Position numbers and translations under genes: made by a program. Below, one piece after another: positions 1-64,000 of a stretch of DNA of 64,000 nucleotides; position 1 is the stretch's first letter, and each line of letters opens with the position of its first letter. Location: NCBI GenBank assembly GCA_016213105.1, contig JACRBN010000003.1, forward strand, positions 62,001 through 126,000, in the 5' to 3' direction. The DNA is from Chloroflexota bacterium (GTDB lineage: Bacteria > Chloroflexota > Anaerolineae > Anaerolineales > Villigracilaceae). The notes under the pieces were generated by a model that was not told where the DNA came from, made no database searches, and saw only the letters and a program-made list of their open reading frames with translations.

Positions 1-3000
1 TGCCGTTGGGCAGAGCGGGATACAGCTCATTGTAGGTGATCTGGTTGCCGGCGTTGGTGTCGATCATGCAGGTGGTGTAGTGCGAGTACCCACCCCAATC
101 GGGGTAATACTTGTAGTAGTAGTAGTTGCGATAGGCGCGCTCGAGAACCGCCTTGAGCTGTGGGCCGTTCATGCTGATGACCACCAGCGAGTTCTCGTAG
201 GGCATCGCGGCGAACATGTCGGTGATCGTCAGGTTGTAGGGCGTGGCCGGGGTGGCGGTGGTGGCGATCAGCTTGTTGGTCATGGCGCCGGAGAGATGGA
301 AGTCCACGTCGATGCCGTGGGATTCCAGTTCGTACACCGAGGCGTCGGCTTGCAGGTTCGCGCCGTTGGTCTCTTCGGTGAAGGCGTTCATGGTGTCGAT
401 GGGAGCGGTCGTCGCGCCGATCGGGGTGGCATTGTAGGCAGCCAGCAGGACCGAGTACGGGTCGACGATGGCGTTGATGGCCGCATCCTCAGCGGTGGAA
501 CTGCTGACGGAGATATAGCGGCCGGTCTGGCTGACGACTTCGTAGTTGTTCAGGGCCAGGGGGGCGTCCGCACGCAAACCCATGACCACCTCGCCCAGGG
601 TGTTGTTGTAGCGGTAGGCGTGGTTGATCACGACCGGGTTTCCATCCGCGTCGGCCACGATGGTCGGCAGGTACTTGTAGGCGCCGAAGCCGCTGGCCGG
701 GTTGGTATGGCTGTGACCACCGATGACTGCGTCGATATTGGTGGTGGAGGCGGCCAGGTTGGTGTCGACCTTGTCATCCACTTCGACGGAATTGGGGTTC
801 TCGGTGAAGCCGATGTGGGTCAGGGCAATCACAACATCGTTGGTGGGGGCAAGAGCGGCGGCGTACGTCTGAGCCGTGCCAATTGGGTCTGTGAAGGTCA
901 GGCCGGGGATATTGCTGGGCAGTTCGTAGTTCGGGATGCGGTGGTTGCCGATGCCGAGGATGGCGACCTGGATGTCACCGCCCACAGTCTTCTGAACGTA
1001 GGGCAGAACGCCGGCACCCGCCAGTCCGTATTCGCCGGTGTCGGAGATGTTGGCCTGCAGGAGCGGGAAGGTGGCCTGGCCCAGGACGCTGGTGAAGACG
1101 TCGCTGCCGAAGTTGAACTCATGGTTGCCCAACACCATGGCATCGTAATCCATGGCATTGAAGGCCTTGATGAGCGGGTTGATGTGCAGGGCGGGATCGA
1201 CAATCGGGGTACCGTTCGAGGTGAAGCCGGTCGGCGCGGTCTTGAAGTAGTACATCATCGCGTCGCCCTGGATGTTGTCGCCCGAACTGAGCAGCAGGGT
1301 GCGGTCGGGGTTGTGCAGGCGTTCCTGTTTGATCAGGGTGGCCAGCTGGGTGTAGCCCACGTAAGTACCCTTGTCCAGGTTGCCGTGCGAGTCGTTGTGG
1401 TGCAGGATGGTCAACGGGACGATTTCGTTGCCGCCTTCGAAGATATCATCGCCGTCGCCGTTGCGGGTAACGCGTCCGTCGAGCAGACCGTCATCGTTGG
1501 GGCCACGGTAGGGGTGGTCGACATTATAGTTGGCTTCCACGTAGGCGTTGACGGCGTCGAGCATGTCGCCCCAGTACGTGATGTTGGTCATGTACTTGAA
1601 GGGTACGTAGCCGTCCTGTCCTGCCGGGGCCAGGAATTCATTGGTGCCGACACGGTAGGTCTTGGTCAGGTCCAGGGGAACCCAGGTGGAAGTATCCTTG
1701 TCGAAGACTTCCACATCGTACGCGCCCCAGCCGTAGGGCTGCGGGCCCGGCAGGGCATCCGAATAGCGGAAGAACGAGTAGCGGATGCCGGAGGGCTGGA
1801 TGGCGCCCTTGAACAGGGTGGCGGACTGGTGCAGCAGTTCAAGGATCTGCGCGCCGGTCATGTCGCCGACGATGGTCTGGTTGCCGAAGGGCAGAATCTG
1901 GAACATCTGGCCGTAGTTCAACACCATGGCGGGATGCGCCCAAATGCCAGCATTGCAGTCTGCCGCGGTGCTGCTCCAGATGTAGGTGCCGGGAGCAAGC
2001 GGGTCTTCCTTTTCGCACCAGTCGATGCGAATACCGCCCGCATTATTGAAGAACATGTCGACGTCGTTGGTCTCGTCGAGGTCGCCATTCAATTGGCCGT
2101 AGATGGCATCATCGATGAAGTCGCCCATCATGCTGTCGCCGTTGTAATTGCGCAGCAGGTCGGTCTGGACGTAGCCGATGGGGTCGTTGATGAGGTTCTG
2201 GTAATCGGGATCTGCGACATAGGCGTCGATCATGGCATCGACGGTGGGATCCTGGGGATCGCCGGTGCCGACGGTAATGCGCGTCCAGTTGATGCTCACC
2301 GCGCCAGCGGTGGTGACGGTGATGTCAGCGCGGCCCAGTTTGCGTCCGTTGTAGTGGGCCTGGACAACCTTGGTGGTGCCGACGGTCGTGGCCGCGGCCA
2401 GGTCAGTGTGGCTGTGGCCGCCGATGATCAGGTCGACGGGCTTGCCGGCGGTGTTGAGCTTGGCCGCCAGGGTCTGGTCGCCATACACGTTCAGGCCGTA
2501 GCCGTAGCCGCCATCGGTGTAGCCGAGGTGGCTGAGGACGACGATCACGTCCGCGCCGGCGGTTTTCATTTCATCGTAGTAGTGCAGGACCGACTCGGCC
2601 GCATCCCTGAAGCACAAACCAGCGGTGGCGGAAGCCACGGTGATGGTGGGTGTTTCCTGGGTGGTCACAGCGATCACGGCCACTTTGACGCTGACGGGAG
2701 CGCCAACTGTGAAGATTTGATAGGGAGCATCGGCAAAGTCGGGCGGAGTCCATCCCGAGTTGGCGCAGTCCACCCCATCCATCTTGGTGATGTTGGCGGT
2801 CAGGTAGGGATAGAGGGCTTCGCCGGTGCGGGCGGTCAGCACATCCTGGCCCCAGTCGAACTCGTGGTTGCCGAAGGTGGCCGCATCGTAACTCATCGTG
2901 TTGTAGACATCGATGACGGGCACGCCCTGCTGGATGTTGGAGAGCAGGCTGCCCTGCATTTCATCGCCGGCATCCAGAAGAAGCACGTTGGCATCGCCCT

Positions 3001-3229
3001 GGGCGGTGCGGATCGTGTTCACATAGTTGGCCAAACGAGCCAAGCCTGGGTTGCTGCCCGAGGGCTCCAACTGGCCGTGGAAGTCGTTATGGTGAAGGAT
3101 GGTGAAGGTTACGTCAGCTGACGGCGCGTAGGTGCTTTTTGCAGCCGCAACGTTTGAGGAGAACAGGGAGAGTAGGATGGCGAGCGTGAGCATGACAGTC
3201 AACGCGCGCTGGGTTTTGTTTTTGTTCAT
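1..3229 (-). CDS. Secreted double-domain 5'-nucleotidase / metallophosphoesterase (YfkN-like), 3' end outside window
   Basis: The frame is open from the ATG at 3229 to the window edge (at least 1076 residues). It starts with a signal peptide (MNKNKTQRAL, then a hydrophobic stretch ending near SSNVAAA), so the protein is exported. Two complete calcineurin-like phosphoesterase modules follow. The first carries HHNDFHG, GDEMQG, GNHEFDW and GGHSHTD; the second carries HHNDSHG, GDNIQGD, GNHEFNFG and GGHSHTN. Each is followed by a 5'-nucleotidase C-terminal region. This is the two-headed layout of YfkN-type nucleotide phosphoesterases, which recover phosphate and nucleosides outside the cell. A GGAGG lies upstream of the ATG. 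Substrates cannot be told from sequence. Confidence 0.88.
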   Translation of the reverse strand, partial: MNKNKTQRALTVMLTLAILLSLFSSNVAAAKSTYAPSADVTFTILHHNDFHGQLEPSGSNPGLARLANYVNTIRTAQGDANVLLLDAGDEMQGSLLSNIQQGVPVIDVYNTMSYDAATFGNHEFDWGQDVLTARTGEALYPYLTANITKMDGVDCANSGWTPPDFADAPYQIFTVGAPVSVKVAVIAVTTQETPTITVASATAGLCFRDAAESVLHYYDEMKTAGADVIVVLSHLGYTDGGYGYGLNVYGDQTLAAKLNTAGKPVDLIIGGHSHTDLAAATTVGTTKVVQAHYNGRKLGRADITVTTAGAVSINWTRITVGTGDPQDPTVDAMIDAYVADPDYQNLINDPIGYVQTDLLRNYNGDSMMGDFIDDAIYGQLNGDLDETNDVDMFFNNAGGIRIDWCEKEDPLAPGTYIWSSTAADCNAGIWAHPAMVLNYGQMFQILPFGNQTIVGDMTGAQILELLHQSATLFKGAIQPSGIRYSFFRYSDALPGPQPYGWGAYDVEVFDKDTSTWVPLDLTKTYRVGTNEFLAPAGQDGYVPFKYMTNITYWGDMLDAVNAYVEANYNVDHPYRGPNDDGLLDGRVTRNGDGDDIFEGGNEIVPLTILHHNDSHGNLDKGTYVGYTQLATLIKQERLHNPDRTLLLSSGDNIQGDAMMYYFKTAPTGFTSNGTPIVDPALHINPLIKAFNAMDYDAMVLGNHEFNFGSDVFTSVLGQATFPLLQANISDTGEYGLAGAGVLPYVQKTVGGDIQVAILGIGNHRIPNYELPSNIPGLTFTDPIGTAQTYAAALAPTNDVVIALTHIGFTENPNSVEVDDKVDTNLAASTTNIDAVIGGHSHTNPASGFGAYKYLPTIVADADGNPVVINHAYRYNNTLGEVVMGLRADAPLALNNYEVVSQTGRYISVSSSTAEDAAINAIVDPYSVLLAAYNATPIGATTAPIDTMNAFTEETNGANLQADASVYELESHGIDVDFHLSGAMTNKLIATTATPATPYNLTITDMFAAMPYENSLVVISMNGPQLKAVLERAYRNYYYYKYYPDWGGYSHYTTCMIDTNAGNQITYNELYPALPNG

Positions 3230-3742
3230 GGGGAGACCCCTCCGGTCCTTTCTAAATGTGTTTGGGAGTATTCTTCGAACGATCTTGTTCGAAATTCTGT
3301 ATTTCCATTTGCTCGATCCAGATAACCGACTGCTCCTTTCCGGGACATGCAGGTGTCCCATGTAAGAATAAATATGGGAGGGCATCCCACATTTTTGGAA
3401 CTTTCAGATGGTATTTATTAATAATCGTTAATATTATGATGCGGATAGGTGGTCAAGGGTATGTATAGAGTGTCATGTTTTTTTTGTTGAATGTCATCAT
3501 TCGGGCTTGTGGACGGCCTTTCTTTCGAAAAAACGCCCGGAGTTGGAGTTTTCAAATTAGACCAAGGTTCACCGATTTGAAATCCAAGCCTGATCTTTAT
3601 TTAATTTTCGAAATCCACTTCCATTTTCGTTCTGTTTTGGCTGTTGCAAATCCACGTTTTTGTGAACTCATTCAACAGTATCTATCCTATCTCAGGAAAT
3701 GAGTGAATGGGTTATGCGCGGGTTATGTTTTCGTTAATTTTC
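3230..3742. other. AT-rich divergent intergenic region
   Basis: About 500 bases between the divergent nucleotidase and hppA genes, clearly richer in A+T than the flanking genes. No convincing gene is seen; the short open frames lack ribosome sites and family resemblance. It contains a perfect inverted repeat TTCGAAC-6 nt-GTTCGAA at 3274-3293, upstream of the nucleotidase start, which could be an operator. Confidence 0.6.
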
Positions 3743-3771
3743 TTGACACAATGGTTTCACGCTTGTACAAT
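3743..3771 (+). promoter_or_regulatory. Sigma-70-type promoter of hppA
   Basis: TTGACA at 3743-3748 and TACAAT at 3766-3771 are separated by exactly 17 bases. The -35 box matches the consensus fully and the -10 box at five of six positions. It lies about 60 bases before the hppA start codon. Confidence 0.75.
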
Positions 3772-3833
3772 CTATTGGCAATTCAATAGGCGCCTCGTCG
3801 CCTATCATTTTGTTTCGGGAGGACACCCCGCTT

Positions 3834-6203
3834 ATGTACACAATGGAAGGACTTACCGCCCTGGAGGCGGCTGCGATCTGGGCAGTGTTTGGCGTCGCCA
3901 TCCTTGGCCTGGCTTATGCGCTCTTTTTGCGCAGTCAGATCATGCGCGAAGACAAAGGCACGCCCAAAATGCAGGAAGTTTGGAACGCGATCCGTGAAGG
4001 CGCGGATGCTTATCTGCGCAGTCAGTTGCGCTCCATTTTCCCGCTGATCGGCATTTTGACCGTGGCACTCTTCTTTTCTGTCTATATCATCCCACCCAGC
4101 CAGGAAGCCTTGTCACGCTTTGCCAACAATACCCCGCAGGAAGTGCAACTAATCATCGGTATTGCGCGTGCGCTGGCCTTCATCATGGGGTCAGGCTTCT
4201 CGCTGACCGTCGGCCAGATCGGTATGCGCATGGCCGTGCAGGCAAACGTGCGCGTGGCTGCGGCTTCGCGCAAATCATTCGGCGACTCCCTGCGCATTGC
4301 CTATCGCGCGGGCACCATCACCGGTATGCTGACTGACGGCCTGGGCTTGCTCGGCGGCACCCTGATCTTCATCTACCTCGGCATTGCCGCGCCAGATGCC
4401 CTGCTGGGCTTCGGCTTTGGCGGCACCCTGCTGGCCCTGTTCATGCGCGTGGGCGGCGGTATCTTCACCAAGGCTGCGGATGTGGGCGCGGATTTGGTGG
4501 GCAAGGTGGAAGCGGGCATCCCCGAGGATGATCCGAGAAACCCGGCCGTGATCGCCGACCTGGTTGGCGACAATGTCGGCGATTGCGCTGGCATGGCGGC
4601 GGACATCTTCGAATCTTATGAGGTGACCATCGTCTCGGGCTTGATCCTCGGTCTGGCGTTATACCATGCCACCGGCCGCCTGGAGTGGATCATCTATCCG
4701 CTCATTGTGCGCGGTATCGGCGTGCTCTCCTCGATCATTGGAACCTATTTCGTCCGCGCCGGCAAGACTGGCAAAAGCAGCGATGCGATGTCAGCCATCT
4801 TTAGCGGCTTCCTGACTTCGGCCGTCATTTCCGCGGGGCTGTTCTTCGTCGCAGGCTTCTTCTACCTGCAAAACCTGGAACAGTACGGCGGTTGGTGGCG
4901 CGTCCCGATGGCTGTGGCTGTCGGCGTTTTGCTGGCCATTCTGATCGACCGCTTAACCGAATACTTCACGGGCACACACGCCTCCCCGGTCAACGACATC
5001 AAGAAGGCGGCCGATACGGGTCCCGCCACCCTGATCCTGCAAGGCATCTCGGTTGGTTTCGAGTCCTCGGTCTGGTCGGTGCTGGTGATTGCCCTTACGA
5101 TCATGGCCTCGATCCTGATCTTCGGCACCATTCCTGGCATCACAGGCGCGGAAAGTGTAAGCTTCATCCTTTACGGCGTTGCCATGACGGGCATCGGCAT
5201 GTTGACCCTGACCGGCAACAACGTGGCCATGGACTCCTTCGGCCCGATTGCGGATAACGCGAACGGCATCGGCGAAATGTCCTGGTCCGGCCAGGAAGAC
5301 AAGGAAACCAAGGCGGCCCAGCAGATCATGGCTGATCTGGATGCGGTGGGCAACACCACCAAGGCCATCACCAAGGGTGTGGCGATTGGGTCGGCAGTGA
5401 TCGCGGCGGTCTCGCTCTTTGGCTCCTTCCTGGTGGATGTGTCTCGCGCCCAGATCGGTCTCAACGAGTTGGCGGTCGCCGCAGGAAACGTGCTGCCCTT
5501 CCCGAAATTGATCGGCGAAGTGGGCATCCGTGTCGACCTGCCGAACGTTTTCGTGGGCATGTTGATCGGCGGCGCCCTGCCGTGGTTATTCTCGTCCTTC
5601 GCCATCCAGGCTGTGACGCGCGCGGCTTCCCTGATCGTGCTGGAAGTCCGCCGCCAGTTCAAACTGGGCGTGTTGGAGGGAAAGATTCCCCCGGATTACA
5701 AACAGGCGGTCAATATTTCGACGACTGCCGCGCAAAAGGAACTGGTCTCGCTGGCCCTGCTCGGCATTGTGACCCCCATCGTGGTTGGTCTGCTGCTGCA
5801 GGTTGAAGCTTTGGGCGGCTTTTTGGCGGGCATCATCATCTCCGGCCAATTGCTGGCGGTCTTCCTCAACAACTCCGGCGGCGCCTGGGATAATGCCAAG
5901 AAGTTGATCGAGGATGAACCGAAGAATCCCGCCGCGAATACGGGCAAGGGTTCCGAGCGCCACAAGGCCAGTGTGGTCGGTGACACGGTCGGCGATCCGT
6001 TCAAGGATACGGCCGGCCCCGCGCTCAACCCGATGATCAAGGTGGTCAACCTGGTGGCTGTCATCATCGCCCCGATCGTGGTGCAGTATGCCGGCGCGAC
6101 GGGCGCAACCCAGGTGGTCATCTGGGCGGTGGCCCTGGTTCTTGTGGGTGTGCTGGCCTGGGCGATCATCCGCTCGAAGGCGCCTGCACCTGCCATGAAG
6201 TAA
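3834..6203 (+). CDS. hppA: Membrane-bound proton-translocating pyrophosphatase, K+-independent type
   Basis: Hydrolyses cytoplasmic pyrophosphate and uses the energy to pump H+ across the membrane. The 789-residue protein has many membrane segments. It carries the family's substrate loop (DVGADLVGKVEAG followed by DNVGDCAGMAADIFESYE, from about residue 215) and the C-terminal DTVGDPFKDTAGPALN motif. The subfamily-deciding stretch near residue 505 reads GNTTKAITKG. Lys in that position is typical of K+-independent H+ pumps, where K+-dependent enzymes have Ala. GGGAGG at 3817-3822 supports the ATG at 3834; a TTG at 3810 would overlap that site and was rejected. Single-gene unit with its own promoter and terminator. 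Confidence 0.96.
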   Translation: MYTMEGLTALEAAAIWAVFGVAILGLAYALFLRSQIMREDKGTPKMQEVWNAIREGADAYLRSQLRSIFPLIGILTVALFFSVYIIPPSQEALSRFANNTPQEVQLIIGIARALAFIMGSGFSLTVGQIGMRMAVQANVRVAAASRKSFGDSLRIAYRAGTITGMLTDGLGLLGGTLIFIYLGIAAPDALLGFGFGGTLLALFMRVGGGIFTKAADVGADLVGKVEAGIPEDDPRNPAVIADLVGDNVGDCAGMAADIFESYEVTIVSGLILGLALYHATGRLEWIIYPLIVRGIGVLSSIIGTYFVRAGKTGKSSDAMSAIFSGFLTSAVISAGLFFVAGFFYLQNLEQYGGWWRVPMAVAVGVLLAILIDRLTEYFTGTHASPVNDIKKAADTGPATLILQGISVGFESSVWSVLVIALTIMASILIFGTIPGITGAESVSFILYGVAMTGIGMLTLTGNNVAMDSFGPIADNANGIGEMSWSGQEDKETKAAQQIMADLDAVGNTTKAITKGVAIGSAVIAAVSLFGSFLVDVSRAQIGLNELAVAAGNVLPFPKLIGEVGIRVDLPNVFVGMLIGGALPWLFSSFAIQAVTRAASLIVLEVRRQFKLGVLEGKIPPDYKQAVNISTTAAQKELVSLALLGIVTPIVVGLLLQVEALGGFLAGIIISGQLLAVFLNNSGGAWDNAKKLIEDEPKNPAANTGKGSERHKASVVGDTVGDPFKDTAGPALNPMIKVVNLVAVIIAPIVVQYAGATGATQVVIWAVALVLVGVLAWAIIRSKAPAPAMK

Positions 6204-6222
6204 AGATTGTTTCAAACACTAA

Positions 6223-6255
6223 ACTACTCCCGGTAATCGCCGGGAGTAGTTTTTT
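6223..6255 (+). terminator. Intrinsic terminator of hppA
   Basis: A perfect 11-bp stem (ACTACTCCCGG/CCGGGAGTAGT) with a 6-base loop is followed by a T run. It starts 20 bases after the hppA stop codon. Confidence 0.92.
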
Positions 6256-6510
6256 AATGATTCTCCTGTATCGAATGGGATGCCAGAGCTGAATTAAAAC
6301 AGCTGGATCATTGGGAATTATCATGATAACCCCTCGGGTGCATGGTTTTCCTGGAAACAGGGAAGAAGAGCAGATAATGACTTTCGATGAAATCCGCGCT
6401 ATCCGTGGCGCGGTTTTGTCCTCTGGCTGTCTTTCCCGGACGGATATGGAAAGGGGAGAATTTTAGATTTTGCCGCCCTTTGCGCTTTCCCACTTCAATA
6501 AGTTGCGCAT

Positions 6511-6545
6511 AAAAAGCGCTCCCGGGATCCCGGGAGCGCTTTTTT
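6511..6545 (-). terminator. Bidirectional terminator after the SLH protein gene
   Basis: A near-perfect palindrome flanked by A5 and T5, with GCGCTCCCGG and CCGGGAGCGC arms. It lies 12 bases beyond the stop codon of the minus-strand SLH gene. Either strand would give a G+C stem followed by a U run, so it may end transcription from both directions. Confidence 0.88.
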
Positions 6546-6556
6546 ACGCTGGATTT

Positions 6557-9500
6557 CTAAGGCAGATTGAAAGCGCTGACGATGAAGACTGCCATTTGTG
6601 CGCGGGTGACGCCCTGGGTGGGGCAGAATTTCCCACCACCGCAGCCGCCTGTGATACCTTCCTCGGCAAGCTGCTCGACCCAGCGCGCGGACCAACGACT
6701 GACAGGGACATCCGAGAAGACGCCGGTGGCCGGGGGCGGGGTGTAGGTACTACCGTGTTTCATGCGCAGGATGAAGACCGCCATCTCCTCGCGCGTCACA
6801 GATTTGTCCGGACAGTATTTCAACGGGCTTGTCGAACAGCCGCCGGTGACGCCCTGTGCGTATAAGGCCTCAATCCATTTGGCCGCCCAGTGGCTGGCGG
6901 GGACGTCACTGAAGACGGTGCCCGTGGCGTTGGGGGGAGTGTAGGCTGCCCCGTTCTTCGCCTTGAGCAAGAAGACTGCCAGTTGGGCACGGGTAATCAC
7001 GGTGTCGGGGCAGTATTTCAGCGGATTCGTCGAACAGCCGCCCGTCACGCCGTTGAGGTACAGGTTCTCTATATAGTTGACAGCCCAATGGGTGAACGGA
7101 ACATCGGCAAAGATGGGTGTTGGGTTGCCATTGTCGTCAAGGATGATGGTCGCGCCGACGAAGGGCCCGAGGCGCCCTTCGATGTCCATGATGGCCACCC
7201 GCCAATAATACGTGGCCCCGGGGGAATAGGATGTGGTTGGCGTCCAGCGGGTATTATCGGTCGTGAACGACTCGTACGCGGGACTGAAGTTCGAGTTCTG
7301 CGAAGACTCGAACTTGTACCTGGCCGCGCCCGGCACTGCCGTCCATACGAACGTGGGCGTGGAGGTGAGAGTTACTCCCGAGGCCGGGCTGAGCAGCGTG
7401 GAGATGGGGTATTGCTTGGTGAAGGTTGTCGAGGCGCTGTACTGACCCAGGATGCCGCTGCCATCGAACATGGCCACGCGCCAGTAATACTGGCCGTCAT
7501 CGTATCCGCGGGTCGGCGTCCAGCAGCTTTGCTCCGTGTCGATGTTGTCGTAGATGTTCGAGAAGGTGGGTTCCGTGCTGACCTGGACACGATACCTCCA
7601 CGCGGCCAGCACCGGGTCCCCAGCGAGTGAATTTGCGATCAATGGAGTCCAGCACAGGGTCGGGGCGTGTCCCACGACGCCAGATGGGGTGTGGGTCAGG
7701 CCGCTAGGTATGGGCAGGGTCAGGGTAAAGCTTTGGGCGTCTGTCCAATTGTTGATTACGTCTCCGAAACGACGGACGCGCACCCGCCAATGATAGGTGG
7801 CATTCGACAGTGTGTTGGCGTCTGTGTAGGAGTTCTGGCGGGTGTTGATGTTGATCTGGGGCGAACCGAAGTTCGGGTCGTCGTCGACCTGCAAGTCATA
7901 GGATTCGGCGCCTTCGACCATATTCCAACTGAAGGTGGGGGTGGCGAAGGTCACCGAGGTCGCCAGGTTCTGTGGTCTGAAGCCCTTGCGTTCGAAACGC
8001 CAGCCCTGACTCCAGGCGCCGAGATAGAGATCGCCTCCCACCCGGTAACGGGGCTGAATTCGCCAGAAATAGGTGTTATCGCCGGAAAAGTCATCCTCCC
8101 AGGCATGGGTTGTTTGTGCAAAGTAGGCGGTATCGGATGTTAAGAAGAACTCCGCTTGCTTGGAGGTAAAGGCCGGGTCCAGATGGGCCTGCATGATCGC
8201 TCCCGACCAGGGAGCGAGAACGGGCCAATCCCAAAAGAATGGCTGGACGGACGGGTAGGTGGAAGGATCCACTCCGGCGTCATTGGGCGGCATCGAAAGA
8301 TTCATACGCTCGGTTACGTTGGAAAAGCGGCTGATCGGTCCGCTGCCTGGAACATTCGAATTGGCGGGAACGGAATCCTGCGGTTGGCCGCTGCTGGCTG
8401 GCAGGCTGAATAAGGCTGCCGTATAACTGCCGGTGGTATCCTGATAGCCAATGGCGGTATTGGGGATCTGGATTTCGACATAGGTGCTGGTTTGATAGAC
8501 TTGTCCACCGATGCTGTCGAGAATGTTGACCGTGTCCCATTCTGCGCCATTCCAATGATAGACGAAGACGTTTTCGGCGGAAAAGCTGCCCGAGACCCGC
8601 ATAAGGTAAACGATGTATTCGGGCCGGTAACCTGGAATGGTGGACAGGGTGTAGCCGCGGGCATCGCTGGGCGCACCGGAAGAATCCACGTGGTCAGTAT
8701 CCAGGTAGAGGGCATACGTGACATTCAGGGCGGGAGCGCTGGGGACCTGGAATCCGAAGTGCCAATAGCCGCTCGACTGGGCAACCTGCAGGTTGGTCAG
8801 ATCGTAACTGGCCGTGGCAACATCGCTGGCCGGGTCGGAGCCGATCTGCAGCCGATTGGCGGTATTGCCGATGGTGCGGGTAAATTGCCATTGGCTTTGG
8901 GCGGCGATCTGGAAGCGGCGGGTTTCACTCCACGCGCCGCTCGGGGATTGACGGACGCGCCAGTAGTAAATCCCAAAATTCACGTCGCCGAGGTTGCGCT
9001 GCGCCAGGCTTTGCGTGGGGATATAAGCCGGATTGGAAACGGTGGCGGTATCCACGGTGGCGCTGAAATCCTCGTTCTGGCTGATCTGCACGTCGTAGGC
9101 TGTGGCGCCGGTGATCGGGAACCATTCCAGCAGGGGGGTGGTCTCGGCGAATTCAAAGCCGCTCGTGGGGCGGATCAGGCTGGGGGCGGAGCCGGCTGTG
9201 GAGGCGGGCAGGCCCAGCGCGGGATCGAAGCGGGTCTTCCACACCTGGCTCCACTGCCCGACCAGGCTGCCGCCAATCAACGGGCGGACGCGCCAGTAAT
9301 AATTCGTGTTCGTCAACGGTGTGAAGGGATTGCTGGTCGTCGGTGCAGCCACGAGATTTTCCGTGTCCACGGTCCAATTTATCGACATGAAGGTTGCATC
9401 CGTGGAGACCTGCACGCGGTACGCCTGGGCGTAGACCTGGCCCTGGTTGGCATCACCGGAAGGCACGTAGACACGATTCCAGATGAAAATGGGCAGGGGC

Positions 9501-10852
9501 ACGGTTCGATCTTCATGGGGATTGGTCGTCACTCCGCTGTAGCCGGGGTAATTATCGGGGGTGTAGTAGAAAAGCGGATATACCAGTTGGGGAGCCACCG
9601 AATTATAGTAGCTCACGTAGGAGGCAGTGTTGCTGGTGGATCCCGCAAATCCGTTGCCGTCGTAAGGAGTCACGCGCCAGTAATAGGTGCTTGCCCCCCC
9701 ATAATAGTTGTATGGAGTATAGAACGTGTTGGCGGTATTGCCGGCGTCATAGATACTGCTAAAACCCGGTGAAAAACTGAGTTCAACTCTGTAATAGCTG
9801 GCGCCGGGCACGGGTGTCCAACTGAAGACTGGAAAACGCACATGCTGGTAGTTGTTGACGGGCGTAAGCAGGGTTGGTTTGATATACCATTTCTTCACGA
9901 AGGTGCGGCTGGGCGACCAGTTCGAGATCGACTCACCTGAATGTACTCTCACCCGCCAGTAGTAGTTGACGTCGTTCGATAACGTTTGGGTGGGTGTATA
10001 GGACGTGTTGCGCGTGTCGATCTGGTTCACCCCGGAACTGAAACTGGGGTCGGTGGTGTATTGCAGGCGGTAATATTGCGCGCCGCGTATCGCAGACCAG
10101 CGAAAGGTGGGGGTGAAGGTGGGCGTGGCGAAATCGTTGGGTTCGAGCAAGGTGGGCGCAGTGCTGTAGCTGAGGGTAAAGGAACGTTCACTGCTTGGCG
10201 TGCCATCGCGGTTGCCGGTGTCGATGGGCACGACACGCCAATAATACGTGCCATTGGCCTGTTTGACGTTTGGCTGGTGGGTGGTTGCCAGCGTCGTCAC
10301 ATTGTAGAGCGGGGAGCCCCAGCCGCCCGGGCTGGAGTAGATTTGTAATTTGTAACGGGCTGCCCCAGTCACCGCCCCCCAGGAGAAGACGGGCTGGTCA
10401 TAGAAGCTGAGGGAAGCGCCATTGTCCGGGGCGGTGAGGGCCGGCAAATTGGCGGGAGTGGCCCATTGCTTGGTGAAACTCCAGATACTGCTGAAGGCGC
10501 TGACCTCGGGCGATTCCACCCTGACGCGCCAGTACCAGGTGCCATCTGAAAAAACGCTCGAATTGGTGGGCGTATAGGTGGTGTTGGGCGTATTGATATC
10601 AAGGATCCAGCTCGTAAACGCAATGTCGCTGCTGACTTGCAGGCGATACACCGTCGCGCCAGTGACCGCCGACCACTTGAATTCCGGGATCCCAAGCGGC
10701 GGGGTATCCACCACCGTCGTGGTCGTCGTATTGGCGGGAGCGATCAGGGTTGGCGCATTGAGCGCATAAGCAGAAGTTGAGGCGATGGGGCTGAGAGTCA
10801 ACGAAAGGACAACAAGCAATACGCCCACCTGTCTTAGCCACTTTAGATTCAT
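6557..10852 (-). CDS. Giant secreted surface protein: FnIII-like repeats plus three SLH domains
   Basis: A 1431-residue exported protein. The signal peptide (MNLKWLRQVG, then a hydrophobic core ending SAYA) is followed by roughly ten repeats of about 95 residues with the pattern FxWxxVxGAxxYRLQVSxD...YYWRVR, resembling fibronectin type III modules. A region around residues 690-830 looks like a separate beta-sandwich. Three S-layer-homology domains end the protein (FSDVPxxHWA...GVTGGCS...KYCPD...VTRAQMAVF), the usual anchor to cell-wall polymers. The start is set by GGAGG at 10858-10862, five bases before the ATG at 10852; a longer frame to 10999 lacks a site and would hide the signal peptide. 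Role: cell-surface scaffold or adhesin (inferred). Confidence 0.9.
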   Translation of the reverse strand: MNLKWLRQVGVLLVVLSLTLSPIASTSAYALNAPTLIAPANTTTTTVVDTPPLGIPEFKWSAVTGATVYRLQVSSDIAFTSWILDINTPNTTYTPTNSSVFSDGTWYWRVRVESPEVSAFSSIWSFTKQWATPANLPALTAPDNGASLSFYDQPVFSWGAVTGAARYKLQIYSSPGGWGSPLYNVTTLATTHQPNVKQANGTYYWRVVPIDTGNRDGTPSSERSFTLSYSTAPTLLEPNDFATPTFTPTFRWSAIRGAQYYRLQYTTDPSFSSGVNQIDTRNTSYTPTQTLSNDVNYYWRVRVHSGESISNWSPSRTFVKKWYIKPTLLTPVNNYQHVRFPVFSWTPVPGASYYRVELSFSPGFSSIYDAGNTANTFYTPYNYYGGASTYYWRVTPYDGNGFAGSTSNTASYVSYYNSVAPQLVYPLFYYTPDNYPGYSGVTTNPHEDRTVPLPIFIWNRVYVPSGDANQGQVYAQAYRVQVSTDATFMSINWTVDTENLVAAPTTSNPFTPLTNTNYYWRVRPLIGGSLVGQWSQVWKTRFDPALGLPASTAGSAPSLIRPTSGFEFAETTPLLEWFPITGATAYDVQISQNEDFSATVDTATVSNPAYIPTQSLAQRNLGDVNFGIYYWRVRQSPSGAWSETRRFQIAAQSQWQFTRTIGNTANRLQIGSDPASDVATASYDLTNLQVAQSSGYWHFGFQVPSAPALNVTYALYLDTDHVDSSGAPSDARGYTLSTIPGYRPEYIVYLMRVSGSFSAENVFVYHWNGAEWDTVNILDSIGGQVYQTSTYVEIQIPNTAIGYQDTTGSYTAALFSLPASSGQPQDSVPANSNVPGSGPISRFSNVTERMNLSMPPNDAGVDPSTYPSVQPFFWDWPVLAPWSGAIMQAHLDPAFTSKQAEFFLTSDTAYFAQTTHAWEDDFSGDNTYFWRIQPRYRVGGDLYLGAWSQGWRFERKGFRPQNLATSVTFATPTFSWNMVEGAESYDLQVDDDPNFGSPQININTRQNSYTDANTLSNATYHWRVRVRRFGDVINNWTDAQSFTLTLPIPSGLTHTPSGVVGHAPTLCWTPLIANSLAGDPVLAAWRYRVQVSTEPTFSNIYDNIDTEQSCWTPTRGYDDGQYYWRVAMFDGSGILGQYSASTTFTKQYPISTLLSPASGVTLTSTPTFVWTAVPGAARYKFESSQNSNFSPAYESFTTDNTRWTPTTSYSPGATYYWRVAIMDIEGRLGPFVGATIILDDNGNPTPIFADVPFTHWAVNYIENLYLNGVTGGCSTNPLKYCPDTVITRAQLAVFLLKAKNGAAYTPPNATGTVFSDVPASHWAAKWIEALYAQGVTGGCSTSPLKYCPDKSVTREEMAVFILRMKHGSTYTPPPATGVFSDVPVSRWSARWVEQLAEEGITGGCGGGKFCPTQGVTRAQMAVFIVSAFNLP

Positions 10853-11071
10853 TGCTTCCTCCATGGGATTGTATGAGAACAATTGGGATGGTCTCTGTTG
10901 CGATGTACTTCTAAAGTGGTGCTGACTGCCTTTAAAAATTCCTATTAACCAGCGGTCCAGACAAACCAAATTCAACCAATAGGGTAAAGTATTTCTCATC
11001 TTTTTTTAAGTGACGAATATCACATTTTTATAACAGTTTTGAAAGGAATTATTTTTGGAATTTTAAATACA

Positions 11072-11104
11072 AACAGGCGCGAAGTGTTGATTTCGGCGCC
11101 TGTT
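11072..11104 (-). terminator. Possible weak terminator after mutS
   Basis: A 9-bp inverted repeat (AACAGGCGC/GCGCCTGTT) lies 20 bases past the mutS stop. On the minus strand it is followed by only a broken T stretch (TTTGTATTT). It could end mutS transcripts before the SLH gene downstream. Confidence 0.45.
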
Positions 11105-11125
11105 CGACTCATGCAGGTTTGATTC

Positions 11126-13663
11126 TTATCTTGTAAACTTCTTCTGCCACTCGAACAGCTTATTCAGCGCCTCGATGGGCGAAATCTCATTGATGTCCAG
11201 TGACTTCAACTCATCCAGCAGCGGATTGGTCTCGGGGAAGAGCGCCACCTGCTGCGCCGTATGTGGGTTGATCTTCACCGCGCGGCCCGAGGTCTTCTCC
11301 AATTCGGCCATGATCTCGTTGGCGCGCGCAATCACGGGCCTGGGCAGCCCGGCCAACTGCGCCACGTGGATGCCGTACGAGCGATCCGCGCCGCCCGGCA
11401 CGATCTTATGCAGGAAGACTACCTTGCCGTCCGCCTCGCTGACCGCCACGTTGTAATTGCGTACGCCAGGCAGCAGGTCGGCCAGTTGGGTCAGCTCATG
11501 ATAATGTGTGGCGAACAGCGTCTTGGCGCGCAGTTGCGGATGATTATGGATGTACTCGATCATGCCCCACGCAATCGAGACGCCGTCGTAGGTAGAGGTG
11601 CCGCGCCCGATCTCGTCCAGAATCAGCAGCGAGCGCGAGGTGGCGTGATGCAAAATATTGGCCGCCTCGATCATCTCGACCATGAAGGTTGACTGCCCCG
11701 CGTGGATCTCATCCTGCGCGCCGATGCGGGTGAAGATGCGGTCCACCAACCCGATGCGGGCCGAGGCAGCGGGCACGAACGAGCCCATCTGCGCCATCAG
11801 CACGATCAGCGCGGCCTGCCGCAGGTAGGTCGATTTACCCGACATGTTCGGCCCGGTGATGACGCGCACGATCTCGCCCGCCTCGAAGTGGATGTCGTTC
11901 GGGACGTAGCGCTCGCCGCGCAGGGAATGTTCGACGACGGGATGCCGCCCCTCCTGGATATCCAGCCCAAAACCTTCCTGGACCTCGGGGCGGGTGTAGC
12001 CTCCGAGAGCGGATGCCTCGGCGAGGGCAGCCAGCACATCCAGCTCGGCCAGCGCGCGCGCTGTCTCGAGCAGCCGAAACGCGGACTTGGATAACTCCGC
12101 GCAGACTTCCTTGAACAGCCGCAGTTCGATCTCGCGGATGCGTTCCTCGGCATTGAGCACCAGCGTCTCGTATTCCTTCATCTCGGGCGTGATGAAACGC
12201 TCGGCGTTGACCAGCGTCTGCTTGCGGATGTAGGACTCGGGCGCCCTGTCCGCCGCGCCGCGTGAAATCTCGATGTAATAGCCGAATACCTTGTTGTAGC
12301 CAACCTTGAGCGTCTTGATGCCCGTCTTCTCGCGTTCGACCGCTTCCAGGTTGGCGATCCACTCGCGGGCGTGACGGGAGGCTTCGATCACACCGTCCAG
12401 CTCGGCCGAATAGCCCGCGCGGATGATGCCCGTATTTTGCAAGGTGGCAGGCGGGTCATCGTCGATGGCGGATTGGAGCAGTGATAATTTGTTGTCCGAT
12501 AATTCGATGCTGGGCAAATTGCCAATTTGCCCCACGGCTTCCCTGACCTTTGGCAATTGTCCCAGCGTGCTGCGCATCGCCACCAGGTCGCGCGGCTGGG
12601 CCTGTCCTGCCATGACGCGGTTGACCAGGCGCTCCAGGTCGGCCAGCGGCTTGAGCGCGGCGCGCGTCTCGGCGCGGAGCATGCCATTGTCGAAGAAGTA
12701 TTGCACGCCTTCCTGCCTAGCCTGAATCTTGGTCACATCCAGCAGGGGTTGGCTGACCCAGGCGCGCATCAGGCGTTTGCCCATCGGCGTGACGGTATGG
12801 TCGAGCACACTCAACAGTGAGCCTTTGATCTCGCCGCGGAGGGTTTCGGTCAATTCCAGGTTGCGGCGGGTGGCGGCGTCCAGGGTCATGAACTCGGACA
12901 GGCTGTAATGGCGCAGTCCCGTCAGCAGGTTGAGCGAGTCAGGTTGGGTATCCTTGAGGTATTGCACGATCACGCCTGCCGCGCGGATGGCGAGTCCGTG
13001 GCCTTTGATGCCGAAGCCATCCAATGAGCCTGCCTTGAAGTGCGCCAGCAGGGTCTCCTCGCATTTGCCAGGCTCGAAGCGCCAGGCGGGGAGCGGCGTG
13101 AAGTGGCCCTGGAAGCCGTCGTTGGGTTTTTGGTTGTCGGGGTGGAGGATCTCGGCGGGATGCAGGCGTGTCAGTTCGGCGCGCAGGGCTTCGGCGCTGA
13201 GTTCGGTCACGGCGAACTCGCCGGTGGTGATGTCAGCGTAGGCCACGGCGGCGGATTTCTCATCTAAAAAGACAGAAGCCAGATAGTTGTTCGCGTCACC
13301 GGGTAACAAGCCAGGCTCCACTACCGTCCCAGGCGTGACGACCCGCACCACCTTGCGCGGGAAGATGCCCTTCTCAGGCTGATCGCCGACCTGTTCGCAG
13401 ATGGCGACGTGATAGCCTTTCTCGATCAGCCGCGCAAGATAATTTTCCACGGCGTGATAAGGGATGCCCGCCAGCGGCGCGCGCACACCCTTGCCCACAG
13501 GGCGCGAGGTCAGCACGATGTCCAGTTCGCGGGCCGTGATCTCGGCGTCCTCGTCGAAGGTCTCGTAGAAGTCTCCCAGGCGGAAGAACAGGATCTCGTT
13601 GGGATGGTTGCGCTTGATTTCCAAATATTGCTGGCGGACAGGGGTGATATCGTCGTTGGACAT
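11126..13663 (-). CDS. mutS: DNA mismatch repair protein MutS
   Basis: An 845-residue MutS, the mismatch-recognition ATPase. The N-terminal mismatch-binding domain carries the FFRLGDFYETFDEDA motif, whose Phe and Glu contact the mismatched base. The Walker A motif GPNMSGKST lies near residue 605, the Walker B DEIGRGTSTYDG near 685, and FATHYHELTQL follows. Length is normal for bacterial MutS1. The ATG at 13663 lies about 27 bases after a TATAAT box. Its first eight codons and promoter are duplicated upstream of rfbF (see repeats at 13640 and 18296). The last gene on this strand before it is the deoxysugar operon, so read-through from the operon into mutS is also possible. Confidence 0.97.
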   Translation of the reverse strand: MSNDDITPVRQQYLEIKRNHPNEILFFRLGDFYETFDEDAEITARELDIVLTSRPVGKGVRAPLAGIPYHAVENYLARLIEKGYHVAICEQVGDQPEKGIFPRKVVRVVTPGTVVEPGLLPGDANNYLASVFLDEKSAAVAYADITTGEFAVTELSAEALRAELTRLHPAEILHPDNQKPNDGFQGHFTPLPAWRFEPGKCEETLLAHFKAGSLDGFGIKGHGLAIRAAGVIVQYLKDTQPDSLNLLTGLRHYSLSEFMTLDAATRRNLELTETLRGEIKGSLLSVLDHTVTPMGKRLMRAWVSQPLLDVTKIQARQEGVQYFFDNGMLRAETRAALKPLADLERLVNRVMAGQAQPRDLVAMRSTLGQLPKVREAVGQIGNLPSIELSDNKLSLLQSAIDDDPPATLQNTGIIRAGYSAELDGVIEASRHAREWIANLEAVEREKTGIKTLKVGYNKVFGYYIEISRGAADRAPESYIRKQTLVNAERFITPEMKEYETLVLNAEERIREIELRLFKEVCAELSKSAFRLLETARALAELDVLAALAEASALGGYTRPEVQEGFGLDIQEGRHPVVEHSLRGERYVPNDIHFEAGEIVRVITGPNMSGKSTYLRQAALIVLMAQMGSFVPAASARIGLVDRIFTRIGAQDEIHAGQSTFMVEMIEAANILHHATSRSLLILDEIGRGTSTYDGVSIAWGMIEYIHNHPQLRAKTLFATHYHELTQLADLLPGVRNYNVAVSEADGKVVFLHKIVPGGADRSYGIHVAQLAGLPRPVIARANEIMAELEKTSGRAVKINPHTAQQVALFPETNPLLDELKSLDINEISPIEALNKLFEWQKKFTR

Positions 13664-13703
13664 GGGCTCTCGTTTTGGTGGTTTGAGTTATTATACTAAC
13701 TGG
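13640..13703 (-). repeat. Direct repeat copy 1: mutS promoter and first eight codons
   Basis: These 64 bases recur at 18296-18358. The first 33 bases (13640-13672) are identical to the other copy and encode MSNDDITP plus the leader just before the ATG. The rest differs by a few substitutions and one gap. It includes a TATAAT box (minus strand, 13690-13695) in a shared CCAGTTAGTATAATAA stretch. The two copies bracket the whole deoxysugar operon. Confidence 0.9.
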
Positions 13704-13790
13704 CACAGGCATTCCTGGTGACAAATGCAGGCGGAGGTCATCCCTTTTTTTCTGCTTTGCTGAAAATAAGCAAAGGAAGGATTCGCATAA

Positions 13791-14687
13791 TTATTTGTCA
13801 GAGGATGAAATGGGACGCGTCAATTCCTGCGCCATTAATTTCAGGCCTTCGCGATAACCGATGACAGGCGTCTTTGTGAGCGTAGAGACCCTGTCTGTTT
13901 TCAGCCCCGCCTTCATGGGACGTCTGGCAGGCTGAGCCAGTTCAGCGGTAGTGACGGGGCAAATCAGGCCTTTATCCAGGCCGAAAACTTCGGCGGCGTG
14001 GAGCGCAAATGCATATCGGCTGACGCAGTCGGGTCCTGTTACGTTGATGATACCCTGCAGGGAAGAGTTGCCAAGTTCAAAGGCGATCTGCGCCAGGTTG
14101 TTGACGTAGGTCGGACTGCCAATCTGATCGACGGGCACTCGTACAGAGGTTCCATTACGCAGGGATTGGATCAGGCGGAAAACGAAATTCTTTCCCTGTT
14201 TCTCCCATCCGTACACCACGGTAGTGCGGATGATGAGGAAGTTTTCTGCGAAAAGGGAAATGAAGTGTTCCGCTTCCAGTTTTTGCCGCCCATATTCGCT
14301 GACGGGGTTGGCTGTATCTGTTTCATCATAGGGCCCATTTTCGCCATCGAAAATGAAGTCGGTCGAAAAGTGAATAACGCGCGTGCCAGCGTTGTTGGCT
14401 GCCTGAACGACATTTTTTATGCCGGCCACGTTGGTCTGGTAGGTTTCGGCGGGATGACTTTCGCAGTAATCCACATTGGGGAGGGCGGCGGGTAGATATA
14501 CTGCGCTGGGCTGTATGTCTGAGAACAACCCGGCCACCTCGAAGCGCTTCCTGATATCCAGCCGAATTCCAGACGGGATCGGTGTGGAGTGATATGTGGC
14601 GATCGGTTGACGCTCATCTGCCCCAAGGGTTTCAACCAGATGGGCCCCGATCATGCCCGATGCGCCAATGACGATGCTTTGCCTCAT
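13791..14687 (-). CDS. RmlD-like sugar-nucleotide reductase (SDR family)
   Basis: A 298-residue short-chain dehydrogenase with the Rossmann motif IGASGMIGAHL at the N-terminus, the HFSTDFIFDG segment, and the catalytic EYGRQKLEAE (YxxxK). It most resembles dTDP-4-dehydrorhamnose reductases, which reduce a 4-keto sugar nucleotide. Here it would act on the product of the upstream RfbH and epimerase, most simply as the final reductase to a CDP-3,6-dideoxyhexose. The ATG at 14687 overlaps the previous stop as ATGA, indicating translational coupling; a start at 14705 lies inside that gene. Last gene of the five-gene operon. Confidence 0.82.
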   Translation of the reverse strand: MRQSIVIGASGMIGAHLVETLGADERQPIATYHSTPIPSGIRLDIRKRFEVAGLFSDIQPSAVYLPAALPNVDYCESHPAETYQTNVAGIKNVVQAANNAGTRVIHFSTDFIFDGENGPYDETDTANPVSEYGRQKLEAEHFISLFAENFLIIRTTVVYGWEKQGKNFVFRLIQSLRNGTSVRVPVDQIGSPTYVNNLAQIAFELGNSSLQGIINVTGPDCVSRYAFALHAAEVFGLDKGLICPVTTAELAQPARRPMKAGLKTDRVSTLTKTPVIGYREGLKLMAQELTRPISSSDK

Positions 14688-15133
14688 TTGTGGACGATAT
14701 CCCAATTGTAGGGGATGTGGCTGTGGTGCGGGTCGAGGCGGCTGATCTCGTTTGGGTCATGTGGAAGTGTGGCGCAGTTGGCGATCAGGGCAGGGAGGGT
14801 GCCAACCCCTTTAAATCCGTTCCACACCCTTGGCGGAATCTTGACGAGCGCATAATTCCCTTCCCCGACAAATAATTCCATCAATTCGCCGCGGGTTGGG
14901 GATTCCTCCCGTTCATCGTACAAGACCAGTTTGATGGTTCCCATCAGAACGGCATAGTTCAAGGTCATCTCTTTGTGTATATGCCAGCCCTTCACCACGC
15001 CCGGGTAGACGGTCGAAAAATAGATCTCTCCGAATTTTTCGAAATGAGCGTCATCGGCTCGCAACATGTGCATGATCTTCCCGCGCTCGTCAGGGATCTG
15101 CCGCAGCGGGTGAATCAAAACGCCATCGATCAT
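14684..15133 (-). CDS. RmlC-like cupin epimerase (dTDP-4-dehydrorhamnose 3,5-epimerase family)
   Basis: A 149-residue cupin related to sugar-nucleotide 3,5-epimerases. The family histidine appears in VVKGWHIHKEMT (His51 and His53), and PPRVWNGFKG matches the conserved strand after it. It is shorter than RmlC proper (about 180 residues). Sitting between rfbH and an RmlD-like reductase, it could be a C5 epimerase on a CDP-4-keto-3,6-dideoxysugar, as in ascarylose synthesis. That substrate is an inference from gene order. It ends in an ATGA overlap with the next gene and starts three bases after the rfbH stop. Confidence 0.8.
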   Translation of the reverse strand: MIDGVLIHPLRQIPDERGKIMHMLRADDAHFEKFGEIYFSTVYPGVVKGWHIHKEMTLNYAVLMGTIKLVLYDEREESPTRGELMELFVGEGNYALVKIPPRVWNGFKGVGTLPALIANCATLPHDPNEISRLDPHHSHIPYNWDIVHK

Positions 15134-15136
15134 ATC

Positions 15137-16450
15137 TCATCCTTTACATAGTTTTTCCAGCATGTCGCCCATATAATCGAGCATGGGTTGGGTCAGGCCT
15201 GGGTAAACACCGATCCAGAAAACACGCTGCATCACCTCGTCTGCGTTATGGAGGTTGCCCACGGTACGGTATGTTTGACCTCGATAAGCGGGCTGACGGA
15301 TCAGATTCCCGCCGAAGAGAAGGCGGGTTCCGATCTTGTTGGCGTTCAGCCAGCGGACGGTGTCGTTGCGGCTGAACGGCGCTTCCGGCCGCACCAGGAT
15401 GGGGAACCCGAACCAACTGGGATTTGAGTTGGGGGTGGCTTGCGGGAGGAGGAAAAATTCCTGCAGGTGGGTCAGGCGTTCGGTCAGGTAGTTGAAGTTT
15501 TCGCGGCGACGCTGGATAAATCCCTCCAGCTTTTTCAGTTGCGAGACTCCCACCGCTGCCTGCATGTCTGTGGCTTTCAGGTTATAACCAATGTGAGAGT
15601 AGGTAAATTTATGGTCATAGCCTTGAGGCAGTCCGCCTAGCTGCCATTCAAACCTCTTCCCGCAGGTATTGTCCTGCCCGGTTTCGCACCAGCAATCTCT
15701 GCCCCAATCGCGGAAGGACTCGACCAACTTCTTGAGCGCTGGCTGGTCCGTGAGGACGGCGCCGCCCTCACCCATGGTGATGTGATGTGCCGGGTAGAAG
15801 CTGACCGTTGCCAGGTCCCCAAACTTTCCAACCGCCTGGCCGTTATAGGTGGCGCCGACTGCATCACAGCAGTCTTCGATCAGCCACAGATTATGTTTTT
15901 TGCAGAAGTCGGTGACTGTGGCAAGGTTGAAGGGGTTGCCAAGTGTGTGGGCCGCCATGACCGCCCGGGTTTTGGGCGAGAGCGCAGCTTCGAGTTGGGG
16001 TGTATCGATGTTGTAGGTGGGGATATCCATATCTACAAACACAGGGACGAGGTTGTTCTGGAACATGGGATTGACCGTGGTTGGGAACCCCGTGGCGACG
16101 GTGATTACCTCGTCGCCAGGCTTGAGCTGGCGATCGCGCAAAGTGGGGGAGGTGAGGCAGGTCAATGCGAGAAGGTTGGCAGACGAGCCGGAATTGACAA
16201 GGATGGCATGCCGAAGGCCAAAGAAGCCGGCGAATTCCTTTTCGAATTGCGCGGCAAATCTTCCTGTGGTCAACCAAAAGTCGAGACTCGAATCCACCAG
16301 TGATTGGACATCTGAAGTGTCGAACACGCGACCCGCCACAGGGATGGGTGTTTTGCCTGCAACGAATTCGCCGGGAAGGAAGGCCTCCGCCGAATATTCT
16401 GCGACCAGTTCCAGTATCCTGGAACGTAATTGATCAGATTTTTCACTCAT
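15137..16450 (-). CDS. rfbH: CDP-4-dehydro-6-deoxyglucose 3-dehydratase (E1), PLP and [2Fe-2S] enzyme
   Basis: A 437-residue RfbH/E1 enzyme, which removes the 3-hydroxyl of a CDP-4-keto-6-deoxyhexose to build 3,6-dideoxysugars. It belongs to the DegT fold, but the PLP-binding lysine is replaced by histidine ([13 protein letters not shown], His222), the hallmark of this family. The iron-sulfur spacing C-X57-C-X1-C-X7-C is present exactly (Cys195, 253, 255, 263). The ATG at 16450 gives the family's usual length and follows GAAGAG; an upstream ATG at 16507 would overlap the preceding gene. No E3-type reductase partner is visible in the window. Confidence 0.95.
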
Positions 16451-16481
16451 GTTTTTCTCTTCATTGTTGTGGAAGCGGCCG

Positions 16482-17510
16482 TTACGATTTCCAGTGGAGT
16501 TGCTCATCCAGGAGATCGGCGCCTAGCAGGTGTTTGAGTTGATTAAGGCGGATATATTTTCTTCCTTCGAAATCCTGCAGGGTCAGGCCAAAGGCATGGT
16601 ACGCTTGGCGTAACTGCTGTGCCCCGAGTCGGGCATTCCATTTTGGTTTGTATTCGGGCAGTAGTTTGGATATTTTTGTAAAATCCACGCGATAGTTGCG
16701 TGGATCGGGCCTGCCCTGGCCTGCGTATTCCACCGTTGAATTTGGCACGGTTTCTCGCACGATGTCAGCCAGATCAGACACACGGTAATTTTCTGTGTTG
16801 GCGCCAACGTTGAAGGCTTGGTTGTGGATGGTTTCCCGTGGGGCTGCCAGGCTCAGAACGAACGCCTGCGAAATGTCCTCGATGTGGACGATGGGCCTCC
16901 AGGGTGTGCCATCGCTCATGATGTGGATCTTGCCCGTAGTGCAGGCCCAGGCCGTAAGGTTGTTGAGAACGATGTCGGCGCGCAGGCGTGGGGAGAAACC
17001 ATAGGCTGTGGCATTGCGCAAGTACACGGGAGAAAAATCGGGGCCAGCCATTTGGGAGAGGCCTTCCTCGGCGCGCACCTTTGATTCTGCATAGGGCGTG
17101 ACGGGGGCCAGCGGGGCCTCCTCGGTCAGAATATCATCGCCCTGGCCTGCTCCGTACATGCTGCAGGAAGACGCATACAGGAAGCGCTTGACGCCTGCAT
17201 CTCGTGCGACCTGCGCCAGCCTCAGCGTGGCGTGTAGATTGATATCGTAGGTCCAATCCCTTTTAAGATCGCCCAGGGGGTCGTTCGAAAGCGCCGCCAG
17301 GTGAATGACCGCATCCATGCCTTGCAGGTCTTCGACAATCACGTCTCGAATATCTTTACGCAGGCAGGGAATCGCAGGTGGTGTGGCACCAAGAATACAT
17401 TCCTCGAAGAAATCCGTATCCAGGCCGGTGACTTCATGCCCGGCTTGTTGTAATTTTTCCGACATGATCGTTCCAATGTAGCCATGATGACCAGTTAATA
17501 AAACGCGCAT
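16482..17510 (-). CDS. NAD-dependent epimerase/dehydratase (extended SDR) of the CDP-sugar operon
   Basis: A 342-residue extended SDR starting [13 protein letters not shown], the NAD-binding TGxxGYIG motif. It has the SSCSMYG serine region and PYAESK with the catalytic YxxxK. It does not show the GHTGFKG start typical of RfbG, the CDP-glucose 4,6-dehydratase expected between rfbF and rfbH. It therefore either fills that role or is a different epimerase. GGGAG inside the end of rfbF lies five bases before the ATG at 17510. The 3' end lies 31 bases before the chosen rfbH start. Confidence 0.82.
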
Positions 17511-17512
17511 GT

Positions 17513-18283
17513 TTACTCCCATACTTTCCAGGGGGCAACCCCATCCTGCCACAAGCCTTCCAGCATTTTTTTATCGCGCAAGGTATCCATGCACTGCCAG
17601 AAGTCGGCGTGGCGGTATGCCGCCAGTTGATTGTCGGCGGAGAGGCGTTCGAGCGGTTCGCGCTCCCAATAAGTGGAATTTCCATCAACGTAACGGACAA
17701 TCTCTGGTTGGAGAACAAAAAAGCCGCCGTTGATCCAGCCCTCGCCAACCTGGGGTTTTTCTTCGAAGCGATTGATCTGGTCGCCGTCGAAGATCAGTTG
17801 ACCGAAGCGGGCCGGTGGGCGGACCGCAGTGAGCGTGGCGAGTTTCCCGTGCCTGCGATGGAAGTCCAGCAACTCGGCAATGTTCACGTTGCTGACTCCG
17901 TCTCCGTACGTTAACATGAAAGGCTCGTCTCCAACGAACTCGGCAACCTGCTTCACCCTTCCACCTGTCTGGGTCTCGTAACCTGTGTCCAATAAGTGGA
18001 TGGTCCAATCTTCGCTTTCACGTTTGTGTATCGTCACGGCGCCCGTTTCTATCTGAACGGTAAGATTGTGCGAGTAGTGATGATAGTTCAGAAAATAATC
18101 CTTGATCATCTCCCCTTTATATCCGAGCGCCACCACGAATTCCTTGAAGCCAAAGCTTGAGTACGTTTTCATGATATGCCAGAGGATGGGCTTTCCGCCG
18201 ATCTCGACCATCGGTTTTGGTTTGATCGTGGTCTCTTCGGAAAGGCGTGTTCCCAATCCGCCAGCCAGGATGGCAACTTTCAT
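17513..18283 (-). CDS. rfbF: Glucose-1-phosphate cytidylyltransferase
   Basis: A 256-residue nucleotidyltransferase making CDP-glucose from CTP and glucose-1-phosphate, the first step to CDP-deoxysugars. The start MKVAILAGGLGTRLSEET and the KPMVEIGGKPILWHIMK segment are diagnostic for RfbF. AAGGA six bases before the ATG at 18283 supports that start. An in-frame ATG at 18320 would add MSNDDITPKGNR. The first eight of those residues are the mutS N-terminus, copied with its promoter (repeat 18296-18358), so some RfbF may carry this 12-residue extension. First gene of the operon. Confidence 0.95.
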   Translation of the reverse strand: MKVAILAGGLGTRLSEETTIKPKPMVEIGGKPILWHIMKTYSSFGFKEFVVALGYKGEMIKDYFLNYHHYSHNLTVQIETGAVTIHKRESEDWTIHLLDTGYETQTGGRVKQVAEFVGDEPFMLTYGDGVSNVNIAELLDFHRRHGKLATLTAVRPPARFGQLIFDGDQINRFEEKPQVGEGWINGGFFVLQPEIVRYVDGNSTYWEREPLERLSADNQLAAYRHADFWQCMDTLRDKKMLEGLWQDGVAPWKVWE

Positions 18284-18295
18284 GCGGTTTCCTTT

Positions 18296-18358
18296 AGGGG
18301 TGATATCGTCGTTGGACATGGGCTCTCGGTGTGTGGTTTGACTTATTATACTAACTGG
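18296..18358 (-). repeat. Direct repeat copy 2: mutS-derived promoter and leader in front of rfbF
   Basis: A near-copy of 13640-13703. Bases 18296-18328 are identical to the mutS leader and first eight codons, and TATAAT recurs on the minus strand at 18345-18350. Here the MSNDDITP codons run in frame into rfbF (KGNR, then MKVAIL). The five-gene operon thus appears to use a copy of the mutS promoter. The opposite side faces the divergent membrane-protein/phosphotransferase module. Confidence 0.9.
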
Positions 18359-18416
18359 TGTATAAAATTGACTTCGTGTTTCTGGAGCAATTCGTGAATC
18401 GGTTGGAGCTTTTCTT

Positions 18417-18959
18417 ATGCTGCGAGTACTGACATCCCGCCTGCCAGGCCGTGGGGAAATTGGCTCGGTATATGCGGTCATTTTGTTCTTTTTATTCGGA
18501 TGGGTAACGATCATCTTTTTCTGGAAATTCCCTGCCTGGCTGTATTACGCAAATTTGGGGGAGGTTGCGATCTTTTACCTGTACACTGCGGCGACGGAAG
18601 CGTTGGAGGGACTTGTCTATTTGGCGGCTATTTTGTTGCTCAGCGCCGTTCTGCCCGCCTCATGGTTTAAGGACAAATTCACCGTGCGCGGAACCATCGC
18701 GGCCCTTGCGCTGCCTGCCTGGCTGTTGTTGGTGCAGTATTTTATCGCGTATCATGAATTCGGGCGCGGACCGGCTGTCCTGGCGGCCACACTGATCAGC
18801 GGGGGATTGGCAGCTTTGTGGATGTGGCTCTCCATGAAATACATTGCCTTAGAACGCATGGCCCGCCTGTTGGCGGAACGCACCCCCGTTTTTCTATATG
18901 TGTACATTCCGATCGCTATCATTTCCTTGACGATTTTGCTGGTCAGGAACCTGGGATGA
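18417..18959 (+). CDS. Small membrane protein, first copy of a duplicated module
   Basis: A 180-residue protein with about four membrane segments (for example residues 18-36, 60-80 and 90-110) and no recognised family. It resembles the product of 20503-21039. Both share the W-F-K/R-D-K/R-F-x-x-R-G loop, the LLAER-T-x-FLYx(Y/F)-x-P region and the closing ILVRN. Each precedes a Tat-exported alkaline-phosphatase-superfamily enzyme with which it overlaps, so the pair probably acts together at the membrane. GGAG eight bases upstream sets the ATG at 18417. Divergent from rfbF. Confidence 0.8.
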   Translation: MLRVLTSRLPGRGEIGSVYAVILFFLFGWVTIIFFWKFPAWLYYANLGEVAIFYLYTAATEALEGLVYLAAILLLSAVLPASWFKDKFTVRGTIAALALPAWLLLVQYFIAYHEFGRGPAVLAATLISGGLAALWMWLSMKYIALERMARLLAERTPVFLYVYIPIAIISLTILLVRNLG

Positions 18960-20506
18960 TGTCCAGCCGTTTTAGCCGCCGCGATTTTCTCAAAACCGCA
19001 GGAACCGCCATGCTGCCGCTGCTGTTCCCCAGGCAGGCGCTTGGATTGGAGTCCCTGCTGCGAAACGGGAAGAAGCCCAACGTCCTGGTGATCGTGCTGG
19101 ATACGCTGTCCGCGCCGCACATGTCAGTGTACGGCTATCCGCGTCCCACCACGCCCGCGCTGGAGAAGTTTGCCGAACGATCCATTGTCTATCATTCTCA
19201 TTACGCGGCGGGAAATTTCACCACACCCGCCACGGCGTCCATGCTGCTGGGGTGTGAACCGTGGACGCATCGCGCCATCAACCTGTTTGGGCTGGCCAGG
19301 CGCGACCAGGTTGAACGCAACCTGTTCCGCCGGCTGGGCGATTCGTATCACAAGATCGCCTTCACCCAGAACATGCTGGCCGAGTTGCTGCTGCGCCAGT
19401 TCCACGCGGACATCGACCAGCACCTGCCCTTCACCTTCTCCAGCCGCGACCTGACCACGCTGGGCATCAGCCAGCACCTGCCGAATGACTCGGTCGCCTC
19501 CTTCTATGCCTTCGACGATTTTCTGGCGACCCGCCGCGAGAACGATGGCCCGCTGGCAGGCTCGCCGCTGCTGGGCCTGCTCGACATCCTGCGCAAGGAG
19601 CGGGAGACGGTCGAGAGCGACGCCTATCCGCTCGGAACGCCCTTCAATAATTATTACACCTACACCAACGCGGAGACCTTCCAAAATATTTTGCAGGTGA
19701 CAGAAAAAGCGCGCCAGGGCGACAAGCCCTACTTTGGCTATTTCCACCTGTGGACGCCGCACGAGCCGTACCGCCCGCGCGCGGAATACCTCGGCAAATA
19801 CAAGAAGGATGGCTACGAGCCAGTTGCCAAACCCGAACATGCGCTGACCGAGACCAATCGCGCGGAGAAGAATTTGCTGCGCCTGCGCCAGACCTACGAC
19901 GAGTACATCACCGACGTGGACGCCGACCTGGGCCTGTTCCTGGAGGCGCTCGAATGCAGCGGCGCGCTGGACGATACATACGTGATCATCACCTCGGACC
20001 ACGGCCAGCTGTTCGAGCGCGGCGAACACGGTCACAATACAGCCTTGTTGTATGAAGATGTCCTGCGCATCCCCTTGATCGTTTCCGTGCCCGGCCGCTC
20101 GGACCGCGTCGATGTCCGCACCCCGACCAGTTCCATCGACCTGCTCCCGACCCTCGTGGTTCGTCTACTGGGGCAGGTCGACCTTGCTTATCCAGGGATC
20201 TTCCTGCCCGGGCTGGGTGGCATCGAGGATTGGGATCGCAGTCTCTTCTCGATGGTGGCGAAGGACAACTCCGCCTTTGCGCCCATCAAACACGCCAGCC
20301 TGTGCATGATCCAGGGCACCAAGAAATTGATCCATTACGCGGGGTACGGGGAGTACGACGGGAAGAGCGAGTTGTACGACCTGGCAGACGATCCCAATGA
20401 GATGAAGGATCATGCAGCGGGGGACCAGGCCACCACTGCGCGCATGCGCGATGAACTGCTGACCGCGCTGGAAGCCGCCAACCAGGAAGTGGCCCAATCC
20501 TCATGA
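18956..20506 (+). CDS. Tat-exported sulfatase-fold enzyme with Thr nucleophile, copy 1
   Basis: A 516-residue alkaline-phosphatase-superfamily protein. The N-terminus has a twin-arginine signal, SRRDFLKTAG, so it is exported folded. Metal-site elements are VIVLDT (Asp49), GYFHLWTPHEPYRPR and ITSDHGQLFERGEHGHN. At the position of the sulfatase CxPxR motif it reads NFTTPATAS. There is no Cys or Ser to become formylglycine, and a Thr (89 or 90) takes the nucleophile place, as in phosphoglycerol or phosphoethanolamine transferases. A phosphotransferase or phosphodiesterase acting on surface polymers is more likely than a true sulfatase. The start overlaps the previous stop. Confidence 0.85.
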   Translation: MMSSRFSRRDFLKTAGTAMLPLLFPRQALGLESLLRNGKKPNVLVIVLDTLSAPHMSVYGYPRPTTPALEKFAERSIVYHSHYAAGNFTTPATASMLLGCEPWTHRAINLFGLARRDQVERNLFRRLGDSYHKIAFTQNMLAELLLRQFHADIDQHLPFTFSSRDLTTLGISQHLPNDSVASFYAFDDFLATRRENDGPLAGSPLLGLLDILRKERETVESDAYPLGTPFNNYYTYTNAETFQNILQVTEKARQGDKPYFGYFHLWTPHEPYRPRAEYLGKYKKDGYEPVAKPEHALTETNRAEKNLLRLRQTYDEYITDVDADLGLFLEALECSGALDDTYVIITSDHGQLFERGEHGHNTALLYEDVLRIPLIVSVPGRSDRVDVRTPTSSIDLLPTLVVRLLGQVDLAYPGIFLPGLGGIEDWDRSLFSMVAKDNSAFAPIKHASLCMIQGTKKLIHYAGYGEYDGKSELYDLADDPNEMKDHAAGDQATTARMRDELLTALEAANQEVAQSS

Positions 20507-21039
20507 ACCTGCGCAATCGCCTTCCCTCCTTTAACCAAATCCTCTCCGCCTACGCCGTGATCGCGTTCATGCTGTTCGCGTGGGCGCTGCTGTGGTTCTT
20601 CTGGAACATCCCCTCCTGGACGAAATTCATGACGCTGGGTTATCTTGTGGCGACGCTCAGCTATCCCATGGCGGCCAGTTTTCTCGAAAGCCTGACCATT
20701 CTCGCCCTGCTGCTGATCCCCGCCATGATTCTGCCCGCCGCCTGGTTCAGGGATCGTTTCGCGGCGCGCGGCGCGGCTGTGACGCTCGGCCTGCTGGGCG
20801 TGATCATGCTGCGCGACTACCTGATCGTTGTTGATAACTTCCTCCTCAAGCCGAAGCCCATCTTCTGGCTGACCCTGTCCCTGTCGACCGCGCTGCTGCT
20901 CTTCCTGGCCGTGAAATTCCAGTGGATGGAGAAGGCCCTAACCCTGCTGGCCGAGCGCCTGACGATCTTCCTTTATATCTTCGTCCCATTGTCCGTGATT
21001 TCCCTGCTGGTCATCCTGGTGCGGAACATTACCTTATGA
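20503..21039 (+). CDS. Small membrane protein, second copy of the duplicated module
   Basis: A 178-residue paralogue of the protein at 18417, with four predicted membrane segments and the same AAWFRDRFAARG loop and C-terminal LVRN. The ATG overlaps the stop of the preceding enzyme gene (ATGA), and its own stop overlaps the next ATG. All four genes of the module are therefore translationally coupled. No known domain was recognised. A scaffold or membrane partner of the Tat-exported enzyme is inferred from strict co-occurrence in both copies. Confidence 0.8.
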   Translation: MNLRNRLPSFNQILSAYAVIAFMLFAWALLWFFWNIPSWTKFMTLGYLVATLSYPMAASFLESLTILALLLIPAMILPAAWFRDRFAARGAAVTLGLLGVIMLRDYLIVVDNFLLKPKPIFWLTLSLSTALLLFLAVKFQWMEKALTLLAERLTIFLYIFVPLSVISLLVILVRNITL

Positions 21040-22571
21040 ACCTGGGCAGACGCGACTTCCTCAAGGCGCTGACCGTGCTCTCGGCGGGATCATTGGCGGC
21101 GGCCTCCCTCCCGAGTCTGGGCCGTCTGCGCGCTCCCAGCGACAAGCCCAATCTGGTCATCCTGGTGCTGGATGCGTTGACCGCCCGCAATTTGTCGGTG
21201 TATGGCTACGCCAGGCAGACGACGCCCAATTTGGATCGGCTGGCCGCGCGCGCCACGGTCTACCACGCGCATTATTCGGCGGGAAATTTCACCACGCCTG
21301 GCACGGCCTCCATGCTGACGGGCCTCCTGCCGTGGACGCATCGCGGCATCAACCTGGGCGGATTGATCCACGAGCAGTTCGTGGATCAAAATATCTTCAG
21401 CCTGTTACAGGATGAATATTTCACGGCGGCTTTCACGCAGAATTATTACGCGGATATCCTGCTGGGACAATTCCGCCGCGGCATCGACCGCCACATCATA
21501 TCCTCTTCCTATTATGAGCAGGTCGACCGTCCGCTGTTGGGACAGTATTTCCCGAATGATCCCGTCCCGACCTACTACGGCCTGGATGATTTCGTCTTCT
21601 CAGGTCGCAGCGTGCCCTCCTCGCCGTTCTTTGCCTTCCTGGCCGACCTCTTTCAGGAAACCGCCAGTCTGGAGGATCATCCCCAGGCGGGCTATCCCTA
21701 CGGCCTGCCGAATAATTTCTTTTACAGTTACCGTAACGATGTGGCCTTCGCGGGCATCCAACAGGAAATTCTCAACCTGGCGCAACAATCGCCCTTCCTG
21801 GGGTACTTCCACATGTTCTCCCCGCACGAGCCGTATCGGCCACGTCAGGAATTCGTCGGGAAGTTTCCGAAGCTGGACATGCCCTTCAAGAAGCCGACCA
21901 AGTTCTCAACCCTCGACATCAGCCACGAGTCGATCCAGGCGCGGCGCATGGATTACGATGAGTATGTCGCGGATGTGGACTCGGAGATCGGCAAGCTCGT
22001 GGACGGCCTGAGCGCGGCGGGCGTGATGGACAACACCTGTTTCATCATCACCTCGGACCACGGCGAGATGTTCGAGCGCGGCGAGTACGGCCACATCACG
22101 CGCTTCCTGTATGATGCGGTGATCCACATCCCGCTGCTGGTGCTGGCCCCAGGCCAGACCGCCCGCGCCGACGTGACCGCCCCGACCAGCGGACTCGACC
22201 TCGCGCCGACCCTGCTGCATTTGGCGGGGAAACCCGTCCCTGCGGGGCTGGGGGGCAGGATCCTGCCTGGGCTGGGCGGAAGGGCCGACTCGGAGCGGAG
22301 TATCTTCACAGTCGAGGCCAAGGAGAATTCCTCCTTCGGGCCGCTCATTCAGGGTACAATTTCCCTTATCCAGGGCCATTCCAAGCTGATCCATTACATG
22401 GGATATCCGAAGAAGCCCGAGACATTTGAGTTGTATAATTTGCAGGATGATCCCGAGGAAATGAAGGATTTATTCGAAGCCGATACGTCCACGGCTTCAT
22501 CTATGAAGGAAGAAATGCTCGATTCGCTCGCAGACGCCAATCGGCCTTTTGTAAAAAATCAATCCAAGTAA
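21036..22571 (+). CDS. Tat-exported sulfatase-fold enzyme with Thr nucleophile, copy 2
   Basis: A 511-residue paralogue of the enzyme at 18956. A twin-arginine signal (LGRRDFLKALT) begins the protein. VLVLDALTA carries the metal Asp46, NFTTPGTAS has Thr86 or Thr87 as probable nucleophile, and YFHMFSPHEPYRPR and ITSDHGEMFERGEYGH complete the metal site. As in copy 1 the sulfatase Cys/Ser is absent. The coupled start overlaps the previous stop. It is followed 12 bases later by gpmA. The proximity to a deoxysugar operon and an SLH protein suggests a role in modifying surface glycans or polymers (inferred). Confidence 0.85.
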   Translation: MNLGRRDFLKALTVLSAGSLAAASLPSLGRLRAPSDKPNLVILVLDALTARNLSVYGYARQTTPNLDRLAARATVYHAHYSAGNFTTPGTASMLTGLLPWTHRGINLGGLIHEQFVDQNIFSLLQDEYFTAAFTQNYYADILLGQFRRGIDRHIISSSYYEQVDRPLLGQYFPNDPVPTYYGLDDFVFSGRSVPSSPFFAFLADLFQETASLEDHPQAGYPYGLPNNFFYSYRNDVAFAGIQQEILNLAQQSPFLGYFHMFSPHEPYRPRQEFVGKFPKLDMPFKKPTKFSTLDISHESIQARRMDYDEYVADVDSEIGKLVDGLSAAGVMDNTCFIITSDHGEMFERGEYGHITRFLYDAVIHIPLLVLAPGQTARADVTAPTSGLDLAPTLLHLAGKPVPAGLGGRILPGLGGRADSERSIFTVEAKENSSFGPLIQGTISLIQGHSKLIHYMGYPKKPETFELYNLQDDPEEMKDLFEADTSTASSMKEEMLDSLADANRPFVKNQSK

Positions 22572-22583
22572 AGGAACTTCACC

Positions 22584-23330
22584 ATGCACAAACTTGTTCT
22601 CGTCCGTCACGGACAAAGCACCTGGAACCTCGAGAACCGCTTCACTGGCTGGACCGACGTCGACCTGACCGATCAGGGCCGCGCCGAGGCCCGCGCCGCA
22701 GGCCAGCTCCTGCGCGAAGGCGGCTACGAGTTCGACCTGGCCTTCACCTCGGTGCTCAAGCGCGCCATCCGCACGCTTAACGCCATCCAGGAGGTCATGG
22801 ATCTGGACTGGCTGCCCGTCACCCGCGCCTGGCAGTTGAACGAGCGCCACTACGGCTCCCTGCAGGGACTCAACAAGGCCGAGATGGCCGAGAAGTTCGG
22901 CGAGGCGCAGGTCAAGATTTGGCGCCGCTCCTACGACGTTCCGCCTCCCGCGCTGGAGCTGACCGATGAGCGCCATCCCAAGTTCGACCGCCGCTATGCG
23001 GGCCTGACCGCCGAGCAGCTGCCCGCCACCGAGTCGCTCAAGATCACGCTCGGGCGTGTGCTGCCGTACTGGCACGAAGTGCTGGCGCCCACCATCCAAT
23101 CGGGCAAGCGTGTGCTTATCACCGCCCACGGCAACAGCATCCGCGCCATGGTCAAGTATCTCGACAACATCTCCGATGGCGAGATCACCGAGCTGAACAT
23201 CCCCACGGGCATCCCGCTGGTCTACGAACTGGACGACGACCTCAAGGCCATTCAGCATTATTACCTGGGCGACCCCGAAGAGATCGCCAGGGCCGCCGCC
23301 GCCGTCGCCAACCAGGGCAAGGCCAAGTAA
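22584..23330 (+). CDS. gpmA: 2,3-bisphosphoglycerate-dependent phosphoglycerate mutase
   Basis: A 248-residue cofactor-dependent phosphoglycerate mutase, interconverting 3- and 2-phosphoglycerate in glycolysis. [10 protein letters not shown] carries the phosphorylated His9, [12 protein letters not shown] and [13 protein letters not shown] are family signatures, and [13 protein letters not shown] holds the second active-site His. Length matches the family. AAAGGA upstream sets the ATG. It sits 12 bases after the phosphotransferase-like gene and may share its transcript. Confidence 0.96.
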
Positions 23331-23347
23331 TAGTCTGTCTGAAAAGC

Positions 23348-23398
23348 GGAGTGCAGACTTTAGTCTGCTCTGAAATTGCGGACTAAAGTCCGCGCTCC
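23348..23398. repeat. REP-like double palindrome
   Basis: Two palindromes in tandem (GCAGACTTTAGTCTGC and GCGGACTAAAGTCCGC) are enclosed by GGAG and CTCC. The unit between gpmA and the next gene resembles the element at 61653-61705 in plan: GGAG, palindrome, palindrome, CTCC. Probably a non-autonomous repeat, which could also fold in the transcript. Confidence 0.7.
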
Positions 23399-23429
23399 AT
23401 GAATTTTCAGACTCCATAAGGAATCTTTC

Positions 23430-24581
23430 ATGACCATGACCTCCCGTGAACGCGTCCTCGCCGTGTTGAATCACGAAGTCCCCGACCGCGTGCCGATCGT
23501 GCTCGGCCCCAGCAATGCGACGGGCGTCAAGATGGGCACCTATCGCCGCATCAAGGAATTGATCGGCGTGCAGGCGGAGGATCGTTACATCTACGACTGG
23601 CCCGAGCTGGGCACGGCGGATATGGATGAGGCCACTCTTGACCGTCTGCACAGCGACGTGCGCGGCGTCCTGGACCTGGAGCCTGCCTCCGTTATGGAGA
23701 GGAATCGCCAGCGGGAGCCGCACTCGCCGCACTTCAACTCGTGGGGAGGAGGGGCCATCGAGAGCGAACCTGGCTCGTGGTTCCCTGGCATCCATCCGCT
23801 GGAGAAAGCCACCACGCTCGAAGAGATCGAATCCCACGCCTGGCCCGACATGGACGACCCGACCCGCGTGGCGCACGTCAAGGCCCGCGCCCAGCAACTG
23901 GCGGTCGAGAATAAGTATGGCATCCTTGCCACGCCCTGGCTGCTCTTTCCGCTTGAACGCGCCTTCGAGATGCAGCGCATGGACAAGTTCCTGATGAACA
24001 TGGTCAAGCATCCTGATTTTGCCAGGGCTTTGCTGGAGAAGAACGCCTCCATGTGCAAGACCCTGATGGGACATTTCCTGCGCGAGTGCGGCGACAACAT
24101 CGACATCATCAAGATCGGTGATGACCTGGGCATGAACACCAGCCTGCTCATGTCGCCCAAGATGTACCGCGCCATCCTCAAGCCCATCCACGCGGACTAC
24201 ATCGCCTTTATCAAGCAGCACACCAAAGCCAAAGTCATGTTCCACACCGACGGCGACATCCTGCCGCTGATCCCCGACTTCATCGAAATGGGCGTGGACA
24301 TCCTCAACCCGATCCAGACCTCGGCAGGCAAGATGTCTGACCTGCACACGCTCAAGACCCAGTTCGGCAAAGACATCGTCTTCTGCGGCGGAATCGACAC
24401 CCTGCAAATCCTGCCCTTCGGCACCCCGCAGCAAGTCCGCGGCGAGGTTAAGCGCGTCATCAGCGTCCTGGGCGAAGGCGGCGGCTACATGCTGGGCGCC
24501 GTCCACACCGTGATGAACGACGTCCCCGCCGAGAACGTCCTGGCGATGGTCGACGCGGTGGAAGAGTTTGGGTACTACTAG
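23430..24581 (+). CDS. Uroporphyrinogen decarboxylase-like protein (URO-D/MtaA family)
   Basis: A 383-residue protein of the uroporphyrinogen decarboxylase superfamily, which includes heme-pathway HemE and the corrinoid methyltransferases MtaA/CmuA. It starts MTMTSRERVLAVLNHEVPDRVP, the usual opening of the methyltransferase-like branch. It also has KIGDDLGMNTSLLMSP, KVMFHTDGDI and NPIQTSAGKM. The arginines that grip porphyrin carboxylates in HemE are not evident, so a role in methyl transfer or an unknown reaction is more likely. No heme genes are nearby. AAGGA seven bases before the ATG at 23430 sets the start. Confidence 0.82.
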   Translation: MTMTSRERVLAVLNHEVPDRVPIVLGPSNATGVKMGTYRRIKELIGVQAEDRYIYDWPELGTADMDEATLDRLHSDVRGVLDLEPASVMERNRQREPHSPHFNSWGGGAIESEPGSWFPGIHPLEKATTLEEIESHAWPDMDDPTRVAHVKARAQQLAVENKYGILATPWLLFPLERAFEMQRMDKFLMNMVKHPDFARALLEKNASMCKTLMGHFLRECGDNIDIIKIGDDLGMNTSLLMSPKMYRAILKPIHADYIAFIKQHTKAKVMFHTDGDILPLIPDFIEMGVDILNPIQTSAGKMSDLHTLKTQFGKDIVFCGGIDTLQILPFGTPQQVRGEVKRVISVLGEGGGYMLGAVHTVMNDVPAENVLAMVDAVEEFGYY

Positions 24582-24589
24582 ATGAAATG

Positions 24590-24626
24590 AAAGTGACTGT
24601 CACCCAAAAAGTGACAGTCACTTTTT
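24590..24626 (+). terminator. Intrinsic terminator after the URO-D-like gene
   Basis: A perfect 14-bp stem (AAAGTGACTGTCAC with its complement) around a 7-base loop, ending in T5, begins eight bases after the stop codon. Confidence 0.9.
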
Positions 24627-24640
24627 GATTTAACCCGTGG

Positions 24641-24700
24641 GGCGGATTGCCAATCCGCCGCGCTCTATGTTTCCAGCAACTGTCAGGCCACAAGCCTGAC
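24641..24700. repeat. Two adjacent short palindromes
   Basis: GGCGGATTGCCAATCCGCC (24641-24659) is a palindrome around its central base. GTCAGGC-5 nt-GCCTGAC (24682-24700) follows. They lie in the convergent gap between the URO-D-like gene and the minus-strand trio. They look like small repeat elements. Confidence 0.55.
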
Positions 24701-24706
24701 TTACAC

Positions 24707-25282
24707 TCACCACCAAGTGATTGTGAAATCCCATTCGTACTCAAGCGTTGTCCCATCTCTTTTAACGATTACAAATCGAGCGTGATGTTCCCCGGGAAGC
24801 AAAAAAGGGAACCAGCCGAAATGATACCAACCGGGCACTCTAGGCATTTTTTCCAGCTCCTCAAGACTATAAGCAACAAGGAGTGAATTATTTTCTATCA
24901 TCATATCTGGATTCTTGCCCTTGTTGCCATCCACATAGAGAATTAGTCTTTTAGAAAATTCTTTCTGATCACCTAATTCGTGGACGATGGTTAGTGGGCG
25001 AATATGGACAGAGATGCTGGGTGTTATATCTTTCCTATTCCCCTGACTGGTGACAAACTTGATCACCTCATCGATCTGAGACAGGGATCGTCGTAAAAAA
25101 CAGCCAACAGGCACTTTCATGCTTGGCGCTGGCCAAACTTTGTCAAGATAATAATGATCTTTAATGATAGTTGGCCCTGTGGGACATGGCCTGGTTCCGA
25201 TCCATGCAAAGGCTAGAACAAGACCAAGTAGAAAAGTAATAATTCGAACATATTTGGGGATTATCAAAAGTCTGGTCTTCAT
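24707..25282 (-). CDS. Membrane-anchored protein of unknown function
   Basis: A 191-residue protein with one N-terminal membrane segment (about residues 12-29) and an external domain. No family is recognised. The C-terminal half contains GWYHFGWFPFLLPGEHHARFVI, a beta-rich pattern. It is the last of three low-GC minus-strand genes (24707-26449), separated by 31 bases from the lipoprotein gene upstream. Base composition differs from the neighbouring high-GC genes, suggesting acquisition by transfer or relaxed selection. Confidence 0.65.
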   Translation of the reverse strand: MKTRLLIIPKYVRIITFLLGLVLAFAWIGTRPCPTGPTIIKDHYYLDKVWPAPSMKVPVGCFLRRSLSQIDEVIKFVTSQGNRKDITPSISVHIRPLTIVHELGDQKEFSKRLILYVDGNKGKNPDMMIENNSLLVAYSLEELEKMPRVPGWYHFGWFPFLLPGEHHARFVIVKRDGTTLEYEWDFTITWW

Positions 25283-25313
25283 AATTTTTTTATTTGTAAC
25301 TTCCTGTCAATGA

Positions 25314-25844
25314 CTACGGCAAAATGACGAATGTCTCCTCATTCGAGCGGACTGACCCCACCCAGGAAGGAACTTCCACGCCGCCGATGGTTTGGGTGAT
25401 GTCAAGGTCATTTTGATAAATCACAACGATGGTGTATGTCTCTCCACTCTTGAGCGTACTCTCCTGAAACCCGTGTTTAAGATAAATCATCTTCCCAATT
25501 TGTTCTCCAGGCTTTAGCCTGCCCAGGGTCTTCTCTGACCGAGAATCGCGATTGACATAAAAACCCTTCTCGTCAACAGGCTTTCCAGAGGCGTCTGAAA
25601 TCAAGATTGCCAATTCGGTTATGAATGGGGGAGCAGGATAGGCCATCCAAGATAAGCGTTTATGCACAAGAAGGTCTGAATCGCTTTGATTCGACAGAAA
25701 AACCTGAAAGCGGATTTCATCAAGGGAATGGAATTCCTTTTGTTGAAGCGCCAGTTCCAACTTTAAAGGTTTACTTTCGATCGAACTACATGCCGTCAAC
25801 AAAAGAAGCACAAATCCACACAGCGCAAGTCGCAGGGATTTCAT
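25314..25844 (-). CDS. Putative lipoprotein with a beta-sandwich domain
   Basis: A 176-residue lipoprotein. The signal peptide ends in the lipobox LLTACSS, so Cys19 would be lipidated and the protein held on the outer face of the membrane. The mature part resembles an immunoglobulin-like fold (LELALQQKEFHSLDEIRFQVFLSN and later GETYTIVV). The ATG overlaps the previous stop (ATGA), coupling it to the PH-like membrane protein. Function unknown; the low-GC context is shared with both neighbours. Confidence 0.7.
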   Translation of the reverse strand: MKSLRLALCGFVLLLLTACSSIESKPLKLELALQQKEFHSLDEIRFQVFLSNQSDSDLLVHKRLSWMAYPAPPFITELAILISDASGKPVDEKGFYVNRDSRSEKTLGRLKPGEQIGKMIYLKHGFQESTLKSGETYTIVVIYQNDLDITQTIGGVEVPSWVGSVRSNEETFVILP

Positions 25845-26449
25845 CTTTCCTCCTGTGGCTTATATTGCGGATACGCCTGCCAGATTTCCTTCAAGATCAT
25901 CTTGGCCTCCGCTTCCTCGCATCCGCTGCCGAAGTTGACCGTCTTTGCGCCGTAGTCGAAGGACAAAGTCCCAGGCGGGACGCCCCAGGTAAAACGGAAC
26001 CTTATTCTAAATCCCCATATCTCGTTCGCGATAAAAGGAATAGCCCTGAGGTCTTTTATATGAGCAACCAAATATTCCTTCGGTTTCCCAAAAGAGAAAA
26101 TCCGATGTGCGATTTGGATTGATTTATCCGTTACTTCGATTGTTTCGTTGCCAGTGATGTTCCAAAGCCAGGTATAAAGAATAACGCTTGCGAAACCAGT
26201 CCAAATAGTTAGAATGATGAGCATAAAAATACTGCCGAAGAAACCCTCAAATATTTTTTTGCCAAAAACAATATCGGTAATTGCACTGATAAAACTAAGA
26301 CTCAAAGCTATTTCGCCAACAGCCCAAATCATCAGCCAAAAACCAAAAAAGATAATAATGAACCAATTCTTCCTGCTGGGGATAATAATCTTCAAAGAAG
26401 AGCCTGTGTTTTCGCTTGTGTATCTGGGCAATGCGGGTTGTTCTGGCAT
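25841..26449 (-). CDS. Two-pass membrane protein with a PH-like C-terminal domain
   Basis: A 202-residue protein with two membrane segments (about residues 30-60 and 70-100). The C-terminal domain (NETIEVTDKSIQIAHRI and onward) resembles bacterial pleckstrin-homology-like domains. GGAGG five bases before the ATG at 26449 chooses this start over an in-frame TTG at 26461. First of the three-gene low-GC unit, overlapping the lipoprotein gene. Function unknown. Confidence 0.68.
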   Translation of the reverse strand: MPEQPALPRYTSENTGSSLKIIIPSRKNWFIIIFFGFWLMIWAVGEIALSLSFISAITDIVFGKKIFEGFFGSIFMLIILTIWTGFASVILYTWLWNITGNETIEVTDKSIQIAHRIFSFGKPKEYLVAHIKDLRAIPFIANEIWGFRIRFRFTWGVPPGTLSFDYGAKTVNFGSGCEEAEAKMILKEIWQAYPQYKPQEER

Positions 26450-26764
26450 GATTTCCTCCAAACCTGGATGCGCAAATTGTACTCCGATTCGATTCTCTGC
26501 ACCAGAATCCCCGCATGACCCTTTCCCGTTATGAAGACTGACAATTACTGATAAATCTTTTGATAAGTGGCGTGGTCAATCTTTGATTGTACGTTGAGAT
26601 TGATTAAGGTGTTTTTCCATTTGACCGGCGAAGGTTGGGTACAAGCTGGGGTTACCTTGATGTACTGGCGATTTTCCTAAAAACTCCCAAAAACTGGCAG
26701 ATGAGTCGAGTGCCGGTAGAGGATATGGCGAAATAAGTGTTTTATTAGAGAGTATTCTAGTATA
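26450..26764. other. AT-rich gap without a recognised gene
   Basis: About 315 bases between the divergent low-GC trio and the FAS1 lipoprotein gene. No ribosome site leads into a plausible reading frame, and no RNA fold was evident. It probably contains the promoter of the minus-strand trio. Confidence 0.5.
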
Positions 26765-26792
26765 TTGACAATCTGGACAAAGTGGATAAAAT
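26765..26792 (+). promoter_or_regulatory. Promoter of the FAS1 lipoprotein gene
   Basis: TTGACA at 26765-26770 and TAAAAT at 26787-26792, 16 bases apart, lie about 65 bases before the start codon. Confidence 0.65.
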
Positions 26793-26858
26793 AAGGACAA
26801 TATCTTTGCAAAACCTGTGCAAACAATAGACAACTTTAGAAATAGAAATGGAGAAAAA

Positions 26859-27845
26859 ATGAAACGCTTTTCGATGTTCACAATCATACTGGTAGTTGCC
26901 TCCCTGGTAATGGCAGCCTGCGCCCCCGCAGCCACCCCCACTCCCGCCCCTACAGCTACGCAGGTGCCTCAACCCACCGCAACCCCTGAGCCGATGCTCA
27001 AGGACATCGTAGACACCGCCGTTGCAGATGGTCGCTTTACAACCCTGGTAGCCGCAATCGGAGCCGCCGAATTGGTTGACACGCTCAAGGGCGAAGGTCC
27101 GTTCACCGTTTTCGCTCCCACCGATGATGCGTTCGCCGCTTTGCCCGCTGGCACGGTTGACGAATTGCTCAAGCCCGAAAACAAGCAGAAATTGACCGAC
27201 ATCCTGCTCTATCATGTAGTTTCAGGCGGCGTGATGGCTGCTGATGTGACCGCTCTGACCAGCGCGACGACCGTGCTTGGCAAGGATGTCGCTGTCAAGG
27301 TTGACATGGGCAATGTCTACATCAACGAAGCAAAGGTCATCATTACCGATATCGAGACCTCCAATGGCGTCATTCATGTTATAGACGCCGTGCTTCTTCC
27401 GCCCTCAGATGAAGCAATGATGGAAGAAAAGAATACCATTGTTGACATCGCTGTCGCGGACGGACGCTTCACCACCCTCGTAGCTGCTCTGACTGCCGCT
27501 GATTTGGTCGAAACCTTGAGTGGGGAAGGCCCCTTCACGGTCTTCGCTCCCACCGACGATGCGTTCGCTGCACTGCCCGCCGGCACTCTTGACAGCCTGC
27601 TCCTGCCCGAAAACAAACAGCAGTTGATCGACATCCTGCTCTACCACGTGGTCTCTGGCAAGGTCATGGCTGCGGATGTGGTTACGCTCACCAGCGCCCC
27701 GACCGTGCTCGGCAAGGATGTCACCATCACCGTCAAGGATGGCAAGGTCTTCCTGAACGATACCGTACAGATCATCATCACTGACATCGAAGCCTCGAAC
27801 GGTGTGATCCATGTAATTGATGCGGTTCTTCTCCCGCCTCAGTAA
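26859..27845 (+). CDS. Lipoprotein with two fasciclin (FAS1) domains
   Basis: A 328-residue exported lipoprotein. The signal peptide ends in SLVMAACAP (lipobox Cys), followed by a Pro/Thr/Ala-rich linker. Two FAS1 domains of about 130 residues follow, nearly duplicates of each other: both contain IVD[14 protein letters not shown], [20 protein letters not shown] and LLYHVVSG, and end [18 protein letters not shown]1 domains mediate adhesion in surface proteins. GGAG six bases before the ATG at 26859 sets the start. Single gene with promoter and terminator. Confidence 0.93.
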
Positions 27846-27881
27846 ATCCATCTCTCCTGTTGGATTGGAATATGCACGAAG

Positions 27882-27909
27882 AAAGGACGGGCAAATCGCC
27901 CGTCCTTTT
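27882..27909 (+). terminator. Intrinsic terminator of the FAS1 gene
   Basis: A GGACGGGC/GCCCGTCC stem with a 5-base loop and T4 follows. The flanking AAA and TTT extend the stem, so it could serve the convergent minus-strand gene too. Confidence 0.88.
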
Positions 27910-27938
27910 GATTCTGATTACCCAGGCTCGCTATTCGG

Positions 27939-28700
27939 TTACGCCATCCGTCGTCGCCTTTGGATGATGCTATAGACCGCCAGCCCGAGGACAAAAACCG
28001 TAGCCACCCATGCGCTGTTCGCCACCAGCGCCGTGTCAGCCTGCTTTTGCGCGATTCCAGCGAAGGACCAAACCAGAACGAAGGCGTACCCGCTGTCCCT
28101 GCGTGTGAGCGTCATCAACAATCCAAGCAGACATGCAACAATCAACATGATGACCGCCCAGATTTGCGGCGCGAGTCCGAATCCCGTCCAGTTTATGAAG
28201 TAAAGATAACTGGTGACGTTGGCAACTGTGGCGACGCTGATCCAGCCGAGGTAGACACTGAACGGAACATCCACGCTCCATTTTTCGGCGTTGCCAACGG
28301 GCGCGCGTCCCACGTTTAATTTTAGATAACTGGCGATCAGCAAACCAAGCAAGGTGAGCATGACAAGCACGCTCAAACCAAACATGTTGTAATGCCAGCA
28401 AACGAGCCAGGCCGCATTGAATATGCCGCTCAAGGCAAATAAATATCCGAGACTGCGCTGCCGCGGAGCTTCTTTTTGTGCGGGTTGAAATTGATAAATG
28501 GCGAAGGCGATCCAGCCGATGTAGATAATGCCCCAGATTGCAAAAACATAACCCGCGGGGACAAAGTACACCTGAAAACGGTCTGATATCTCGCCTGTGT
28601 TCTGCCCGTTAAGCGGCAGGGTGCTGGCAAGGATATTGACGGTTAGCGCCAGAATAACGGAAAGCGCATTGGCAAGTTGACGTATCGTATCTTTGGTCAT
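27939..28700 (-). CDS. TspO/MBR-related multi-pass membrane protein
   Basis: A 253-residue membrane protein with about seven hydrophobic segments. It resembles the long branch of TspO/MBR (tryptophan-rich sensory) proteins, with the motif FVPAGYVFAIWGIIYIGW matching the PxGxVFxxxW core and many membrane Trp residues. Classic TspO has about 160 residues and five segments, so this is an extended relative. Ligand unknown; the family binds porphyrins and similar molecules. GGAGAACATC before the ATG is a good ribosome site. A remnant gene lies just upstream on the same strand. Confidence 0.72.
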   Translation of the reverse strand: MTKDTIRQLANALSVILALTVNILASTLPLNGQNTGEISDRFQVYFVPAGYVFAIWGIIYIGWIAFAIYQFQPAQKEAPRQRSLGYLFALSGIFNAAWLVCWHYNMFGLSVLVMLTLLGLLIASYLKLNVGRAPVGNAEKWSVDVPFSVYLGWISVATVANVTSYLYFINWTGFGLAPQIWAVIMLIVACLLGLLMTLTRRDSGYAFVLVWSFAGIAQKQADTALVANSAWVATVFVLGLAVYSIIQRRRRMA

Positions 28701-28731
28701 GATGTTCTCCTTTTTATCGTGGATATTTTGC

Positions 28732-28833
28732 TTACGCTAAAACGAGAATTTCCCGCCCAAAAGATTCAGCGTCCGTCTTTTCTGCAAGCAGCACCTTGTC
28801 GGGGATTTCGATGGTAATTTGTTGGAGAGTCAT
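28732..28833 (-). pseudogene. Remnant resembling the N-terminus of a UPF0175-type antitoxin
   Basis: A 33-codon frame with a near-ideal ribosome site (AAAGGAGTAAAA before the ATG at 28833). It encodes ITIEIPDKVLLA followed by ESFGREILVLA and a stop. This looks like the start of UPF0175 family proteins, which continue after this helix for some 50 more residues. The rest and any PIN-domain partner toxin are missing. The resemblance is by eye over a short length. It may be a decayed toxin-antitoxin locus or a short leader gene. Confidence 0.45.
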
Positions 28834-28922
28834 TTTTACTCCTTTCCTCGCTAATTTTACTCGTTTCAGCCTTGATTTTGATGGCGGGTTCGTAATTTGT
28901 CAGCCAAGCCCTAAATGAGAAT

Positions 28923-28996
28923 GTCGTTGTGAGCGCAGGGAAGCAATCTCCTGGATTCAACGGGAGGTTGCTTCGGGGAGAACACCCTCGCAGCGC
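28923..28996. repeat. Degenerate copy of a Chloroflexi-type palindromic repeat
   Basis: An imperfect hairpin containing GAAGCAATCTCC and GGAGGTTGCTTC as inner arms, and GTCGTTGTGAG against CCTCGCAGCG as outer arms. Clearer members are at 51731-51814 and 62568-62656. Confidence 0.6.
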
Positions 28997-29127
28997 CATT
29001 TTTTCAAAATCTGTGCAAAACCTGTGCAACTTGATAGCTTTTGCAAGTGTTTATCGTTGAGAATCGCGGTCAGTTACAAGCTGACCGCTTTTTTTCATCC
29101 AACTTCAAGGATGCTGGAACTCGACTC

Positions 29128-29727
29128 ATGGAAAAACTCGCTTCCCTAAAATTCAATGATCCCGCCCCCAACGTGGAACTGCTGGACACGGAGGGAAATC
29201 CTGTGCAACTGGCCTCACTTTGGCAGGACAAGGTGCTGGTGCTGGCCTTCACCCGTCATTTCGGCTGCCCGCAATGCAAGGACATGACCGACCGCCTGGT
29301 CGAGGTTCAGCCGCAATTGCTGGAGAAGGGGCTGACCCTGGCCCTCGTCACACATGCCACGGCCGCCGAGGCGAAGGAATTTTGCGCCAACCGCGCCCCC
29401 AGCGTGCGCTGCCTGGCGGACCCCGAGCGGGCTGCGTATCAGGCCTATGGTCTGGGACGCGGTACTGCCTGGCAGACCCTGCTTTCGCCGAACATCTGGA
29501 AATCCAACCGCAGGCTGGCGAAGCTCAAGGGCTACAAGCCCGAGACGCCCCCGCCCGGGCAGGATGCCTTCCAAATGTCGGGGACGTTTATCATTGGCAC
29601 GGATGGCCGCATCCGCCTGCCGTACTACTACGAAGATATCGCCGACCACCCGCCCGTGGATTTGCTCCTGCACGGGTTGATGGGCCTGCAATGGTCGGAG
29701 CCGTTCGAGAAACCGCTTCACGAATAG
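29128..29727 (+). CDS. Thioredoxin-fold redoxin (AhpC/TSA, PRXL2-like)
   Basis: A 199-residue peroxiredoxin-like protein. TRHFGCPQCKDMTDRL carries a CxxC in the active-site loop, and the QMSGTFIIGTDGRI strand is typical of the AhpC/TSA_2 (PRXL2/SelL-like) branch. It probably reduces peroxides or disulfides in the cytoplasm, as no signal peptide is seen. The ATG at 29128 starts at the redoxin domain; an upstream TTG frame is unsupported. Seven bases separate it from the ABC permease gene, with which it may be cotranscribed. Confidence 0.82.
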   Translation: MEKLASLKFNDPAPNVELLDTEGNPVQLASLWQDKVLVLAFTRHFGCPQCKDMTDRLVEVQPQLLEKGLTLALVTHATAAEAKEFCANRAPSVRCLADPERAAYQAYGLGRGTAWQTLLSPNIWKSNRRLAKLKGYKPETPPPGQDAFQMSGTFIIGTDGRIRLPYYYEDIADHPPVDLLLHGLMGLQWSEPFEKPLHE

Positions 29728-29733
29728 GATTGT

Positions 29734-30888
29734 ATGGGACTTTCAACTTATCTTGCTCTCAAGGAAATCTGGCGCAACCGCGGACGGTTCTTACTCGTCG
29801 CGCTGGTCATCGCGTTGATCACGCTGCTGGTCTTGTTCATCGCCGCGCTCGGGGAGGGGCTGGGCACGAACAACCGCCAGTATGTGTCGAATCTGGATGC
29901 CCAACTGGTGGTCTTCCTGGATAAATCGGATTTCATCATCACCTCCAGCCGCCTCGACCAATCGACCCTCAAGGCGGTGCGCCGTCTCGATGGCATCGCC
30001 GAAGCGGGGCCAATCTCCACCTCCTCGACCGCCATTCTGCTCCCCGACGGAAAGGTGTTGAAGGTGTCCATGCTGGGCGTGGAATCGGGCCGACCCGGCC
30101 TGCCGCCCGTCATCGAAGGCCGCACCTACCAGACCCAGCTTGCCAAGGAAGTGGTCATCGACCGCAACGTGGCGCTGCGCTCGGACATCAAGGTCGGCGA
30201 CGAGATCACCATCCGCTCCACGCAGGGGACGAAGGATGAGTTCTTCACCCTCAAGGTGGTGGGATTGACCGAAGGTCAGGCCTATTTTTTTGCCCCGACC
30301 ATCTTCGTCCCGCCCTCAACCTGGGAACGGGTGCGCCCGAAGTCGGAGGCTGAGGCCAGCAAGACCATCCCCGACATCAATGTGATCGCCATCAAACTCG
30401 ATGACCCGAGCCAGGTCGAAGTGATGAAGGCCAGGATCAATGCCACGGTGTCCAACGTGCAGGCGGCGGATATCGCCACGACCATCAACAACATCCCAGG
30501 CTATTCGGCCCAGCAGGGCACGGTGCAGACGCAGGGCGTCTTCACCCTGTTGATCGGCGTGCTGGTCATCGGCGGTTTCTTCCAGATTCAGATTTTGCAG
30601 AAGGTGCCGCAGATCGGCGTGTTGAAGGCCATCGGTTCCTCGAACGCCGTGGTGGGACTGGCGGCGGTGATCCAGATCATGGTGGTGACTGCCATCGGCG
30701 TGGGCATCGGCGGCCTGTTGACCTATGTGTTCTCGCTGTTCTTCCCGCCGACTATCCCGCTGGTCTTCAACGGTCAGGCCTCGGCCTTCGCCATTGCGGC
30801 CCTGCTGTTTATCGGCCCCGCGGGTGGACTGGTCTCCGTCATTTATGCGGTGCGCATCGAACCGCTCAAGGCCCTGCGCCTGTCGTGA
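29734..30888 (+). CDS. ABC transporter permease, MacB/FtsX type
   Basis: A 384-residue permease with one N-terminal membrane segment, a large external domain (residues about 45-270, MacB periplasmic-core type) and three C-terminal segments of the FtsX fold, ending VRIEPLKALRLS, the usual tail of this family. It should pair with the ATPase encoded 59 bases downstream. Such systems work by mechanotransmission rather than classical transport, on lipoproteins, peptides or heme. The substrate is not evident. AGGATTGT precedes the ATG. Confidence 0.88.
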   Translation: MGLSTYLALKEIWRNRGRFLLVALVIALITLLVLFIAALGEGLGTNNRQYVSNLDAQLVVFLDKSDFIITSSRLDQSTLKAVRRLDGIAEAGPISTSSTAILLPDGKVLKVSMLGVESGRPGLPPVIEGRTYQTQLAKEVVIDRNVALRSDIKVGDEITIRSTQGTKDEFFTLKVVGLTEGQAYFFAPTIFVPPSTWERVRPKSEAEASKTIPDINVIAIKLDDPSQVEVMKARINATVSNVQAADIATTINNIPGYSAQQGTVQTQGVFTLLIGVLVIGGFFQIQILQKVPQIGVLKAIGSSNAVVGLAAVIQIMVVTAIGVGIGGLLTYVFSLFFPPTIPLVFNGQASAFAIAALLFIGPAGGLVSVIYAVRIEPLKALRLS

Positions 30889-30947
30889 CATTGGAGTCCA
30901 ACGTCTCCCGACGTTGGCTGTTGTTTGAGAATTTTTGCAGGAAATTT

Positions 30948-31676
30948 ATGAGCACAGTTGCACTCGAAGTAAGAAACGTTATCAAGACCTTCAGCCTGGA
31001 CGGCGGCAAGATCAATGCCGTGGACGATGTCTCGTTCAAGGTCAACTCTGGCGAATTCGTCGCGCTGGTCGGCCCGAGCGGATCGGGCAAGACCACCATG
31101 CTGTCGATCCTGGCGGCTTTGCTGACGCCGACCGAGGGCCAGGTCTTGATCGATGGGCAGGACCTGTCCAGGATGAGCGAGAAGAAGCGCGTCGTGCTGC
31201 GCCGCGAGAAGATCGGTTTCACCTTTCAATCCAACAACCTGATCCCGTACCTGACTGCCAAGGAAAACGTGGAATTCATGCTGCGCCTGAACGGCAAGGC
31301 CGACCGGGCGGGACGCGCCCGCACGCAGGAACTGCTGGCCCGCCTCGGTTTGAGCGACCGCCTGCACAACCTGCCTGCACAGATGTCGGGCGGACAACAG
31401 CAGCGTGTGGCGATTGCCCGCGCCCTGATCCACAATCCCACCGTGGTGCTGGCCGACGAGCCGACCGCCTCGCTGGATACCGAGCGCGCCTACCAGGTGG
31501 TGGAGACCTTCGCCAACCTGATCCACGAGAACCAGCGCGCGGGCATCATGGTCACACATGATCTGCGCATGTGCCAGTACGTTGACCGTGTGCTCATGAT
31601 GCGCGACGGCAAGCTGGTGCAGGTTTATGAGACGAAGGATGAGATCATGGCGTTGGCGAACGGCGGGGTTCATTAG
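30948..31676 (+). CDS. ABC transporter ATP-binding protein, MacB/LolD type
   Basis: A 242-residue ATPase partner of the preceding permease. Walker A is GPSGSGKTT, the Q-loop is in FTFQSNNLIPYLTA, the signature MSGGQQQRVAIARAL, and Walker B VVLADEPTASLD. The FQxNNLxxxLTAxENV pattern is typical of the MacB/LolD branch. AGGA before the ATG at 30948 sets the start; the longer frame from 30885 overlaps the permease end without a site. A terminator follows. Confidence 0.93.
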   Translation: MSTVALEVRNVIKTFSLDGGKINAVDDVSFKVNSGEFVALVGPSGSGKTTMLSILAALLTPTEGQVLIDGQDLSRMSEKKRVVLRREKIGFTFQSNNLIPYLTAKENVEFMLRLNGKADRAGRARTQELLARLGLSDRLHNLPAQMSGGQQQRVAIARALIHNPTVVLADEPTASLDTERAYQVVETFANLIHENQRAGIMVTHDLRMCQYVDRVLMMRDGKLVQVYETKDEIMALANGGVH

Positions 31677-31721
31677 ACACGTGCTCGCGGCGGATTAAAA
31701 ACCCAGTGGAAGCAAATGATG

Positions 31722-31745
31722 AAGGCGGCGCAAGCCGCCTTTTTG
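31722..31745 (+). terminator. Intrinsic terminator after the MacB-like pair
   Basis: An 8-bp stem AAGGCGGC/GCCGCCTT around a GCAA tetraloop, followed by T run, immediately upstream of the next operon's promoter. Confidence 0.88.
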
Positions 31746-31751
31746 ATTTCT

Positions 31752-31793
31752 TGACTCTCTGTATAAACAGGTTTACAATACAAACTAGTTTGC
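31752..31793 (+). promoter_or_regulatory. Promoter with overlapping palindromic operator
   Basis: TTGACT (31752-31757), a 17-base spacer and TACAAT (31775-31780) form a strong promoter. The perfect palindrome CAAACTAGTTTG (31782-31793) covers the expected transcription start. The second gene of the operon encodes a winged-helix regulator, so autoregulation through this site is plausible (inferred). Confidence 0.72.
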
Positions 31794-31806
31794 AAAAGGA
31801 GTAGAA

Positions 31807-32553
31807 ATGAACACCAACGTGCAGATCGACTCTGTCCTCAAGCGTGCTCGTGGATATTGGTTCGTGGACGGATTTACGGAAATGGCAGCGGGTGGAATGT
31901 TTATCGTTCTGGCGGCGATTCTCCTGTTGCAGGGCAAGGTGCTGCAAGCCTCAGACCCATCCCGTTTTCTGTCGTTTGTCGGTGTAGTCTCCCTGGCCAA
32001 GTTGTTCGGTTTTATCGTGGTGATCCTGGCCCTATGGTGGCTGAAAGACCACTTTACCTATCCGCGCACAGGCTTTGTGCGGGGCAATCGAGTCACGGCG
32101 GCGCAGGTATTGATCCTGATTCGGAACGTCATTCTCTTCCTGCTTCTGCCCATCTTCGGGTTGTTGGCCGTGTCCCTGCTGGTTGCCTCGGCGGGCAGTG
32201 TGTTGGCCTCCCTGCCCGTCTGGTTCCCCATCGGCGTGGGATTGATCTGGGCCGTCCTGTGCGTGCTGGCAGGCGAGTGGATGGGCCTGTCGCGCTTCCG
32301 CCTGCTGGGAGTCGCATTCCTGCTGTCAGGCATCGCGGCTGGATTTTGGCAATGGGCCGTGGGCCTGCCGACCCTGCCCGCCGATGTTCAGCCAGGGATT
32401 TTCCAGCCCGCAGTGGTGGAAGTCATCAACCGCGCGTTGACCAGCCTCGGCGTTTTGATCTTGATCTCTGGCGTGATTTTGGCGCTCTCGGGCCTCGTGA
32501 CCTTCCTGCGTTATCGCAAGCAAAACCCGACCCCCTACACGGAGGAGTCATGA
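31807..32553 (+). CDS. Multi-pass membrane protein of an ABC operon
   Basis: A 248-residue protein with about six membrane segments and no recognised family. AGGAG before the ATG sets the start. It opens a four-gene operon (membrane protein, winged-helix regulator, ABC ATPase, ABC-2 permease) whose members touch or overlap. It could sense the signal or be part of the export complex. Function unknown. Confidence 0.78.
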   Translation: MNTNVQIDSVLKRARGYWFVDGFTEMAAGGMFIVLAAILLLQGKVLQASDPSRFLSFVGVVSLAKLFGFIVVILALWWLKDHFTYPRTGFVRGNRVTAAQVLILIRNVILFLLLPIFGLLAVSLLVASAGSVLASLPVWFPIGVGLIWAVLCVLAGEWMGLSRFRLLGVAFLLSGIAAGFWQWAVGLPTLPADVQPGIFQPAVVEVINRALTSLGVLILISGVILALSGLVTFLRYRKQNPTPYTEES

Positions 32554-32861
32554 GCCCATCCCTTCAAAACCTTTCGGGCCTGGATCGTGTCATCCATGAG
32601 CCTGCGCGCCTGATGTTGGTGGCCCTGCTTTCGTCCGTCGAATCCGCCGACTTCCTGTACCTGCTCAAGGAAAGCGAACTGACCAAGGGAAACCTATCCG
32701 TGCATCTCTCCAGGCTGGAAGAGGCAGGCTACGTGCAAGCGGAGAAGACTTTCCGCGGGAAGATCCCACACACCGAATACCGTCTCACTCCGCAAGGCAA
32801 AGCGGCCTTTGACGCATATCGAAAGAGCCTCGGCTCCATTTTTGACGCAAAGAAGAAATAA
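32550..32861 (+). CDS. Winged-helix transcriptional regulator (HTH_34 type)
   Basis: A 103-residue DNA-binding protein. It contains EPARLMLVALLSSVESADFLYLLKE, the recognition-helix region LTKGNLSVHLSRLEEAGYV, and the wing FRGKIPHTEYRLTPQGKAAF. This is the compact MarR/PadR-like winged helix of PF13601, often encoded beside ABC or membrane-protein genes that it controls. The ATG overlaps the preceding stop (ATGA) and GGAGGA lies just upstream. The likely target is the CAAACTAGTTTG palindrome at its own promoter. The longer frame from 31857 is a shadow. Confidence 0.88.
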   Translation: MSPSLQNLSGLDRVIHEPARLMLVALLSSVESADFLYLLKESELTKGNLSVHLSRLEEAGYVQAEKTFRGKIPHTEYRLTPQGKAAFDAYRKSLGSIFDAKKK

Positions 32862-32862
32862 C

Positions 32863-33777
32863 ATGAACTACGCAATTGAAACCAGTGGTTTATCGAAATT
32901 TTATGGAGATGTACACGCGGTCGATGCGGTTGACCTGCGCGTCGGCGTCGGCGAGATCTACGGCTTCCTCGGCCTGAACGGCGCGGGCAAGACCACCACC
33001 ATCCGCGTGCTGTTGGGGATGATCGCTCCCAGCGCGGGATCGGCCTGTTTGCTGGAGCAGGCCGTCGGTCCGGATGGGCGTGGGCCGTGGGCGCGGGTGG
33101 GGCATCTCGTCGAGAGCCCGTCCGCCTATCCCGACCTGACAACGCGCGAAAACCTGGAAATTTCCCGCCGCCTGCATGGGATGGCGGATGCGGGAGCCGT
33201 CTCCCGCGTCATCGAGCAGCTCAGCCTCAGCCCCTACGCGGACCGAAAAGCGGGTACGCTTTCGATGGGCAACCTCCAGCGTTTGGGGCTGGCGCGCGCC
33301 CTGCTGCATCGTCCCGAATTGCTGATCCTCGACGAACCCGCCAACGGACTCGACCCTGCGGGCGTGGTGGAAATCCGCGAACTGCTGGCGGGGCTGGCGC
33401 GCGAAGGCGTGACCATCCTGATGTCCAGCCACATCCTGACCGAGGTGGATCGGCTGGCGACGCGCATCGGCATCATCCACCAGGGACGTCTGATCGAGGA
33501 ACTGGATGCGGATACGATGGAAGAGCTGCGCGCCCAGCGTCTGATGGTGCAGGCGCGTGACCTGTCCGCCGCGCAAACGGCACTGACCGCCGCGGGCTAT
33601 TCCGCGGAATTGGATCGCGCCCGCGAGTCACTGGTCATCAAGGATGCGCGCGCCATCGCTGCGCCCGATGAAGTGGCGCGTTTGCTGGTGGAGGCGGGCA
33701 CAGCGCCCACGCGCCTGGGAGTGGAGCAGGAGAATCTCGAAGAGCATTTCCTGCGCCTGACTGGAGTTTTGAAATGA
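32863..33777 (+). CDS. ABC transporter ATP-binding protein (DrrA/CcmA-like)
   Basis: A 304-residue ATPase with Walker A GLNGAGKTT, signature LSMGNLQRLGLARAL (SMGN in place of the usual SGGQ), Walker B LLILDEPANGLD and the switch His in MSSHIL. The roughly 90-residue C-terminal extension is typical of ATPases serving ABC-2 permeases for drug, lipid or bacteriocin export. The stop overlaps the permease start (ATGA). The ATG is one base past the regulator's stop. Confidence 0.92.
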   Translation: MNYAIETSGLSKFYGDVHAVDAVDLRVGVGEIYGFLGLNGAGKTTTIRVLLGMIAPSAGSACLLEQAVGPDGRGPWARVGHLVESPSAYPDLTTRENLEISRRLHGMADAGAVSRVIEQLSLSPYADRKAGTLSMGNLQRLGLARALLHRPELLILDEPANGLDPAGVVEIRELLAGLAREGVTILMSSHILTEVDRLATRIGIIHQGRLIEELDADTMEELRAQRLMVQARDLSAAQTALTAAGYSAELDRARESLVIKDARAIAAPDEVARLLVEAGTAPTRLGVEQENLEEHFLRLTGVLK

Positions 33778-34562
33778 AATACTTTACCTCCGCATTATGG
33801 GCCGAGACCTTGAAGGCGCGCTGCTCGAAGGTGCCGCTGATTTCCGCCATCGGCTTTTCGCTGGCCGCTGTGGTGGATGGGCTGTTCATGATCATCCTGA
33901 AAGACCCCGAGGCCGCCAAGCAGATGGGCTTGATCAGCACGAAGGCCCAACTTATGGCGGGCGTGGCCGACTGGCCGACCTTCTTCAATATTCTGGGACA
34001 GGCCATTGCCGTGGGCGGAGCGATTGTCTTCGCGGTCATCACCGCCTGGGTCTTCGGGCGCGAGTTTTCCGACCGCACCGTCAAGGAATTTTTGGCCCTG
34101 CCCACCTCGCGCGGAGCGATCATCACGGCCAAGTTTGTCGTCGTGGCCGCGTGGACGATGGGACTCTCCCTGCTGGTCTTTGGGCTGGGACTGGTCATTG
34201 GCAACGCGGTGGACATCCCTGGTTGGTCGCAAGATTTACTGCGCTCCTCCACGGTGGACGTGCTCGGCGCGGCAGTGTTGACTATCCTGCTGCTGCCCTT
34301 CGTGGCCCTGGCCGCCAGCCTGGGACGCGGCTACCTGCCCGCCTTCGGTTGGGCGATCCTGACCGTGGCCCTGGCCCAGATCGCCGCCGTCATGGGCTGG
34401 GGCGACTGGTTCCCCTGGGCCGTGCCCGCCCTGTTCAGCGGCGCAGCCGGTCCGCGCGCGGAGTTGCTCGGTTTGCATAGCTTGATGGTTGTGGGTTTGG
34501 CGTGTGCGCTGGGGCTGGCGGCCACGTACCTGTGGTGGCAAAAGGCGGATCAGACGAGGTAA
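33774..34562 (+). CDS. ABC-2 type transporter permease
   Basis: A 262-residue protein with six predicted membrane segments and the GREFSDRTVKEFLALPTSR segment, which matches the cytoplasmic loop of ABC-2 permeases. It overlaps the ATPase gene and is the last gene of the operon. Substrate unknown. A strong hairpin follows. Confidence 0.88.
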   Translation: MKYFTSALWAETLKARCSKVPLISAIGFSLAAVVDGLFMIILKDPEAAKQMGLISTKAQLMAGVADWPTFFNILGQAIAVGGAIVFAVITAWVFGREFSDRTVKEFLALPTSRGAIITAKFVVVAAWTMGLSLLVFGLGLVIGNAVDIPGWSQDLLRSSTVDVLGAAVLTILLLPFVALAASLGRGYLPAFGWAILTVALAQIAAVMGWGDWFPWAVPALFSGAAGPRAELLGLHSLMVVGLACALGLAATYLWWQKADQTR

Positions 34563-34568
34563 AATCAT

Positions 34569-34594
34569 GGGCCAGGGTCGGAAGACCCTGGCCC
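34569..34594 (+). terminator. Hairpin after the ABC-2 operon
   Basis: A perfect 11-bp stem GGGCCAGGGTC/GACCCTGGCCC with a GGAA tetraloop lies six bases after the stop. No T run follows, so it may protect the 3' end or end transcription weakly. Confidence 0.55.
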
Positions 34595-34746
34595 AACATG
34601 TTGTGGCGAGTTTGTGGAAGGGAAGAGAAGCAGTCTCGCTGCCCATCACGGATCTTACCCGTTTTCCGCCCCCGTCGAAGCCTGCCCTGAGCGAATGGGA
34701 CAGATGTATGACCTCCAGAGAACAGATTTCATGAGAAAATATCCAC

Positions 34747-35292
34747 ATGCCATACGATCCCTCAGACCCCACTGCAAGAGACAGCGCCTTGCAACCCTCC
34801 GAGCAACGCAGGCTCGAAGAGGCCAATTATTATTTCGAGAACAACAAACCTGCGCAGGCAGCGCCCATCTTTGCCAAACTGGCGGAAGTGCTTGAGTCTG
34901 CCAAACAGCCCAAACGCGCCGCCAATTTGCATTCTCAGGCGGCGTTGGCATTTGCCAGAAGTCGTAATGAGGCCGCGTTGATGCAGGCTCGCGCGGCGTT
35001 GACCCTGTTGCTGCAATACAAACTCGGCCAGCAAGCCTCCGCGTTTTACAAAGACGTGATGCGTGAGTTGACCAAACGCGGTATGCAATCTGCGGCAGAG
35101 GCGTTAACCAGGGAATTTGGCGATAAAGTTTCGCAGCCCAGTCCGCTCGATACGCGCACCGCGCAAATGAACCGCCTGCCAAGCAACTGTCCCAATTGCG
35201 GCGCGCCGCTCGGTCAAAGGGAAGTGAAATGGACGGATGCCAATACCATCGAATGCGGTTTTTGCGGCACGCCCATTCGTCCCGCCGCGTGA
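34747..35292 (+). CDS. TPR-like helical protein with C-terminal zinc ribbon
   Basis: A 181-residue protein. Residues 15-125 are helical with a TPR-like pattern (RRLEEANYYFENNKPAQAAPIFAKLAE...HSQAALAFARSRN). The C-terminus holds a zinc ribbon with CPNCGAPLG and IECGFCGTPI as the two CxxC knuckles. Probably a protein- or nucleic-acid-binding adaptor; no partner is indicated. The ribosome site is weak. Confidence 0.72.
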   Translation: MPYDPSDPTARDSALQPSEQRRLEEANYYFENNKPAQAAPIFAKLAEVLESAKQPKRAANLHSQAALAFARSRNEAALMQARAALTLLLQYKLGQQASAFYKDVMRELTKRGMQSAAEALTREFGDKVSQPSPLDTRTAQMNRLPSNCPNCGAPLGQREVKWTDANTIECGFCGTPIRPAA

Positions 35293-35456
35293 TGGATGCA
35301 AGCGAACCTGAAAAAAGCCCGGCTTGTTCTTCGGCTGCGCCGCTGATATCGTGCCCGCAGGATACATTGTCCCCGAGCAAAGTTAGCTGGATGACGTCCG
35401 CGCTGTGAGCATTGGAGAGGGGCGTTTTCTGGAAGCTATTCAAAAGGAGTTGGATG

Positions 35457-35681
35457 ATGCAAAAATGGGAATATATGCGTTTGGCCTCGGAATACGATCA
35501 TAAAACCGCGGTTTGGTCATGGGATGACGGCGGGAGCGGAAAAGTTACTGCGAGGCTGAATGCGCTCGGCGCCGAGGGCTGGGAACTGGTTTCGGAAACT
35601 CCCCAGGCCTACATATATGGCGCGGGCTGGTCGGGATATACATCCTGCGTTACTTATATTTTCAAGCGCCCGCTTTCATGA
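35457..35681 (+). CDS. Small DUF4177-type protein
   Basis: A 74-residue protein starting QKWEYMRL and containing LNALGAEGWELVSETP, the pattern of the DUF4177 family of small cytoplasmic proteins of unknown role. AGGAG at 35445-35449 favours the second of two adjacent ATGs (35457, spacing seven) over the first (35454). Confidence 0.75.
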   Translation: MQKWEYMRLASEYDHKTAVWSWDDGGSGKVTARLNALGAEGWELVSETPQAYIYGAGWSGYTSCVTYIFKRPLS

Positions 35682-35780
35682 TTTCCAGTGTGCGGCCCAG
35701 CCAGTATTGCCGTATACTATGTATGTTCGTGTAAAATCGGCTTTGAACTTTCCGAACCCCATCAAATCAAGGAGCATAAA

Positions 35781-36005
35781 ATGGCATACACGTTGGACAC
35801 AAAAGTTGGTGAAATCCTGGACAATACCGGCGCTGTGAAAATCCTGGAAAAACACGTTCCTGGCATTTCCAAGAATCCCATGATCGGGCTGGCCAAGGGC
35901 ATGACCTTGAAATCCCTGCTGGCCATGCCGCAGGCCAAACAAGCGGGGCTTACCGAAGATATGGTCAAACAGGTGCTGGCAGAGATCAACGCGCTGAAGA
36001 AATAG
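35781..36005 (+). CDS. Small helical protein, DUF1858-like
   Basis: A 74-residue protein with an excellent ribosome site (AAGGAG before the ATG at 35781). TLDTKVGEILDNTGAVKILEKHVPG resembles the start of DUF1858 domains (a helical unit with xVGEILxxxPxAxxIL), followed by a conserved-looking MIGLAKGMTLKSLLAMPQA region. Function unknown; the assignment to DUF1858 is tentative. Confidence 0.7.
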   Translation: MAYTLDTKVGEILDNTGAVKILEKHVPGISKNPMIGLAKGMTLKSLLAMPQAKQAGLTEDMVKQVLAEINALKK

Positions 36006-36022
36006 GCATAAACAGACCCGCA

Positions 36023-36087
36023 CCGCCCCAAATACGAGGTTTGAAAGTCTGGATCATTTACAGGCACCCACATCGTATTTGGGGCGG
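36023..36087. repeat. 15-bp perfect inverted repeat with 35-nt core
   Basis: CCGCCCCAAATACGA (36023-36037) and its exact complement TCGTATTTGGGGCGG (36073-36087) enclose 35 bases with no obvious coding content. It lies just after a small gene, without a T run, so it is not a plain terminator. It could be a miniature mobile element. Confidence 0.75.
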
Positions 36088-36160
36088 CAAAGGTTAATGG
36101 GAGGCGGGAAACGCTGTTCCCCTGGGGTGGGTATACATGGAAAGTTGAAGTGGAGGAACC

Positions 36161-36808
36161 ATGCCAACGGAAAGCTCAAAGGAAACGCGGGATGAAGGAA
36201 TTGCAATCAAGCAAAATAAAATGGGGATCATCATCCCTCTGATTACGGCTCTGATTGGTTCTGCCGTCACGCTGCTGGTCGGGGTGTTGGCCTTCCCGCC
36301 CTTCCAGGAGTGGGTACGCGACAGGCTGAGTGACCAGAAGATCGAACCGCTGGGGATCGAACAGATGAGTCCGCGGGTTTTTGCCTATTACGGAGAAGCG
36401 GATAATCTCGGCGGTTTTGCCAGACTCGAACTGATCTTTGACGCAGGCGCGGAAAGACCTTCCTACGAACTTAGCTATAACCTGCCGGGCGATCAGCACG
36501 GGTATACAGGCATGGCGTTTCAATTCAAGGAGGGTTCCAATTTATCACGATATGGCGCAGTTGAGTGCATCGTGATATTCAGCGAATTAAGCGACGTGGT
36601 GGATCTGTATTTTAAAGACATTGCCGGCAACTTCAATACGATCCGTGTTTCGAACAATGGAGTGGGTGAGATGAGGTTGCGGTATGAGTTTACAAATTTC
36701 CCAGCAATCAACTTCAACGCAGTCAAGGAATTTGGGATTGTCGTGAGCACGGATTTCTCCACCGGCAGCCACAAAGTCCAAATTAAGGATGTGCGTTTCA
36801 GCGAGTAA
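36161..36808 (+). CDS. Membrane-anchored protein with CBM-like beta-sandwich domain
   Basis: A 215-residue protein: a short cytoplasmic start, one membrane segment (about residues 22-45), then an external domain. The domain looks like a carbohydrate-binding-module-type beta-sandwich (ARLELIFDAG..., YGAVECIVIFSE..., DLYFKDIAGNFNTIRV..., FGIVVSTDFSTGSHKVQIKDVRF), similar in pattern to CBM11-like domains that follow conformational changes of glycans. GGAGG before the ATG sets the start. Function inferred only at the fold level. Confidence 0.68.
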   Translation: MPTESSKETRDEGIAIKQNKMGIIIPLITALIGSAVTLLVGVLAFPPFQEWVRDRLSDQKIEPLGIEQMSPRVFAYYGEADNLGGFARLELIFDAGAERPSYELSYNLPGDQHGYTGMAFQFKEGSNLSRYGAVECIVIFSELSDVVDLYFKDIAGNFNTIRVSNNGVGEMRLRYEFTNFPAINFNAVKEFGIVVSTDFSTGSHKVQIKDVRFSE

Positions 36809-36810
36809 GG

Positions 36811-36852
36811 CAGGGCTTTCGTCCACTGTGGACGAAAGCCCTGAAGAGTTTT
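36811..36852 (+). terminator. Terminator after the CBM-like gene
   Basis: A perfect 15-bp stem starting CAGGGCTTTCGTCCA with a 3-base loop, then a short gap and TTTT. It begins two bases past the stop codon. Confidence 0.82.
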
Positions 36853-36912
36853 GATGGTTGCAAAGCGCCACGGCCCGGGTAATCCCATCGCGGCGGGCGC
36901 GGAAATGGCTCG

Positions 36913-37755
36913 CTACTTGTGGGTGGCCATTTCCGCACGCAGGGAGCGCAACTCATCCTTGATGGCGCCTGCGTTTGGAAGGCTGCCCAGGTTGCTGAGC
37001 ATGTCCTTTGTGCTTTGCAGGATGCCAATCAGGGAGTGCAGGGGGCCAGATCCCGCGCCGAGCACGAAGCCCGTCACCAGCATGTCGAGCAGGCGCGGCA
37101 CCTCCAGGTTGAGATAGTAGAAGAAGCCGTGTTCATTGAAGACGCCCACGATCATGCCGATGACCAGTCCGATCCAGATGGACAAGGCCCGTTTCCAGGA
37201 GATGTATTTGGGGTCCTTGGGCAGACTCTCCCACAGGGAACCAATCTCCTGCACGCGTGTTTCGGCCGCCTCCACTGCGGCGATGAGGGCGGATTTCTTT
37301 TCGAGCTTGGTCTCGGGCTTTGCCAAGGCCTCCTCCAGGGCGGTCTTGGCGTTGAACATTTCATCAGTATACAACTGGGTGATCTGCTGGATGTAATCGA
37401 GACCCTTTGCTCCTGCGGCGGTCTTCTTGGCGATCTCCCTTACATTGGTTTCGAACATGTCGAAGACGGTCTCGATCAGGCGCTCAATGGCCAGCGCCAG
37501 GGCCAGGATCGGCCCGAGGGCCAGGGCGATGTCCTTGGGCAGCTCGTCCTTGACGGCGGCATTCGAGGTGAGCAACCAGCCCAGCCCTCCCGTCTCGCCC
37601 AGGGCCTTGAACAGGAGGCTGACCAAGAAAGTCAGGATCAAAACGGCCAGCACGATCTGAGGCCCGTTGTTCCATTCCTTGAGCCAGGTTAGAAACGACT
37701 TCTTCCCCCGCGTTTCCGGGGGAGGTGGTGCGTACGAAACGGCAAATGTTTTCAT
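36913..37755 (-). CDS. Four-pass membrane protein with a central coiled coil
   Basis: A 280-residue protein with two N-terminal membrane segments (about 33-52 and 75-95), a helical charged middle (residues about 100-180, MFNAKTALEEALAKPETKLEKK), then two more membrane segments (about 190-240). No family recognised. AAGGAG seven bases before the ATG supports the start. It is divergent from the 693-residue membrane protein at 38010, which shares a membrane plus coiled-coil design and a related-looking C-terminal GFVLGAGSGPLHSLIG/GVTTKALVSGLDYAIG element. Confidence 0.7.
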   Translation of the reverse strand: MKTFAVSYAPPPPETRGKKSFLTWLKEWNNGPQIVLAVLILTFLVSLLFKALGETGGLGWLLTSNAAVKDELPKDIALALGPILALALAIERLIETVFDMFETNVREIAKKTAAGAKGLDYIQQITQLYTDEMFNAKTALEEALAKPETKLEKKSALIAAVEAAETRVQEIGSLWESLPKDPKYISWKRALSIWIGLVIGMIVGVFNEHGFFYYLNLEVPRLLDMLVTGFVLGAGSGPLHSLIGILQSTKDMLSNLGSLPNAGAIKDELRSLRAEMATHK

Positions 37756-38009
37756 CGTTGCGCTCCTTGGGTTGCTTGAATTCTGACAACATTCATACCC
37801 ACATTTTGGGTTTCCGCCTTCCGATCAAAACCCGGGGTCAATTCCATTATAAGGAATTCGGTTTCGAATTCAAGCTGTATTTAAAATTGGAATTGGAACT
37901 CCATTGAAATTCGCGATTGTATCCGCCCGGTGGAATCACTATAATGAAATTGTGAAGTTTGCCTGGTGATCGTCGACTCTTGCATGCGAGCAAAAAAAGG
38001 AGGTGCCCG

Positions 38010-40091
38010 ATGAAATCCGTTTTGCAATCTGTATCTCCGCGGGGAATTCGAGCCAGCCTAATCGTCTTCCTGTTTCTGGGTTTGATCTTTTCTCCCCTTT
38101 CGTCTGCGCAGGCGGATGGGACTGCTCCGCCTTTTGCCTTTTCGCAAACGACGCCGCTGGTATTGGCTTCCGATGCCCCGAACGAAGTGTCTCTCATCAA
38201 CCAGTCCCGGGCGGATCTGTCCGTGCAGGTGTGGTTGACGGATTTTGGATTCGAGCCGCTCTCGGCGGAAACGGAAATCCACTGGCCCATGGTCAGGCTG
38301 GAGTGGGGGAAGGAATATGTCTCCAACCAGGATGTGCTCAAGCCGCTGACCGTCAAACTGGCGGGCGGTCAGTCTCAGCGCATCCTCCTGAACCTGAACG
38401 GCGCGGACCTGGAGAAGGTCAAGCCTGGAACCTACACCGCCTTTGTCATGGCGGGCGAATCAGGCCAGTCGTCGCAGGTGGCCCATCTGGAGGTCCAGGT
38501 GGTGGTGGAGAAGAAACCCGCGGCGGGGCTACCCAAGCCCTTGTTGGAGGCGGTGACCCTCCAGGCGTTGCGCCCGCTCCCGTGGCACCCGGCCGTGTGC
38601 CCAGCGCCGTGCCTCCTGCCATTGGATGCCGCCGACGCCGATTCAGCCCAGGCGGCGGTGGGCCAGGCGCTTGGATTCCTGGTCGGCCCGAATGGAGAGT
38701 ATGTGCAGGTGAAAGCCGCGCAGGTCTCAGTGGACACCCATCAGCCCATCGGCTTGAGCCTGGATTTCCAGAACCTGGGCGGAGCGGGCGCCTACACAGG
38801 CAAGCTTGACCTGACGAAGGCCGCGGACAAGAGCGGCGTGGTCGCCGTGACGGTCAATGTGAAAGATGCCATTTGGGCCCCCCTGTTGGTTCTGGTGATC
38901 GGTATTGTTGTGGCCTGGTGGGCGCAGAGATATATCACGGTGGGACGCAAGGTGGCTGATTTGAGGAAGCGTAAAACTGACCTTGAAAAAGGCAAGTTGC
39001 GCAATGAGATCACCATCGACTTGAAGAAGTTGAAAGCCGACATTGAACCATACAAAATAGATGATGCCCAAATGACGGCACGCTTCCAGAAATTGGAAGA
39101 GCAATTCCGCGCGTTGGAGAAAATTGCCGCTCCCCGCCTGGAAGATTCCAACGAAGATTACAAGGCCGCCATTGCGGAGTTGGATGTCATCGAAAGCCAG
39201 ATAAAGCTGTGGCAGAGTTTCAGCGGCAAGTATGAAAAATTGAAAACAGCCTTCGATACATTCCCAAAGGAAAATCCAGGGCCGAAGCCGGGCTGGCCGG
39301 CTTTTCAGCAGCCCGCCTTTTATGCAGACGCCGAGGATTTGATAAAGGGCCGACAGGTCGAATTGGCCGAAGCGGCTACAGTGGGGGATCGGCTGGATAA
39401 GGCGGCTCTGTTGCTGGCAAGCTGGCAAAAGATGAGCGGGACCATTTCCGCTTATCGGATGCGGGTACAGGATCTGCTGGCCGTCTCCAGCGCCTGGCAG
39501 GAAGCCTACCGCCTCGACCTGTATAATGCGGACCGCATTCTTTGCCAGGCCTGGGGCGATCTGTGGCTGGCGAAGGATGCGGATGATCTGATAACCCGCA
39601 GCGCCAGCGCCGATATCCAGCACGCTGAAGCCTTGTTGTTGGGCTTGCACGATGTACACCAGGCCTCCGTATCAAGCGGTGTCAAAGGCTGGGAGGAGGT
39701 GGTTCCCTATGGTATCTCCAGGGATACGGATACGAAAGAGTGGGACTCCACTAAGGAGGAGAAAAGGGAGACGGAGCCTGCCGCCCCCATACCACTGCTG
39801 GCAGGTCTCTTTTCCATATTCGGTCCGCGGGTGGAACGTCCTGCCGACATCGATTTGAACGCCAGTTATTCGAACCTTCTGCGCTGGCTGCGGGAAGGTG
39901 CGATTGCAATCCTGGCGCTGTTGATCGCCCTGTCGGCGGCGGCGACCAGCCTCTACATCGACAAGAACTTCGGTACCTGGCAGGATTACATCGCCGCCTT
40001 TACCTGGGGTGTGACAACCAAGGCGCTGGTTTCAGGCCTGGACTACGCGATCGGCAATTTCCGCGGCACCTTGCCGGACCTGAAAGCCTGA
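38010..40091 (+). CDS. Large membrane protein: external beta domains, coiled coil, C-terminal membrane pair
   Basis: A 693-residue protein. A signal peptide (residues 1-35) leads into external beta-rich domains (about 40-280), including NQSRADLSVQVWLTDFGF and GGQSQRILLNL, resembling alpha-macroglobulin- or chaperone-like sandwich modules. A membrane segment follows at about 290-308, then a long charged coiled coil (about 315-410) on the cytoplasmic side, and two final membrane segments (about 630-675). AAGGAGG before the ATG at 38010 sets the start. No known family. It may signal across the membrane; it lies next to the caspase-EAL unit but on the other strand. Confidence 0.72.
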   Translation: MKSVLQSVSPRGIRASLIVFLFLGLIFSPLSSAQADGTAPPFAFSQTTPLVLASDAPNEVSLINQSRADLSVQVWLTDFGFEPLSAETEIHWPMVRLEWGKEYVSNQDVLKPLTVKLAGGQSQRILLNLNGADLEKVKPGTYTAFVMAGESGQSSQVAHLEVQVVVEKKPAAGLPKPLLEAVTLQALRPLPWHPAVCPAPCLLPLDAADADSAQAAVGQALGFLVGPNGEYVQVKAAQVSVDTHQPIGLSLDFQNLGGAGAYTGKLDLTKAADKSGVVAVTVNVKDAIWAPLLVLVIGIVVAWWAQRYITVGRKVADLRKRKTDLEKGKLRNEITIDLKKLKADIEPYKIDDAQMTARFQKLEEQFRALEKIAAPRLEDSNEDYKAAIAELDVIESQIKLWQSFSGKYEKLKTAFDTFPKENPGPKPGWPAFQQPAFYADAEDLIKGRQVELAEAATVGDRLDKAALLLASWQKMSGTISAYRMRVQDLLAVSSAWQEAYRLDLYNADRILCQAWGDLWLAKDADDLITRSASADIQHAEALLLGLHDVHQASVSSGVKGWEEVVPYGISRDTDTKEWDSTKEEKRETEPAAPIPLLAGLFSIFGPRVERPADIDLNASYSNLLRWLREGAIAILALLIALSAAATSLYIDKNFGTWQDYIAAFTWGVTTKALVSGLDYAIGNFRGTLPDLKA

Positions 40092-40117
40092 CCATTTCCG
40101 CTTATCTTTGAGCACGT

Positions 40118-40152
40118 AAAAAAAACGACCCCGCCTTGGCCGCGGGGTCGTT
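40118..40152 (-). terminator. Terminator of the caspase-EAL/EACC1 unit
   Basis: An 11-bp stem AACGACCCCGC/GCGGGGTCGTT, with an A8 run on the plus strand, gives a U run on the minus strand. It ends transcription 17 bases after the EACC1-like gene. Confidence 0.85.
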
Positions 40153-40168
40153 GATCGAGAGAGGCAGG

Positions 40169-40543
40169 CTACTTTTTCTTCATGGCCCCGTCGAGCACGC
40201 GGATCCATTTCTCCACATCCTCCTTCGAGAGCGTCTCGGAGCCTTCGAACTCGATGGACTTATCCTTCCCGAGTTGCAGTTTGATCCTGACGTGGCGGTT
40301 TTCGCGCCGCAAGGCCCAGGTGTTCAGGAACTCGAAGAACTTGGTGACCACGATGGGGGCGATGGCAACCGTCAGGGTGGCGAAGGCCAGCGGATCGATG
40401 TCCTTGTGGCCGTCAGCCGCCTGTCTGTGGATGCCACCCACATTCTGAGCCAACTCCTTTTCGAGGGAGAGCGTGGAGCGTTCGAGCTCGTTTGGATCGG
40501 CCTGGTCATTTTCCAGCAAGATGGCGAGGGTGTAGTCGGTCAT
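40169..40543 (-). CDS. EACC1-type effector-associated small protein
   Basis: A 124-residue protein. An N-terminal beta segment is followed by LERSTLSLEKELAQNVGGIHRQ, a hydrophobic helix (LAFATLTVAIAPIVVTKFFEFLNTWALRR) and a C-terminal strand-helix tail (VRIKLQLGKDKSIEFEGSETLS...VEKWIRVL). This is the layout of EACC1, a constant component found beside effector genes such as caspase-like proteases in bacterial conflict systems. The ATG overlaps the stop of the caspase-EAL gene (ATGA), so the two are coupled. It may tether or regulate the effector. The assignment is by pattern, not by search. Confidence 0.75.
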   Translation of the reverse strand: MTDYTLAILLENDQADPNELERSTLSLEKELAQNVGGIHRQAADGHKDIDPLAFATLTVAIAPIVVTKFFEFLNTWALRRENRHVRIKLQLGKDKSIEFEGSETLSKEDVEKWIRVLDGAMKKK

Positions 40544-42843
40544 TGTGGTTTGTATCCCATGATCATGTCGATCAGGCGCTTGGCGGCGCTCTCGTCCAGA
40601 TCGTAGAGTTCAGGCCCCGCGCGCCCGATGATGTAGCCCTGCACGTAGCGGATGTCGTGTTCGTAGATCTGCTGCAGGGTGACGGCCATGTCGCTGCTGC
40701 CGTCGAAGCCCTCCACGATCACGTAGGTGGCCGAGGTTTCCTTGATGGCGGTCATCTGGCGGATATATTGCAGGGTGATGTCGCAGATGTCCTTTTGCAG
40801 CAGGATGTCGCGGTCGATCTTGACGTACTTCGGCTTCAGACTGGCGAAACGCGAGATGGAGGAGTAGCCGCTGCCGAAATCGTCGATGGCAAAATTGACC
40901 TGGAAGTCGCGGGTCAGGCCGACCAGCCGCTCCCTGAAATGCCGCAGCGCCAGGACGGGGTTTTCGGTATCGTCCGAGCTGATGGGCAGTTTTTCCGAAA
41001 TTTCGAGGATCAGCTTGTGGCCCGGGATGGAGTGTTGGGAGGGGGTGATGACCTCGGCCAATGCGTTGCGATAGGCGGAGCGCATCAACGAGGCGGGGTA
41101 GACGTTGACCGAGAGCGGCAGGAACTCATTCGGCCGCTTGCCCATCTTGCGCAACTGTTCGCGGTAGCGTTCGGTGGCGTTGTGCAGGAAGAACGAATCC
41201 AGCTCGATCATGAACTGGTCGCCCCACAGTTCGGCGGCCTGGAAGAGGTGGGCGGGCGCGTGTTCCGAATTGTCCTCGCGCGCCAGGGCCTCCCAACCGT
41301 TGATATCCAGGTTCTGCGAGTCCATGAACAGGATCGGCTCGAAGAAGACCTTGTCGTTCTTCAGGCTTTTTTCGAACAGTTTGAATCTTTGATCGTACAG
41401 CTTGAACGGGACGAAGCCATAGGTGCGCTTGATCTCGTCGAGGATGCTGGCTTCCAGTTCGGGGGAGACATAGGTGAACTCCCGCGTGGAATAATAGATC
41501 GAGCGCAGGATGCAGGCGTACACTTCGCCGATGTACATGTCCATCGATGTGCCGAAGATGATCAGGTAATCATCCTGGTCGATGGGCATAATCATGACCT
41601 TTTCGTATTTGGTCACCTGGTGGGCGGGTATGTTATGGAAGATGCCCTTGTTGCCCGCATTGAAGACCTTTTCCTTGACGCCCTGGGCGATCCTTTCGGC
41701 GGCCATGTTGACCAGGTCGCTTTCGGAATAATCCTTGCCGACGATCTGGCTGGTAAATCGGCTGAAAGCCTTTCCATCCTTTTCGATGTGTACCAGCGTG
41801 ACCACCTTGGCGTCGTACAGATCGCGGATGGTGTCGAGGATCAACGTGCCCGGGTCCCGCTCAGCCCCGGGTTTCAACGCGCCAAGGCGGTTGGTGATAC
41901 TCTTGATAAAGGGGAAGGCGGGATCGAAGGGACTGGGCAGCGGCGAGGCCATGATGCTGATCGGCAGGCGGCCCTCGGTTTCGGCGGCCTCGCTGTCCAC
42001 GGCAATGCTGACGGGTTTGCCGCCCTTGCTGTGATTGCGGGTGAGCACGAAGCGCGAAATCACCTTGCCTGCAAAACCCGCGGGCTGTTTCTCGGGCATC
42101 TTGCGTTTGATGTACGAGTTCAGGCTGTCGATGGTCACTTCGCCGTTCTCAGCTTCCACGGCCTGGATATCTCCCTGCAGGCCCTTCAACAGGTAGTAGG
42201 TGAAGACCCCGTTTTGCAACTGTTCCAGTTCGCGCGAATCCACGCCCGCCGGGGACGAAAAAAGCACTGCGCGCGCCATGGTGTGATCGTTCTCGGGGAA
42301 GGCCAGCAGGCGGCCGTCGATCAATTCCTTGGTGCTCGAAACCTGTTCCATCTCCAGGTCGGGGATCTGGGAGGATTTGATCTGGGAGGGGGGGATGAAA
42401 GCGCCGCTGTTGCAGCAATCCAGGATGAAGAGGATGTTGCGCGCGGGAGATCTCTGGAAGATATCCTGGTAGATGTACGACATCCTCAGCCCCGAATTGG
42501 GATTGAAGGCGATATCCGAGATTTTGGTGTCGTAGGCGCCCAGGTAGGCCGTTTTCTCCTCACCAGCCAGAAAGCCATGCCCGGAGTAATAGACGACGAC
42601 CGTATCCTCCCATTTGACGCTCTTGACCAGCAGGGTGTGCAGGACGCCCTCGATGTTGTGTTTGGTGGCCTGCGCCCCGAGCAGGAGCTTGACCTCCCCG
42701 ATGTTCGAGAAGCCGATGCGGCGGTCGGTCAGGGTCCTGTGCATGTCTTGAGCGTCTTTTTGCGCGAAACTCAAGGAGCGCAGGTTTCGGCTGTCCATAT
42801 ACTCATCGACGCCAATGAAAATCCCGTGGAATTTTCCGTTCAT
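40540..42843 (-). CDS. Caspase-like protease fused to an EAL c-di-GMP phosphodiesterase domain
   Basis: A 767-residue fusion. Residues 1-270 form a caspase-like (C14) domain: FIGVDEY opens the fold, YYSGHGF holds catalytic His89, and FILDCCNSGAF the catalytic Cys144. Residues about 330-460 may be a GAF-like sensor (TLILDTIRDLYDAKVVTLVHIEK...). Residues about 480-760 form an EAL domain whose catalytic set looks complete: GWEAL (Glu518), SVN (Asn580), LEISE (Glu614), IDDFGSGYSS (Asp654, Asp655), VKID (Lys675), VEGFD (Glu711) and QGY (Gln735). It could cut proteins in response to c-di-GMP, or degrade c-di-GMP when activated. AGGAGCAGTAC precedes the ATG. It overlaps the EACC1-like gene. Confidence 0.88.
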   Translation of the reverse strand: MNGKFHGIFIGVDEYMDSRNLRSLSFAQKDAQDMHRTLTDRRIGFSNIGEVKLLLGAQATKHNIEGVLHTLLVKSVKWEDTVVVYYSGHGFLAGEEKTAYLGAYDTKISDIAFNPNSGLRMSYIYQDIFQRSPARNILFILDCCNSGAFIPPSQIKSSQIPDLEMEQVSSTKELIDGRLLAFPENDHTMARAVLFSSPAGVDSRELEQLQNGVFTYYLLKGLQGDIQAVEAENGEVTIDSLNSYIKRKMPEKQPAGFAGKVISRFVLTRNHSKGGKPVSIAVDSEAAETEGRLPISIMASPLPSPFDPAFPFIKSITNRLGALKPGAERDPGTLILDTIRDLYDAKVVTLVHIEKDGKAFSRFTSQIVGKDYSESDLVNMAAERIAQGVKEKVFNAGNKGIFHNIPAHQVTKYEKVMIMPIDQDDYLIIFGTSMDMYIGEVYACILRSIYYSTREFTYVSPELEASILDEIKRTYGFVPFKLYDQRFKLFEKSLKNDKVFFEPILFMDSQNLDINGWEALAREDNSEHAPAHLFQAAELWGDQFMIELDSFFLHNATERYREQLRKMGKRPNEFLPLSVNVYPASLMRSAYRNALAEVITPSQHSIPGHKLILEISEKLPISSDDTENPVLALRHFRERLVGLTRDFQVNFAIDDFGSGYSSISRFASLKPKYVKIDRDILLQKDICDITLQYIRQMTAIKETSATYVIVEGFDGSSDMAVTLQQIYEHDIRYVQGYIIGRAGPELYDLDESAAKRLIDMIMGYKPQ

Positions 42844-43014
42844 GTACTGCTCCTGATGGATTTAATCGTGCGCTCCCGGGACGCTAAAGGCGGTTCTCAA
42901 AATCCTCGTATTGCGTGTTATGCCGCGCGAATCTGGACAAAGCCTTCACAGGTGAATTGAATAATTAGCATAAAGGAAAACCAATCGGCCTTCAAGTGAA
43001 GATTGGCTTAAGTT

Positions 43015-43827
43015 TCACGCCGAAAGGCCCAGCCTCGACAGAACGGCCTCCAGCACGCCGCCGCCGATGGAGAGGGCCTTGTCGGAGACCAGCCAGCAGG
43101 CGCTGGAATCGTTCCGCGCGTCCACGTCGCCGATTTTCATGCCCTGCGGCACGGCCGCCGACTGGTGGATCAGCCCGCGCAGCACCCCCGCGAACGGGCT
43201 GGGGATTGGCAGGCTGCCCTCAGGGATCTTCATTTCGGCGATGACCTGGCCTGGTTCGATGTGGTCGCCGATCTGGGCGCGCGGAATCACGTTCCCATCC
43301 GCGGGCGCGCGCAGGATGCGCTGGGGGTCGCCTTCGGGCTGTCCGCTGTCGGCCTGGGCGGAACCCTCCCAGTACACGCGGCCGAGGGTGTGGCTGCGGC
43401 GGGTCTCGATGACCGCGTCGCAATTGACGCTGGCGACGAAGCCAGGTCCCAGCCCGATGTGCAGCAGGGGACGGATCGGTAGGGGGGCGGGTTCACGTTT
43501 GAGCAGGCGGCCGTCGATCACGATGGTGGTGCGCGGATTGGTGAGGAAGGCGTTGGATAGCACGTTTGCGTTCGGGTCGACCAGCACGGGGATCTCGCCC
43601 GCTTCCATCACGACCTGGAGTTGGTCGGCCGAAACGACTCGGGCCGTCACCCCTTCGACCGCCCAGGCGCCCTCGTAGACCGCCTCGGCGAATGAGACGG
43701 TGCGCCGCACGGCCAGGGGCTGGGGCAGTTCGAGGATCAACACGGGGAAGCCGACACGGCGCAGGCGCAGGGCCACGCCCGAGGCCAGGTCGCCGCCCCC
43801 GCGGATCACGATCAATTCAGAGTGCAT
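43015..43827 (-). CDS. yqeB: Selenium-dependent molybdenum hydroxylase maturation protein YqeB
   Basis: A 270-residue protein of the EF2563/YqeB family, linked to selenium-dependent molybdenum hydroxylases. It starts MHSELIVIRGGGDLASGVALRLRRVGFPV, the family's characteristic opening with a Rossmann-type GGGDLASG. The rest matches the biotinyl-lipoyl-like C-terminal part (PADGNVIPRAQIGDHIEPGQVI). AAGGAG before the ATG at 43827 sets the start; the longer frame to 44322 runs through the DUF1361 gene and is not real. A molybdenum hydroxylase operon lies 4 kb away at 47695-51711. Confidence 0.87.
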   Translation of the reverse strand: MHSELIVIRGGGDLASGVALRLRRVGFPVLILELPQPLAVRRTVSFAEAVYEGAWAVEGVTARVVSADQLQVVMEAGEIPVLVDPNANVLSNAFLTNPRTTIVIDGRLLKREPAPLPIRPLLHIGLGPGFVASVNCDAVIETRRSHTLGRVYWEGSAQADSGQPEGDPQRILRAPADGNVIPRAQIGDHIEPGQVIAEMKIPEGSLPIPSPFAGVLRGLIHQSAAVPQGMKIGDVDARNDSSACWLVSDKALSIGGGVLEAVLSRLGLSA

Positions 43828-43886
43828 TCGATCTCCTTGAATGGAGTTGAAATTGCCGAAGCTGTGAGGAGACGTTGAGCCTACGC

Positions 43887-44576
43887 CTACCGTTCCTGCA
43901 AGAGGTGGCCGAAGGCGTATAACGTCAGGTACAGGAAGAGGATCAGCGCGGCGAAGATGACGGTGAACACCAGGGGACGTCCGCTCATCTCCTGGGTGCG
44001 CGCGAGGGTAAATTGAACCAATTCCTGCGGACGCGAGAGGATGTCCCAGGAATTCCAGCGCAGGAAGCGCCCCACGTAGACGCCCGCCGCCGTCAGCACG
44101 GTGACCAGGGCCACGAAGCCCCAGCCGCTCCAGCGCCCAAACTCGCGGCGGATGATCTCCTGCATCATGAAGAGCGAGACCAATCCCAGCAGCAGCCCGG
44201 TGAAGGCGAACCAGATCAACATGAGCACGTCGTACCAAGTGTCGATGTTTTGCCAGTCGACCACGGCCAGGTGCTGGAAGTCGGTCAGGATGTAGGGGGC
44301 GTTGGGGAAGAAGATCAGCCACACAAAGGCGGCGATGGGCACCAGCACCCGCATCCGCGCATGCTGGAGGCTGGAGGTGTAGGTAAGGTAGGCCACCACA
44401 AAGGGAATCCAGGCCAGGAACAGGTTCCAGATCAGGAAGGCGTAGTTCTCGCTGCCCGTCAGCGAAGCGCGCCAGCGGAATAGTCCGATGCAGACCAGGG
44501 ATGCCATGCTCAGGATGCCGAAGATGAACAGGCGGTACTTGTTCCGCGCAAAGCGCGCCCGCAGGTTAGCGATCAT
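43887..44576 (-). CDS. DUF1361 membrane protein, second copy
   Basis: A 229-residue protein with six to seven membrane segments. The motif FVWLIFFPNAPYILTDFQHL is the family hallmark of DUF1361. It is a close paralogue of the upstream 44566-45273 product and overlaps it by 11 bases, showing tandem duplication and coupled translation. Function unknown. Confidence 0.88.
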   Translation of the reverse strand: MIANLRARFARNKYRLFIFGILSMASLVCIGLFRWRASLTGSENYAFLIWNLFLAWIPFVVAYLTYTSSLQHARMRVLVPIAAFVWLIFFPNAPYILTDFQHLAVVDWQNIDTWYDVLMLIWFAFTGLLLGLVSLFMMQEIIRREFGRWSGWGFVALVTVLTAAGVYVGRFLRWNSWDILSRPQELVQFTLARTQEMSGRPLVFTVIFAALILFLYLTLYAFGHLLQER

Positions 44577-45273
44577 GGATGAGGTTTCCGTTTTCGTGCA
44601 GCAGATGGCCGAATGAGTACAGGGTCAGGTAGACGAACAGGTAGAAGGCCGCGAACAGCAGGGTAAAAGCCATCAGCCGCAGGGTGGGGTCGATGACCAG
44701 GCCCAGGATGGTGACGGCCACTTCGCCGGGGGCCTGCAGCAGGTCCCAGGAGTTGAAGCGCACGAAGCGCCCCAGGTACACGCCAAAGCTGCCCAGTAAC
44801 GAGACGATCAGGACGAAACTCCAGCCAGTTGTTTTTCCAAAGGTGCGCTGGATGATCTCGTGCATCATGTACAGTGAAACCAGCCCCAATAGCATGCCCG
44901 TCCACGAGAACCAGATCAACATGATTACGTCGTACCACAGCGGGGTATCCACCGATTGGCGAGCCAGGTGCTGGAGGTCGGTCAGGATGTAGGGGGCGTT
45001 GGGGAAGAAGATCAGCCACACGAAGGCGGTGACGGGAATGACGATGTACAGCCACCTGCGGCTCCATGAAAGGGTATAGGCGGCATAAGCCAGCACGAAG
45101 GGAATCCAGGCCAGGAAGAGGTTCCAGGTCAGGCCCGCGTAGCGTCCCGAGTCGCTGACGGTCATGCGCGCCCCGACCAGCAGCAGACTGATGAACGAGG
45201 CGCCCGCCATCAGGCCAAGGATGGCCAGTTTGTACTTGTTGCGATGGATGAAGGGGAGGATGGTTTGGAGCAT
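44566..45273 (-). CDS. DUF1361 membrane protein, first copy
   Basis: A 235-residue DUF1361 membrane protein with FVWLIFFPNAPYILTDLQHL and the later GVYLGRFVRFNSWDLL. It matches its downstream neighbour along the whole length (ALIWNLFLAWIPFV-type segments, ending LTLYSFGHLL). Two adjacent copies may form a heteromer. The ribosome site is poor. Function unknown. Confidence 0.88.
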   Translation of the reverse strand: MLQTILPFIHRNKYKLAILGLMAGASFISLLLVGARMTVSDSGRYAGLTWNLFLAWIPFVLAYAAYTLSWSRRWLYIVIPVTAFVWLIFFPNAPYILTDLQHLARQSVDTPLWYDVIMLIWFSWTGMLLGLVSLYMMHEIIQRTFGKTTGWSFVLIVSLLGSFGVYLGRFVRFNSWDLLQAPGEVAVTILGLVIDPTLRLMAFTLLFAAFYLFVYLTLYSFGHLLHENGNLIHDR

Positions 45274-45350
45274 GGCGTCTATTGTAGCATTTTCTGTCCC
45301 TTACTGGGCTGGAGGGTGTCTGGCCGCCGAACTGGCGAAGTATGCCGATA

Positions 45351-45848
45351 TTACTGTTGTTCCCGCAGGAAGAAGATCAGGTCGATGTCGCCTGGTGAAT
45401 GGCCCAGGTCGGTCAGCAGGGCGGCGGCTTCGGCGCGGTGCTGGGTGCCGTGATTGACAACATGCATCATCACGGGCCACAGGGCGGGTTCGGACATCGG
45501 ATCGCCGCGGGTGGTCTTGTAATCGAAGACGGAGCGCAGGCGCTCGTCGCTAACCGAGTCGACAAAGGCCAACAGTTTCGCTTCCTCTTCGGCCCAGCGG
45601 GAGCGCAGGTTGGCCAGATTCGGAAATTCCGCCTCCCTGATGCGGAAGATGGGCGAGGTGCCCTCCCAACGATTGCGCCAGATCCACTCCGCGAACAGGG
45701 TGTGGACAAGGGTGCCGCGAACCCCGCCGTGCGGAAAGGAGGCGGGCGCGCAGAATTGTTCGTCGCTCAGGCCTTCGGCGGCAGCCAGAATGTGCGCATT
45801 GGCCCAGGCGTTATAACGAAAGAGCAGTTGAAGGTCTTGTTTATTCAT
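45351..45848 (-). CDS. DinB-family metal-binding protein
   Basis: A 165-residue four-helix DinB-fold protein. The three metal-ligand histidines are visible in LVHTLFAEWIWRNRW and MMHVVNHGTQHRAEAA. DinB proteins bind Ni, Zn or Fe and include thiol-dependent (bacillithiol/mycothiol-type) transferases. AGGTGA six bases before the ATG at 45848 favours this start over an in-frame GTG at 45857. A second, more distant DinB protein is at 53934. Confidence 0.9.
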   Translation of the reverse strand: MNKQDLQLLFRYNAWANAHILAAAEGLSDEQFCAPASFPHGGVRGTLVHTLFAEWIWRNRWEGTSPIFRIREAEFPNLANLRSRWAEEEAKLLAFVDSVSDERLRSVFDYKTTRGDPMSEPALWPVMMHVVNHGTQHRAEAAALLTDLGHSPGDIDLIFFLREQQ

Positions 45849-46022
45849 GGGTTTCACCTGATGGTCGGTTATCGACGGGGACTGTGCGGATGCGCTCTAC
45901 TTTATTTTACCCGCGTCGAAGAATTCCAAATCGATGACGGTGGAGAGCAGGTGACAAACGCCACTTGAATTGCGGCCTGCGCAAGCATAAAATAACGCAA
46001 TTCATTCTCGATTGGAGACAGC

Positions 46023-46706
46023 ATGTCAATGGATTTGATTTCGCAAATTCTTCAAGCCCTGGGATATTTATTGCTGCTGGTGGTGCTGACGTATCTATGG
46101 ATCAAGGCGGCCCGCCAGCCGAACCTTCGTCGTTTTTGGATTTTGCTTGCCCTGGCATGGACGATGAATCTGTTCGGCAACATCGCCTGGATCATACACG
46201 ACCTCGTGACCGGGACCCTGCTGGATACGTTTTCGGCGGTCGATTTGTTCTACGTGGCGCATTATGGATTCGTCGCGGTGGCTCTCTGGCAATATCTCAC
46301 ACCCCTGCCTCGACGGGCCTGGCTCTGGATTGGAGCGGCGATGCTGGCGGTCAACGCGCTCGTCTGGGCGATCTATTTCGCTCCGCTGATGGCGCTCAAG
46401 AACGGGGCCTGGACCGACTTTCTGGGGGTTGCCATGTACCCTGTGTTGGATGCGGGCCTGATTGCGCTGGCCTGGCTGCGCTTTCGCGCGGCGCGCCGAT
46501 CCGCGTGGGACAGGGTTGCGCTGCTTCTATTTTTTGCCATGACAAGTTATGGGATTGCCAACACGATCAACATGACCAGTTATGTCTTCTCCATGAACCC
46601 CAGCGGGATTCCGCAGAACCTGTTCTGGATTCTGACGGATATTTTTATGCTGACGATGACGTTCGGCGTGAAGAAGGATATTCAACCCCTGCCTGCCTCA
46701 GGCTGA
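46023..46706 (+). CDS. Seven-segment membrane protein of unknown function
   Basis: A 227-residue membrane protein with about seven hydrophobic segments. It resembles the free-standing form of the N-terminal 7TM sensor found ahead of GGDEF or kinase domains (LWQYLTPLPRRAWLWIG, DRVALLLFFAMTSYGIAN), but no output domain follows. GGAGACAGC precedes the ATG. Function unknown. Confidence 0.7.
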   Translation: MSMDLISQILQALGYLLLLVVLTYLWIKAARQPNLRRFWILLALAWTMNLFGNIAWIIHDLVTGTLLDTFSAVDLFYVAHYGFVAVALWQYLTPLPRRAWLWIGAAMLAVNALVWAIYFAPLMALKNGAWTDFLGVAMYPVLDAGLIALAWLRFRAARRSAWDRVALLLFFAMTSYGIANTINMTSYVFSMNPSGIPQNLFWILTDIFMLTMTFGVKKDIQPLPASG

Positions 46707-46718
46707 TTCGGATCTTTC

Positions 46719-47639
46719 TTAGTGCGTCAGGAATTCGGCCAGCAGCGGGTTGAATTCCGCGGGCCGTTCGTAGTGCGGGATGTGGCCGCATTGGTCGAAG
46801 GCGTGCAGGGTGGCTTGGGGAATCAGTTTCAGCAGGTCGGCGCTGTGGGCGAAGGGGACGGTCGTATCCTGCCTGCCCCAGAACAGGCGGACGGGCTTGC
46901 CCAACGCGCCCAGTTGGCGATAGGTTTCGGAGAAGTCTCCCAGCATCCCATTGCGCATACTGGAGAGGATCGCCCGGCGGAAGCCTGCGAAGCGCATCTG
47001 CACGCGGTACCTGGCCTGGAATTCCTGGATGGTTTGCGGATCGAAGAAAGCGGAGGCCGCGTTTTTGACCATGCGCTCCCCGCCGAAGCCCAGCGCCAGT
47101 TCGCCCAGCAGGGGCAGCCTGAGAAGCCTGAGTCCGCGCAGGTTCACGGCGCGCACCCCCGCAGGGTCGATGAAGATGTTGCAGGCAACGCGCTCGGGGT
47201 GGCGGACGGTAAAGGCCGCAGAGATGGCTCCGCCCATCGAAAGGCCGACCAGGCTGACGGGCGCGCGCATGTCGAGCGCATCCAGCAGGTCGCGCAACTG
47301 ACGCACGAACAGGTCGAGGTTGTATTTGACCTGCGGGCGGTCCGACCATCCACGCCCGAACAGGTCGTAGCGCAGCACGCGAAAACCCGCGCGGGTGAGA
47401 TGGCTGAAGGTCGGGTCGAAAATGTAATACGGCACCGAAAATCCATGCACCAGCACCACGCTGGGACGGTTCGCCTTGACGGGTTCGGTGGGACGGTTTT
47501 CACCGTCGGGCAGGGACGCGTACGGGCTGCCCAATTCGTAATGCGTGATGCCATCCGGCAGGGATGCGAACGACCCGTCCGCGGAGGCACGGGTCGTTTC
47601 GTTCAGTTCGTGGGTTTCACCAAGATAGGGGAAGGGCAT
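46719..47639 (-). CDS. Alpha/beta hydrolase
   Basis: A 306-residue alpha/beta hydrolase. VVLVHGFSVPYYIFDP forms the oxyanion region, LVGLSMGG the nucleophile elbow (Ser), WGRQDTTVPF the acid and CGHIPHYERP the catalytic His. The family includes esterases, haloalkane dehalogenases and C-C hydrolases; the substrate is not determined. The ATG at 47639 was chosen as the first near the domain; the ribosome site is weak. It follows the molybdenum hydroxylase large-subunit gene by 55 bases. Confidence 0.85.
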   Translation of the reverse strand: MPFPYLGETHELNETTRASADGSFASLPDGITHYELGSPYASLPDGENRPTEPVKANRPSVVLVHGFSVPYYIFDPTFSHLTRAGFRVLRYDLFGRGWSDRPQVKYNLDLFVRQLRDLLDALDMRAPVSLVGLSMGGAISAAFTVRHPERVACNIFIDPAGVRAVNLRGLRLLRLPLLGELALGFGGERMVKNAASAFFDPQTIQEFQARYRVQMRFAGFRRAILSSMRNGMLGDFSETYRQLGALGKPVRLFWGRQDTTVPFAHSADLLKLIPQATLHAFDQCGHIPHYERPAEFNPLLAEFLTH

Positions 47640-47694
47640 GGTTGTTTCTGGCAGGGGCGGCCAAACAGGGGCGCAATCTCTGCGCCCCAAACGA

Positions 47695-49881
47695 TTATAT
47701 TTTTCCCAGCGCCCGCAGTACGCGCTCGGGTGTGAACGGGAATTCGTGTATCCATACGCCTGTGGCATTGTAGATGGCGGCCGCCACGGCGGGAGCGTAA
47801 GGCAGGTAGGGCAGCTCGCCCAGCCCGCGCGCGCCCCACGGCCCGTTCGGGTCGGGCACCTCGACCACCACCGCTTCGACCTGCTCGGGAATGTCGACGA
47901 TGGTCGGCAGCAGGTAGGTGCTGAACTGGTCGGTCACCACGCGGCCGTCGCGGGTCTTGTATTCCTCGGTGATGGCATAACCGTGGGCCTGCACCACCGC
48001 GCCTTCGATCTGGCCGACGACCAGGTCGGGGTTGATGGCCTTGCCGACGTCATCGGCGGCCACCACGCGCAGAACGCGCACGTGGCCCGTCTCGGTATCG
48101 ACTTCCACCTCCACGGCCTGGGCCGCGTAGGCGTATTGGAAGTTGGGCATCGAGTAGCCCGTGTCGTGATCCATGTGGGTGGTGGGCGGGGCCAGGTATT
48201 TGAACTCCGCGATGGCGGGACGTTCCTCGGCGTTCCACTTGGCGAGAGCCGCCTCCGCCGCACCCTTGATGGCGTTGCCCGCCATGAAGGTCATGCGCGA
48301 AGCCGAGACGGAGCCTGAGTTGCCCTGCAGGGCCGAGTCGGAGGTGCGGATCTCAACCTTGTCGGGCGAGATGCCCAGCGTGTGGGCGGCCATCTGCACC
48401 ATGACGGTGTGCGTGCCCTGGCCGACCTCCGCGCCTGCATGGTGCAGCACGGCGCGCTCGATCTGCCCGTTCCCGTAAACCTCGACCTTGGCCCAGCAGT
48501 TCTCCTGGTAGCCAAACGAGAAGCCGACGTTCTTAAAGCCCGCCGCAAAGCCGCGGCCGCGGACGATGGGGGAACCCTCCACGCTTTTCGCTCCAGGTTC
48601 CGCATCCCAGCCGAACTTGTCGCGGGCGGCCTGGATTACTTCGGTGATGCTGACGGGGTTGGGGGCGGGGGTGCCGACGGCCAGCGTATCGCCCTGTTGG
48701 AGCGCGTTCTTCAAGCGGAACTCGACGGGGTCCATGCCGAGTTTCTCGGCCAGCTTGTCCATTTGCAGTTCGGCCATGTACAGGGCCTGCGGCGCGCCAA
48801 ATCCGCGGAAGGCCGCGCCCGGCACGTTGTTGGTGTAGATGCCGTAGATGTCCGCCTTGATGTTGGGGATGAAATACGGGCCGGTGTGGGTGATGGTGGC
48901 GTTACCGAGCACCTTGTTGGAGGTGTACATGTACGCACCGCCGTCGCCGATCAGCTCGCTTTCGGCGGCCACCAGTTTGCCGTCCTTCGTGGCGCCCCAT
49001 TTGGCCTTGAGCAGCACCGCGTGGCGCTTGCCGTGCCCAATCATGGACTCGCGGCGGCTCCAGATGATCTTGACCGGCTTGCGCAGTTTCATGGTGGCCA
49101 GGGCCAGCACGATCTGCACCGACAGATCCTCGCGACCGCCGAAGGCGCCGCCGATGGCGGGATAGATGACGCGCACCTGTTGCTCGGGGAGGTTCAACGC
49201 GTGCGCAATCGACCCGCGGTCGGCGTGCGTCCACTGGCCCGCGCAGACCACGGTGATGCGGCCCTCCTCATCGAGGTAGGTCAGGCCCGCCTCGGGCTGG
49301 AGGTAGGCGTGTTCCTGCACGGGGGTGCGGTATTCGCCCTCGACGATCACGTCGGCCTGCGCGAAAGCCGCGTCGATGTCGCCCTTGCGGATGCGGTAAT
49401 GCACGCAGATGTTGTTCGTGCCGCGGTCAGGGTGCAGGACGGGCGCATCGGGCTGCATGGCTTTGACAGGGTCGAGCAGGGGCGGCAGGTCTTCGTAATC
49501 GACCTCGATCAGCTTGAGGGCGGCAGCGGCCTGGGCTTCGGTCTCTGCCACCACCACAGCCACCTGGTCGCCCACGAAGCGCACCATGTCGGTGTAGGGT
49601 TTGGCCGCGCCAGGTCCGCACAGCACGGGCTGGTCTGGGATCTGGAGTCCGTACTCATTGACGGGCACGTCCTTGGCGGTGTAAACCGCGGCCACACCGG
49701 GCGCAGCTTCAGCCTTGGAGGTGTCAATGCTCCTGACGCGCGCATACGGGCGTTCGGCGAAGAGGATCTTCATGAACAGCATGCCTGGCATCGAGAGATC
49801 GCCAGAGTAGGGCGTCACGCCTGTGACCTTGCCCAGGGCGTCGACGCGCGGAATGGATTGACCAACGGATTGGATAGTCAT
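47695..49881 (-). CDS. Molybdenum hydroxylase large subunit (xanthine dehydrogenase family)
   Basis: A 728-residue molybdopterin-binding subunit. It carries PYSGDLSMPGMLFMKIL near the start, AIGGAFGGREDLSVQ, AAFRGFGAPQ, HHAGAEVGQGTHTVM and the catalytic Glu in WGARGLGELP. The CO-dehydrogenase active-site loop with its special Cys is absent, so this is a xanthine/purine or aldehyde-type hydroxylase; the exact substrate is not evident. With the FAD-FeS fusion protein upstream it forms a complete enzyme. Selenium-dependent maturation is suggested by nearby yqeB. Confidence 0.93.
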   Translation of the reverse strand: MTIQSVGQSIPRVDALGKVTGVTPYSGDLSMPGMLFMKILFAERPYARVRSIDTSKAEAAPGVAAVYTAKDVPVNEYGLQIPDQPVLCGPGAAKPYTDMVRFVGDQVAVVVAETEAQAAAALKLIEVDYEDLPPLLDPVKAMQPDAPVLHPDRGTNNICVHYRIRKGDIDAAFAQADVIVEGEYRTPVQEHAYLQPEAGLTYLDEEGRITVVCAGQWTHADRGSIAHALNLPEQQVRVIYPAIGGAFGGREDLSVQIVLALATMKLRKPVKIIWSRRESMIGHGKRHAVLLKAKWGATKDGKLVAAESELIGDGGAYMYTSNKVLGNATITHTGPYFIPNIKADIYGIYTNNVPGAAFRGFGAPQALYMAELQMDKLAEKLGMDPVEFRLKNALQQGDTLAVGTPAPNPVSITEVIQAARDKFGWDAEPGAKSVEGSPIVRGRGFAAGFKNVGFSFGYQENCWAKVEVYGNGQIERAVLHHAGAEVGQGTHTVMVQMAAHTLGISPDKVEIRTSDSALQGNSGSVSASRMTFMAGNAIKGAAEAALAKWNAEERPAIAEFKYLAPPTTHMDHDTGYSMPNFQYAYAAQAVEVEVDTETGHVRVLRVVAADDVGKAINPDLVVGQIEGAVVQAHGYAITEEYKTRDGRVVTDQFSTYLLPTIVDIPEQVEAVVVEVPDPNGPWGARGLGELPYLPYAPAVAAAIYNATGVWIHEFPFTPERVLRALGKI

Positions 49882-49884
49882 GGT

Positions 49885-50304
49885 TTATCGCTGCTTCTTG
49901 GATATCTTGATCTTGACGGGTGGGGCATCGGTCGGGCCGTATTTCGACGGACCGGCGAAACGGTAGATCAGCGCATACAGAACAGAGATGATGCCCCCCA
50001 GGATGATGGAAAAGACCAGGGTGAGGGCAATATAGGCATACAGGTTCTTTACTCCGTCGATCCTGCCGAATATATCCGCCAGGCCCTTTGTGGAAAAGAA
50101 GAAATCGGGAAAATGGGGATACCCGAGCAATTGGTAGGGAAAGGGCCATTTGTTGGCCAGGATCAGATCCAGAGCGACCACACTGATGGCGATGGACATG
50201 GCGGGGATGATGACCGCCATCAAGCAGCCCAGCCCGTTCCAGATCGGGTGCGGTCCCTTGGGAGCTTCCTTTCTCTCTGCCTGTCTGACGCTATATCTGC
50301 CCAT
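49885..50304 (-). CDS. Two-pass membrane protein inside the molybdenum hydroxylase operon
   Basis: A 139-residue protein with two membrane segments (about 25-50 and 90-112) and a basic tail (PPVKIKISKKQR). It sits three bases from both neighbours, between the FAD-FeS and Mo subunit genes, and has a GGAG ribosome site. No family recognised. Its place suggests that it anchors the hydroxylase to the membrane or passes electrons on, but no haem or cluster ligands are seen. Confidence 0.72.
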   Translation of the reverse strand: MGRYSVRQAERKEAPKGPHPIWNGLGCLMAVIIPAMSIAISVVALDLILANKWPFPYQLLGYPHFPDFFFSTKGLADIFGRIDGVKNLYAYIALTLVFSIILGGIISVLYALIYRFAGPSKYGPTDAPPVKIKISKKQR

Positions 50305-50307
50305 GAC

Positions 50308-51711
50308 CTAGCTCCTTATCCTGCTGGCGTCTTCGACCGCCTGTACGATCTTGTAATAGCCCGTACAGCGGCACAGGTTGCCCGTGAACGCCTGCTCGAT
50401 TTCATTGCGCTGCGGGTGCGGATTTTCTTCGAGCAGTTTTGCGCCAGACATCAGGAAACCGGGCGTGCAATATCCGCACTGCACGGCATTGTCCTGGATG
50501 AAGGCTTCCTGGATGGGGTGCAATTTGTCCCCGTCTGCCAGTCCCTCCACGGTGACGATGGCGGCGCCATGCGCGCGCGGGGCGGGCACGAGACAGGCCA
50601 TCACCGCCTTGCCGTCCAGGAAAACGGTGCAGGCGCCGCATTCACCCTCGGCGCAGCCTTCCTTGGTGCCGATCAACAGGCCCTCTTCGCGCAGCAGGCG
50701 CAGGAGGGTCTTGTCGTGTCCACTGGCAAAGGACATCTGCCTGCCATTGACGGTGGTCACGATGGGATCGGGCGACTTGTGCGCGACAGGGGAAACCTGC
50801 CCATCGTCCCTGCCCCACAACAGGATCGGCTTGTTCGGGACCCCGGCTTGTTCCTGACCCTTGGAGATTTGCCTCAGCCCACGCAGGGTGCAGACGCGCA
50901 CCATTTCGCGGCGGTAATTGGCCGAACCGCGCAGGTCGTCGATCGGCCTGGAATCTTGCATGGCCAGGCGGGCGGCTTCGGCCATGACGGTTTCGTCCAG
51001 GGTTTTGCCGACCAGGTAGGCCTCGGCGTTCTGCGCGTGGATGATGGTGGGGGCCACCGCTCCCAGCGTGATCGAGGCTGATTTAACGGAACCCGCTTCG
51101 AGGTCCACCACCAGGGCCACGTTGACCACCGAAATGGCCTGGGCGCGGCGCAGGGCCAGCTTGATGAAAGTCCCATGCAGGCTGGTTTGCAGGGCGGGGA
51201 AGGAAATATCCACCAGCATTTCGTCGGGCTGCATTACGTTCCTGCGCACGCCCGTGTAGAAATTCTGGAGGGGCAGGGTGCGTTCGCCGCGCGCCGAGAG
51301 CAGGGTGACGGACGCGCCCAGCGCCATGAGCGGCGAGATGGTGTCGTTGGCGGGCGAGGCGGTAATCAGGTTGCCCGCCACGGTGCCGCGGTTACGGATC
51401 TGCGGGGCGCCCACTTCCCAGCAGGCGCGCATCAACGGGAAGGCGCGCTCGCGGATCAATTTGGAGGCGACGCAATGGTTGTGGGTCACCATTGGCCCCA
51501 GGTGAATGATGTCGTCTTCGTCGAGGGTGATGAGGTCGAGGGCGGGGATGCGGGTCACATCGATGAGCGTGTCCACCCCTTTGCGCGCCCCGCGTTCCAG
51601 CTCAAGGATCAGGTCCGTGGCTCCCGCCACAATGCGGGCGCGTTCCCCCTTTTCAGCCAGCAGATTCACGACTTCATCAGTGGTTGTTGCGGTAATGTAT
51701 TCGTGCCACAT
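50308..51711 (-). CDS. Molybdenum hydroxylase FAD subunit fused to 2Fe-2S subunit
   Basis: A 467-residue fusion. Residues 1-290 are the FAD-binding subunit ([17 protein letters not shown] and [19 protein letters not shown] grip FAD). Residues about 310-467 are the two-cluster 2Fe-2S subunit, with [22 protein letters not shown] for the plant-type cluster and QCGYCTPGF...NLCRCTGYY for the second. Eukaryotic-type xanthine dehydrogenases carry FeS before FAD; here the order is reversed. It passes electrons from the Mo site to FAD. GGAGCCATC precedes the ATG. Confidence 0.94.
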
Positions 51712-51730
51712 GATGGCTCCAGTTACGTAT

Positions 51731-51814
51731 CGTTGCGAGGAGGGTTATGCACCCGGCGAAGCAATCTCCCGGCATTGGGCTTGCATCGCCGCCCCAGCGG
51801 GGCTCCTCGCAACG
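51731..51814. repeat. Chloroflexi-type palindromic repeat
   Basis: Outer arms CGTTGCGAGGAG (51731-51742) and CTCCTCGCAACG (51803-51814) are perfect complements. The interior holds GAAGCAATCTCC, shared with the elements at 28923 and 62568. It fills the gap between the hydroxylase operon and the next gene. Confidence 0.82.
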
Positions 51815-51826
51815 ACATTGGTTTGA

Positions 51827-52351
51827 TTATTGTCCGCTGCCGGTGACGGCTTCGGAGCGTTTGTTGTAGGTTTCGACGGCCAGGCGGGCCAGCGAGGTCA
51901 CATTGCGGATGGCGGCGGGCAGGGAACTTTCATCGGCCAGGCTGGCTTCGACGTTGTCGAGCGCGCGCGCAACCTGTTCGGCCAGGTCGAAGAAGGCCGC
52001 GTCGAACTGGTAGATGGCCTCCAGTTCCTTTTCGTTGATCTTGACGGCGTCGAACATGCCCGAGTAGCCGCGCGGGGCGGTGCTGATCTTGTCGATGAAG
52101 GTGCGCAGCAACAGCGACGCCTTCTCCATGTCGTCGAGCTGGGCAATCATGCCGCTGTTGACCATCTCGACCTGCAAATTGGATGCGCGCTTCCACTGTT
52201 CCTCGAAGCGGCGCGCGACGGTGTCGCGCAAAACCTTGTCGGCGTCACGGCGGTTCTGGCGTTCGATATAGCCGTTGAAGCCTGGGATGAACCCGACCAG
52301 TTTCTTGAACGGGTCCACCTGTGATTTGATTTTTTCAAAGAAATCGCTCAT
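51827..52351 (-). CDS. Helical cytoplasmic protein of unknown function
   Basis: A 174-residue, almost entirely helical, charged protein without signal peptide or membrane segment. It starts MSDFFEKIKSQVDPFKKLVGFIPGFNGYIERQ; no family recognised. AGGAGG before the ATG is a strong ribosome site, so it is a real gene. It is divergent from the aldolase gene across a 430-base gap. Confidence 0.75.
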   Translation of the reverse strand: MSDFFEKIKSQVDPFKKLVGFIPGFNGYIERQNRRDADKVLRDTVARRFEEQWKRASNLQVEMVNSGMIAQLDDMEKASLLLRTFIDKISTAPRGYSGMFDAVKINEKELEAIYQFDAAFFDLAEQVARALDNVEASLADESSLPAAIRNVTSLARLAVETYNKRSEAVTGSGQ

Positions 52352-52781
52352 TGGAGCCTCCTGCGATAATATACGTCAAACTTGTGATTTGGTCGCCTTG
52401 CGGCAGTGGTTCAATTATACTGCCTGAAAACTAAAATGGGCATACTGTTGGTCATGCCTGCCGTGTGACCAATATCTTTCCTCGAAAGGAAACGGCGCGA
52501 ATTTGCCGATTTGCGCCATTTTTCCCGCTCCATCCCGTTCAGACAAGTGTATAATTCGAATAGTAAACGATTTCACATGCGCACAACCCATAAGAAAACG
52601 CCGGATGAAATGGCGGCTCCGCTGGGGAGGGCCCGGGCGGCGCGGCAAGCGGCAATGTGAGATCGGCGAAAAAACAAGCAAGCTGGTGCGGGTCGGCGCG
52701 TTTCAAGGAACTCGAAGCGGCCTGCATCCAGAAAAAATCATAACCGCCTGGCGCGTATGCCGCCGGGCAAGGAGAATCGTA
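52352..52781. other. Long leader region of the aldolase gene
   Basis: A 430-base divergent gap. GTGTATAAT at 52548-52555 supplies a TATAAT box, but no good -35 is seen. The 225 bases between it and the aldolase start carry no clear gene; a 27-codon frame from 52578 lacks a ribosome site. A long untranslated leader is possible. No riboswitch was recognised. Confidence 0.45.
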
Positions 52782-53846
<1,065 letters not shown>

Positions 53847-53864
53847 CTGCAAGTGAACCATGAG

Positions 53865-53899
53865 AAGAGGCGTCGTCCCTGCGGGCGGCGCCTCTTTTT
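53865..53899 (+). terminator. Intrinsic terminator of fbaB
   Basis: AAGAGGCG and CGCCTCTT arms, extended by a slightly imperfect GC stem, enclose a small loop and are followed by T5. It begins 19 bases after the stop. Confidence 0.88.
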
Positions 53900-53933
53900 G
53901 CGTATCAACATGGTTCGGCGGGGATGTGTTGTG

Positions 53934-54458
53934 TCAGGAGCCGCTGTTCGCCGACTTTTCAGCCTCTTCCTTCAAGATTTCCTCCCACCACAATCCCATT
54001 CTCAGGAGCGTGTCGCCATGCTCGTAGGTATGCTGGAAGGTCTTGGTGACCACCATGGATAAGGGCTTGAGTCCCCACAGCGTCTCACGCGGCTCGTCCC
54101 ACTCCACGGCCCCAAGCTGATCGAGGAGCGCGATCTGCTGCTGTCGAATGCCGCGGAATTGCGCGATCAACTGCGCGGACCCGCGCTCACGGACGCCGGC
54201 CCAGGCCTCGTCATCGTCCGGCCAGTCGCTTTCCGCGAAGTCTGCGCCTTCCACCCACGCAGCCATGGCGGGCAGGGCCAGGCATCTTTCGTATTCGGTC
54301 ACGTGCCACACGTGACGCGAAGGCGACCAGGTGCCGAGATAGCCAGGGTCGGGGGGGAGTTGTTCGAGAAAAGCGGACGGGATGCGGGAAAATGCCCACT
54401 CGAAGCCGTCCGCGCTGGCCTTGAGTTGATAACGGAACCATGCGCACCAGTCTGTCAT
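53934..54458 (-). CDS. DinB-family protein
   Basis: A 174-residue DinB-fold protein. RHVWHVTEYERCL and FQHTYEHGDTLLRMG supply the histidine ligands of the usual metal site. GGAGGTCAGACA before the ATG sets the start. It is only distantly similar to the DinB protein at 45351. It is convergent with the aldolase gene. The transferase or hydrolase substrate is unknown. Confidence 0.85.
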   Translation of the reverse strand: MTDWCAWFRYQLKASADGFEWAFSRIPSAFLEQLPPDPGYLGTWSPSRHVWHVTEYERCLALPAMAAWVEGADFAESDWPDDDEAWAGVRERGSAQLIAQFRGIRQQQIALLDQLGAVEWDEPRETLWGLKPLSMVVTKTFQHTYEHGDTLLRMGLWWEEILKEEAEKSANSGS

Positions 54459-54748
54459 TGTCTGACCTCCAACGTACAGGATTGTATTGTAGAAAAAACG
54501 AAGCCATGCGGGCGCGAATCGTCCCGAATGGGAACTCCTATTTTACAACACGGAATTCGAAATGCGTTCTGCCCGTGGGCAAAGTGTGACGCAAAGGTTG
54601 TCAGCTACTCCTGCTCAAGCCGCCGTCCTTGGCGGCGTTGTACGGGTAAACCCTGCGCCGTGGACAGCGCAGGGAGCCGATTGCCTGACATGTTTTGCAT
54701 GCACACCAGACGCGAAATCCCGACGCGAAGCCTGCCGCAGCCGCCCGC
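54459..54748. other. Gap without a recognised gene
   Basis: About 290 bases between two minus-strand genes. Short frames on both strands lack ribosome sites. No clear hairpin terminator or RNA gene is seen. Confidence 0.45.
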
Positions 54749-55426
54749 CTACTCCAACAAACGATGACGAATAGCGGCCAGGTCCTCTTGACTGGCCCCG
54801 CCCATGCGAAGATAGCTGTCCATATTCAATCCTTCCAGCGCGCCGAACAAGGCACCCCGCACGGAGGAATGCTCGCGGGCAAGAATCTCATCCCGTTCGG
54901 GATCGAGACTCAATGCATAATCTGCAATAATATCCTCCGAGGTAACACCGGCGAGCGCAAGCAACAGCAGGGCGATGATGCCTGTACGATCATGTCCACG
55001 GATACAGTGGAACAGGACGCCGCCCGGGCGGGCCTGTGCGATGGCGGAAATGGCGGCGGCATGCCGCTGCGGCCAGCGTCGAAGCGCATCCTGATAATAG
55101 AGCGGCGTACTCCAAAGTTCGGTGCTGGCCCACTGCTGCACAAATTCCTGGTCGGTCACGTCCTCTATTTCCACCTGAACCGTGACGAGATCAGGATAAG
55201 GCGGCGCAATGTTGAGTTCGTTTTCCACCAGGCCATGTGTGCGCAGCGTAATGATCGTGCGGATGCCGTATTCATACAGCGCGGACCAGCCCGCCGCCGT
55301 GAGCCTGGCAGGCGTATCCGAACGGACGATTGCTCCCCAACGAGTCACCCGTCCGTCACAGGTTTGCAGACCCCCGAGATCGCGAACGTTCGTACACCCC
55401 TCCCAGACAAGAATTCGCTCACGCAT
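54749..55426 (-). CDS. Tyrosine-protein phosphatase (HCxxGxDRTG type)
   Basis: A 225-residue phosphatase. The P-loop FHCIRGHDRTGIIALLLL holds the catalytic Cys and Arg, and CTNVRDLGGLQTCDG near the start is typical of the bacterial Y_phosphatase3 family (MptpB/IphP-like), which act on phosphotyrosine, other phosphoproteins or phosphoinositides. AAGGAG ten bases before the ATG at 55426 sets the start; a TTG two codons earlier (55432) is possible. No signal peptide. Confidence 0.9.
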   Translation of the reverse strand: MRERILVWEGCTNVRDLGGLQTCDGRVTRWGAIVRSDTPARLTAAGWSALYEYGIRTIITLRTHGLVENELNIAPPYPDLVTVQVEIEDVTDQEFVQQWASTELWSTPLYYQDALRRWPQRHAAAISAIAQARPGGVLFHCIRGHDRTGIIALLLLALAGVTSEDIIADYALSLDPERDEILAREHSSVRGALFGALEGLNMDSYLRMGGASQEDLAAIRHRLLE

Positions 55427-55492
55427 TGACAAACGTCTCCTTTATCACTTGGGATGCACGCAGAATTCCCAGCGTCCCGCCCAGCTGGAAGT

Positions 55493-56203
55493 TCAATAAA
55501 TGCACTTTTCCGCAGCATCGCGATAGATTAATTCTCTCTGGATTTCGCGCACATCCCCTTGGCGGCTAATGGCGACATCCACGATATAGGTCTGATGTTG
55601 TCCACAACCACACAAACCATACTCATACAAGTGTGCCAGGTACTCCTCCCCATTTATTTCCACGTGAGTATCTTCAAGCTGTTCAACGTAGTATTCATAG
55701 TCCCGGGAAAATTCCATGCCATATAGCGCTGTGTAGCCCGTTGTGGCCAGGGCGTAGCTCAATGCCTCGCTTTCCGTTCCGATTGGCGCAAAAATTGCCT
55801 TGAATTCAGGAAACGAGTCGATTAACTTATATTTTCCCTTGTATTCAATAACGTAAGATATTCCCCTCGGTATGAGACATCCACTTTGATACACGTATTG
55901 ATTCGTTGTGCCGCATTCCGCCATGGGGTACTTTGGATTCAATCCTCCCAACAAAGAGTCGGGTGTCATGACGGAGGTGCATCCGAAGAAGGGAGTTTTC
56001 CTTGGCGCAGGCCAACAGTAGCGAATGTCACCATCCTCCCCCTCAAGCAAAGGACAATCCAATGCGATCAGAATTTTGTCGTCGATGGTTAAGTCCGGTC
56101 TGGCATGATGGATGATTTTGTTCGGTGTGACAAATTCGGTGTGATCAATCGGTGTCGGCTGCGCCGTCTGTGTAAGAAAAAACCTTTTTGCAGACAAGTT
56201 CAT
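55493..56203 (-). CDS. Putative exported protein, possibly separated from its membrane anchor by a frameshift
   Basis: A 236-residue frame from the ATG at 56203 without recognised family. It is rich in Cys and Tyr (CGTTNQYVYQSGC, YEYGLCGCGQHQTY) and has a GLNPKYPMAECG segment, suggesting an extracytoplasmic domain. The ATG overlaps the stop of a 32-codon upstream frame (56200-56298) that has a good ribosome site and encodes a hydrophobic signal anchor. Either the two frames are a frameshifted single gene or they are coupled. The in-frame extension to 56398 does not look like protein. Confidence 0.6.
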   Translation of the reverse strand: MNLSAKRFFLTQTAQPTPIDHTEFVTPNKIIHHARPDLTIDDKILIALDCPLLEGEDGDIRYCWPAPRKTPFFGCTSVMTPDSLLGGLNPKYPMAECGTTNQYVYQSGCLIPRGISYVIEYKGKYKLIDSFPEFKAIFAPIGTESEALSYALATTGYTALYGMEFSRDYEYYVEQLEDTHVEINGEEYLAHLYEYGLCGCGQHQTYIVDVAISRQGDVREIQRELIYRDAAEKCIY

Positions 56204-56298
56204 GCGATAGAGAAATAACCCCTGAAAACGAATATACCCATCAATCCCAACGAAACCATGAATAGCAGTGTCAAAATGATGCGTTTTTTTGAAGTCAC
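56200..56298 (-). CDS. Short signal-anchor frame upstream of the 55493 gene
   Basis: 32 codons starting GTG at 56298, seven bases after AAGGA. They encode TSKKRIILTLLFMVSLGLMG and then FVFRGYFSIA, a charged start and one membrane helix. The frame ends in ATGA at the start of the next frame. It is the kind of N-terminus the downstream domain lacks, hence the suspicion of a frameshift. Confidence 0.5.
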   Translation of the reverse strand: MTSKKRIILTLLFMVSLGLMGIFVFRGYFSIA

Positions 56299-56428
56299 GG
56301 CAATTCCTTATGACGATGCAGCCCAATGATTTACGGCATCGACCCCGAGGGTGATCCTCCCGAGCGGGATCGCGGACCAGCCTTGCAGGTTGCGACACGA
56401 TGGGTTGGCAATGCTCCCTCGAAAATCC

Positions 56429-57229
56429 TTATAGGAAAAATAGTCCCAGCGCTATGACCACCCCCGCCGCGCCGCAGGCGAAGTTGACCCAGTCGTTGTC
56501 CAGCCAGTTCCAGCCGCGGATTTGATCCGTCGGCGTGCTGCAGGTGTGCAACGGGTGACGCTCCGTTTCCTTCTGGCAGGTGGGACAGTAGTAAATGGCC
56601 TGAGTCGTTGCGCCGAGCAGGGAGTCGAACAGCGAGCCAGCCAGGCCCGCGAAGGCGATCAGGAAAAAGTGAGAAGCGGAAAGTGACAAGTCGCCCGAGA
56701 GCAGCACGGCGGGCAAGGCGATCACGGCGGCGCCCAGGAGCGAGGCCAGCGTCCCCCATAACGAGACCGCGCCCGAGGTCCCCTTTTCAACGACTTTGCG
56801 CAGGTTGGTCAACAGGCGCGGGGAGGTGGGGTTGAGCACGCCCAATTCCGTGGCCCACGTGTCCGCGTTGACGGCGGCCAGGGCGGCGGCGAATCCGATC
56901 CACGGCCAGGCGGCCTCGGGGTAGAGTCCGTGCAGGGCGGCGAAGAGCGTGGCGATCCCGCCGTTGCCGAAGACCTGGCCCGCATCCCGCTCGTGGCCTT
57001 TCGAGAATTTTTCGTTCAGGTCCGCCTTGCGTTTTTTGAAGGCGCGGCTCAATGCGGACGAGGTGATGAAGAAGGTCAGTAGCAGCACAGCCCAGGACAG
57101 GCCGCCGACCCCGAAGATGACCGTGCCGACGACGGTTGCAGCGAGCGCCCCACTGCGGTTCAGGCTGTGGGCGCGATATGCCAGGTAGACGATGATAACG
57201 GCGAGTATGAAACCAGACACGATTTGCAT
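56429..57229 (-). CDS. DUF92 membrane protein (TIGR00297 family)
   Basis: A 266-residue membrane protein with six to seven segments. It has SGALAATVVGTVIFGVGG, FGNGGIATLFAAL, AVNADTWATELGVL and a final FAGLAGSLFDSLLGATTQ, the DUF92 pattern; plant relatives include a phytyl-phosphate kinase-like protein, and this family may belong to the CTP-dependent prenyl kinase group. A cytoplasmic CPTC...HTC knuckle near the C-terminus could bind zinc. ATG at 57229 is the first in the family's frame; the longer frame runs through the next gene. Confidence 0.85.
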   Translation of the reverse strand: MQIVSGFILAVIIVYLAYRAHSLNRSGALAATVVGTVIFGVGGLSWAVLLLTFFITSSALSRAFKKRKADLNEKFSKGHERDAGQVFGNGGIATLFAALHGLYPEAAWPWIGFAAALAAVNADTWATELGVLNPTSPRLLTNLRKVVEKGTSGAVSLWGTLASLLGAAVIALPAVLLSGDLSLSASHFFLIAFAGLAGSLFDSLLGATTQAIYYCPTCQKETERHPLHTCSTPTDQIRGWNWLDNDWVNFACGAAGVVIALGLFFL

Positions 57230-57246
57230 TGAACCGACCTTCGACC

Positions 57247-58149
57247 TCAATTCGAAATGATGAACAGCACGGCGATCAAAAATGCCAGGCTCGAGAGCGC
57301 GCCCGAGATCCAGACCACGAAGGCCAGCGGACGCTGCTTCTCCCAACGATAGAACGAGAGTCCCGCCAGCCAGCCGCTGACGCCCAATAGGGCGCTGGCC
57401 AGCGGCAAAAGGATCAATTGCGTGGACGGCACCGTCTCTGCCACTCCGCTGACGGCATTGACCTCCAGCGCCACCTGCGGCAGGGTTGGGATCAGCAGGC
57501 TGACCCACACCAGCAGTCCCAGGTTGAGGAACAGCGCGCTCAGCCACAGGTAACGCGCCAGCGGGCTGTCCCAGGCGCGGGCCATGATGAAGGTCGGGTA
57601 GACCGAATGAGCCTCGGTGGGTGAGAGGCTGCCCAACTCCACCGAGCGGGCGAACTTGTGCATAAAGCCTTGGGCGTCCAGTGGGGAGATGGCGAACACG
57701 CGCCGCGAGGTGGCTACCAGCAGCAGGTTCTTCGACTCGGACGCGATGTACTCCACCAGGCCGATGTCGGGGTGGCGGCGCAGCCCGAGGATCGCGCCAG
57801 GCAGGGACGGGAACGGCAGGCCTAGCGGGCGGGTCAGATCGTCGGCGGGGCGCACCCACTCGATGTCCGAAAGCGGAATATCCTCCACCCGCAACCCCCA
57901 GCGGATGGCCAGGCTGTCGCGGCCCAGGCGGTAATCGGCGCGCGCCAGCGAGTAGGTGCGGTACACCAACAGCGGCAGCGGCACGAAGGTCACGATGGCC
58001 CCCAACAGGTAGGCCACGAAGAACGGACCGACGACTGCGCGCGACAGGCTGATGAAGGCGGCCGTGCTGAGCAGCGCCAGCAGGGCGACGAGCGTGAGGT
58101 GTACAACGATCCCGCGGCGGCGGGCGGGCGGATATGAATCGGGATTCAT
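57247..58149 (-). CDS. Membrane protein with bacterial PH domain
   Basis: A 300-residue protein. Two N-terminal membrane segments (about 15-60) lead into a PH-like domain with YRLGRDSLAIRWGLRVEDIPLSDI and LLLVATSRRVFAISP, resembling bPH (PF10882-type) domains. Two or three C-terminal membrane segments follow. The ATG overlaps the stop of the aminotransferase gene (ATGA). Function unknown. Confidence 0.78.
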   Translation of the reverse strand: MNPDSYPPARRRGIVVHLTLVALLALLSTAAFISLSRAVVGPFFVAYLLGAIVTFVPLPLLVYRTYSLARADYRLGRDSLAIRWGLRVEDIPLSDIEWVRPADDLTRPLGLPFPSLPGAILGLRRHPDIGLVEYIASESKNLLLVATSRRVFAISPLDAQGFMHKFARSVELGSLSPTEAHSVYPTFIMARAWDSPLARYLWLSALFLNLGLLVWVSLLIPTLPQVALEVNAVSGVAETVPSTQLILLPLASALLGVSGWLAGLSFYRWEKQRPLAFVVWISGALSSLAFLIAVLFIISN

Positions 58150-59309
58150 GCCTGGCTGACGACCTCGCGGATGGCCTGGCACACGGCTTCGACCTGTTCC
58201 TCGCTCATCACGCCGCTGAACGGCAGCGCCAGTCCGCGGCGACCCAGGTCTTCGGTCACAGGGAAGTCGCCCTCTCGCCAGCCGAAACGCTCGGCCATGT
58301 ATGGCTGCAAATGGATCGGCAGGAAGTACGGCCGCACGGGGATGCCCAGCGCGTCGAGTTTCTGCGCGATTCCGTCGCGATCCAGTTTGGCATCGAAGCG
58401 GATGACGTACACGAACCACGACATGCGCGTGGTGGACGGCTCGACGAACGGCACCTCCACCCCTGGGATTTCCGCCAGCCTGGATTCATACCAGGCCGCC
58501 ACCCGCTCCCGTTTCGAAAGCAGTTCCTCCAGCCTCGACATCTGCACGCGCCCCAGCGCCGCCGACATCTCGTCGATGCGGTAGTTGTAGCCGAGGTGCG
58601 TGTGCTGGAGCCAGGTGTCGCCGGGCGCGCGCCCCTGGTTGCGCAGGGCGCGCATGTACTGGGCGGCTTTTTCGTCATCGGTGATGATGACTCCGCCCTC
58701 GCCCGTGGTGATGACCTTGTTCGGGTAAAAGGCGAAGACGCCGAAATCGCCCAGCGTGCCCGCCTGCCTGCCTTTGTACGTCGCGCCGAGCGCCTCACAG
58801 GAATCCTCGATGACGGCCAGGCCATGCTGTTTGGCAATCGCGTTGATCGCATCCATGTCGGCGGGCTGGCCGAACACGTCCACGGGCAGAATTGCCCGTA
58901 GGGACGCAGAATTCTGCGTCCCTACACGGGGCAGATAATTTTCGATGTTATTGGCCGCATCCGCAACCAGGAAGGGATCGATGTTGCCCGTCTTCGCGTC
59001 GATGTCCACGAAGATGGGAATCGCGTTCTCGAACAGCAGCACATTCGACGAGGCCACGAACGAGAACGGCGTGGTGATGACCAGGTCGCCTGCGCCGATG
59101 CCCGTCGCGCGGACGCACAGATGCAGTCCCGCCGTGCCCGAATTGACGGCCACCGCGTGCTTCGCGCCCGTCAGGTCACAGAAGGCCTGCTCGAACGCGG
59201 GTGTATGCCGCCCCATGCTCAGATAGGGCGTATGGAGGACATCCAGAACAGCCTGACGATCTGCATCGGTCAGGTCGGGGGAGGACATGGGAATGTTGTA
59301 TTTGGACAT
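58146..59309 (-). CDS. DegT/DnrJ/EryC1/StrS-family sugar aminotransferase with in-frame palindrome insert
   Basis: A 387-residue PLP-dependent aminotransferase acting on nucleotide keto-sugars for surface glycans. VAVNSGTAGLHLCVRA binds PLP phosphate, DSCEALGATYKGR is the pyridine-ring site, and FYPNKVITTGEGG carries the Schiff-base Lys198. Residues 129-137 (VGTQNSASL) come from a perfect palindrome at 58899-58924. They interrupt the loop before RAILPVDVFGQ, where relatives have only a few residues (for example TPRTRAILPV). The insert keeps the frame and the enzyme may still work. Confidence 0.92.
   Translation of the reverse strand: MSKYNIPMSSPDLTDADRQAVLDVLHTPYLSMGRHTPAFEQAFCDLTGAKHAVAVNSGTAGLHLCVRATGIGAGDLVITTPFSFVASSNVLLFENAIPIFVDIDAKTGNIDPFLVADAANNIENYLPRVGTQNSASLRAILPVDVFGQPADMDAINAIAKQHGLAVIEDSCEALGATYKGRQAGTLGDFGVFAFYPNKVITTGEGGVIITDDEKAAQYMRALRNQGRAPGDTWLQHTHLGYNYRIDEMSAALGRVQMSRLEELLSKRERVAAWYESRLAEIPGVEVPFVEPSTTRMSWFVYVIRFDAKLDRDGIAQKLDALGIPVRPYFLPIHLQPYMAERFGWREGDFPVTEDLGRRGLALPFSGVMSEEQVEAVCQAIREVVSQA
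58895..58930. repeat. REP-like palindrome inside the aminotransferase gene
   Basis: A 26-base perfect palindrome centred on GAATTC (58899-58924) lies within longer CCCGT/ACGGG arms (58895-58930). It translates to VGTQNSASL in the aminotransferase. The arms are of the GTAGGGACGCAG type seen in Chloroflexi intergenic repeats. Confidence 0.8.
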
Positions 59310-59364
59310 GAGCTGAAGTATAACGCTACTTCTTTGTTGAAAACATTGTCAGGTTCAGGTACCT

Positions 59365-59805
59365 TTACAGGTACATGGTTTTAATGAAGGCATTCCTGGG
59401 ATTGTCCCGGCTGACGATCAATGTCACTTTCTGCCCCGGCTTGAGTTGGGAGGTGAAGCGCTCCTTCATGATGGCGTTCGAACTCTGGCAGCGTTCCCCG
59501 TTGACCTCATAGGCGTACGCGACGTGGCCGCGGTCGCGGTAAAAGCCGACACTGACCACCGCGCCTTCGACTTCCACACCGTCTTCGAAGGTGGATCGAA
59601 TGAGCCGAATACGCCAGGTAACAATGATAGCCCCGACCACGGTCACTACGATGGAAGCATAGAAGAGGGGGGCCGCCAGCCCGCCGGGTTGGACGAAATT
59701 GAAAAACAGATAGAAGCCCCACATGACCAGGATGAAGGTGCCCGAAACGGCTGTCAGGTAATCAGTTTGAAAGATGCGCCAGAGGGTGGGTTTGTTATTT
59801 TCCAT
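59365..59805 (-). CDS. Membrane protein with a DUF3592-like domain
   Basis: A 146-residue protein with two membrane segments (about 18-60). A small beta domain (VEGAVVSVGFYRDRGHVAYAYEVNGE...KPGQKVTLIVSRDNPRNAFI) follows, typical of DUF3592-type proteins. AAGGAG eight bases before the ATG at 59805 sets the start. It overlaps the end of the ProRS-like gene by 11 bases. Confidence 0.75.
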   Translation of the reverse strand: MENNKPTLWRIFQTDYLTAVSGTFILVMWGFYLFFNFVQPGGLAAPLFYASIVVTVVGAIIVTWRIRLIRSTFEDGVEVEGAVVSVGFYRDRGHVAYAYEVNGERCQSSNAIMKERFTSQLKPGQKVTLIVSRDNPRNAFIKTMYL

Positions 59806-61003
59806 GCTGTGCTCCTTGTTTAATGATCTCTTCCATGATGTTTTCGAGCAGGACAAGCTGGTTTTCGCCACTTCTGCGCGGTTTGACCTCGACCTTGCCC
59901 TCTTTCAATCCACGCTCTCCCACCGTGACTCTCACGGGACAGCCGATCAAATCCGCGTCGTTGAATTTGACGCCGGCGCGCTCGTCGCGGTCATCGAACA
60001 GAACTGTGATCCCCGCGGCTTGCAGCGCCGCGTAGATTTCCTCGGCTTTGGCGCGCGTGTCCAATTCTTTGCCGGGTACCTGCATGAGATAGACCTGAAA
60101 CGGCGCGGCAGAGGGGGGCAGGGTCAGGCCCTTGTCGTCATGGTGAGTCTCGGCCAGGGCCAGCAGGATTTCCTTGAAGTGAAATTCGCTGCGGGCAGCC
60201 AAAATCTCGGCGCGCTGCAAGCTGAGCGGATTACCGCACTGCGGACAGGCCGTGCCTGCATCCGCCAGAACCAAGTCGGCGGCGACCTCGGGCGTGTAAT
60301 CCCGTCCGCAATTGGTGTGGAGTAAATGGTAGCCCGCCTCGTTGGCGCCCGCCACCAGGTTGGGCGACTGCGGGACGAGATCGTCCACCACGATGAGCGC
60401 GTCTGTCAAGCCGACGGGGGAGGCATATCCCGCCGCCGCGCCCGATTTGGCGACTTCCTCGGACGTGGCCAGGCGTACCTCGCCGACGACCTGCCTGAGC
60501 TTGGCCTCGCTGAGCGTCATGTCTCCGCGCACCACGACGAAGACGAACCTGCCGTCCGCGACGCGGGTGAACATCAACGCCTTGGCGGTCTTCTCTTTGG
60601 GGAGGTTCAGGAAATTGGCCAGCGCCTCGATGGTGGGACATTCGGGTGTGAGCACCTTCTCCAGCGGCAGCGGGGCTTCCTGCGAGAAGGGTGTCTTTTT
60701 GAACGGGGCAATGTCCCTGCGGGCGGTGAAATTGCAGGCGGGACAATTCACGATCTCGGCGCTGCCTGTGGAAAGGGGGAAGTAGGTTTCGTCAGGGTTC
60801 GAGAGCAGAGGGAGGGAAAGACGAAGGAGGAAAGATGTGTCGCTAGATCTTGCGCGTAGCCAATTTAGGACTTGTTCGCCCAGTGGCAGGAGCTGATTTT
60901 CGCGCGTCAGGCAGCCCGCGCGCACCAGCCAGCCGAATCCCTGGGTGCGGGCGTTGTTGGGAAATTCACGTTGGGTTTGGATGGGGAGGTCGCGACAGCG
61001 CAT
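59795..61003 (-). CDS. Prolyl-tRNA synthetase-like protein lacking the synthetase core
   Basis: A 402-residue ProRS relative. The N-terminus (TQREFPNNARTQGFGWLVRAG...LPLGEQVL) matches the start of bacterial ProRS. Next comes the YbaK-like INS editing domain (about residues 95-250, with PTIEALANFLNLPKEKTAKA and MTLSEAKLRQVVGEVRLAT). The C-terminal HHDDKGLTLPPSAAPFQVYL plus DDRDERAGVKFNDADLIGCPVRV is the anticodon-binding part. Class II motif 2 and the GIGVSR of motif 3 are missing, so it probably cannot charge tRNA. A tRNA-editing role is inferred. Normal ProRS has about 570 residues. Confidence 0.82.
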   Translation of the reverse strand: MRCRDLPIQTQREFPNNARTQGFGWLVRAGCLTRENQLLPLGEQVLNWLRARSSDTSFLLRLSLPLLSNPDETYFPLSTGSAEIVNCPACNFTARRDIAPFKKTPFSQEAPLPLEKVLTPECPTIEALANFLNLPKEKTAKALMFTRVADGRFVFVVVRGDMTLSEAKLRQVVGEVRLATSEEVAKSGAAAGYASPVGLTDALIVVDDLVPQSPNLVAGANEAGYHLLHTNCGRDYTPEVAADLVLADAGTACPQCGNPLSLQRAEILAARSEFHFKEILLALAETHHDDKGLTLPPSAAPFQVYLMQVPGKELDTRAKAEEIYAALQAAGITVLFDDRDERAGVKFNDADLIGCPVRVTVGERGLKEGKVEVKPRRSGENQLVLLENIMEEIIKQGAQHGK

Positions 61004-61012
61004 GTTGGCCTT

Positions 61013-61041
61013 AAAAGAGCCCCTCTCGTGCGGGAGAGGGG
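61013..61041 (-). terminator. Terminator after the bactofilin gene
   Basis: CCCCTCTC (61020-61027) pairs with GAGAGGGG (61034-61041). On the minus strand it is followed by CTCTTTT. It separates bactofilin from the ProRS-like gene. Confidence 0.7.
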
Positions 61042-61049
61042 GAAGTGGA

Positions 61050-61583
61050 TTACTTCTTTTTCTTGATGAACGTCGCCGCCGTGGCGGACGTTTCTGCGAC
61101 AGGTACGGGAACGGGCGTCTGTGGCGCGAGGACGGTTGCCTGGGTGGCGGATTCGGCCTGGGCGGCCTCCGAAGGCGTGGACTCGGGGGCAGGCCCCAGA
61201 TCCAGTTCGACGGTCTCCTCCATGCGGATTTGCCCGCGCAGGAAGGCGCCTTCCTCCGTCACGAAGGCGGTGGTCACCACGTCGCCCCACACACGGCCCG
61301 TGGCGCGGATTTCCAGCTTTTGGGTGGTGATATTCCCGCGCACCGCGCCCGCCACGATGACGGTATTGGCGCGCACGTTCTGGCAGGTGACGCGGCCTGT
61401 CTCGCCGATGACGAGCATGCCGCGCAGGGCGATCTCACCCTCGAAGGCGCCCTCGATGCGGACGCCGCCGCTGCCGTTGATGGAGCCGTGCCAGACGATG
61501 CCTGGCCCGAGCACGGAGGTGATTCGTTCGACAGCCTGGATCGGCTGGGTGGTTTCGGTGGGGGTGGTGTTGCGCTTGAACAT
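61050..61583 (-). CDS. Bactofilin (polymer-forming cytoskeletal protein)
   Basis: A 177-residue bactofilin. The central right-handed beta-helix repeat is clear (GIVWHGSINGSGGVRIEGAFEGEIALRG..., VRANTVIVAGAVRGNITTQKLEIRATGRVWGDV). The long C-terminal tail is rich in Ala, Pro, Thr and Gln, ending in FIKKKK. Bactofilins polymerise at the membrane and scaffold cell shape or wall enzymes. Confidence 0.93.
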   Translation of the reverse strand: MFKRNTTPTETTQPIQAVERITSVLGPGIVWHGSINGSGGVRIEGAFEGEIALRGMLVIGETGRVTCQNVRANTVIVAGAVRGNITTQKLEIRATGRVWGDVVTTAFVTEEGAFLRGQIRMEETVELDLGPAPESTPSEAAQAESATQATVLAPQTPVPVPVAETSATAATFIKKKK

Positions 61584-61652
61584 ATCGGCCTAATTTTACC
61601 GTAGAAACCGCCCGACGAGGAATTCGGCCCCCAACGCGGCAAAACGCTTCCC

Positions 61653-61705
61653 GGAGTCCAGAAGTTCTACTTCTGGAACGTCCGCAAGTAGAACTTGCGG
61701 ACTCC
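61653..61705. repeat. REP-like double palindrome
   Basis: CCAGAAGTTCTACTTCTGG and GTCCGCAAGT-3 nt-ACTTGCGGAC lie in tandem, enclosed by GGAGTCC and GGACTCC. Same plan as 23348-23398 with different core sequence. Located between bactofilin and fabI. Confidence 0.75.
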
Positions 61706-61748
61706 CAACAAAAAAGGCGGACTCGCAGGCCCGCCCTCTGAACACTAC

Positions 61749-62549
61749 TCACTGATTACTGATTTCTTCCTTTCCCGACATCTGCACACCAATGGTGTTG
61801 AAACCAGAATCCACGTACAAAATCTCACCTGTGATGTGCCTGGAAAGATCGGATGCCAAAAAGACGGCCGAATTGCCCACATCCTCGATGGTGACGTTTT
61901 CACGCATGGGGGACATGTCCGCGAAGTGCTTGTACATGTCGCGGAAGCCGCCCACGCCCGCCGCCGCCAGGGTGCGGATCGGTCCCGCCGAGATGGCGTT
62001 GACGCGCATCTTCTGCGGGCCGAGGTCATAGGCCAGGTAGCGCGTGGACGATTCCAGCGCGGCCTTGGCGACGCCCATCACGTTGTAATGCGGCGCAACC
62101 TTGACCGAGCCGTAATAGGTCATGCACATCAGGGATGCGCCCGGGTTCAGATAAGGCAGGAAGGCATTGGCCAGCGCCACGAACGAAAACACGCTGATGT
62201 CCATGGCGGTTTTGAAGCCCTCGCGGCTGGTTTGGTAATACGGCTTGCTCAACTCGTCGCGGCCTGCATAGGCAATTGAATGTACCAGCACATCGATCTT
62301 GCCAAAATGCGCCGCAGCCTTCTCGGCCACCGTGGCGATCTGCTCATCGTCGGTCACGTCGCATTCCTCGACCCATTTGCAGTCCACCTGCTCGGCCAGC
62401 GGTTTGACGCGGCGCGCCAGCATCTCGCCCGCGTAGCTGATGCCCAGGTTCGCGCCCTCGCGCCTGAAGGCCTGCGTGATGCCCCAGGCAATCGAGCGTT
62501 CGTTGGCGAGCCCAAAAATTAAAGCGTTCTTTCCTTCCAGTAAACCCAT
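61749..62549 (-). CDS. fabI: Enoyl-[acyl-carrier-protein] reductase (NADH)
   Basis: A 266-residue FabI, the last step of each fatty-acid elongation cycle. IFGLANERSIAWGITQAFRREGA is the NAD-binding signature of the family. The active-site Tyr145/Tyr155 and Lys162 (TYYGSVKVAPHYNVMGVAKAAL) keep the FabI-specific Y-X6-K spacing. GGAGGAGCT before the ATG at 62549 sets the start. The frame upstream to 62708 runs through the palindromic repeat and is not coding. Confidence 0.97.
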   Translation of the reverse strand: MGLLEGKNALIFGLANERSIAWGITQAFRREGANLGISYAGEMLARRVKPLAEQVDCKWVEECDVTDDEQIATVAEKAAAHFGKIDVLVHSIAYAGRDELSKPYYQTSREGFKTAMDISVFSFVALANAFLPYLNPGASLMCMTYYGSVKVAPHYNVMGVAKAALESSTRYLAYDLGPQKMRVNAISAGPIRTLAAAGVGGFRDMYKHFADMSPMRENVTIEDVGNSAVFLASDLSRHITGEILYVDSGFNTIGVQMSGKEEISNQ

Positions 62550-62567
62550 AGCTCCTCCGTTGGTTGC

Positions 62568-62656
62568 CGTCATTGCGAGAAGGCCGAAGGCCGACGAAGC
62601 AATCTCATTATTATTGTTACCTTGAGATTGCTTCGGGCTTCGCCCTCGCAATGACG
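62568..62656. repeat. Chloroflexi-type palindromic repeat upstream of fabI
   Basis: Outer arms CGTCATTGCGAG (62568-62579) and CTCGCAATGACG (62645-62656), and inner arms CGAAGCAATCTCA and TGAGATTGCTTCG (62595-62635). This is the most regular of three related copies in the window. It fills the space between the glycosylase stop and the fabI start. Confidence 0.88.
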
Positions 62657-62659
62657 GTA

Positions 62660-63235
62660 TCAAATCTTCCAGCCTTTGACTAGGAAACGCCACGGCTTCG
62701 ACAGCCACGGCTCTGGCGTATTATTTAAACCCACTCTCGGCCTAATCGTCACGGCCGAATCTGGGACGTCCACCCCCGCTTCGATCCACAAGCCCGAGCC
62801 TGCCTCCGTTAAATCGACCGTGTTCAGCGCCTTGTCGATGCCAAGCGCCTGGCAGAGCTTGCCTGGCCCGAAGGTGTCACGTCCGCCCCTGCGCGCGGAC
62901 ATGATCTCCACACCCTCGACGGGCCAGATGGCGCGGATCAGCACCGCGGCGGGGAAGCCCCCGCGCTCGGTGACGGCGTTCAGCATCCAATGGTTGCCGT
63001 AGGTGAAATACACGTAGGCGTGTCCAGGCGGACCGTACATGGGCGCGGTGCGCGGCGTGAGTCCTGCCCTGGCGTGACAGGCCAGATCCTCCTCGCCGAT
63101 GTACCCCTCCGTTTCGGTAATGAGGCCGACGAGCTGCTGCCCATCCAAAATCCGCACCAGCCGCGCGCCGATCAATTCACGGGCGACGGTCAGGGTGGGG
63201 CGGTTGTAAAAGTTATGAGGAAGTAGCTTTGACAT
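62660..63235 (-). CDS. DNA-3-methyladenine glycosylase (AAG/MPG family)
   Basis: A 191-residue glycosylase excising alkylated purines such as 3-methyladenine. It has FYNRPTLTVARELIGARLVR, ITETEGYIGEEDLACHARAGLTPRT, MYGPPGHAYVYFTYGNHWMLN, which holds the intercalating Tyr region, and GPGKLCQALGID. Length is normal. The ATG at 63235 overlaps the end of the preceding membrane protein gene by 23 bases; no good ribosome site is seen. Confidence 0.93.
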   Translation of the reverse strand: MSKLLPHNFYNRPTLTVARELIGARLVRILDGQQLVGLITETEGYIGEEDLACHARAGLTPRTAPMYGPPGHAYVYFTYGNHWMLNAVTERGGFPAAVLIRAIWPVEGVEIMSARRGGRDTFGPGKLCQALGIDKALNTVDLTEAGSGLWIEAGVDVPDSAVTIRPRVGLNNTPEPWLSKPWRFLVKGWKI

Positions 63236-63752
63236 ACGAATAAAACTGATTATAGAGACTGTTTCCGACGAAAATACCTGCCACAAGACAGATGATGCTT
63301 GGATACAGCAATAATAGATCGATTTGAACGAACAAATTCAGGCCCAGATGAAGACCAAGACTCAAAAAGCCCGGGTATCCCCAATGCATATGGATGCCAA
63401 CGAGCGTTGCAATGTAATAAAATAAAAGTGGTGAGATGAAGAATGTGCAAATTAACTCACAAATGGCAAGGAAATTCATCTTGGTAGGTTTGATCTTCAA
63501 TAAAATAAAAGTAAATATAGCTGAAATTATCCCTCCAAATATGGTTGGGATAATAAGCCACACAGAAGAAAAATATAGTAGTGTTGAAAGTGTCTCTCGG
63601 AGGGATTTGAGCGTAAATATAAAAATAATGGATGGGTTATAAACTGGAAGGTACGTCTCGATACTTATCAAAAAAATGATGGCATAAAGAAGGGATAACA
63701 TAAGTCCTGTGAGTGCTCCAATTTTTGCACTTTTGATGATCGCATTTCTCAA
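63213..63752 (-). CDS. Four-pass membrane protein of unknown function
   Basis: A 179-residue, strongly hydrophobic protein with four to five membrane segments (for example residues 12-32, 55-85, 95-118 and 140-165). Base composition is AT-rich compared with both neighbours. GGAGG nine bases before the TTG at 63752 makes TTG the start codon, as no ATG fits. Family unrecognised. Confidence 0.68.
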   Translation of the reverse strand: MRNAIIKSAKIGALTGLMLSLLYAIIFLISIETYLPVYNPSIIFIFTLKSLRETLSTLLYFSSVWLIIPTIFGGIISAIFTFILLKIKPTKMNFLAICELICTFFISPLLFYYIATLVGIHMHWGYPGFLSLGLHLGLNLFVQIDLLLLYPSIICLVAGIFVGNSLYNQFYSYVKATSS

Positions 63753-63773
63753 ACTTAAGTTCCTCCTATAAAC

Positions 63774-64000
63774 TTATTTAAACCGCGAATCCCGCTGCAA
63801 GGTCAACCTCAACCCCTCTTCCAACTTGATCGACGGCTGGAAGCGCAGTTTTTCCTGGGCCAGTTTCAAGTCCGCGCACATGCGCGAGACGCCACCCGAG
63901 GTCTGGGCGTTGTGCACCACGTTGGATTTGCTGCCTGTCACGTTAATGACCTGTTTGATCAAGTCGTTGACGCTGGTCTCGCGCCCCGAGCCGACATTGA
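63774..64000 (-). CDS. C-terminal part of a nucleotide-sugar epimerase/dehydratase (5' end outside window)
   Basis: The last 75 or so residues of an SDR. NVGSGRETSVNDLIKQVI followed by GGVSRMCADLKLAQEKLRFQPSIKLEEGLRLTLQ is the standard ending of GDP-mannose- or UDP-glucose-type epimerase/dehydratases. The gene continues past the window edge on this strand; start and substrate cannot be judged. Confidence 0.85.
   Translation of the reverse strand, partial: NVGSGRETSVNDLIKQVINVTGSKSNVVHNAQTSGGVSRMCADLKLAQEKLRFQPSIKLEEGLRLTLQRDSRFK

Follow-up and report, generated by a model that had tools for sequence, protein, structure and literature searches.

This locus raises the question of how the first codons of mutS, together with the region preceding them, came to be present twice, once at an intact mutS gene and once in front of a sugar operon, in the window (i.e. 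the whole analysed stretch of 64,000 nt). The initial annotation had described a segment of approximately 64 bases, 33 of them identical, at the mutS start and again before rfbF. De novo repeat detection confirmed this segment as a direct repeat in two parts, 13640–13677/18296–18333 (95%) and 13678–13703/18333–18358 (96%), which align as one across 64 columns with 93.75% identity (E 1e-19 to 1e-22) and contain a perfect core of 33 nt. The repeat spans positions −40 to +24 of mutS in direct orientation. Copy 1 (13640–13703, minus strand) is located at the intact mutS and copy 2 (18296–18358, minus strand) represents the same segment 5' of rfbF. Both contain the previously reported TATAAT box (13690–13695 and 18345–18350, respectively) and the first eight codons, MSNDDITP; box and ATG are separated by 26 nt in copy 1, against 25 nt in copy 2. 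In the 5.39-Mb genome, a gapped exact pattern covering 45–46 nt of the repeat, and thus blind to diverged copies, occurs at these two sites only. Additionally, a survey of 1.29 Mb of partly overlapping loci for direct repeats of 45–400 nt (at least 85% identical, E ≤ 1e-8, spaced 1–16 kb) identified such structures in 4 of 79 loci, namely the window, the mutS stub of G003 (see below) and two others, a frequency that pertains to loci picked around mutS and is not a genome-wide rate.

The intact mutS (11126–13663, minus strand; TIGR01070, 1007 bits) is preceded on the same strand by five genes, which lie between the two copies. From copy 2 onwards these are rfbF, encoding a glucose-1-phosphate cytidylyltransferase (17513–18283; TIGR02623, 393.6 bits, cut-off 300), a putative short-chain dehydrogenase/epimerase of unassigned exact activity, here called gene 2 (16482–17510; PF01370), rfbH (15137–16507; PRK15407, 739 bits, cut-off 423), the true start of which may be an internal ATG, a cupin related to dTDP-sugar isomerases (14684–15133; PF00908) and an rmlD-like reductase (13791–14705; PF04321). 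The last two overlap by 22 nt, as they do in the relative G148. The earlier designation of this set as a CDP-deoxysugar operon is supported in part: RfbF and RfbH exceed their curated cut-offs; gene 2 scores a mere 25 bits with the model for CDP-glucose dehydratase (cut-off 278), RmlD reaches 203 bits where TIGR01214 demands 224, and no specific family could be assigned to the cupin. The divergent neighbours (18417–20506, plus strand) are a 180-aa protein, without a family match and a membrane protein by its look, and an enzyme (18956–20506; PF00884) for which the name sulfatase-fold was correct. On the 3' side of mutS, a 1480-aa repeat protein (6557–10999, minus strand), with a C-terminus that on visual inspection resembles S-layer homology repeats, is found where the relatives G001, G003 and G148 have glycan-type genes.

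Gene 2 occupies the slot of an rfbG-like gene in relatives, and its best named relatives (53–63% identical) are distributed over several phyla, Chloroflexota included; it looks like a separate, foreign replacement. Among 80 loci kept from 168 around gene 2 relatives, 71 have an rfbF match anywhere, while rfbH-like, rmlD and cupin matches are present in seven, three and one, respectively; in 50 of the 80 an rfbF of at least 45% identity ends no more than 300 nt ahead of gene 2. The set of five genes as a whole is not repeated in these 80 loci.

At the first junction (18281–18295, minus strand), copy 2 continues past codon 8 into the rfbF leader AAAGGAAACCGC, which includes an AAGGA stretch resembling a ribosome-binding site and leads to the in-frame ATG of rfbF, so that the claimed in-frame run of the mutS codons into rfbF is indeed present. 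An extended MSNDDITPKGNR-RfbF product is therefore possible on this reading frame, although the internal rfbF ATG is the likelier start because AAGGA, as judged by eye, directly precedes it. The second junction (13704–13790, minus strand) lies between the rmlD stop and copy 1; it has no significant match in the loci compared and its source was not found. It forms the upstream side of copy 1, where the rmlD flank is newly joined. Neither promoters nor terminators were reported by consensus scans of both copies and of the gap downstream of mutS, and the promoter activity of the copies is presumed. A divergent promoter-like pair, TTGACT-17 nt-TATAAA (18338–18366, plus strand), was noted by eye; it overlaps copy 2 and would serve the membrane/sulfatase module. 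This pair was not reported by the consensus scan, the rule of which demands a final T in the second hexamer.

The comparison proposed in the initial annotation, i.e. a search for a relative in which the sulfatase-fold module directly precedes mutS, identified such an empty site in G001, the sole other genome of the window's genus in the set (MutS 94% identical). Its locus reads sulfatase gene (minus), membrane gene (minus), a single promoter copy and mutS. That the two copies result from misassembly is scarcely credible: while the genome is a draft of 28 contigs, both copies have unique flanks within a contig of 152 kb, they differ from each other, and the flank of copy 2 is independently matched by G001. 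The single G001 copy also bears on the idea of a reversible cassette, in which RecA-dependent loop-out between the 64-bp repeats would restore the G001-like order in some cells and make surface sugar synthesis variable within the population. Such a deletion would regenerate the G001-like promoter-mutS junction, and the direct orientation, the 33-nt core and the 94% identity over 64 nt are all suitable; however, 64 bp is a short recombination substrate and the copies differ outside the core, and are hence not being homogenised by exchange; we regard this explanation as highly improbable.

The flank of the single G001 copy matches that of copy 2, on the rfbF side. As copy 2 keeps this flank, it is the ancestral mutS promoter, and the intact mutS, which has copy 1, is now situated behind the newer junction. 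Thus, the proposal that the operon took over a mutS promoter while mutS kept one agrees with the presence of a TATAAT box and start in both copies, but has to be amended in that the copy at mutS has the newer junction. This polarity is also what would be expected from a one-sided import, in which incoming operon-promoter-mutS DNA from a relative pairs at mutS while its far end is joined illegitimately at codon 8, leaving the resident promoter and eight codons before the operon. With one homologous side and one non-homologous junction, just a single orphan 5' stub would result, and it would carry the resident promoter. In addition, copy 1 is by eye more unlike G001 than copy 2 is, the locus of G003 has the same polarity, and a mechanism of this kind has been put forward for orphan gene arrays in another system (PMC5361080). 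Against this, mutS DNA shows no divergence step relative to G001 at its 5' end: identity is 88–93% in the first three 120-nt windows and 86% overall, with one dip (66%) at 360–480. Furthermore, the donor of such an import would need to have the operon upstream of its mutS, and neither rfbF, gene 2, rfbH, the cupin nor rmlD was found there in any of 98 other mutS loci, 88 of which include at least 5 kb of upstream sequence; the G003 stub, moreover, scores highest against its own mutS (see below). Import is viewed as unlikely.

The position of the operon in the family points to a different origin. With a threshold of E ≤ 1e-90, rfbF was identified in 37 of 152 family genomes, the window's genome included (second matches in G114, G151 and G169 were left out of the counts). 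mutS was located in 32 of the other 36, and the two genes share a contig in 15 of these 32; in the remaining 17 they are on separate contigs. In all 15 same-contig relatives, representing six genera, rfbF is downstream of mutS, at no more than about 26 kb from the mutS start. Between mutS and hppA, G148 carries four of the five genes, rfbF (74% identical), rfbH (71%), the cupin (74%) and rmlD (49%), along with an rfbG-like gene (by eye) and two further genes; in G141, the same four genes adjoin hppA on a contig without mutS. G148 is the closest of the relatives with a downstream rfbF. In a tree of 62 RfbF sequences, built from 30 of the 37 family genomes plus the first 32 sequences from outside the family with at least 57% identity, the window's RfbF falls among 27 family sequences that form one clade (98/95), with G148 and G141 as weakly supported neighbours (87/66). 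The operon accordingly looks native to the family and to the downstream side of the mutS locus. Insertion of a whole foreign operon was rejected in view of the family-native RfbF, although gene 2 appears foreign. Of the original suggestion that the operon was inserted at the mutS start by duplication, the duplication and the empty site are retained, while an insertion from elsewhere agrees less well with the downstream rfbF in these relatives. Relatives with the same operon but no repeat, which the initial annotation would have counted against its reading, do exist as far as a downstream operon is concerned, although they do not undo the duplication itself.

Based on these observations, we lean slightly towards a local event, either a duplication or a template switch, which brought the operon from the 3' to the 5' side of mutS and of which the repeat would be the scar; a move across mutS fits the sequences better than insertion from elsewhere. 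The mechanism and order of steps that we infer are as follows. The ancestral order would have been the divergent membrane/sulfatase module, the promoter, mutS, the rfb genes and hppA. A copy of the rfb block would then have arisen in front of mutS, its rfbF leader fused to mutS codon 8 and its post-rmlD region to mutS position −40, either through a template switch during repair replication or through tandem duplication of promoter, mutS and operon, the first mutS body being deleted afterwards. The downstream operon copy would later have been lost, and at some point a foreign dehydrogenase would have taken the place of the original gene 2. In the resulting present state, the ancestral mutS promoter region precedes the sugar operon, whereas mutS would be transcribed from the other copy of that region. 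As no rfbF was detected in G001 at E ≤ 1e-90, the ancestral downstream operon is deduced from other genera. The end of mutS is overlapped by a sugar or surface gene in some relatives (rfbF, by its start, in G003, a membrane protein in G001 and a 382-aa frame in G148), and the operon may for that reason have been part of the mutS transcript even before the move. Immediately past the mutS stop, the sequence (AAACCTGCATGA) faintly resembles the rfbF leader (AAACCGCATGA) over 12 nt, which is what a remnant of the lost operon copy would look like; this score is equalled by 316 of 42,636 windows, and the sign is weak, as with a longer rfbF leader 1188 of 18,274 windows do equally well. A predicted intermediate, with the operon on both sides or with two mutS genes, was not seen among the loci, none of the 98 others having an upstream operon; such a genome may simply be unsampled.

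Further observations count against a local move, namely that rfbF is opposite to mutS in 9 of the 15 same-contig relatives (and on the mutS strand in six), that the two genes are on separate contigs in 17 of the 32 relatives, and that the breakpoint lies inside the motif of mutS-targeting elements. The latter are known from Beta- and Gammaproteobacteria, where their insertion near HTPMMQQ provides mutS with both a promoter and a start that are new (PMC5296598). The block might accordingly be a decayed element of this kind, in which an integrase-bearing unit with the sugar genes as cargo entered the start motif, orphaned the host promoter and start, gave mutS new ones and has since lost its integrase. 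The topology agrees with that of the elements in the same source, the breakpoint is DDITP|VRQQ with ITPVRQQ aligning to HTPMMQQ of MutS chain 7ou2_A, and the block has flanking direct repeats and an empty site. Conversely, none of the five operon genes matches an integrase family, and of the six tyrosine-recombinase matches in the window's genome, the five listed are on contigs C2, C19, C25 and C28, none of them the mutS contig. The repeat, moreover, runs from −40 up to the motif and not across it, the relatives of the cargo reside downstream of mutS, and the G003 stub breaks at about codon 60, off the motif. Taken together, a decayed element appears decidedly unlikely. An autonomous site-specific island was rejected as no integrase was found among these genes and matches, as was a classical transposon with target-site duplication: the five genes include no transposase, no terminal repeats were found, and none of four listed inverted repeats of at least 20 nt is at the block ends. 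A length of 64 nt is unusually long for a target-site duplication.

G003, one of the 98 mutS loci, carries an orphan mutS 5' stub, sulfatase genes and a complete mutS, and thereby shows a second event at mutS. The mutS of G003 itself gives the stub its highest score, 71, whereas none of the 77 sequences compared, a subset of the loci, exceeds 67; duplication is thereby slightly favoured in G003. The region upstream of the stub resembles three of seven same-genus genomes. Other candidates for 5' duplication were discarded. The contig ends within the mutS start in G080 and G073 are exact contig overlaps of 109 and 99 bases, respectively, and not hidden duplications, and are therefore uninformative; by eye, the overlapping stretch is common to different species. 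Short coding matches in G030 (16 nt) and G037 (19 nt) are at chance level (both E 0.009), the repeats in G087 involve nothing but sequence upstream of mutS, and a number of matches that were non-coding or inverted were likewise not counted.

The scar also suggests that surface-glycan genes are exchanged at the mutS locus in this family, on at least two occasions, in the window and in G003, leaving pieces of mutS. It appears quite improbable that the mutS 5' end is a recurrent anchor in the family for exchange of glycan/sulfatase modules, with orphan mutS promoters driving surface genes. If it were, incoming or duplicated DNA that repeatedly breaks into and rebuilds mutS, as in the window and G003, would couple surface chemistry with rearrangement of a mismatch-repair gene, and mismatch repair would be physically coupled to surface variation. 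For the preferred local move, the significance is that of a readable scar, in which an operon has switched sides of a conserved gene and both have kept a promoter region.

The literature search on mutS-linked gene clusters in Anaerolineae found no account of such an arrangement among the papers listed, and among the matches listed for duplication with gene order most were mitochondrial or eukaryotic. The known systems nearest to the window are the following. The mutS elements of Vibrio splendidus 12B01 and others (PMC5296598) share with it an orphaned host promoter and start, a gene block, a changed mutS upstream region and a breakpoint in the equivalent start motif. The window, however, has no integrase that could be found, its 64-nt repeat includes the promoter box, and related genes reside downstream of mutS in its relatives. 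SpyCI of Streptococcus pyogenes (PMC3430984) similarly occupies the 5' end of a gene for mismatch repair, in that case mutL, but it encodes an integrase and exerts control over mutL by excising and reintegrating, whereas mutS in the window keeps a promoter-like box and gives no sign of switching. In promoter capture by spontaneous tandem duplication (PMC11111574), a duplication by illegitimate recombination likewise sets a promoter before another gene; those cases are recent and laboratory-selected, while that of the window would be old, is deduced and includes the later loss of one operon copy. The model proposed for Vibrio T6SS immunity arrays, displacement by homology-facilitated illegitimate recombination (PMC5361080), also involves a conserved stretch as anchor with orphan pieces left behind, although these are orphan immunity genes and not an orphan 5' promoter stub. 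Finally, deletion-born fusions (PMC12803068, preprint) likewise arise when a rearrangement places the beginning of one reading frame in front of a different gene as a fusion, but in the window mutS donates only eight codons and a promoter and is itself intact. Set beside these systems, the locus looks like a rearrangement scar rather than a new kind of system.

The duplicated segment described in the initial annotation, the mutS promoter and first eight codons bracketing a five-gene operon (rfbF, gene 2, rfbH, cupin and rmlD), exists in its entirety: the repeat finder returned 13640–13677 against 18296–18333 (95%) and 13678–13703 against 18333–18358 (96%), and alignment over 64 columns gave 93.75% identity. 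In mutS coordinates the repeat extends from -40 to +24 and contains a TATAAT, the leader, the ATG and the codons for MSNDDITP, the TATAAT-to-ATG distance being 26 nt in copy 1 (13640–13703, at the intact mutS) and 25 nt in copy 2 (18296–18358, before rfbF). Downstream of codon 8 the copies part: copy 1 reads on through mutS, and copy 2, as had been proposed, runs in frame through AAAGGAAACCGC into rfbF. A gapped exact pattern of the repeat occurs at two sites in the 5.39-Mb genome, copies 1 and 2 only, and direct repeats of the same class (45–400 nt, at least 85% identical, E<=1e-8, 1–16 kb apart) were rare among the loci examined: the 79 loci (1.29 Mb, partly overlapping) yielded eight alignments, confined to four of them. 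A promoter scan program returned nothing in either copy. By eye, with the letters checked, copy 2 carries an opposite-strand TTGACT-17-TATAAA facing the membrane/sulfatase module; copy 1, also by eye, has TTGAGT without a second hexamer of that kind.

The operon had been taken as an insertion at the mutS start, and an empty site was sought and found in G001, the one further representative of the genus among the genomes compared (MutS 94%), where a sulfatase gene and a membrane gene (both on the minus strand) are followed by mutS with one repeat copy only. Because the G001 sequence upstream of this single copy, GAAGTCAATTTTATACA–CCAGTTAG, extends copy 2 and not copy 1, and because the flank of copy 2 matches it at 96% over 23 bases, copy 2 is, on this sequence comparison, the original promoter region, still in its original surroundings. 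At 18417–22571 the window carries a repeated two-gene module (a ~180-aa protein and a sulfatase-fold enzyme) divergent from mutS; many relatives carry this module 5' of mutS or gpm, in varying copy number. Between the window and G001, the two members of the module pair adjoining mutS share only 41% and 62% identity, as against 93–96% for gpm, mutS and the 23430 gene and 83% for the next sulfatase. The box lies ~26 nt upstream of the mutS ATG in the window and G001, whereas many relatives have, by eye, a TANAAT ~6–9 nt 5' of the ATG, which suggests leaderless mRNA in the latter.

To judge by their look, the window's proteins suggest a member of the Anaerolineales (Chloroflexota). The survey comprised 98 other mutS loci picked for long contigs, namely 38 (21 from the family and 17 from the order) and a second set of 60 from the family, the family loci together accounting for 81 of the 129 other genomes of the family in which mutS was matched; at least 5 kb upstream of mutS was present in 88 loci. 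None of the 98 carried rfbF, gene 2, rfbH, the cupin gene or rmlD upstream of mutS, and a divergent gpm gene occupied that side in 50 of the 60 second-set loci. The only clear coding duplication of the mutS start among them was in G003, in which a mutS stub (-10 to +179) is followed by sulfatase genes and then by a complete mutS, a polarity like that of the window with a different breakpoint. The stub is broken by ~205 bp (L036 10886–11090, oriented on mutS) that have inverted ends, GGTTACAAATTGCGC and GCGCAATTTGTGACC, and look like a small non-autonomous inverted-repeat element. The sequence preceding the stub is similar to that preceding mutS in three same-genus genomes (G079, G082 and G027) and not in four others; for the region upstream of the complete mutS, none of the seven gives so close a resemblance. 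Second mutS matches in G073, G080, G114, G151 and G169 were left out of the duplication count, those in G073 and G080 being rejected as contig overlaps. A frameshift apparently interrupts mutS in G126. An insert of ~400–450 residues with the look of an intein was read in the MutS ATP-binding loop (GPNMSGK / C...HN / STYLRQ) of L051 (G014) and L054 (G059), and deduced for G018, G026, G097, G162 and G086, where the MutS frame is long or its match split.

In relatives, rfbF usually resides on the other side of mutS. It was detected at E<=1e-90 in 37 of 152 family genomes, including the window's; mutS was located in 32 of the other 36, on the same contig in 15 and on different contigs in 17. In all 15 same-contig genomes (six genera) rfbF lies downstream, ~26 kb at most from the mutS start, on the mutS strand in six (G148, G093, G094, G003, G103 and G008) and on the opposite strand in nine; in G003 its start is overlapped by the mutS stop. 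The order in G148 is mutS, further frames, rfbF, rfbG-like (by eye), rfbH, glycosyltransferase-like, a 506-aa gene, cupin, rmlD, a 371-aa frame and hppA, and the cupin/rmlD overlap is 22 nt both there and in the window. Beyond mutS, the window has hppA and a further large protein ordered as in G001, with a 1480-aa repeat protein (6557–10999) in place of the glycan-type genes of G001. By eye, the C-terminal repeats of this protein resemble S-layer homology domains; in G001, a 1426-aa protein on the far side of hppA matches the C-terminus of the 1480-aa protein at 50% identity. Since the next gene overlaps the mutS 3' end on the same strand in L075 (G001, membrane protein), L080 (G003, rfbF) and L237 (G148, 382-aa frame), mutS and surface-type genes may be cotranscribed in these genomes.

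Family models assign RfbF and RfbH securely, whereas RmlD scores under its model's cut-off and the cupin is without a specific family assignment; gene 2 is a short-chain dehydrogenase/epimerase by family match. In a tree of 62 sequences, taking in 30 of the 37 family genomes with rfbF, the window's RfbF falls within a clade of 27 family sequences (support 98/95); its nearest neighbours there are G148 and G141, a grouping that is weakly supported (87/66). Gene 2 had no match at E<=1e-70 in the 36 other family genomes searched; matches within the same order occurred in 3 of 24 genomes (51–55% identical), and the best 80 of 168 named loci were 53–63% identical and came from Chloroflexota, Cyanobacteria, KSB1 and other groups, 50 of these 80 having an rfbF (at least 45% identity) ending no more than 300 nt before the gene 2 relative. 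Given the family-nested RfbF and the absence of gene 2 from the family genomes searched, gene 2 looks like a replacement within a family-typical cluster.

In outline, the repeat can be understood as a scar left by rearrangement, and two new junctions have to be accounted for: codon 8/rfbF leader and rmlD flank/position -40. If the operon began downstream of mutS, a single repair event with template switching, first running beyond mutS as far as rfbF and then returning to -40, would create both junctions in one step; it would also leave an extra copy of the operon that would later have to disappear. A tandem duplication with two deletions would give the same product in three steps; promoter capture through tandem duplication is documented under laboratory selection (PMC11111574). 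A candidate relic of the lost operon copy past the mutS stop shows a weak resemblance, too faint to carry weight. The main rival to such a local rearrangement is import of the operon by homology-facilitated illegitimate recombination, a mechanism proposed in PMC5361080.

A decayed mutS-targeting mobile element is a further reading, kept alive by coincidence of breakpoints: the mutS mobile element of Vibrio and other proteobacteria (PMC5296598) lies at the HTPMMQQ motif, orphaning the host start and providing another, and the window breakpoint, DDITP|VRQQ, corresponds to that place by alignment. However, an integrase is encoded by none of the five operon genes and by no gene on the mutS contig among the tyrosine-recombinase matches listed, and genes related to the operon reside at the mutS locus in relatives. 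As no integrase was found, the window feature is assigned neither to mutS mobile elements nor to SpyCI in mutL (PMC3430984), which it resembles in target only; the mutS mobile element is the nearest published topology found to the arrangement in the window.
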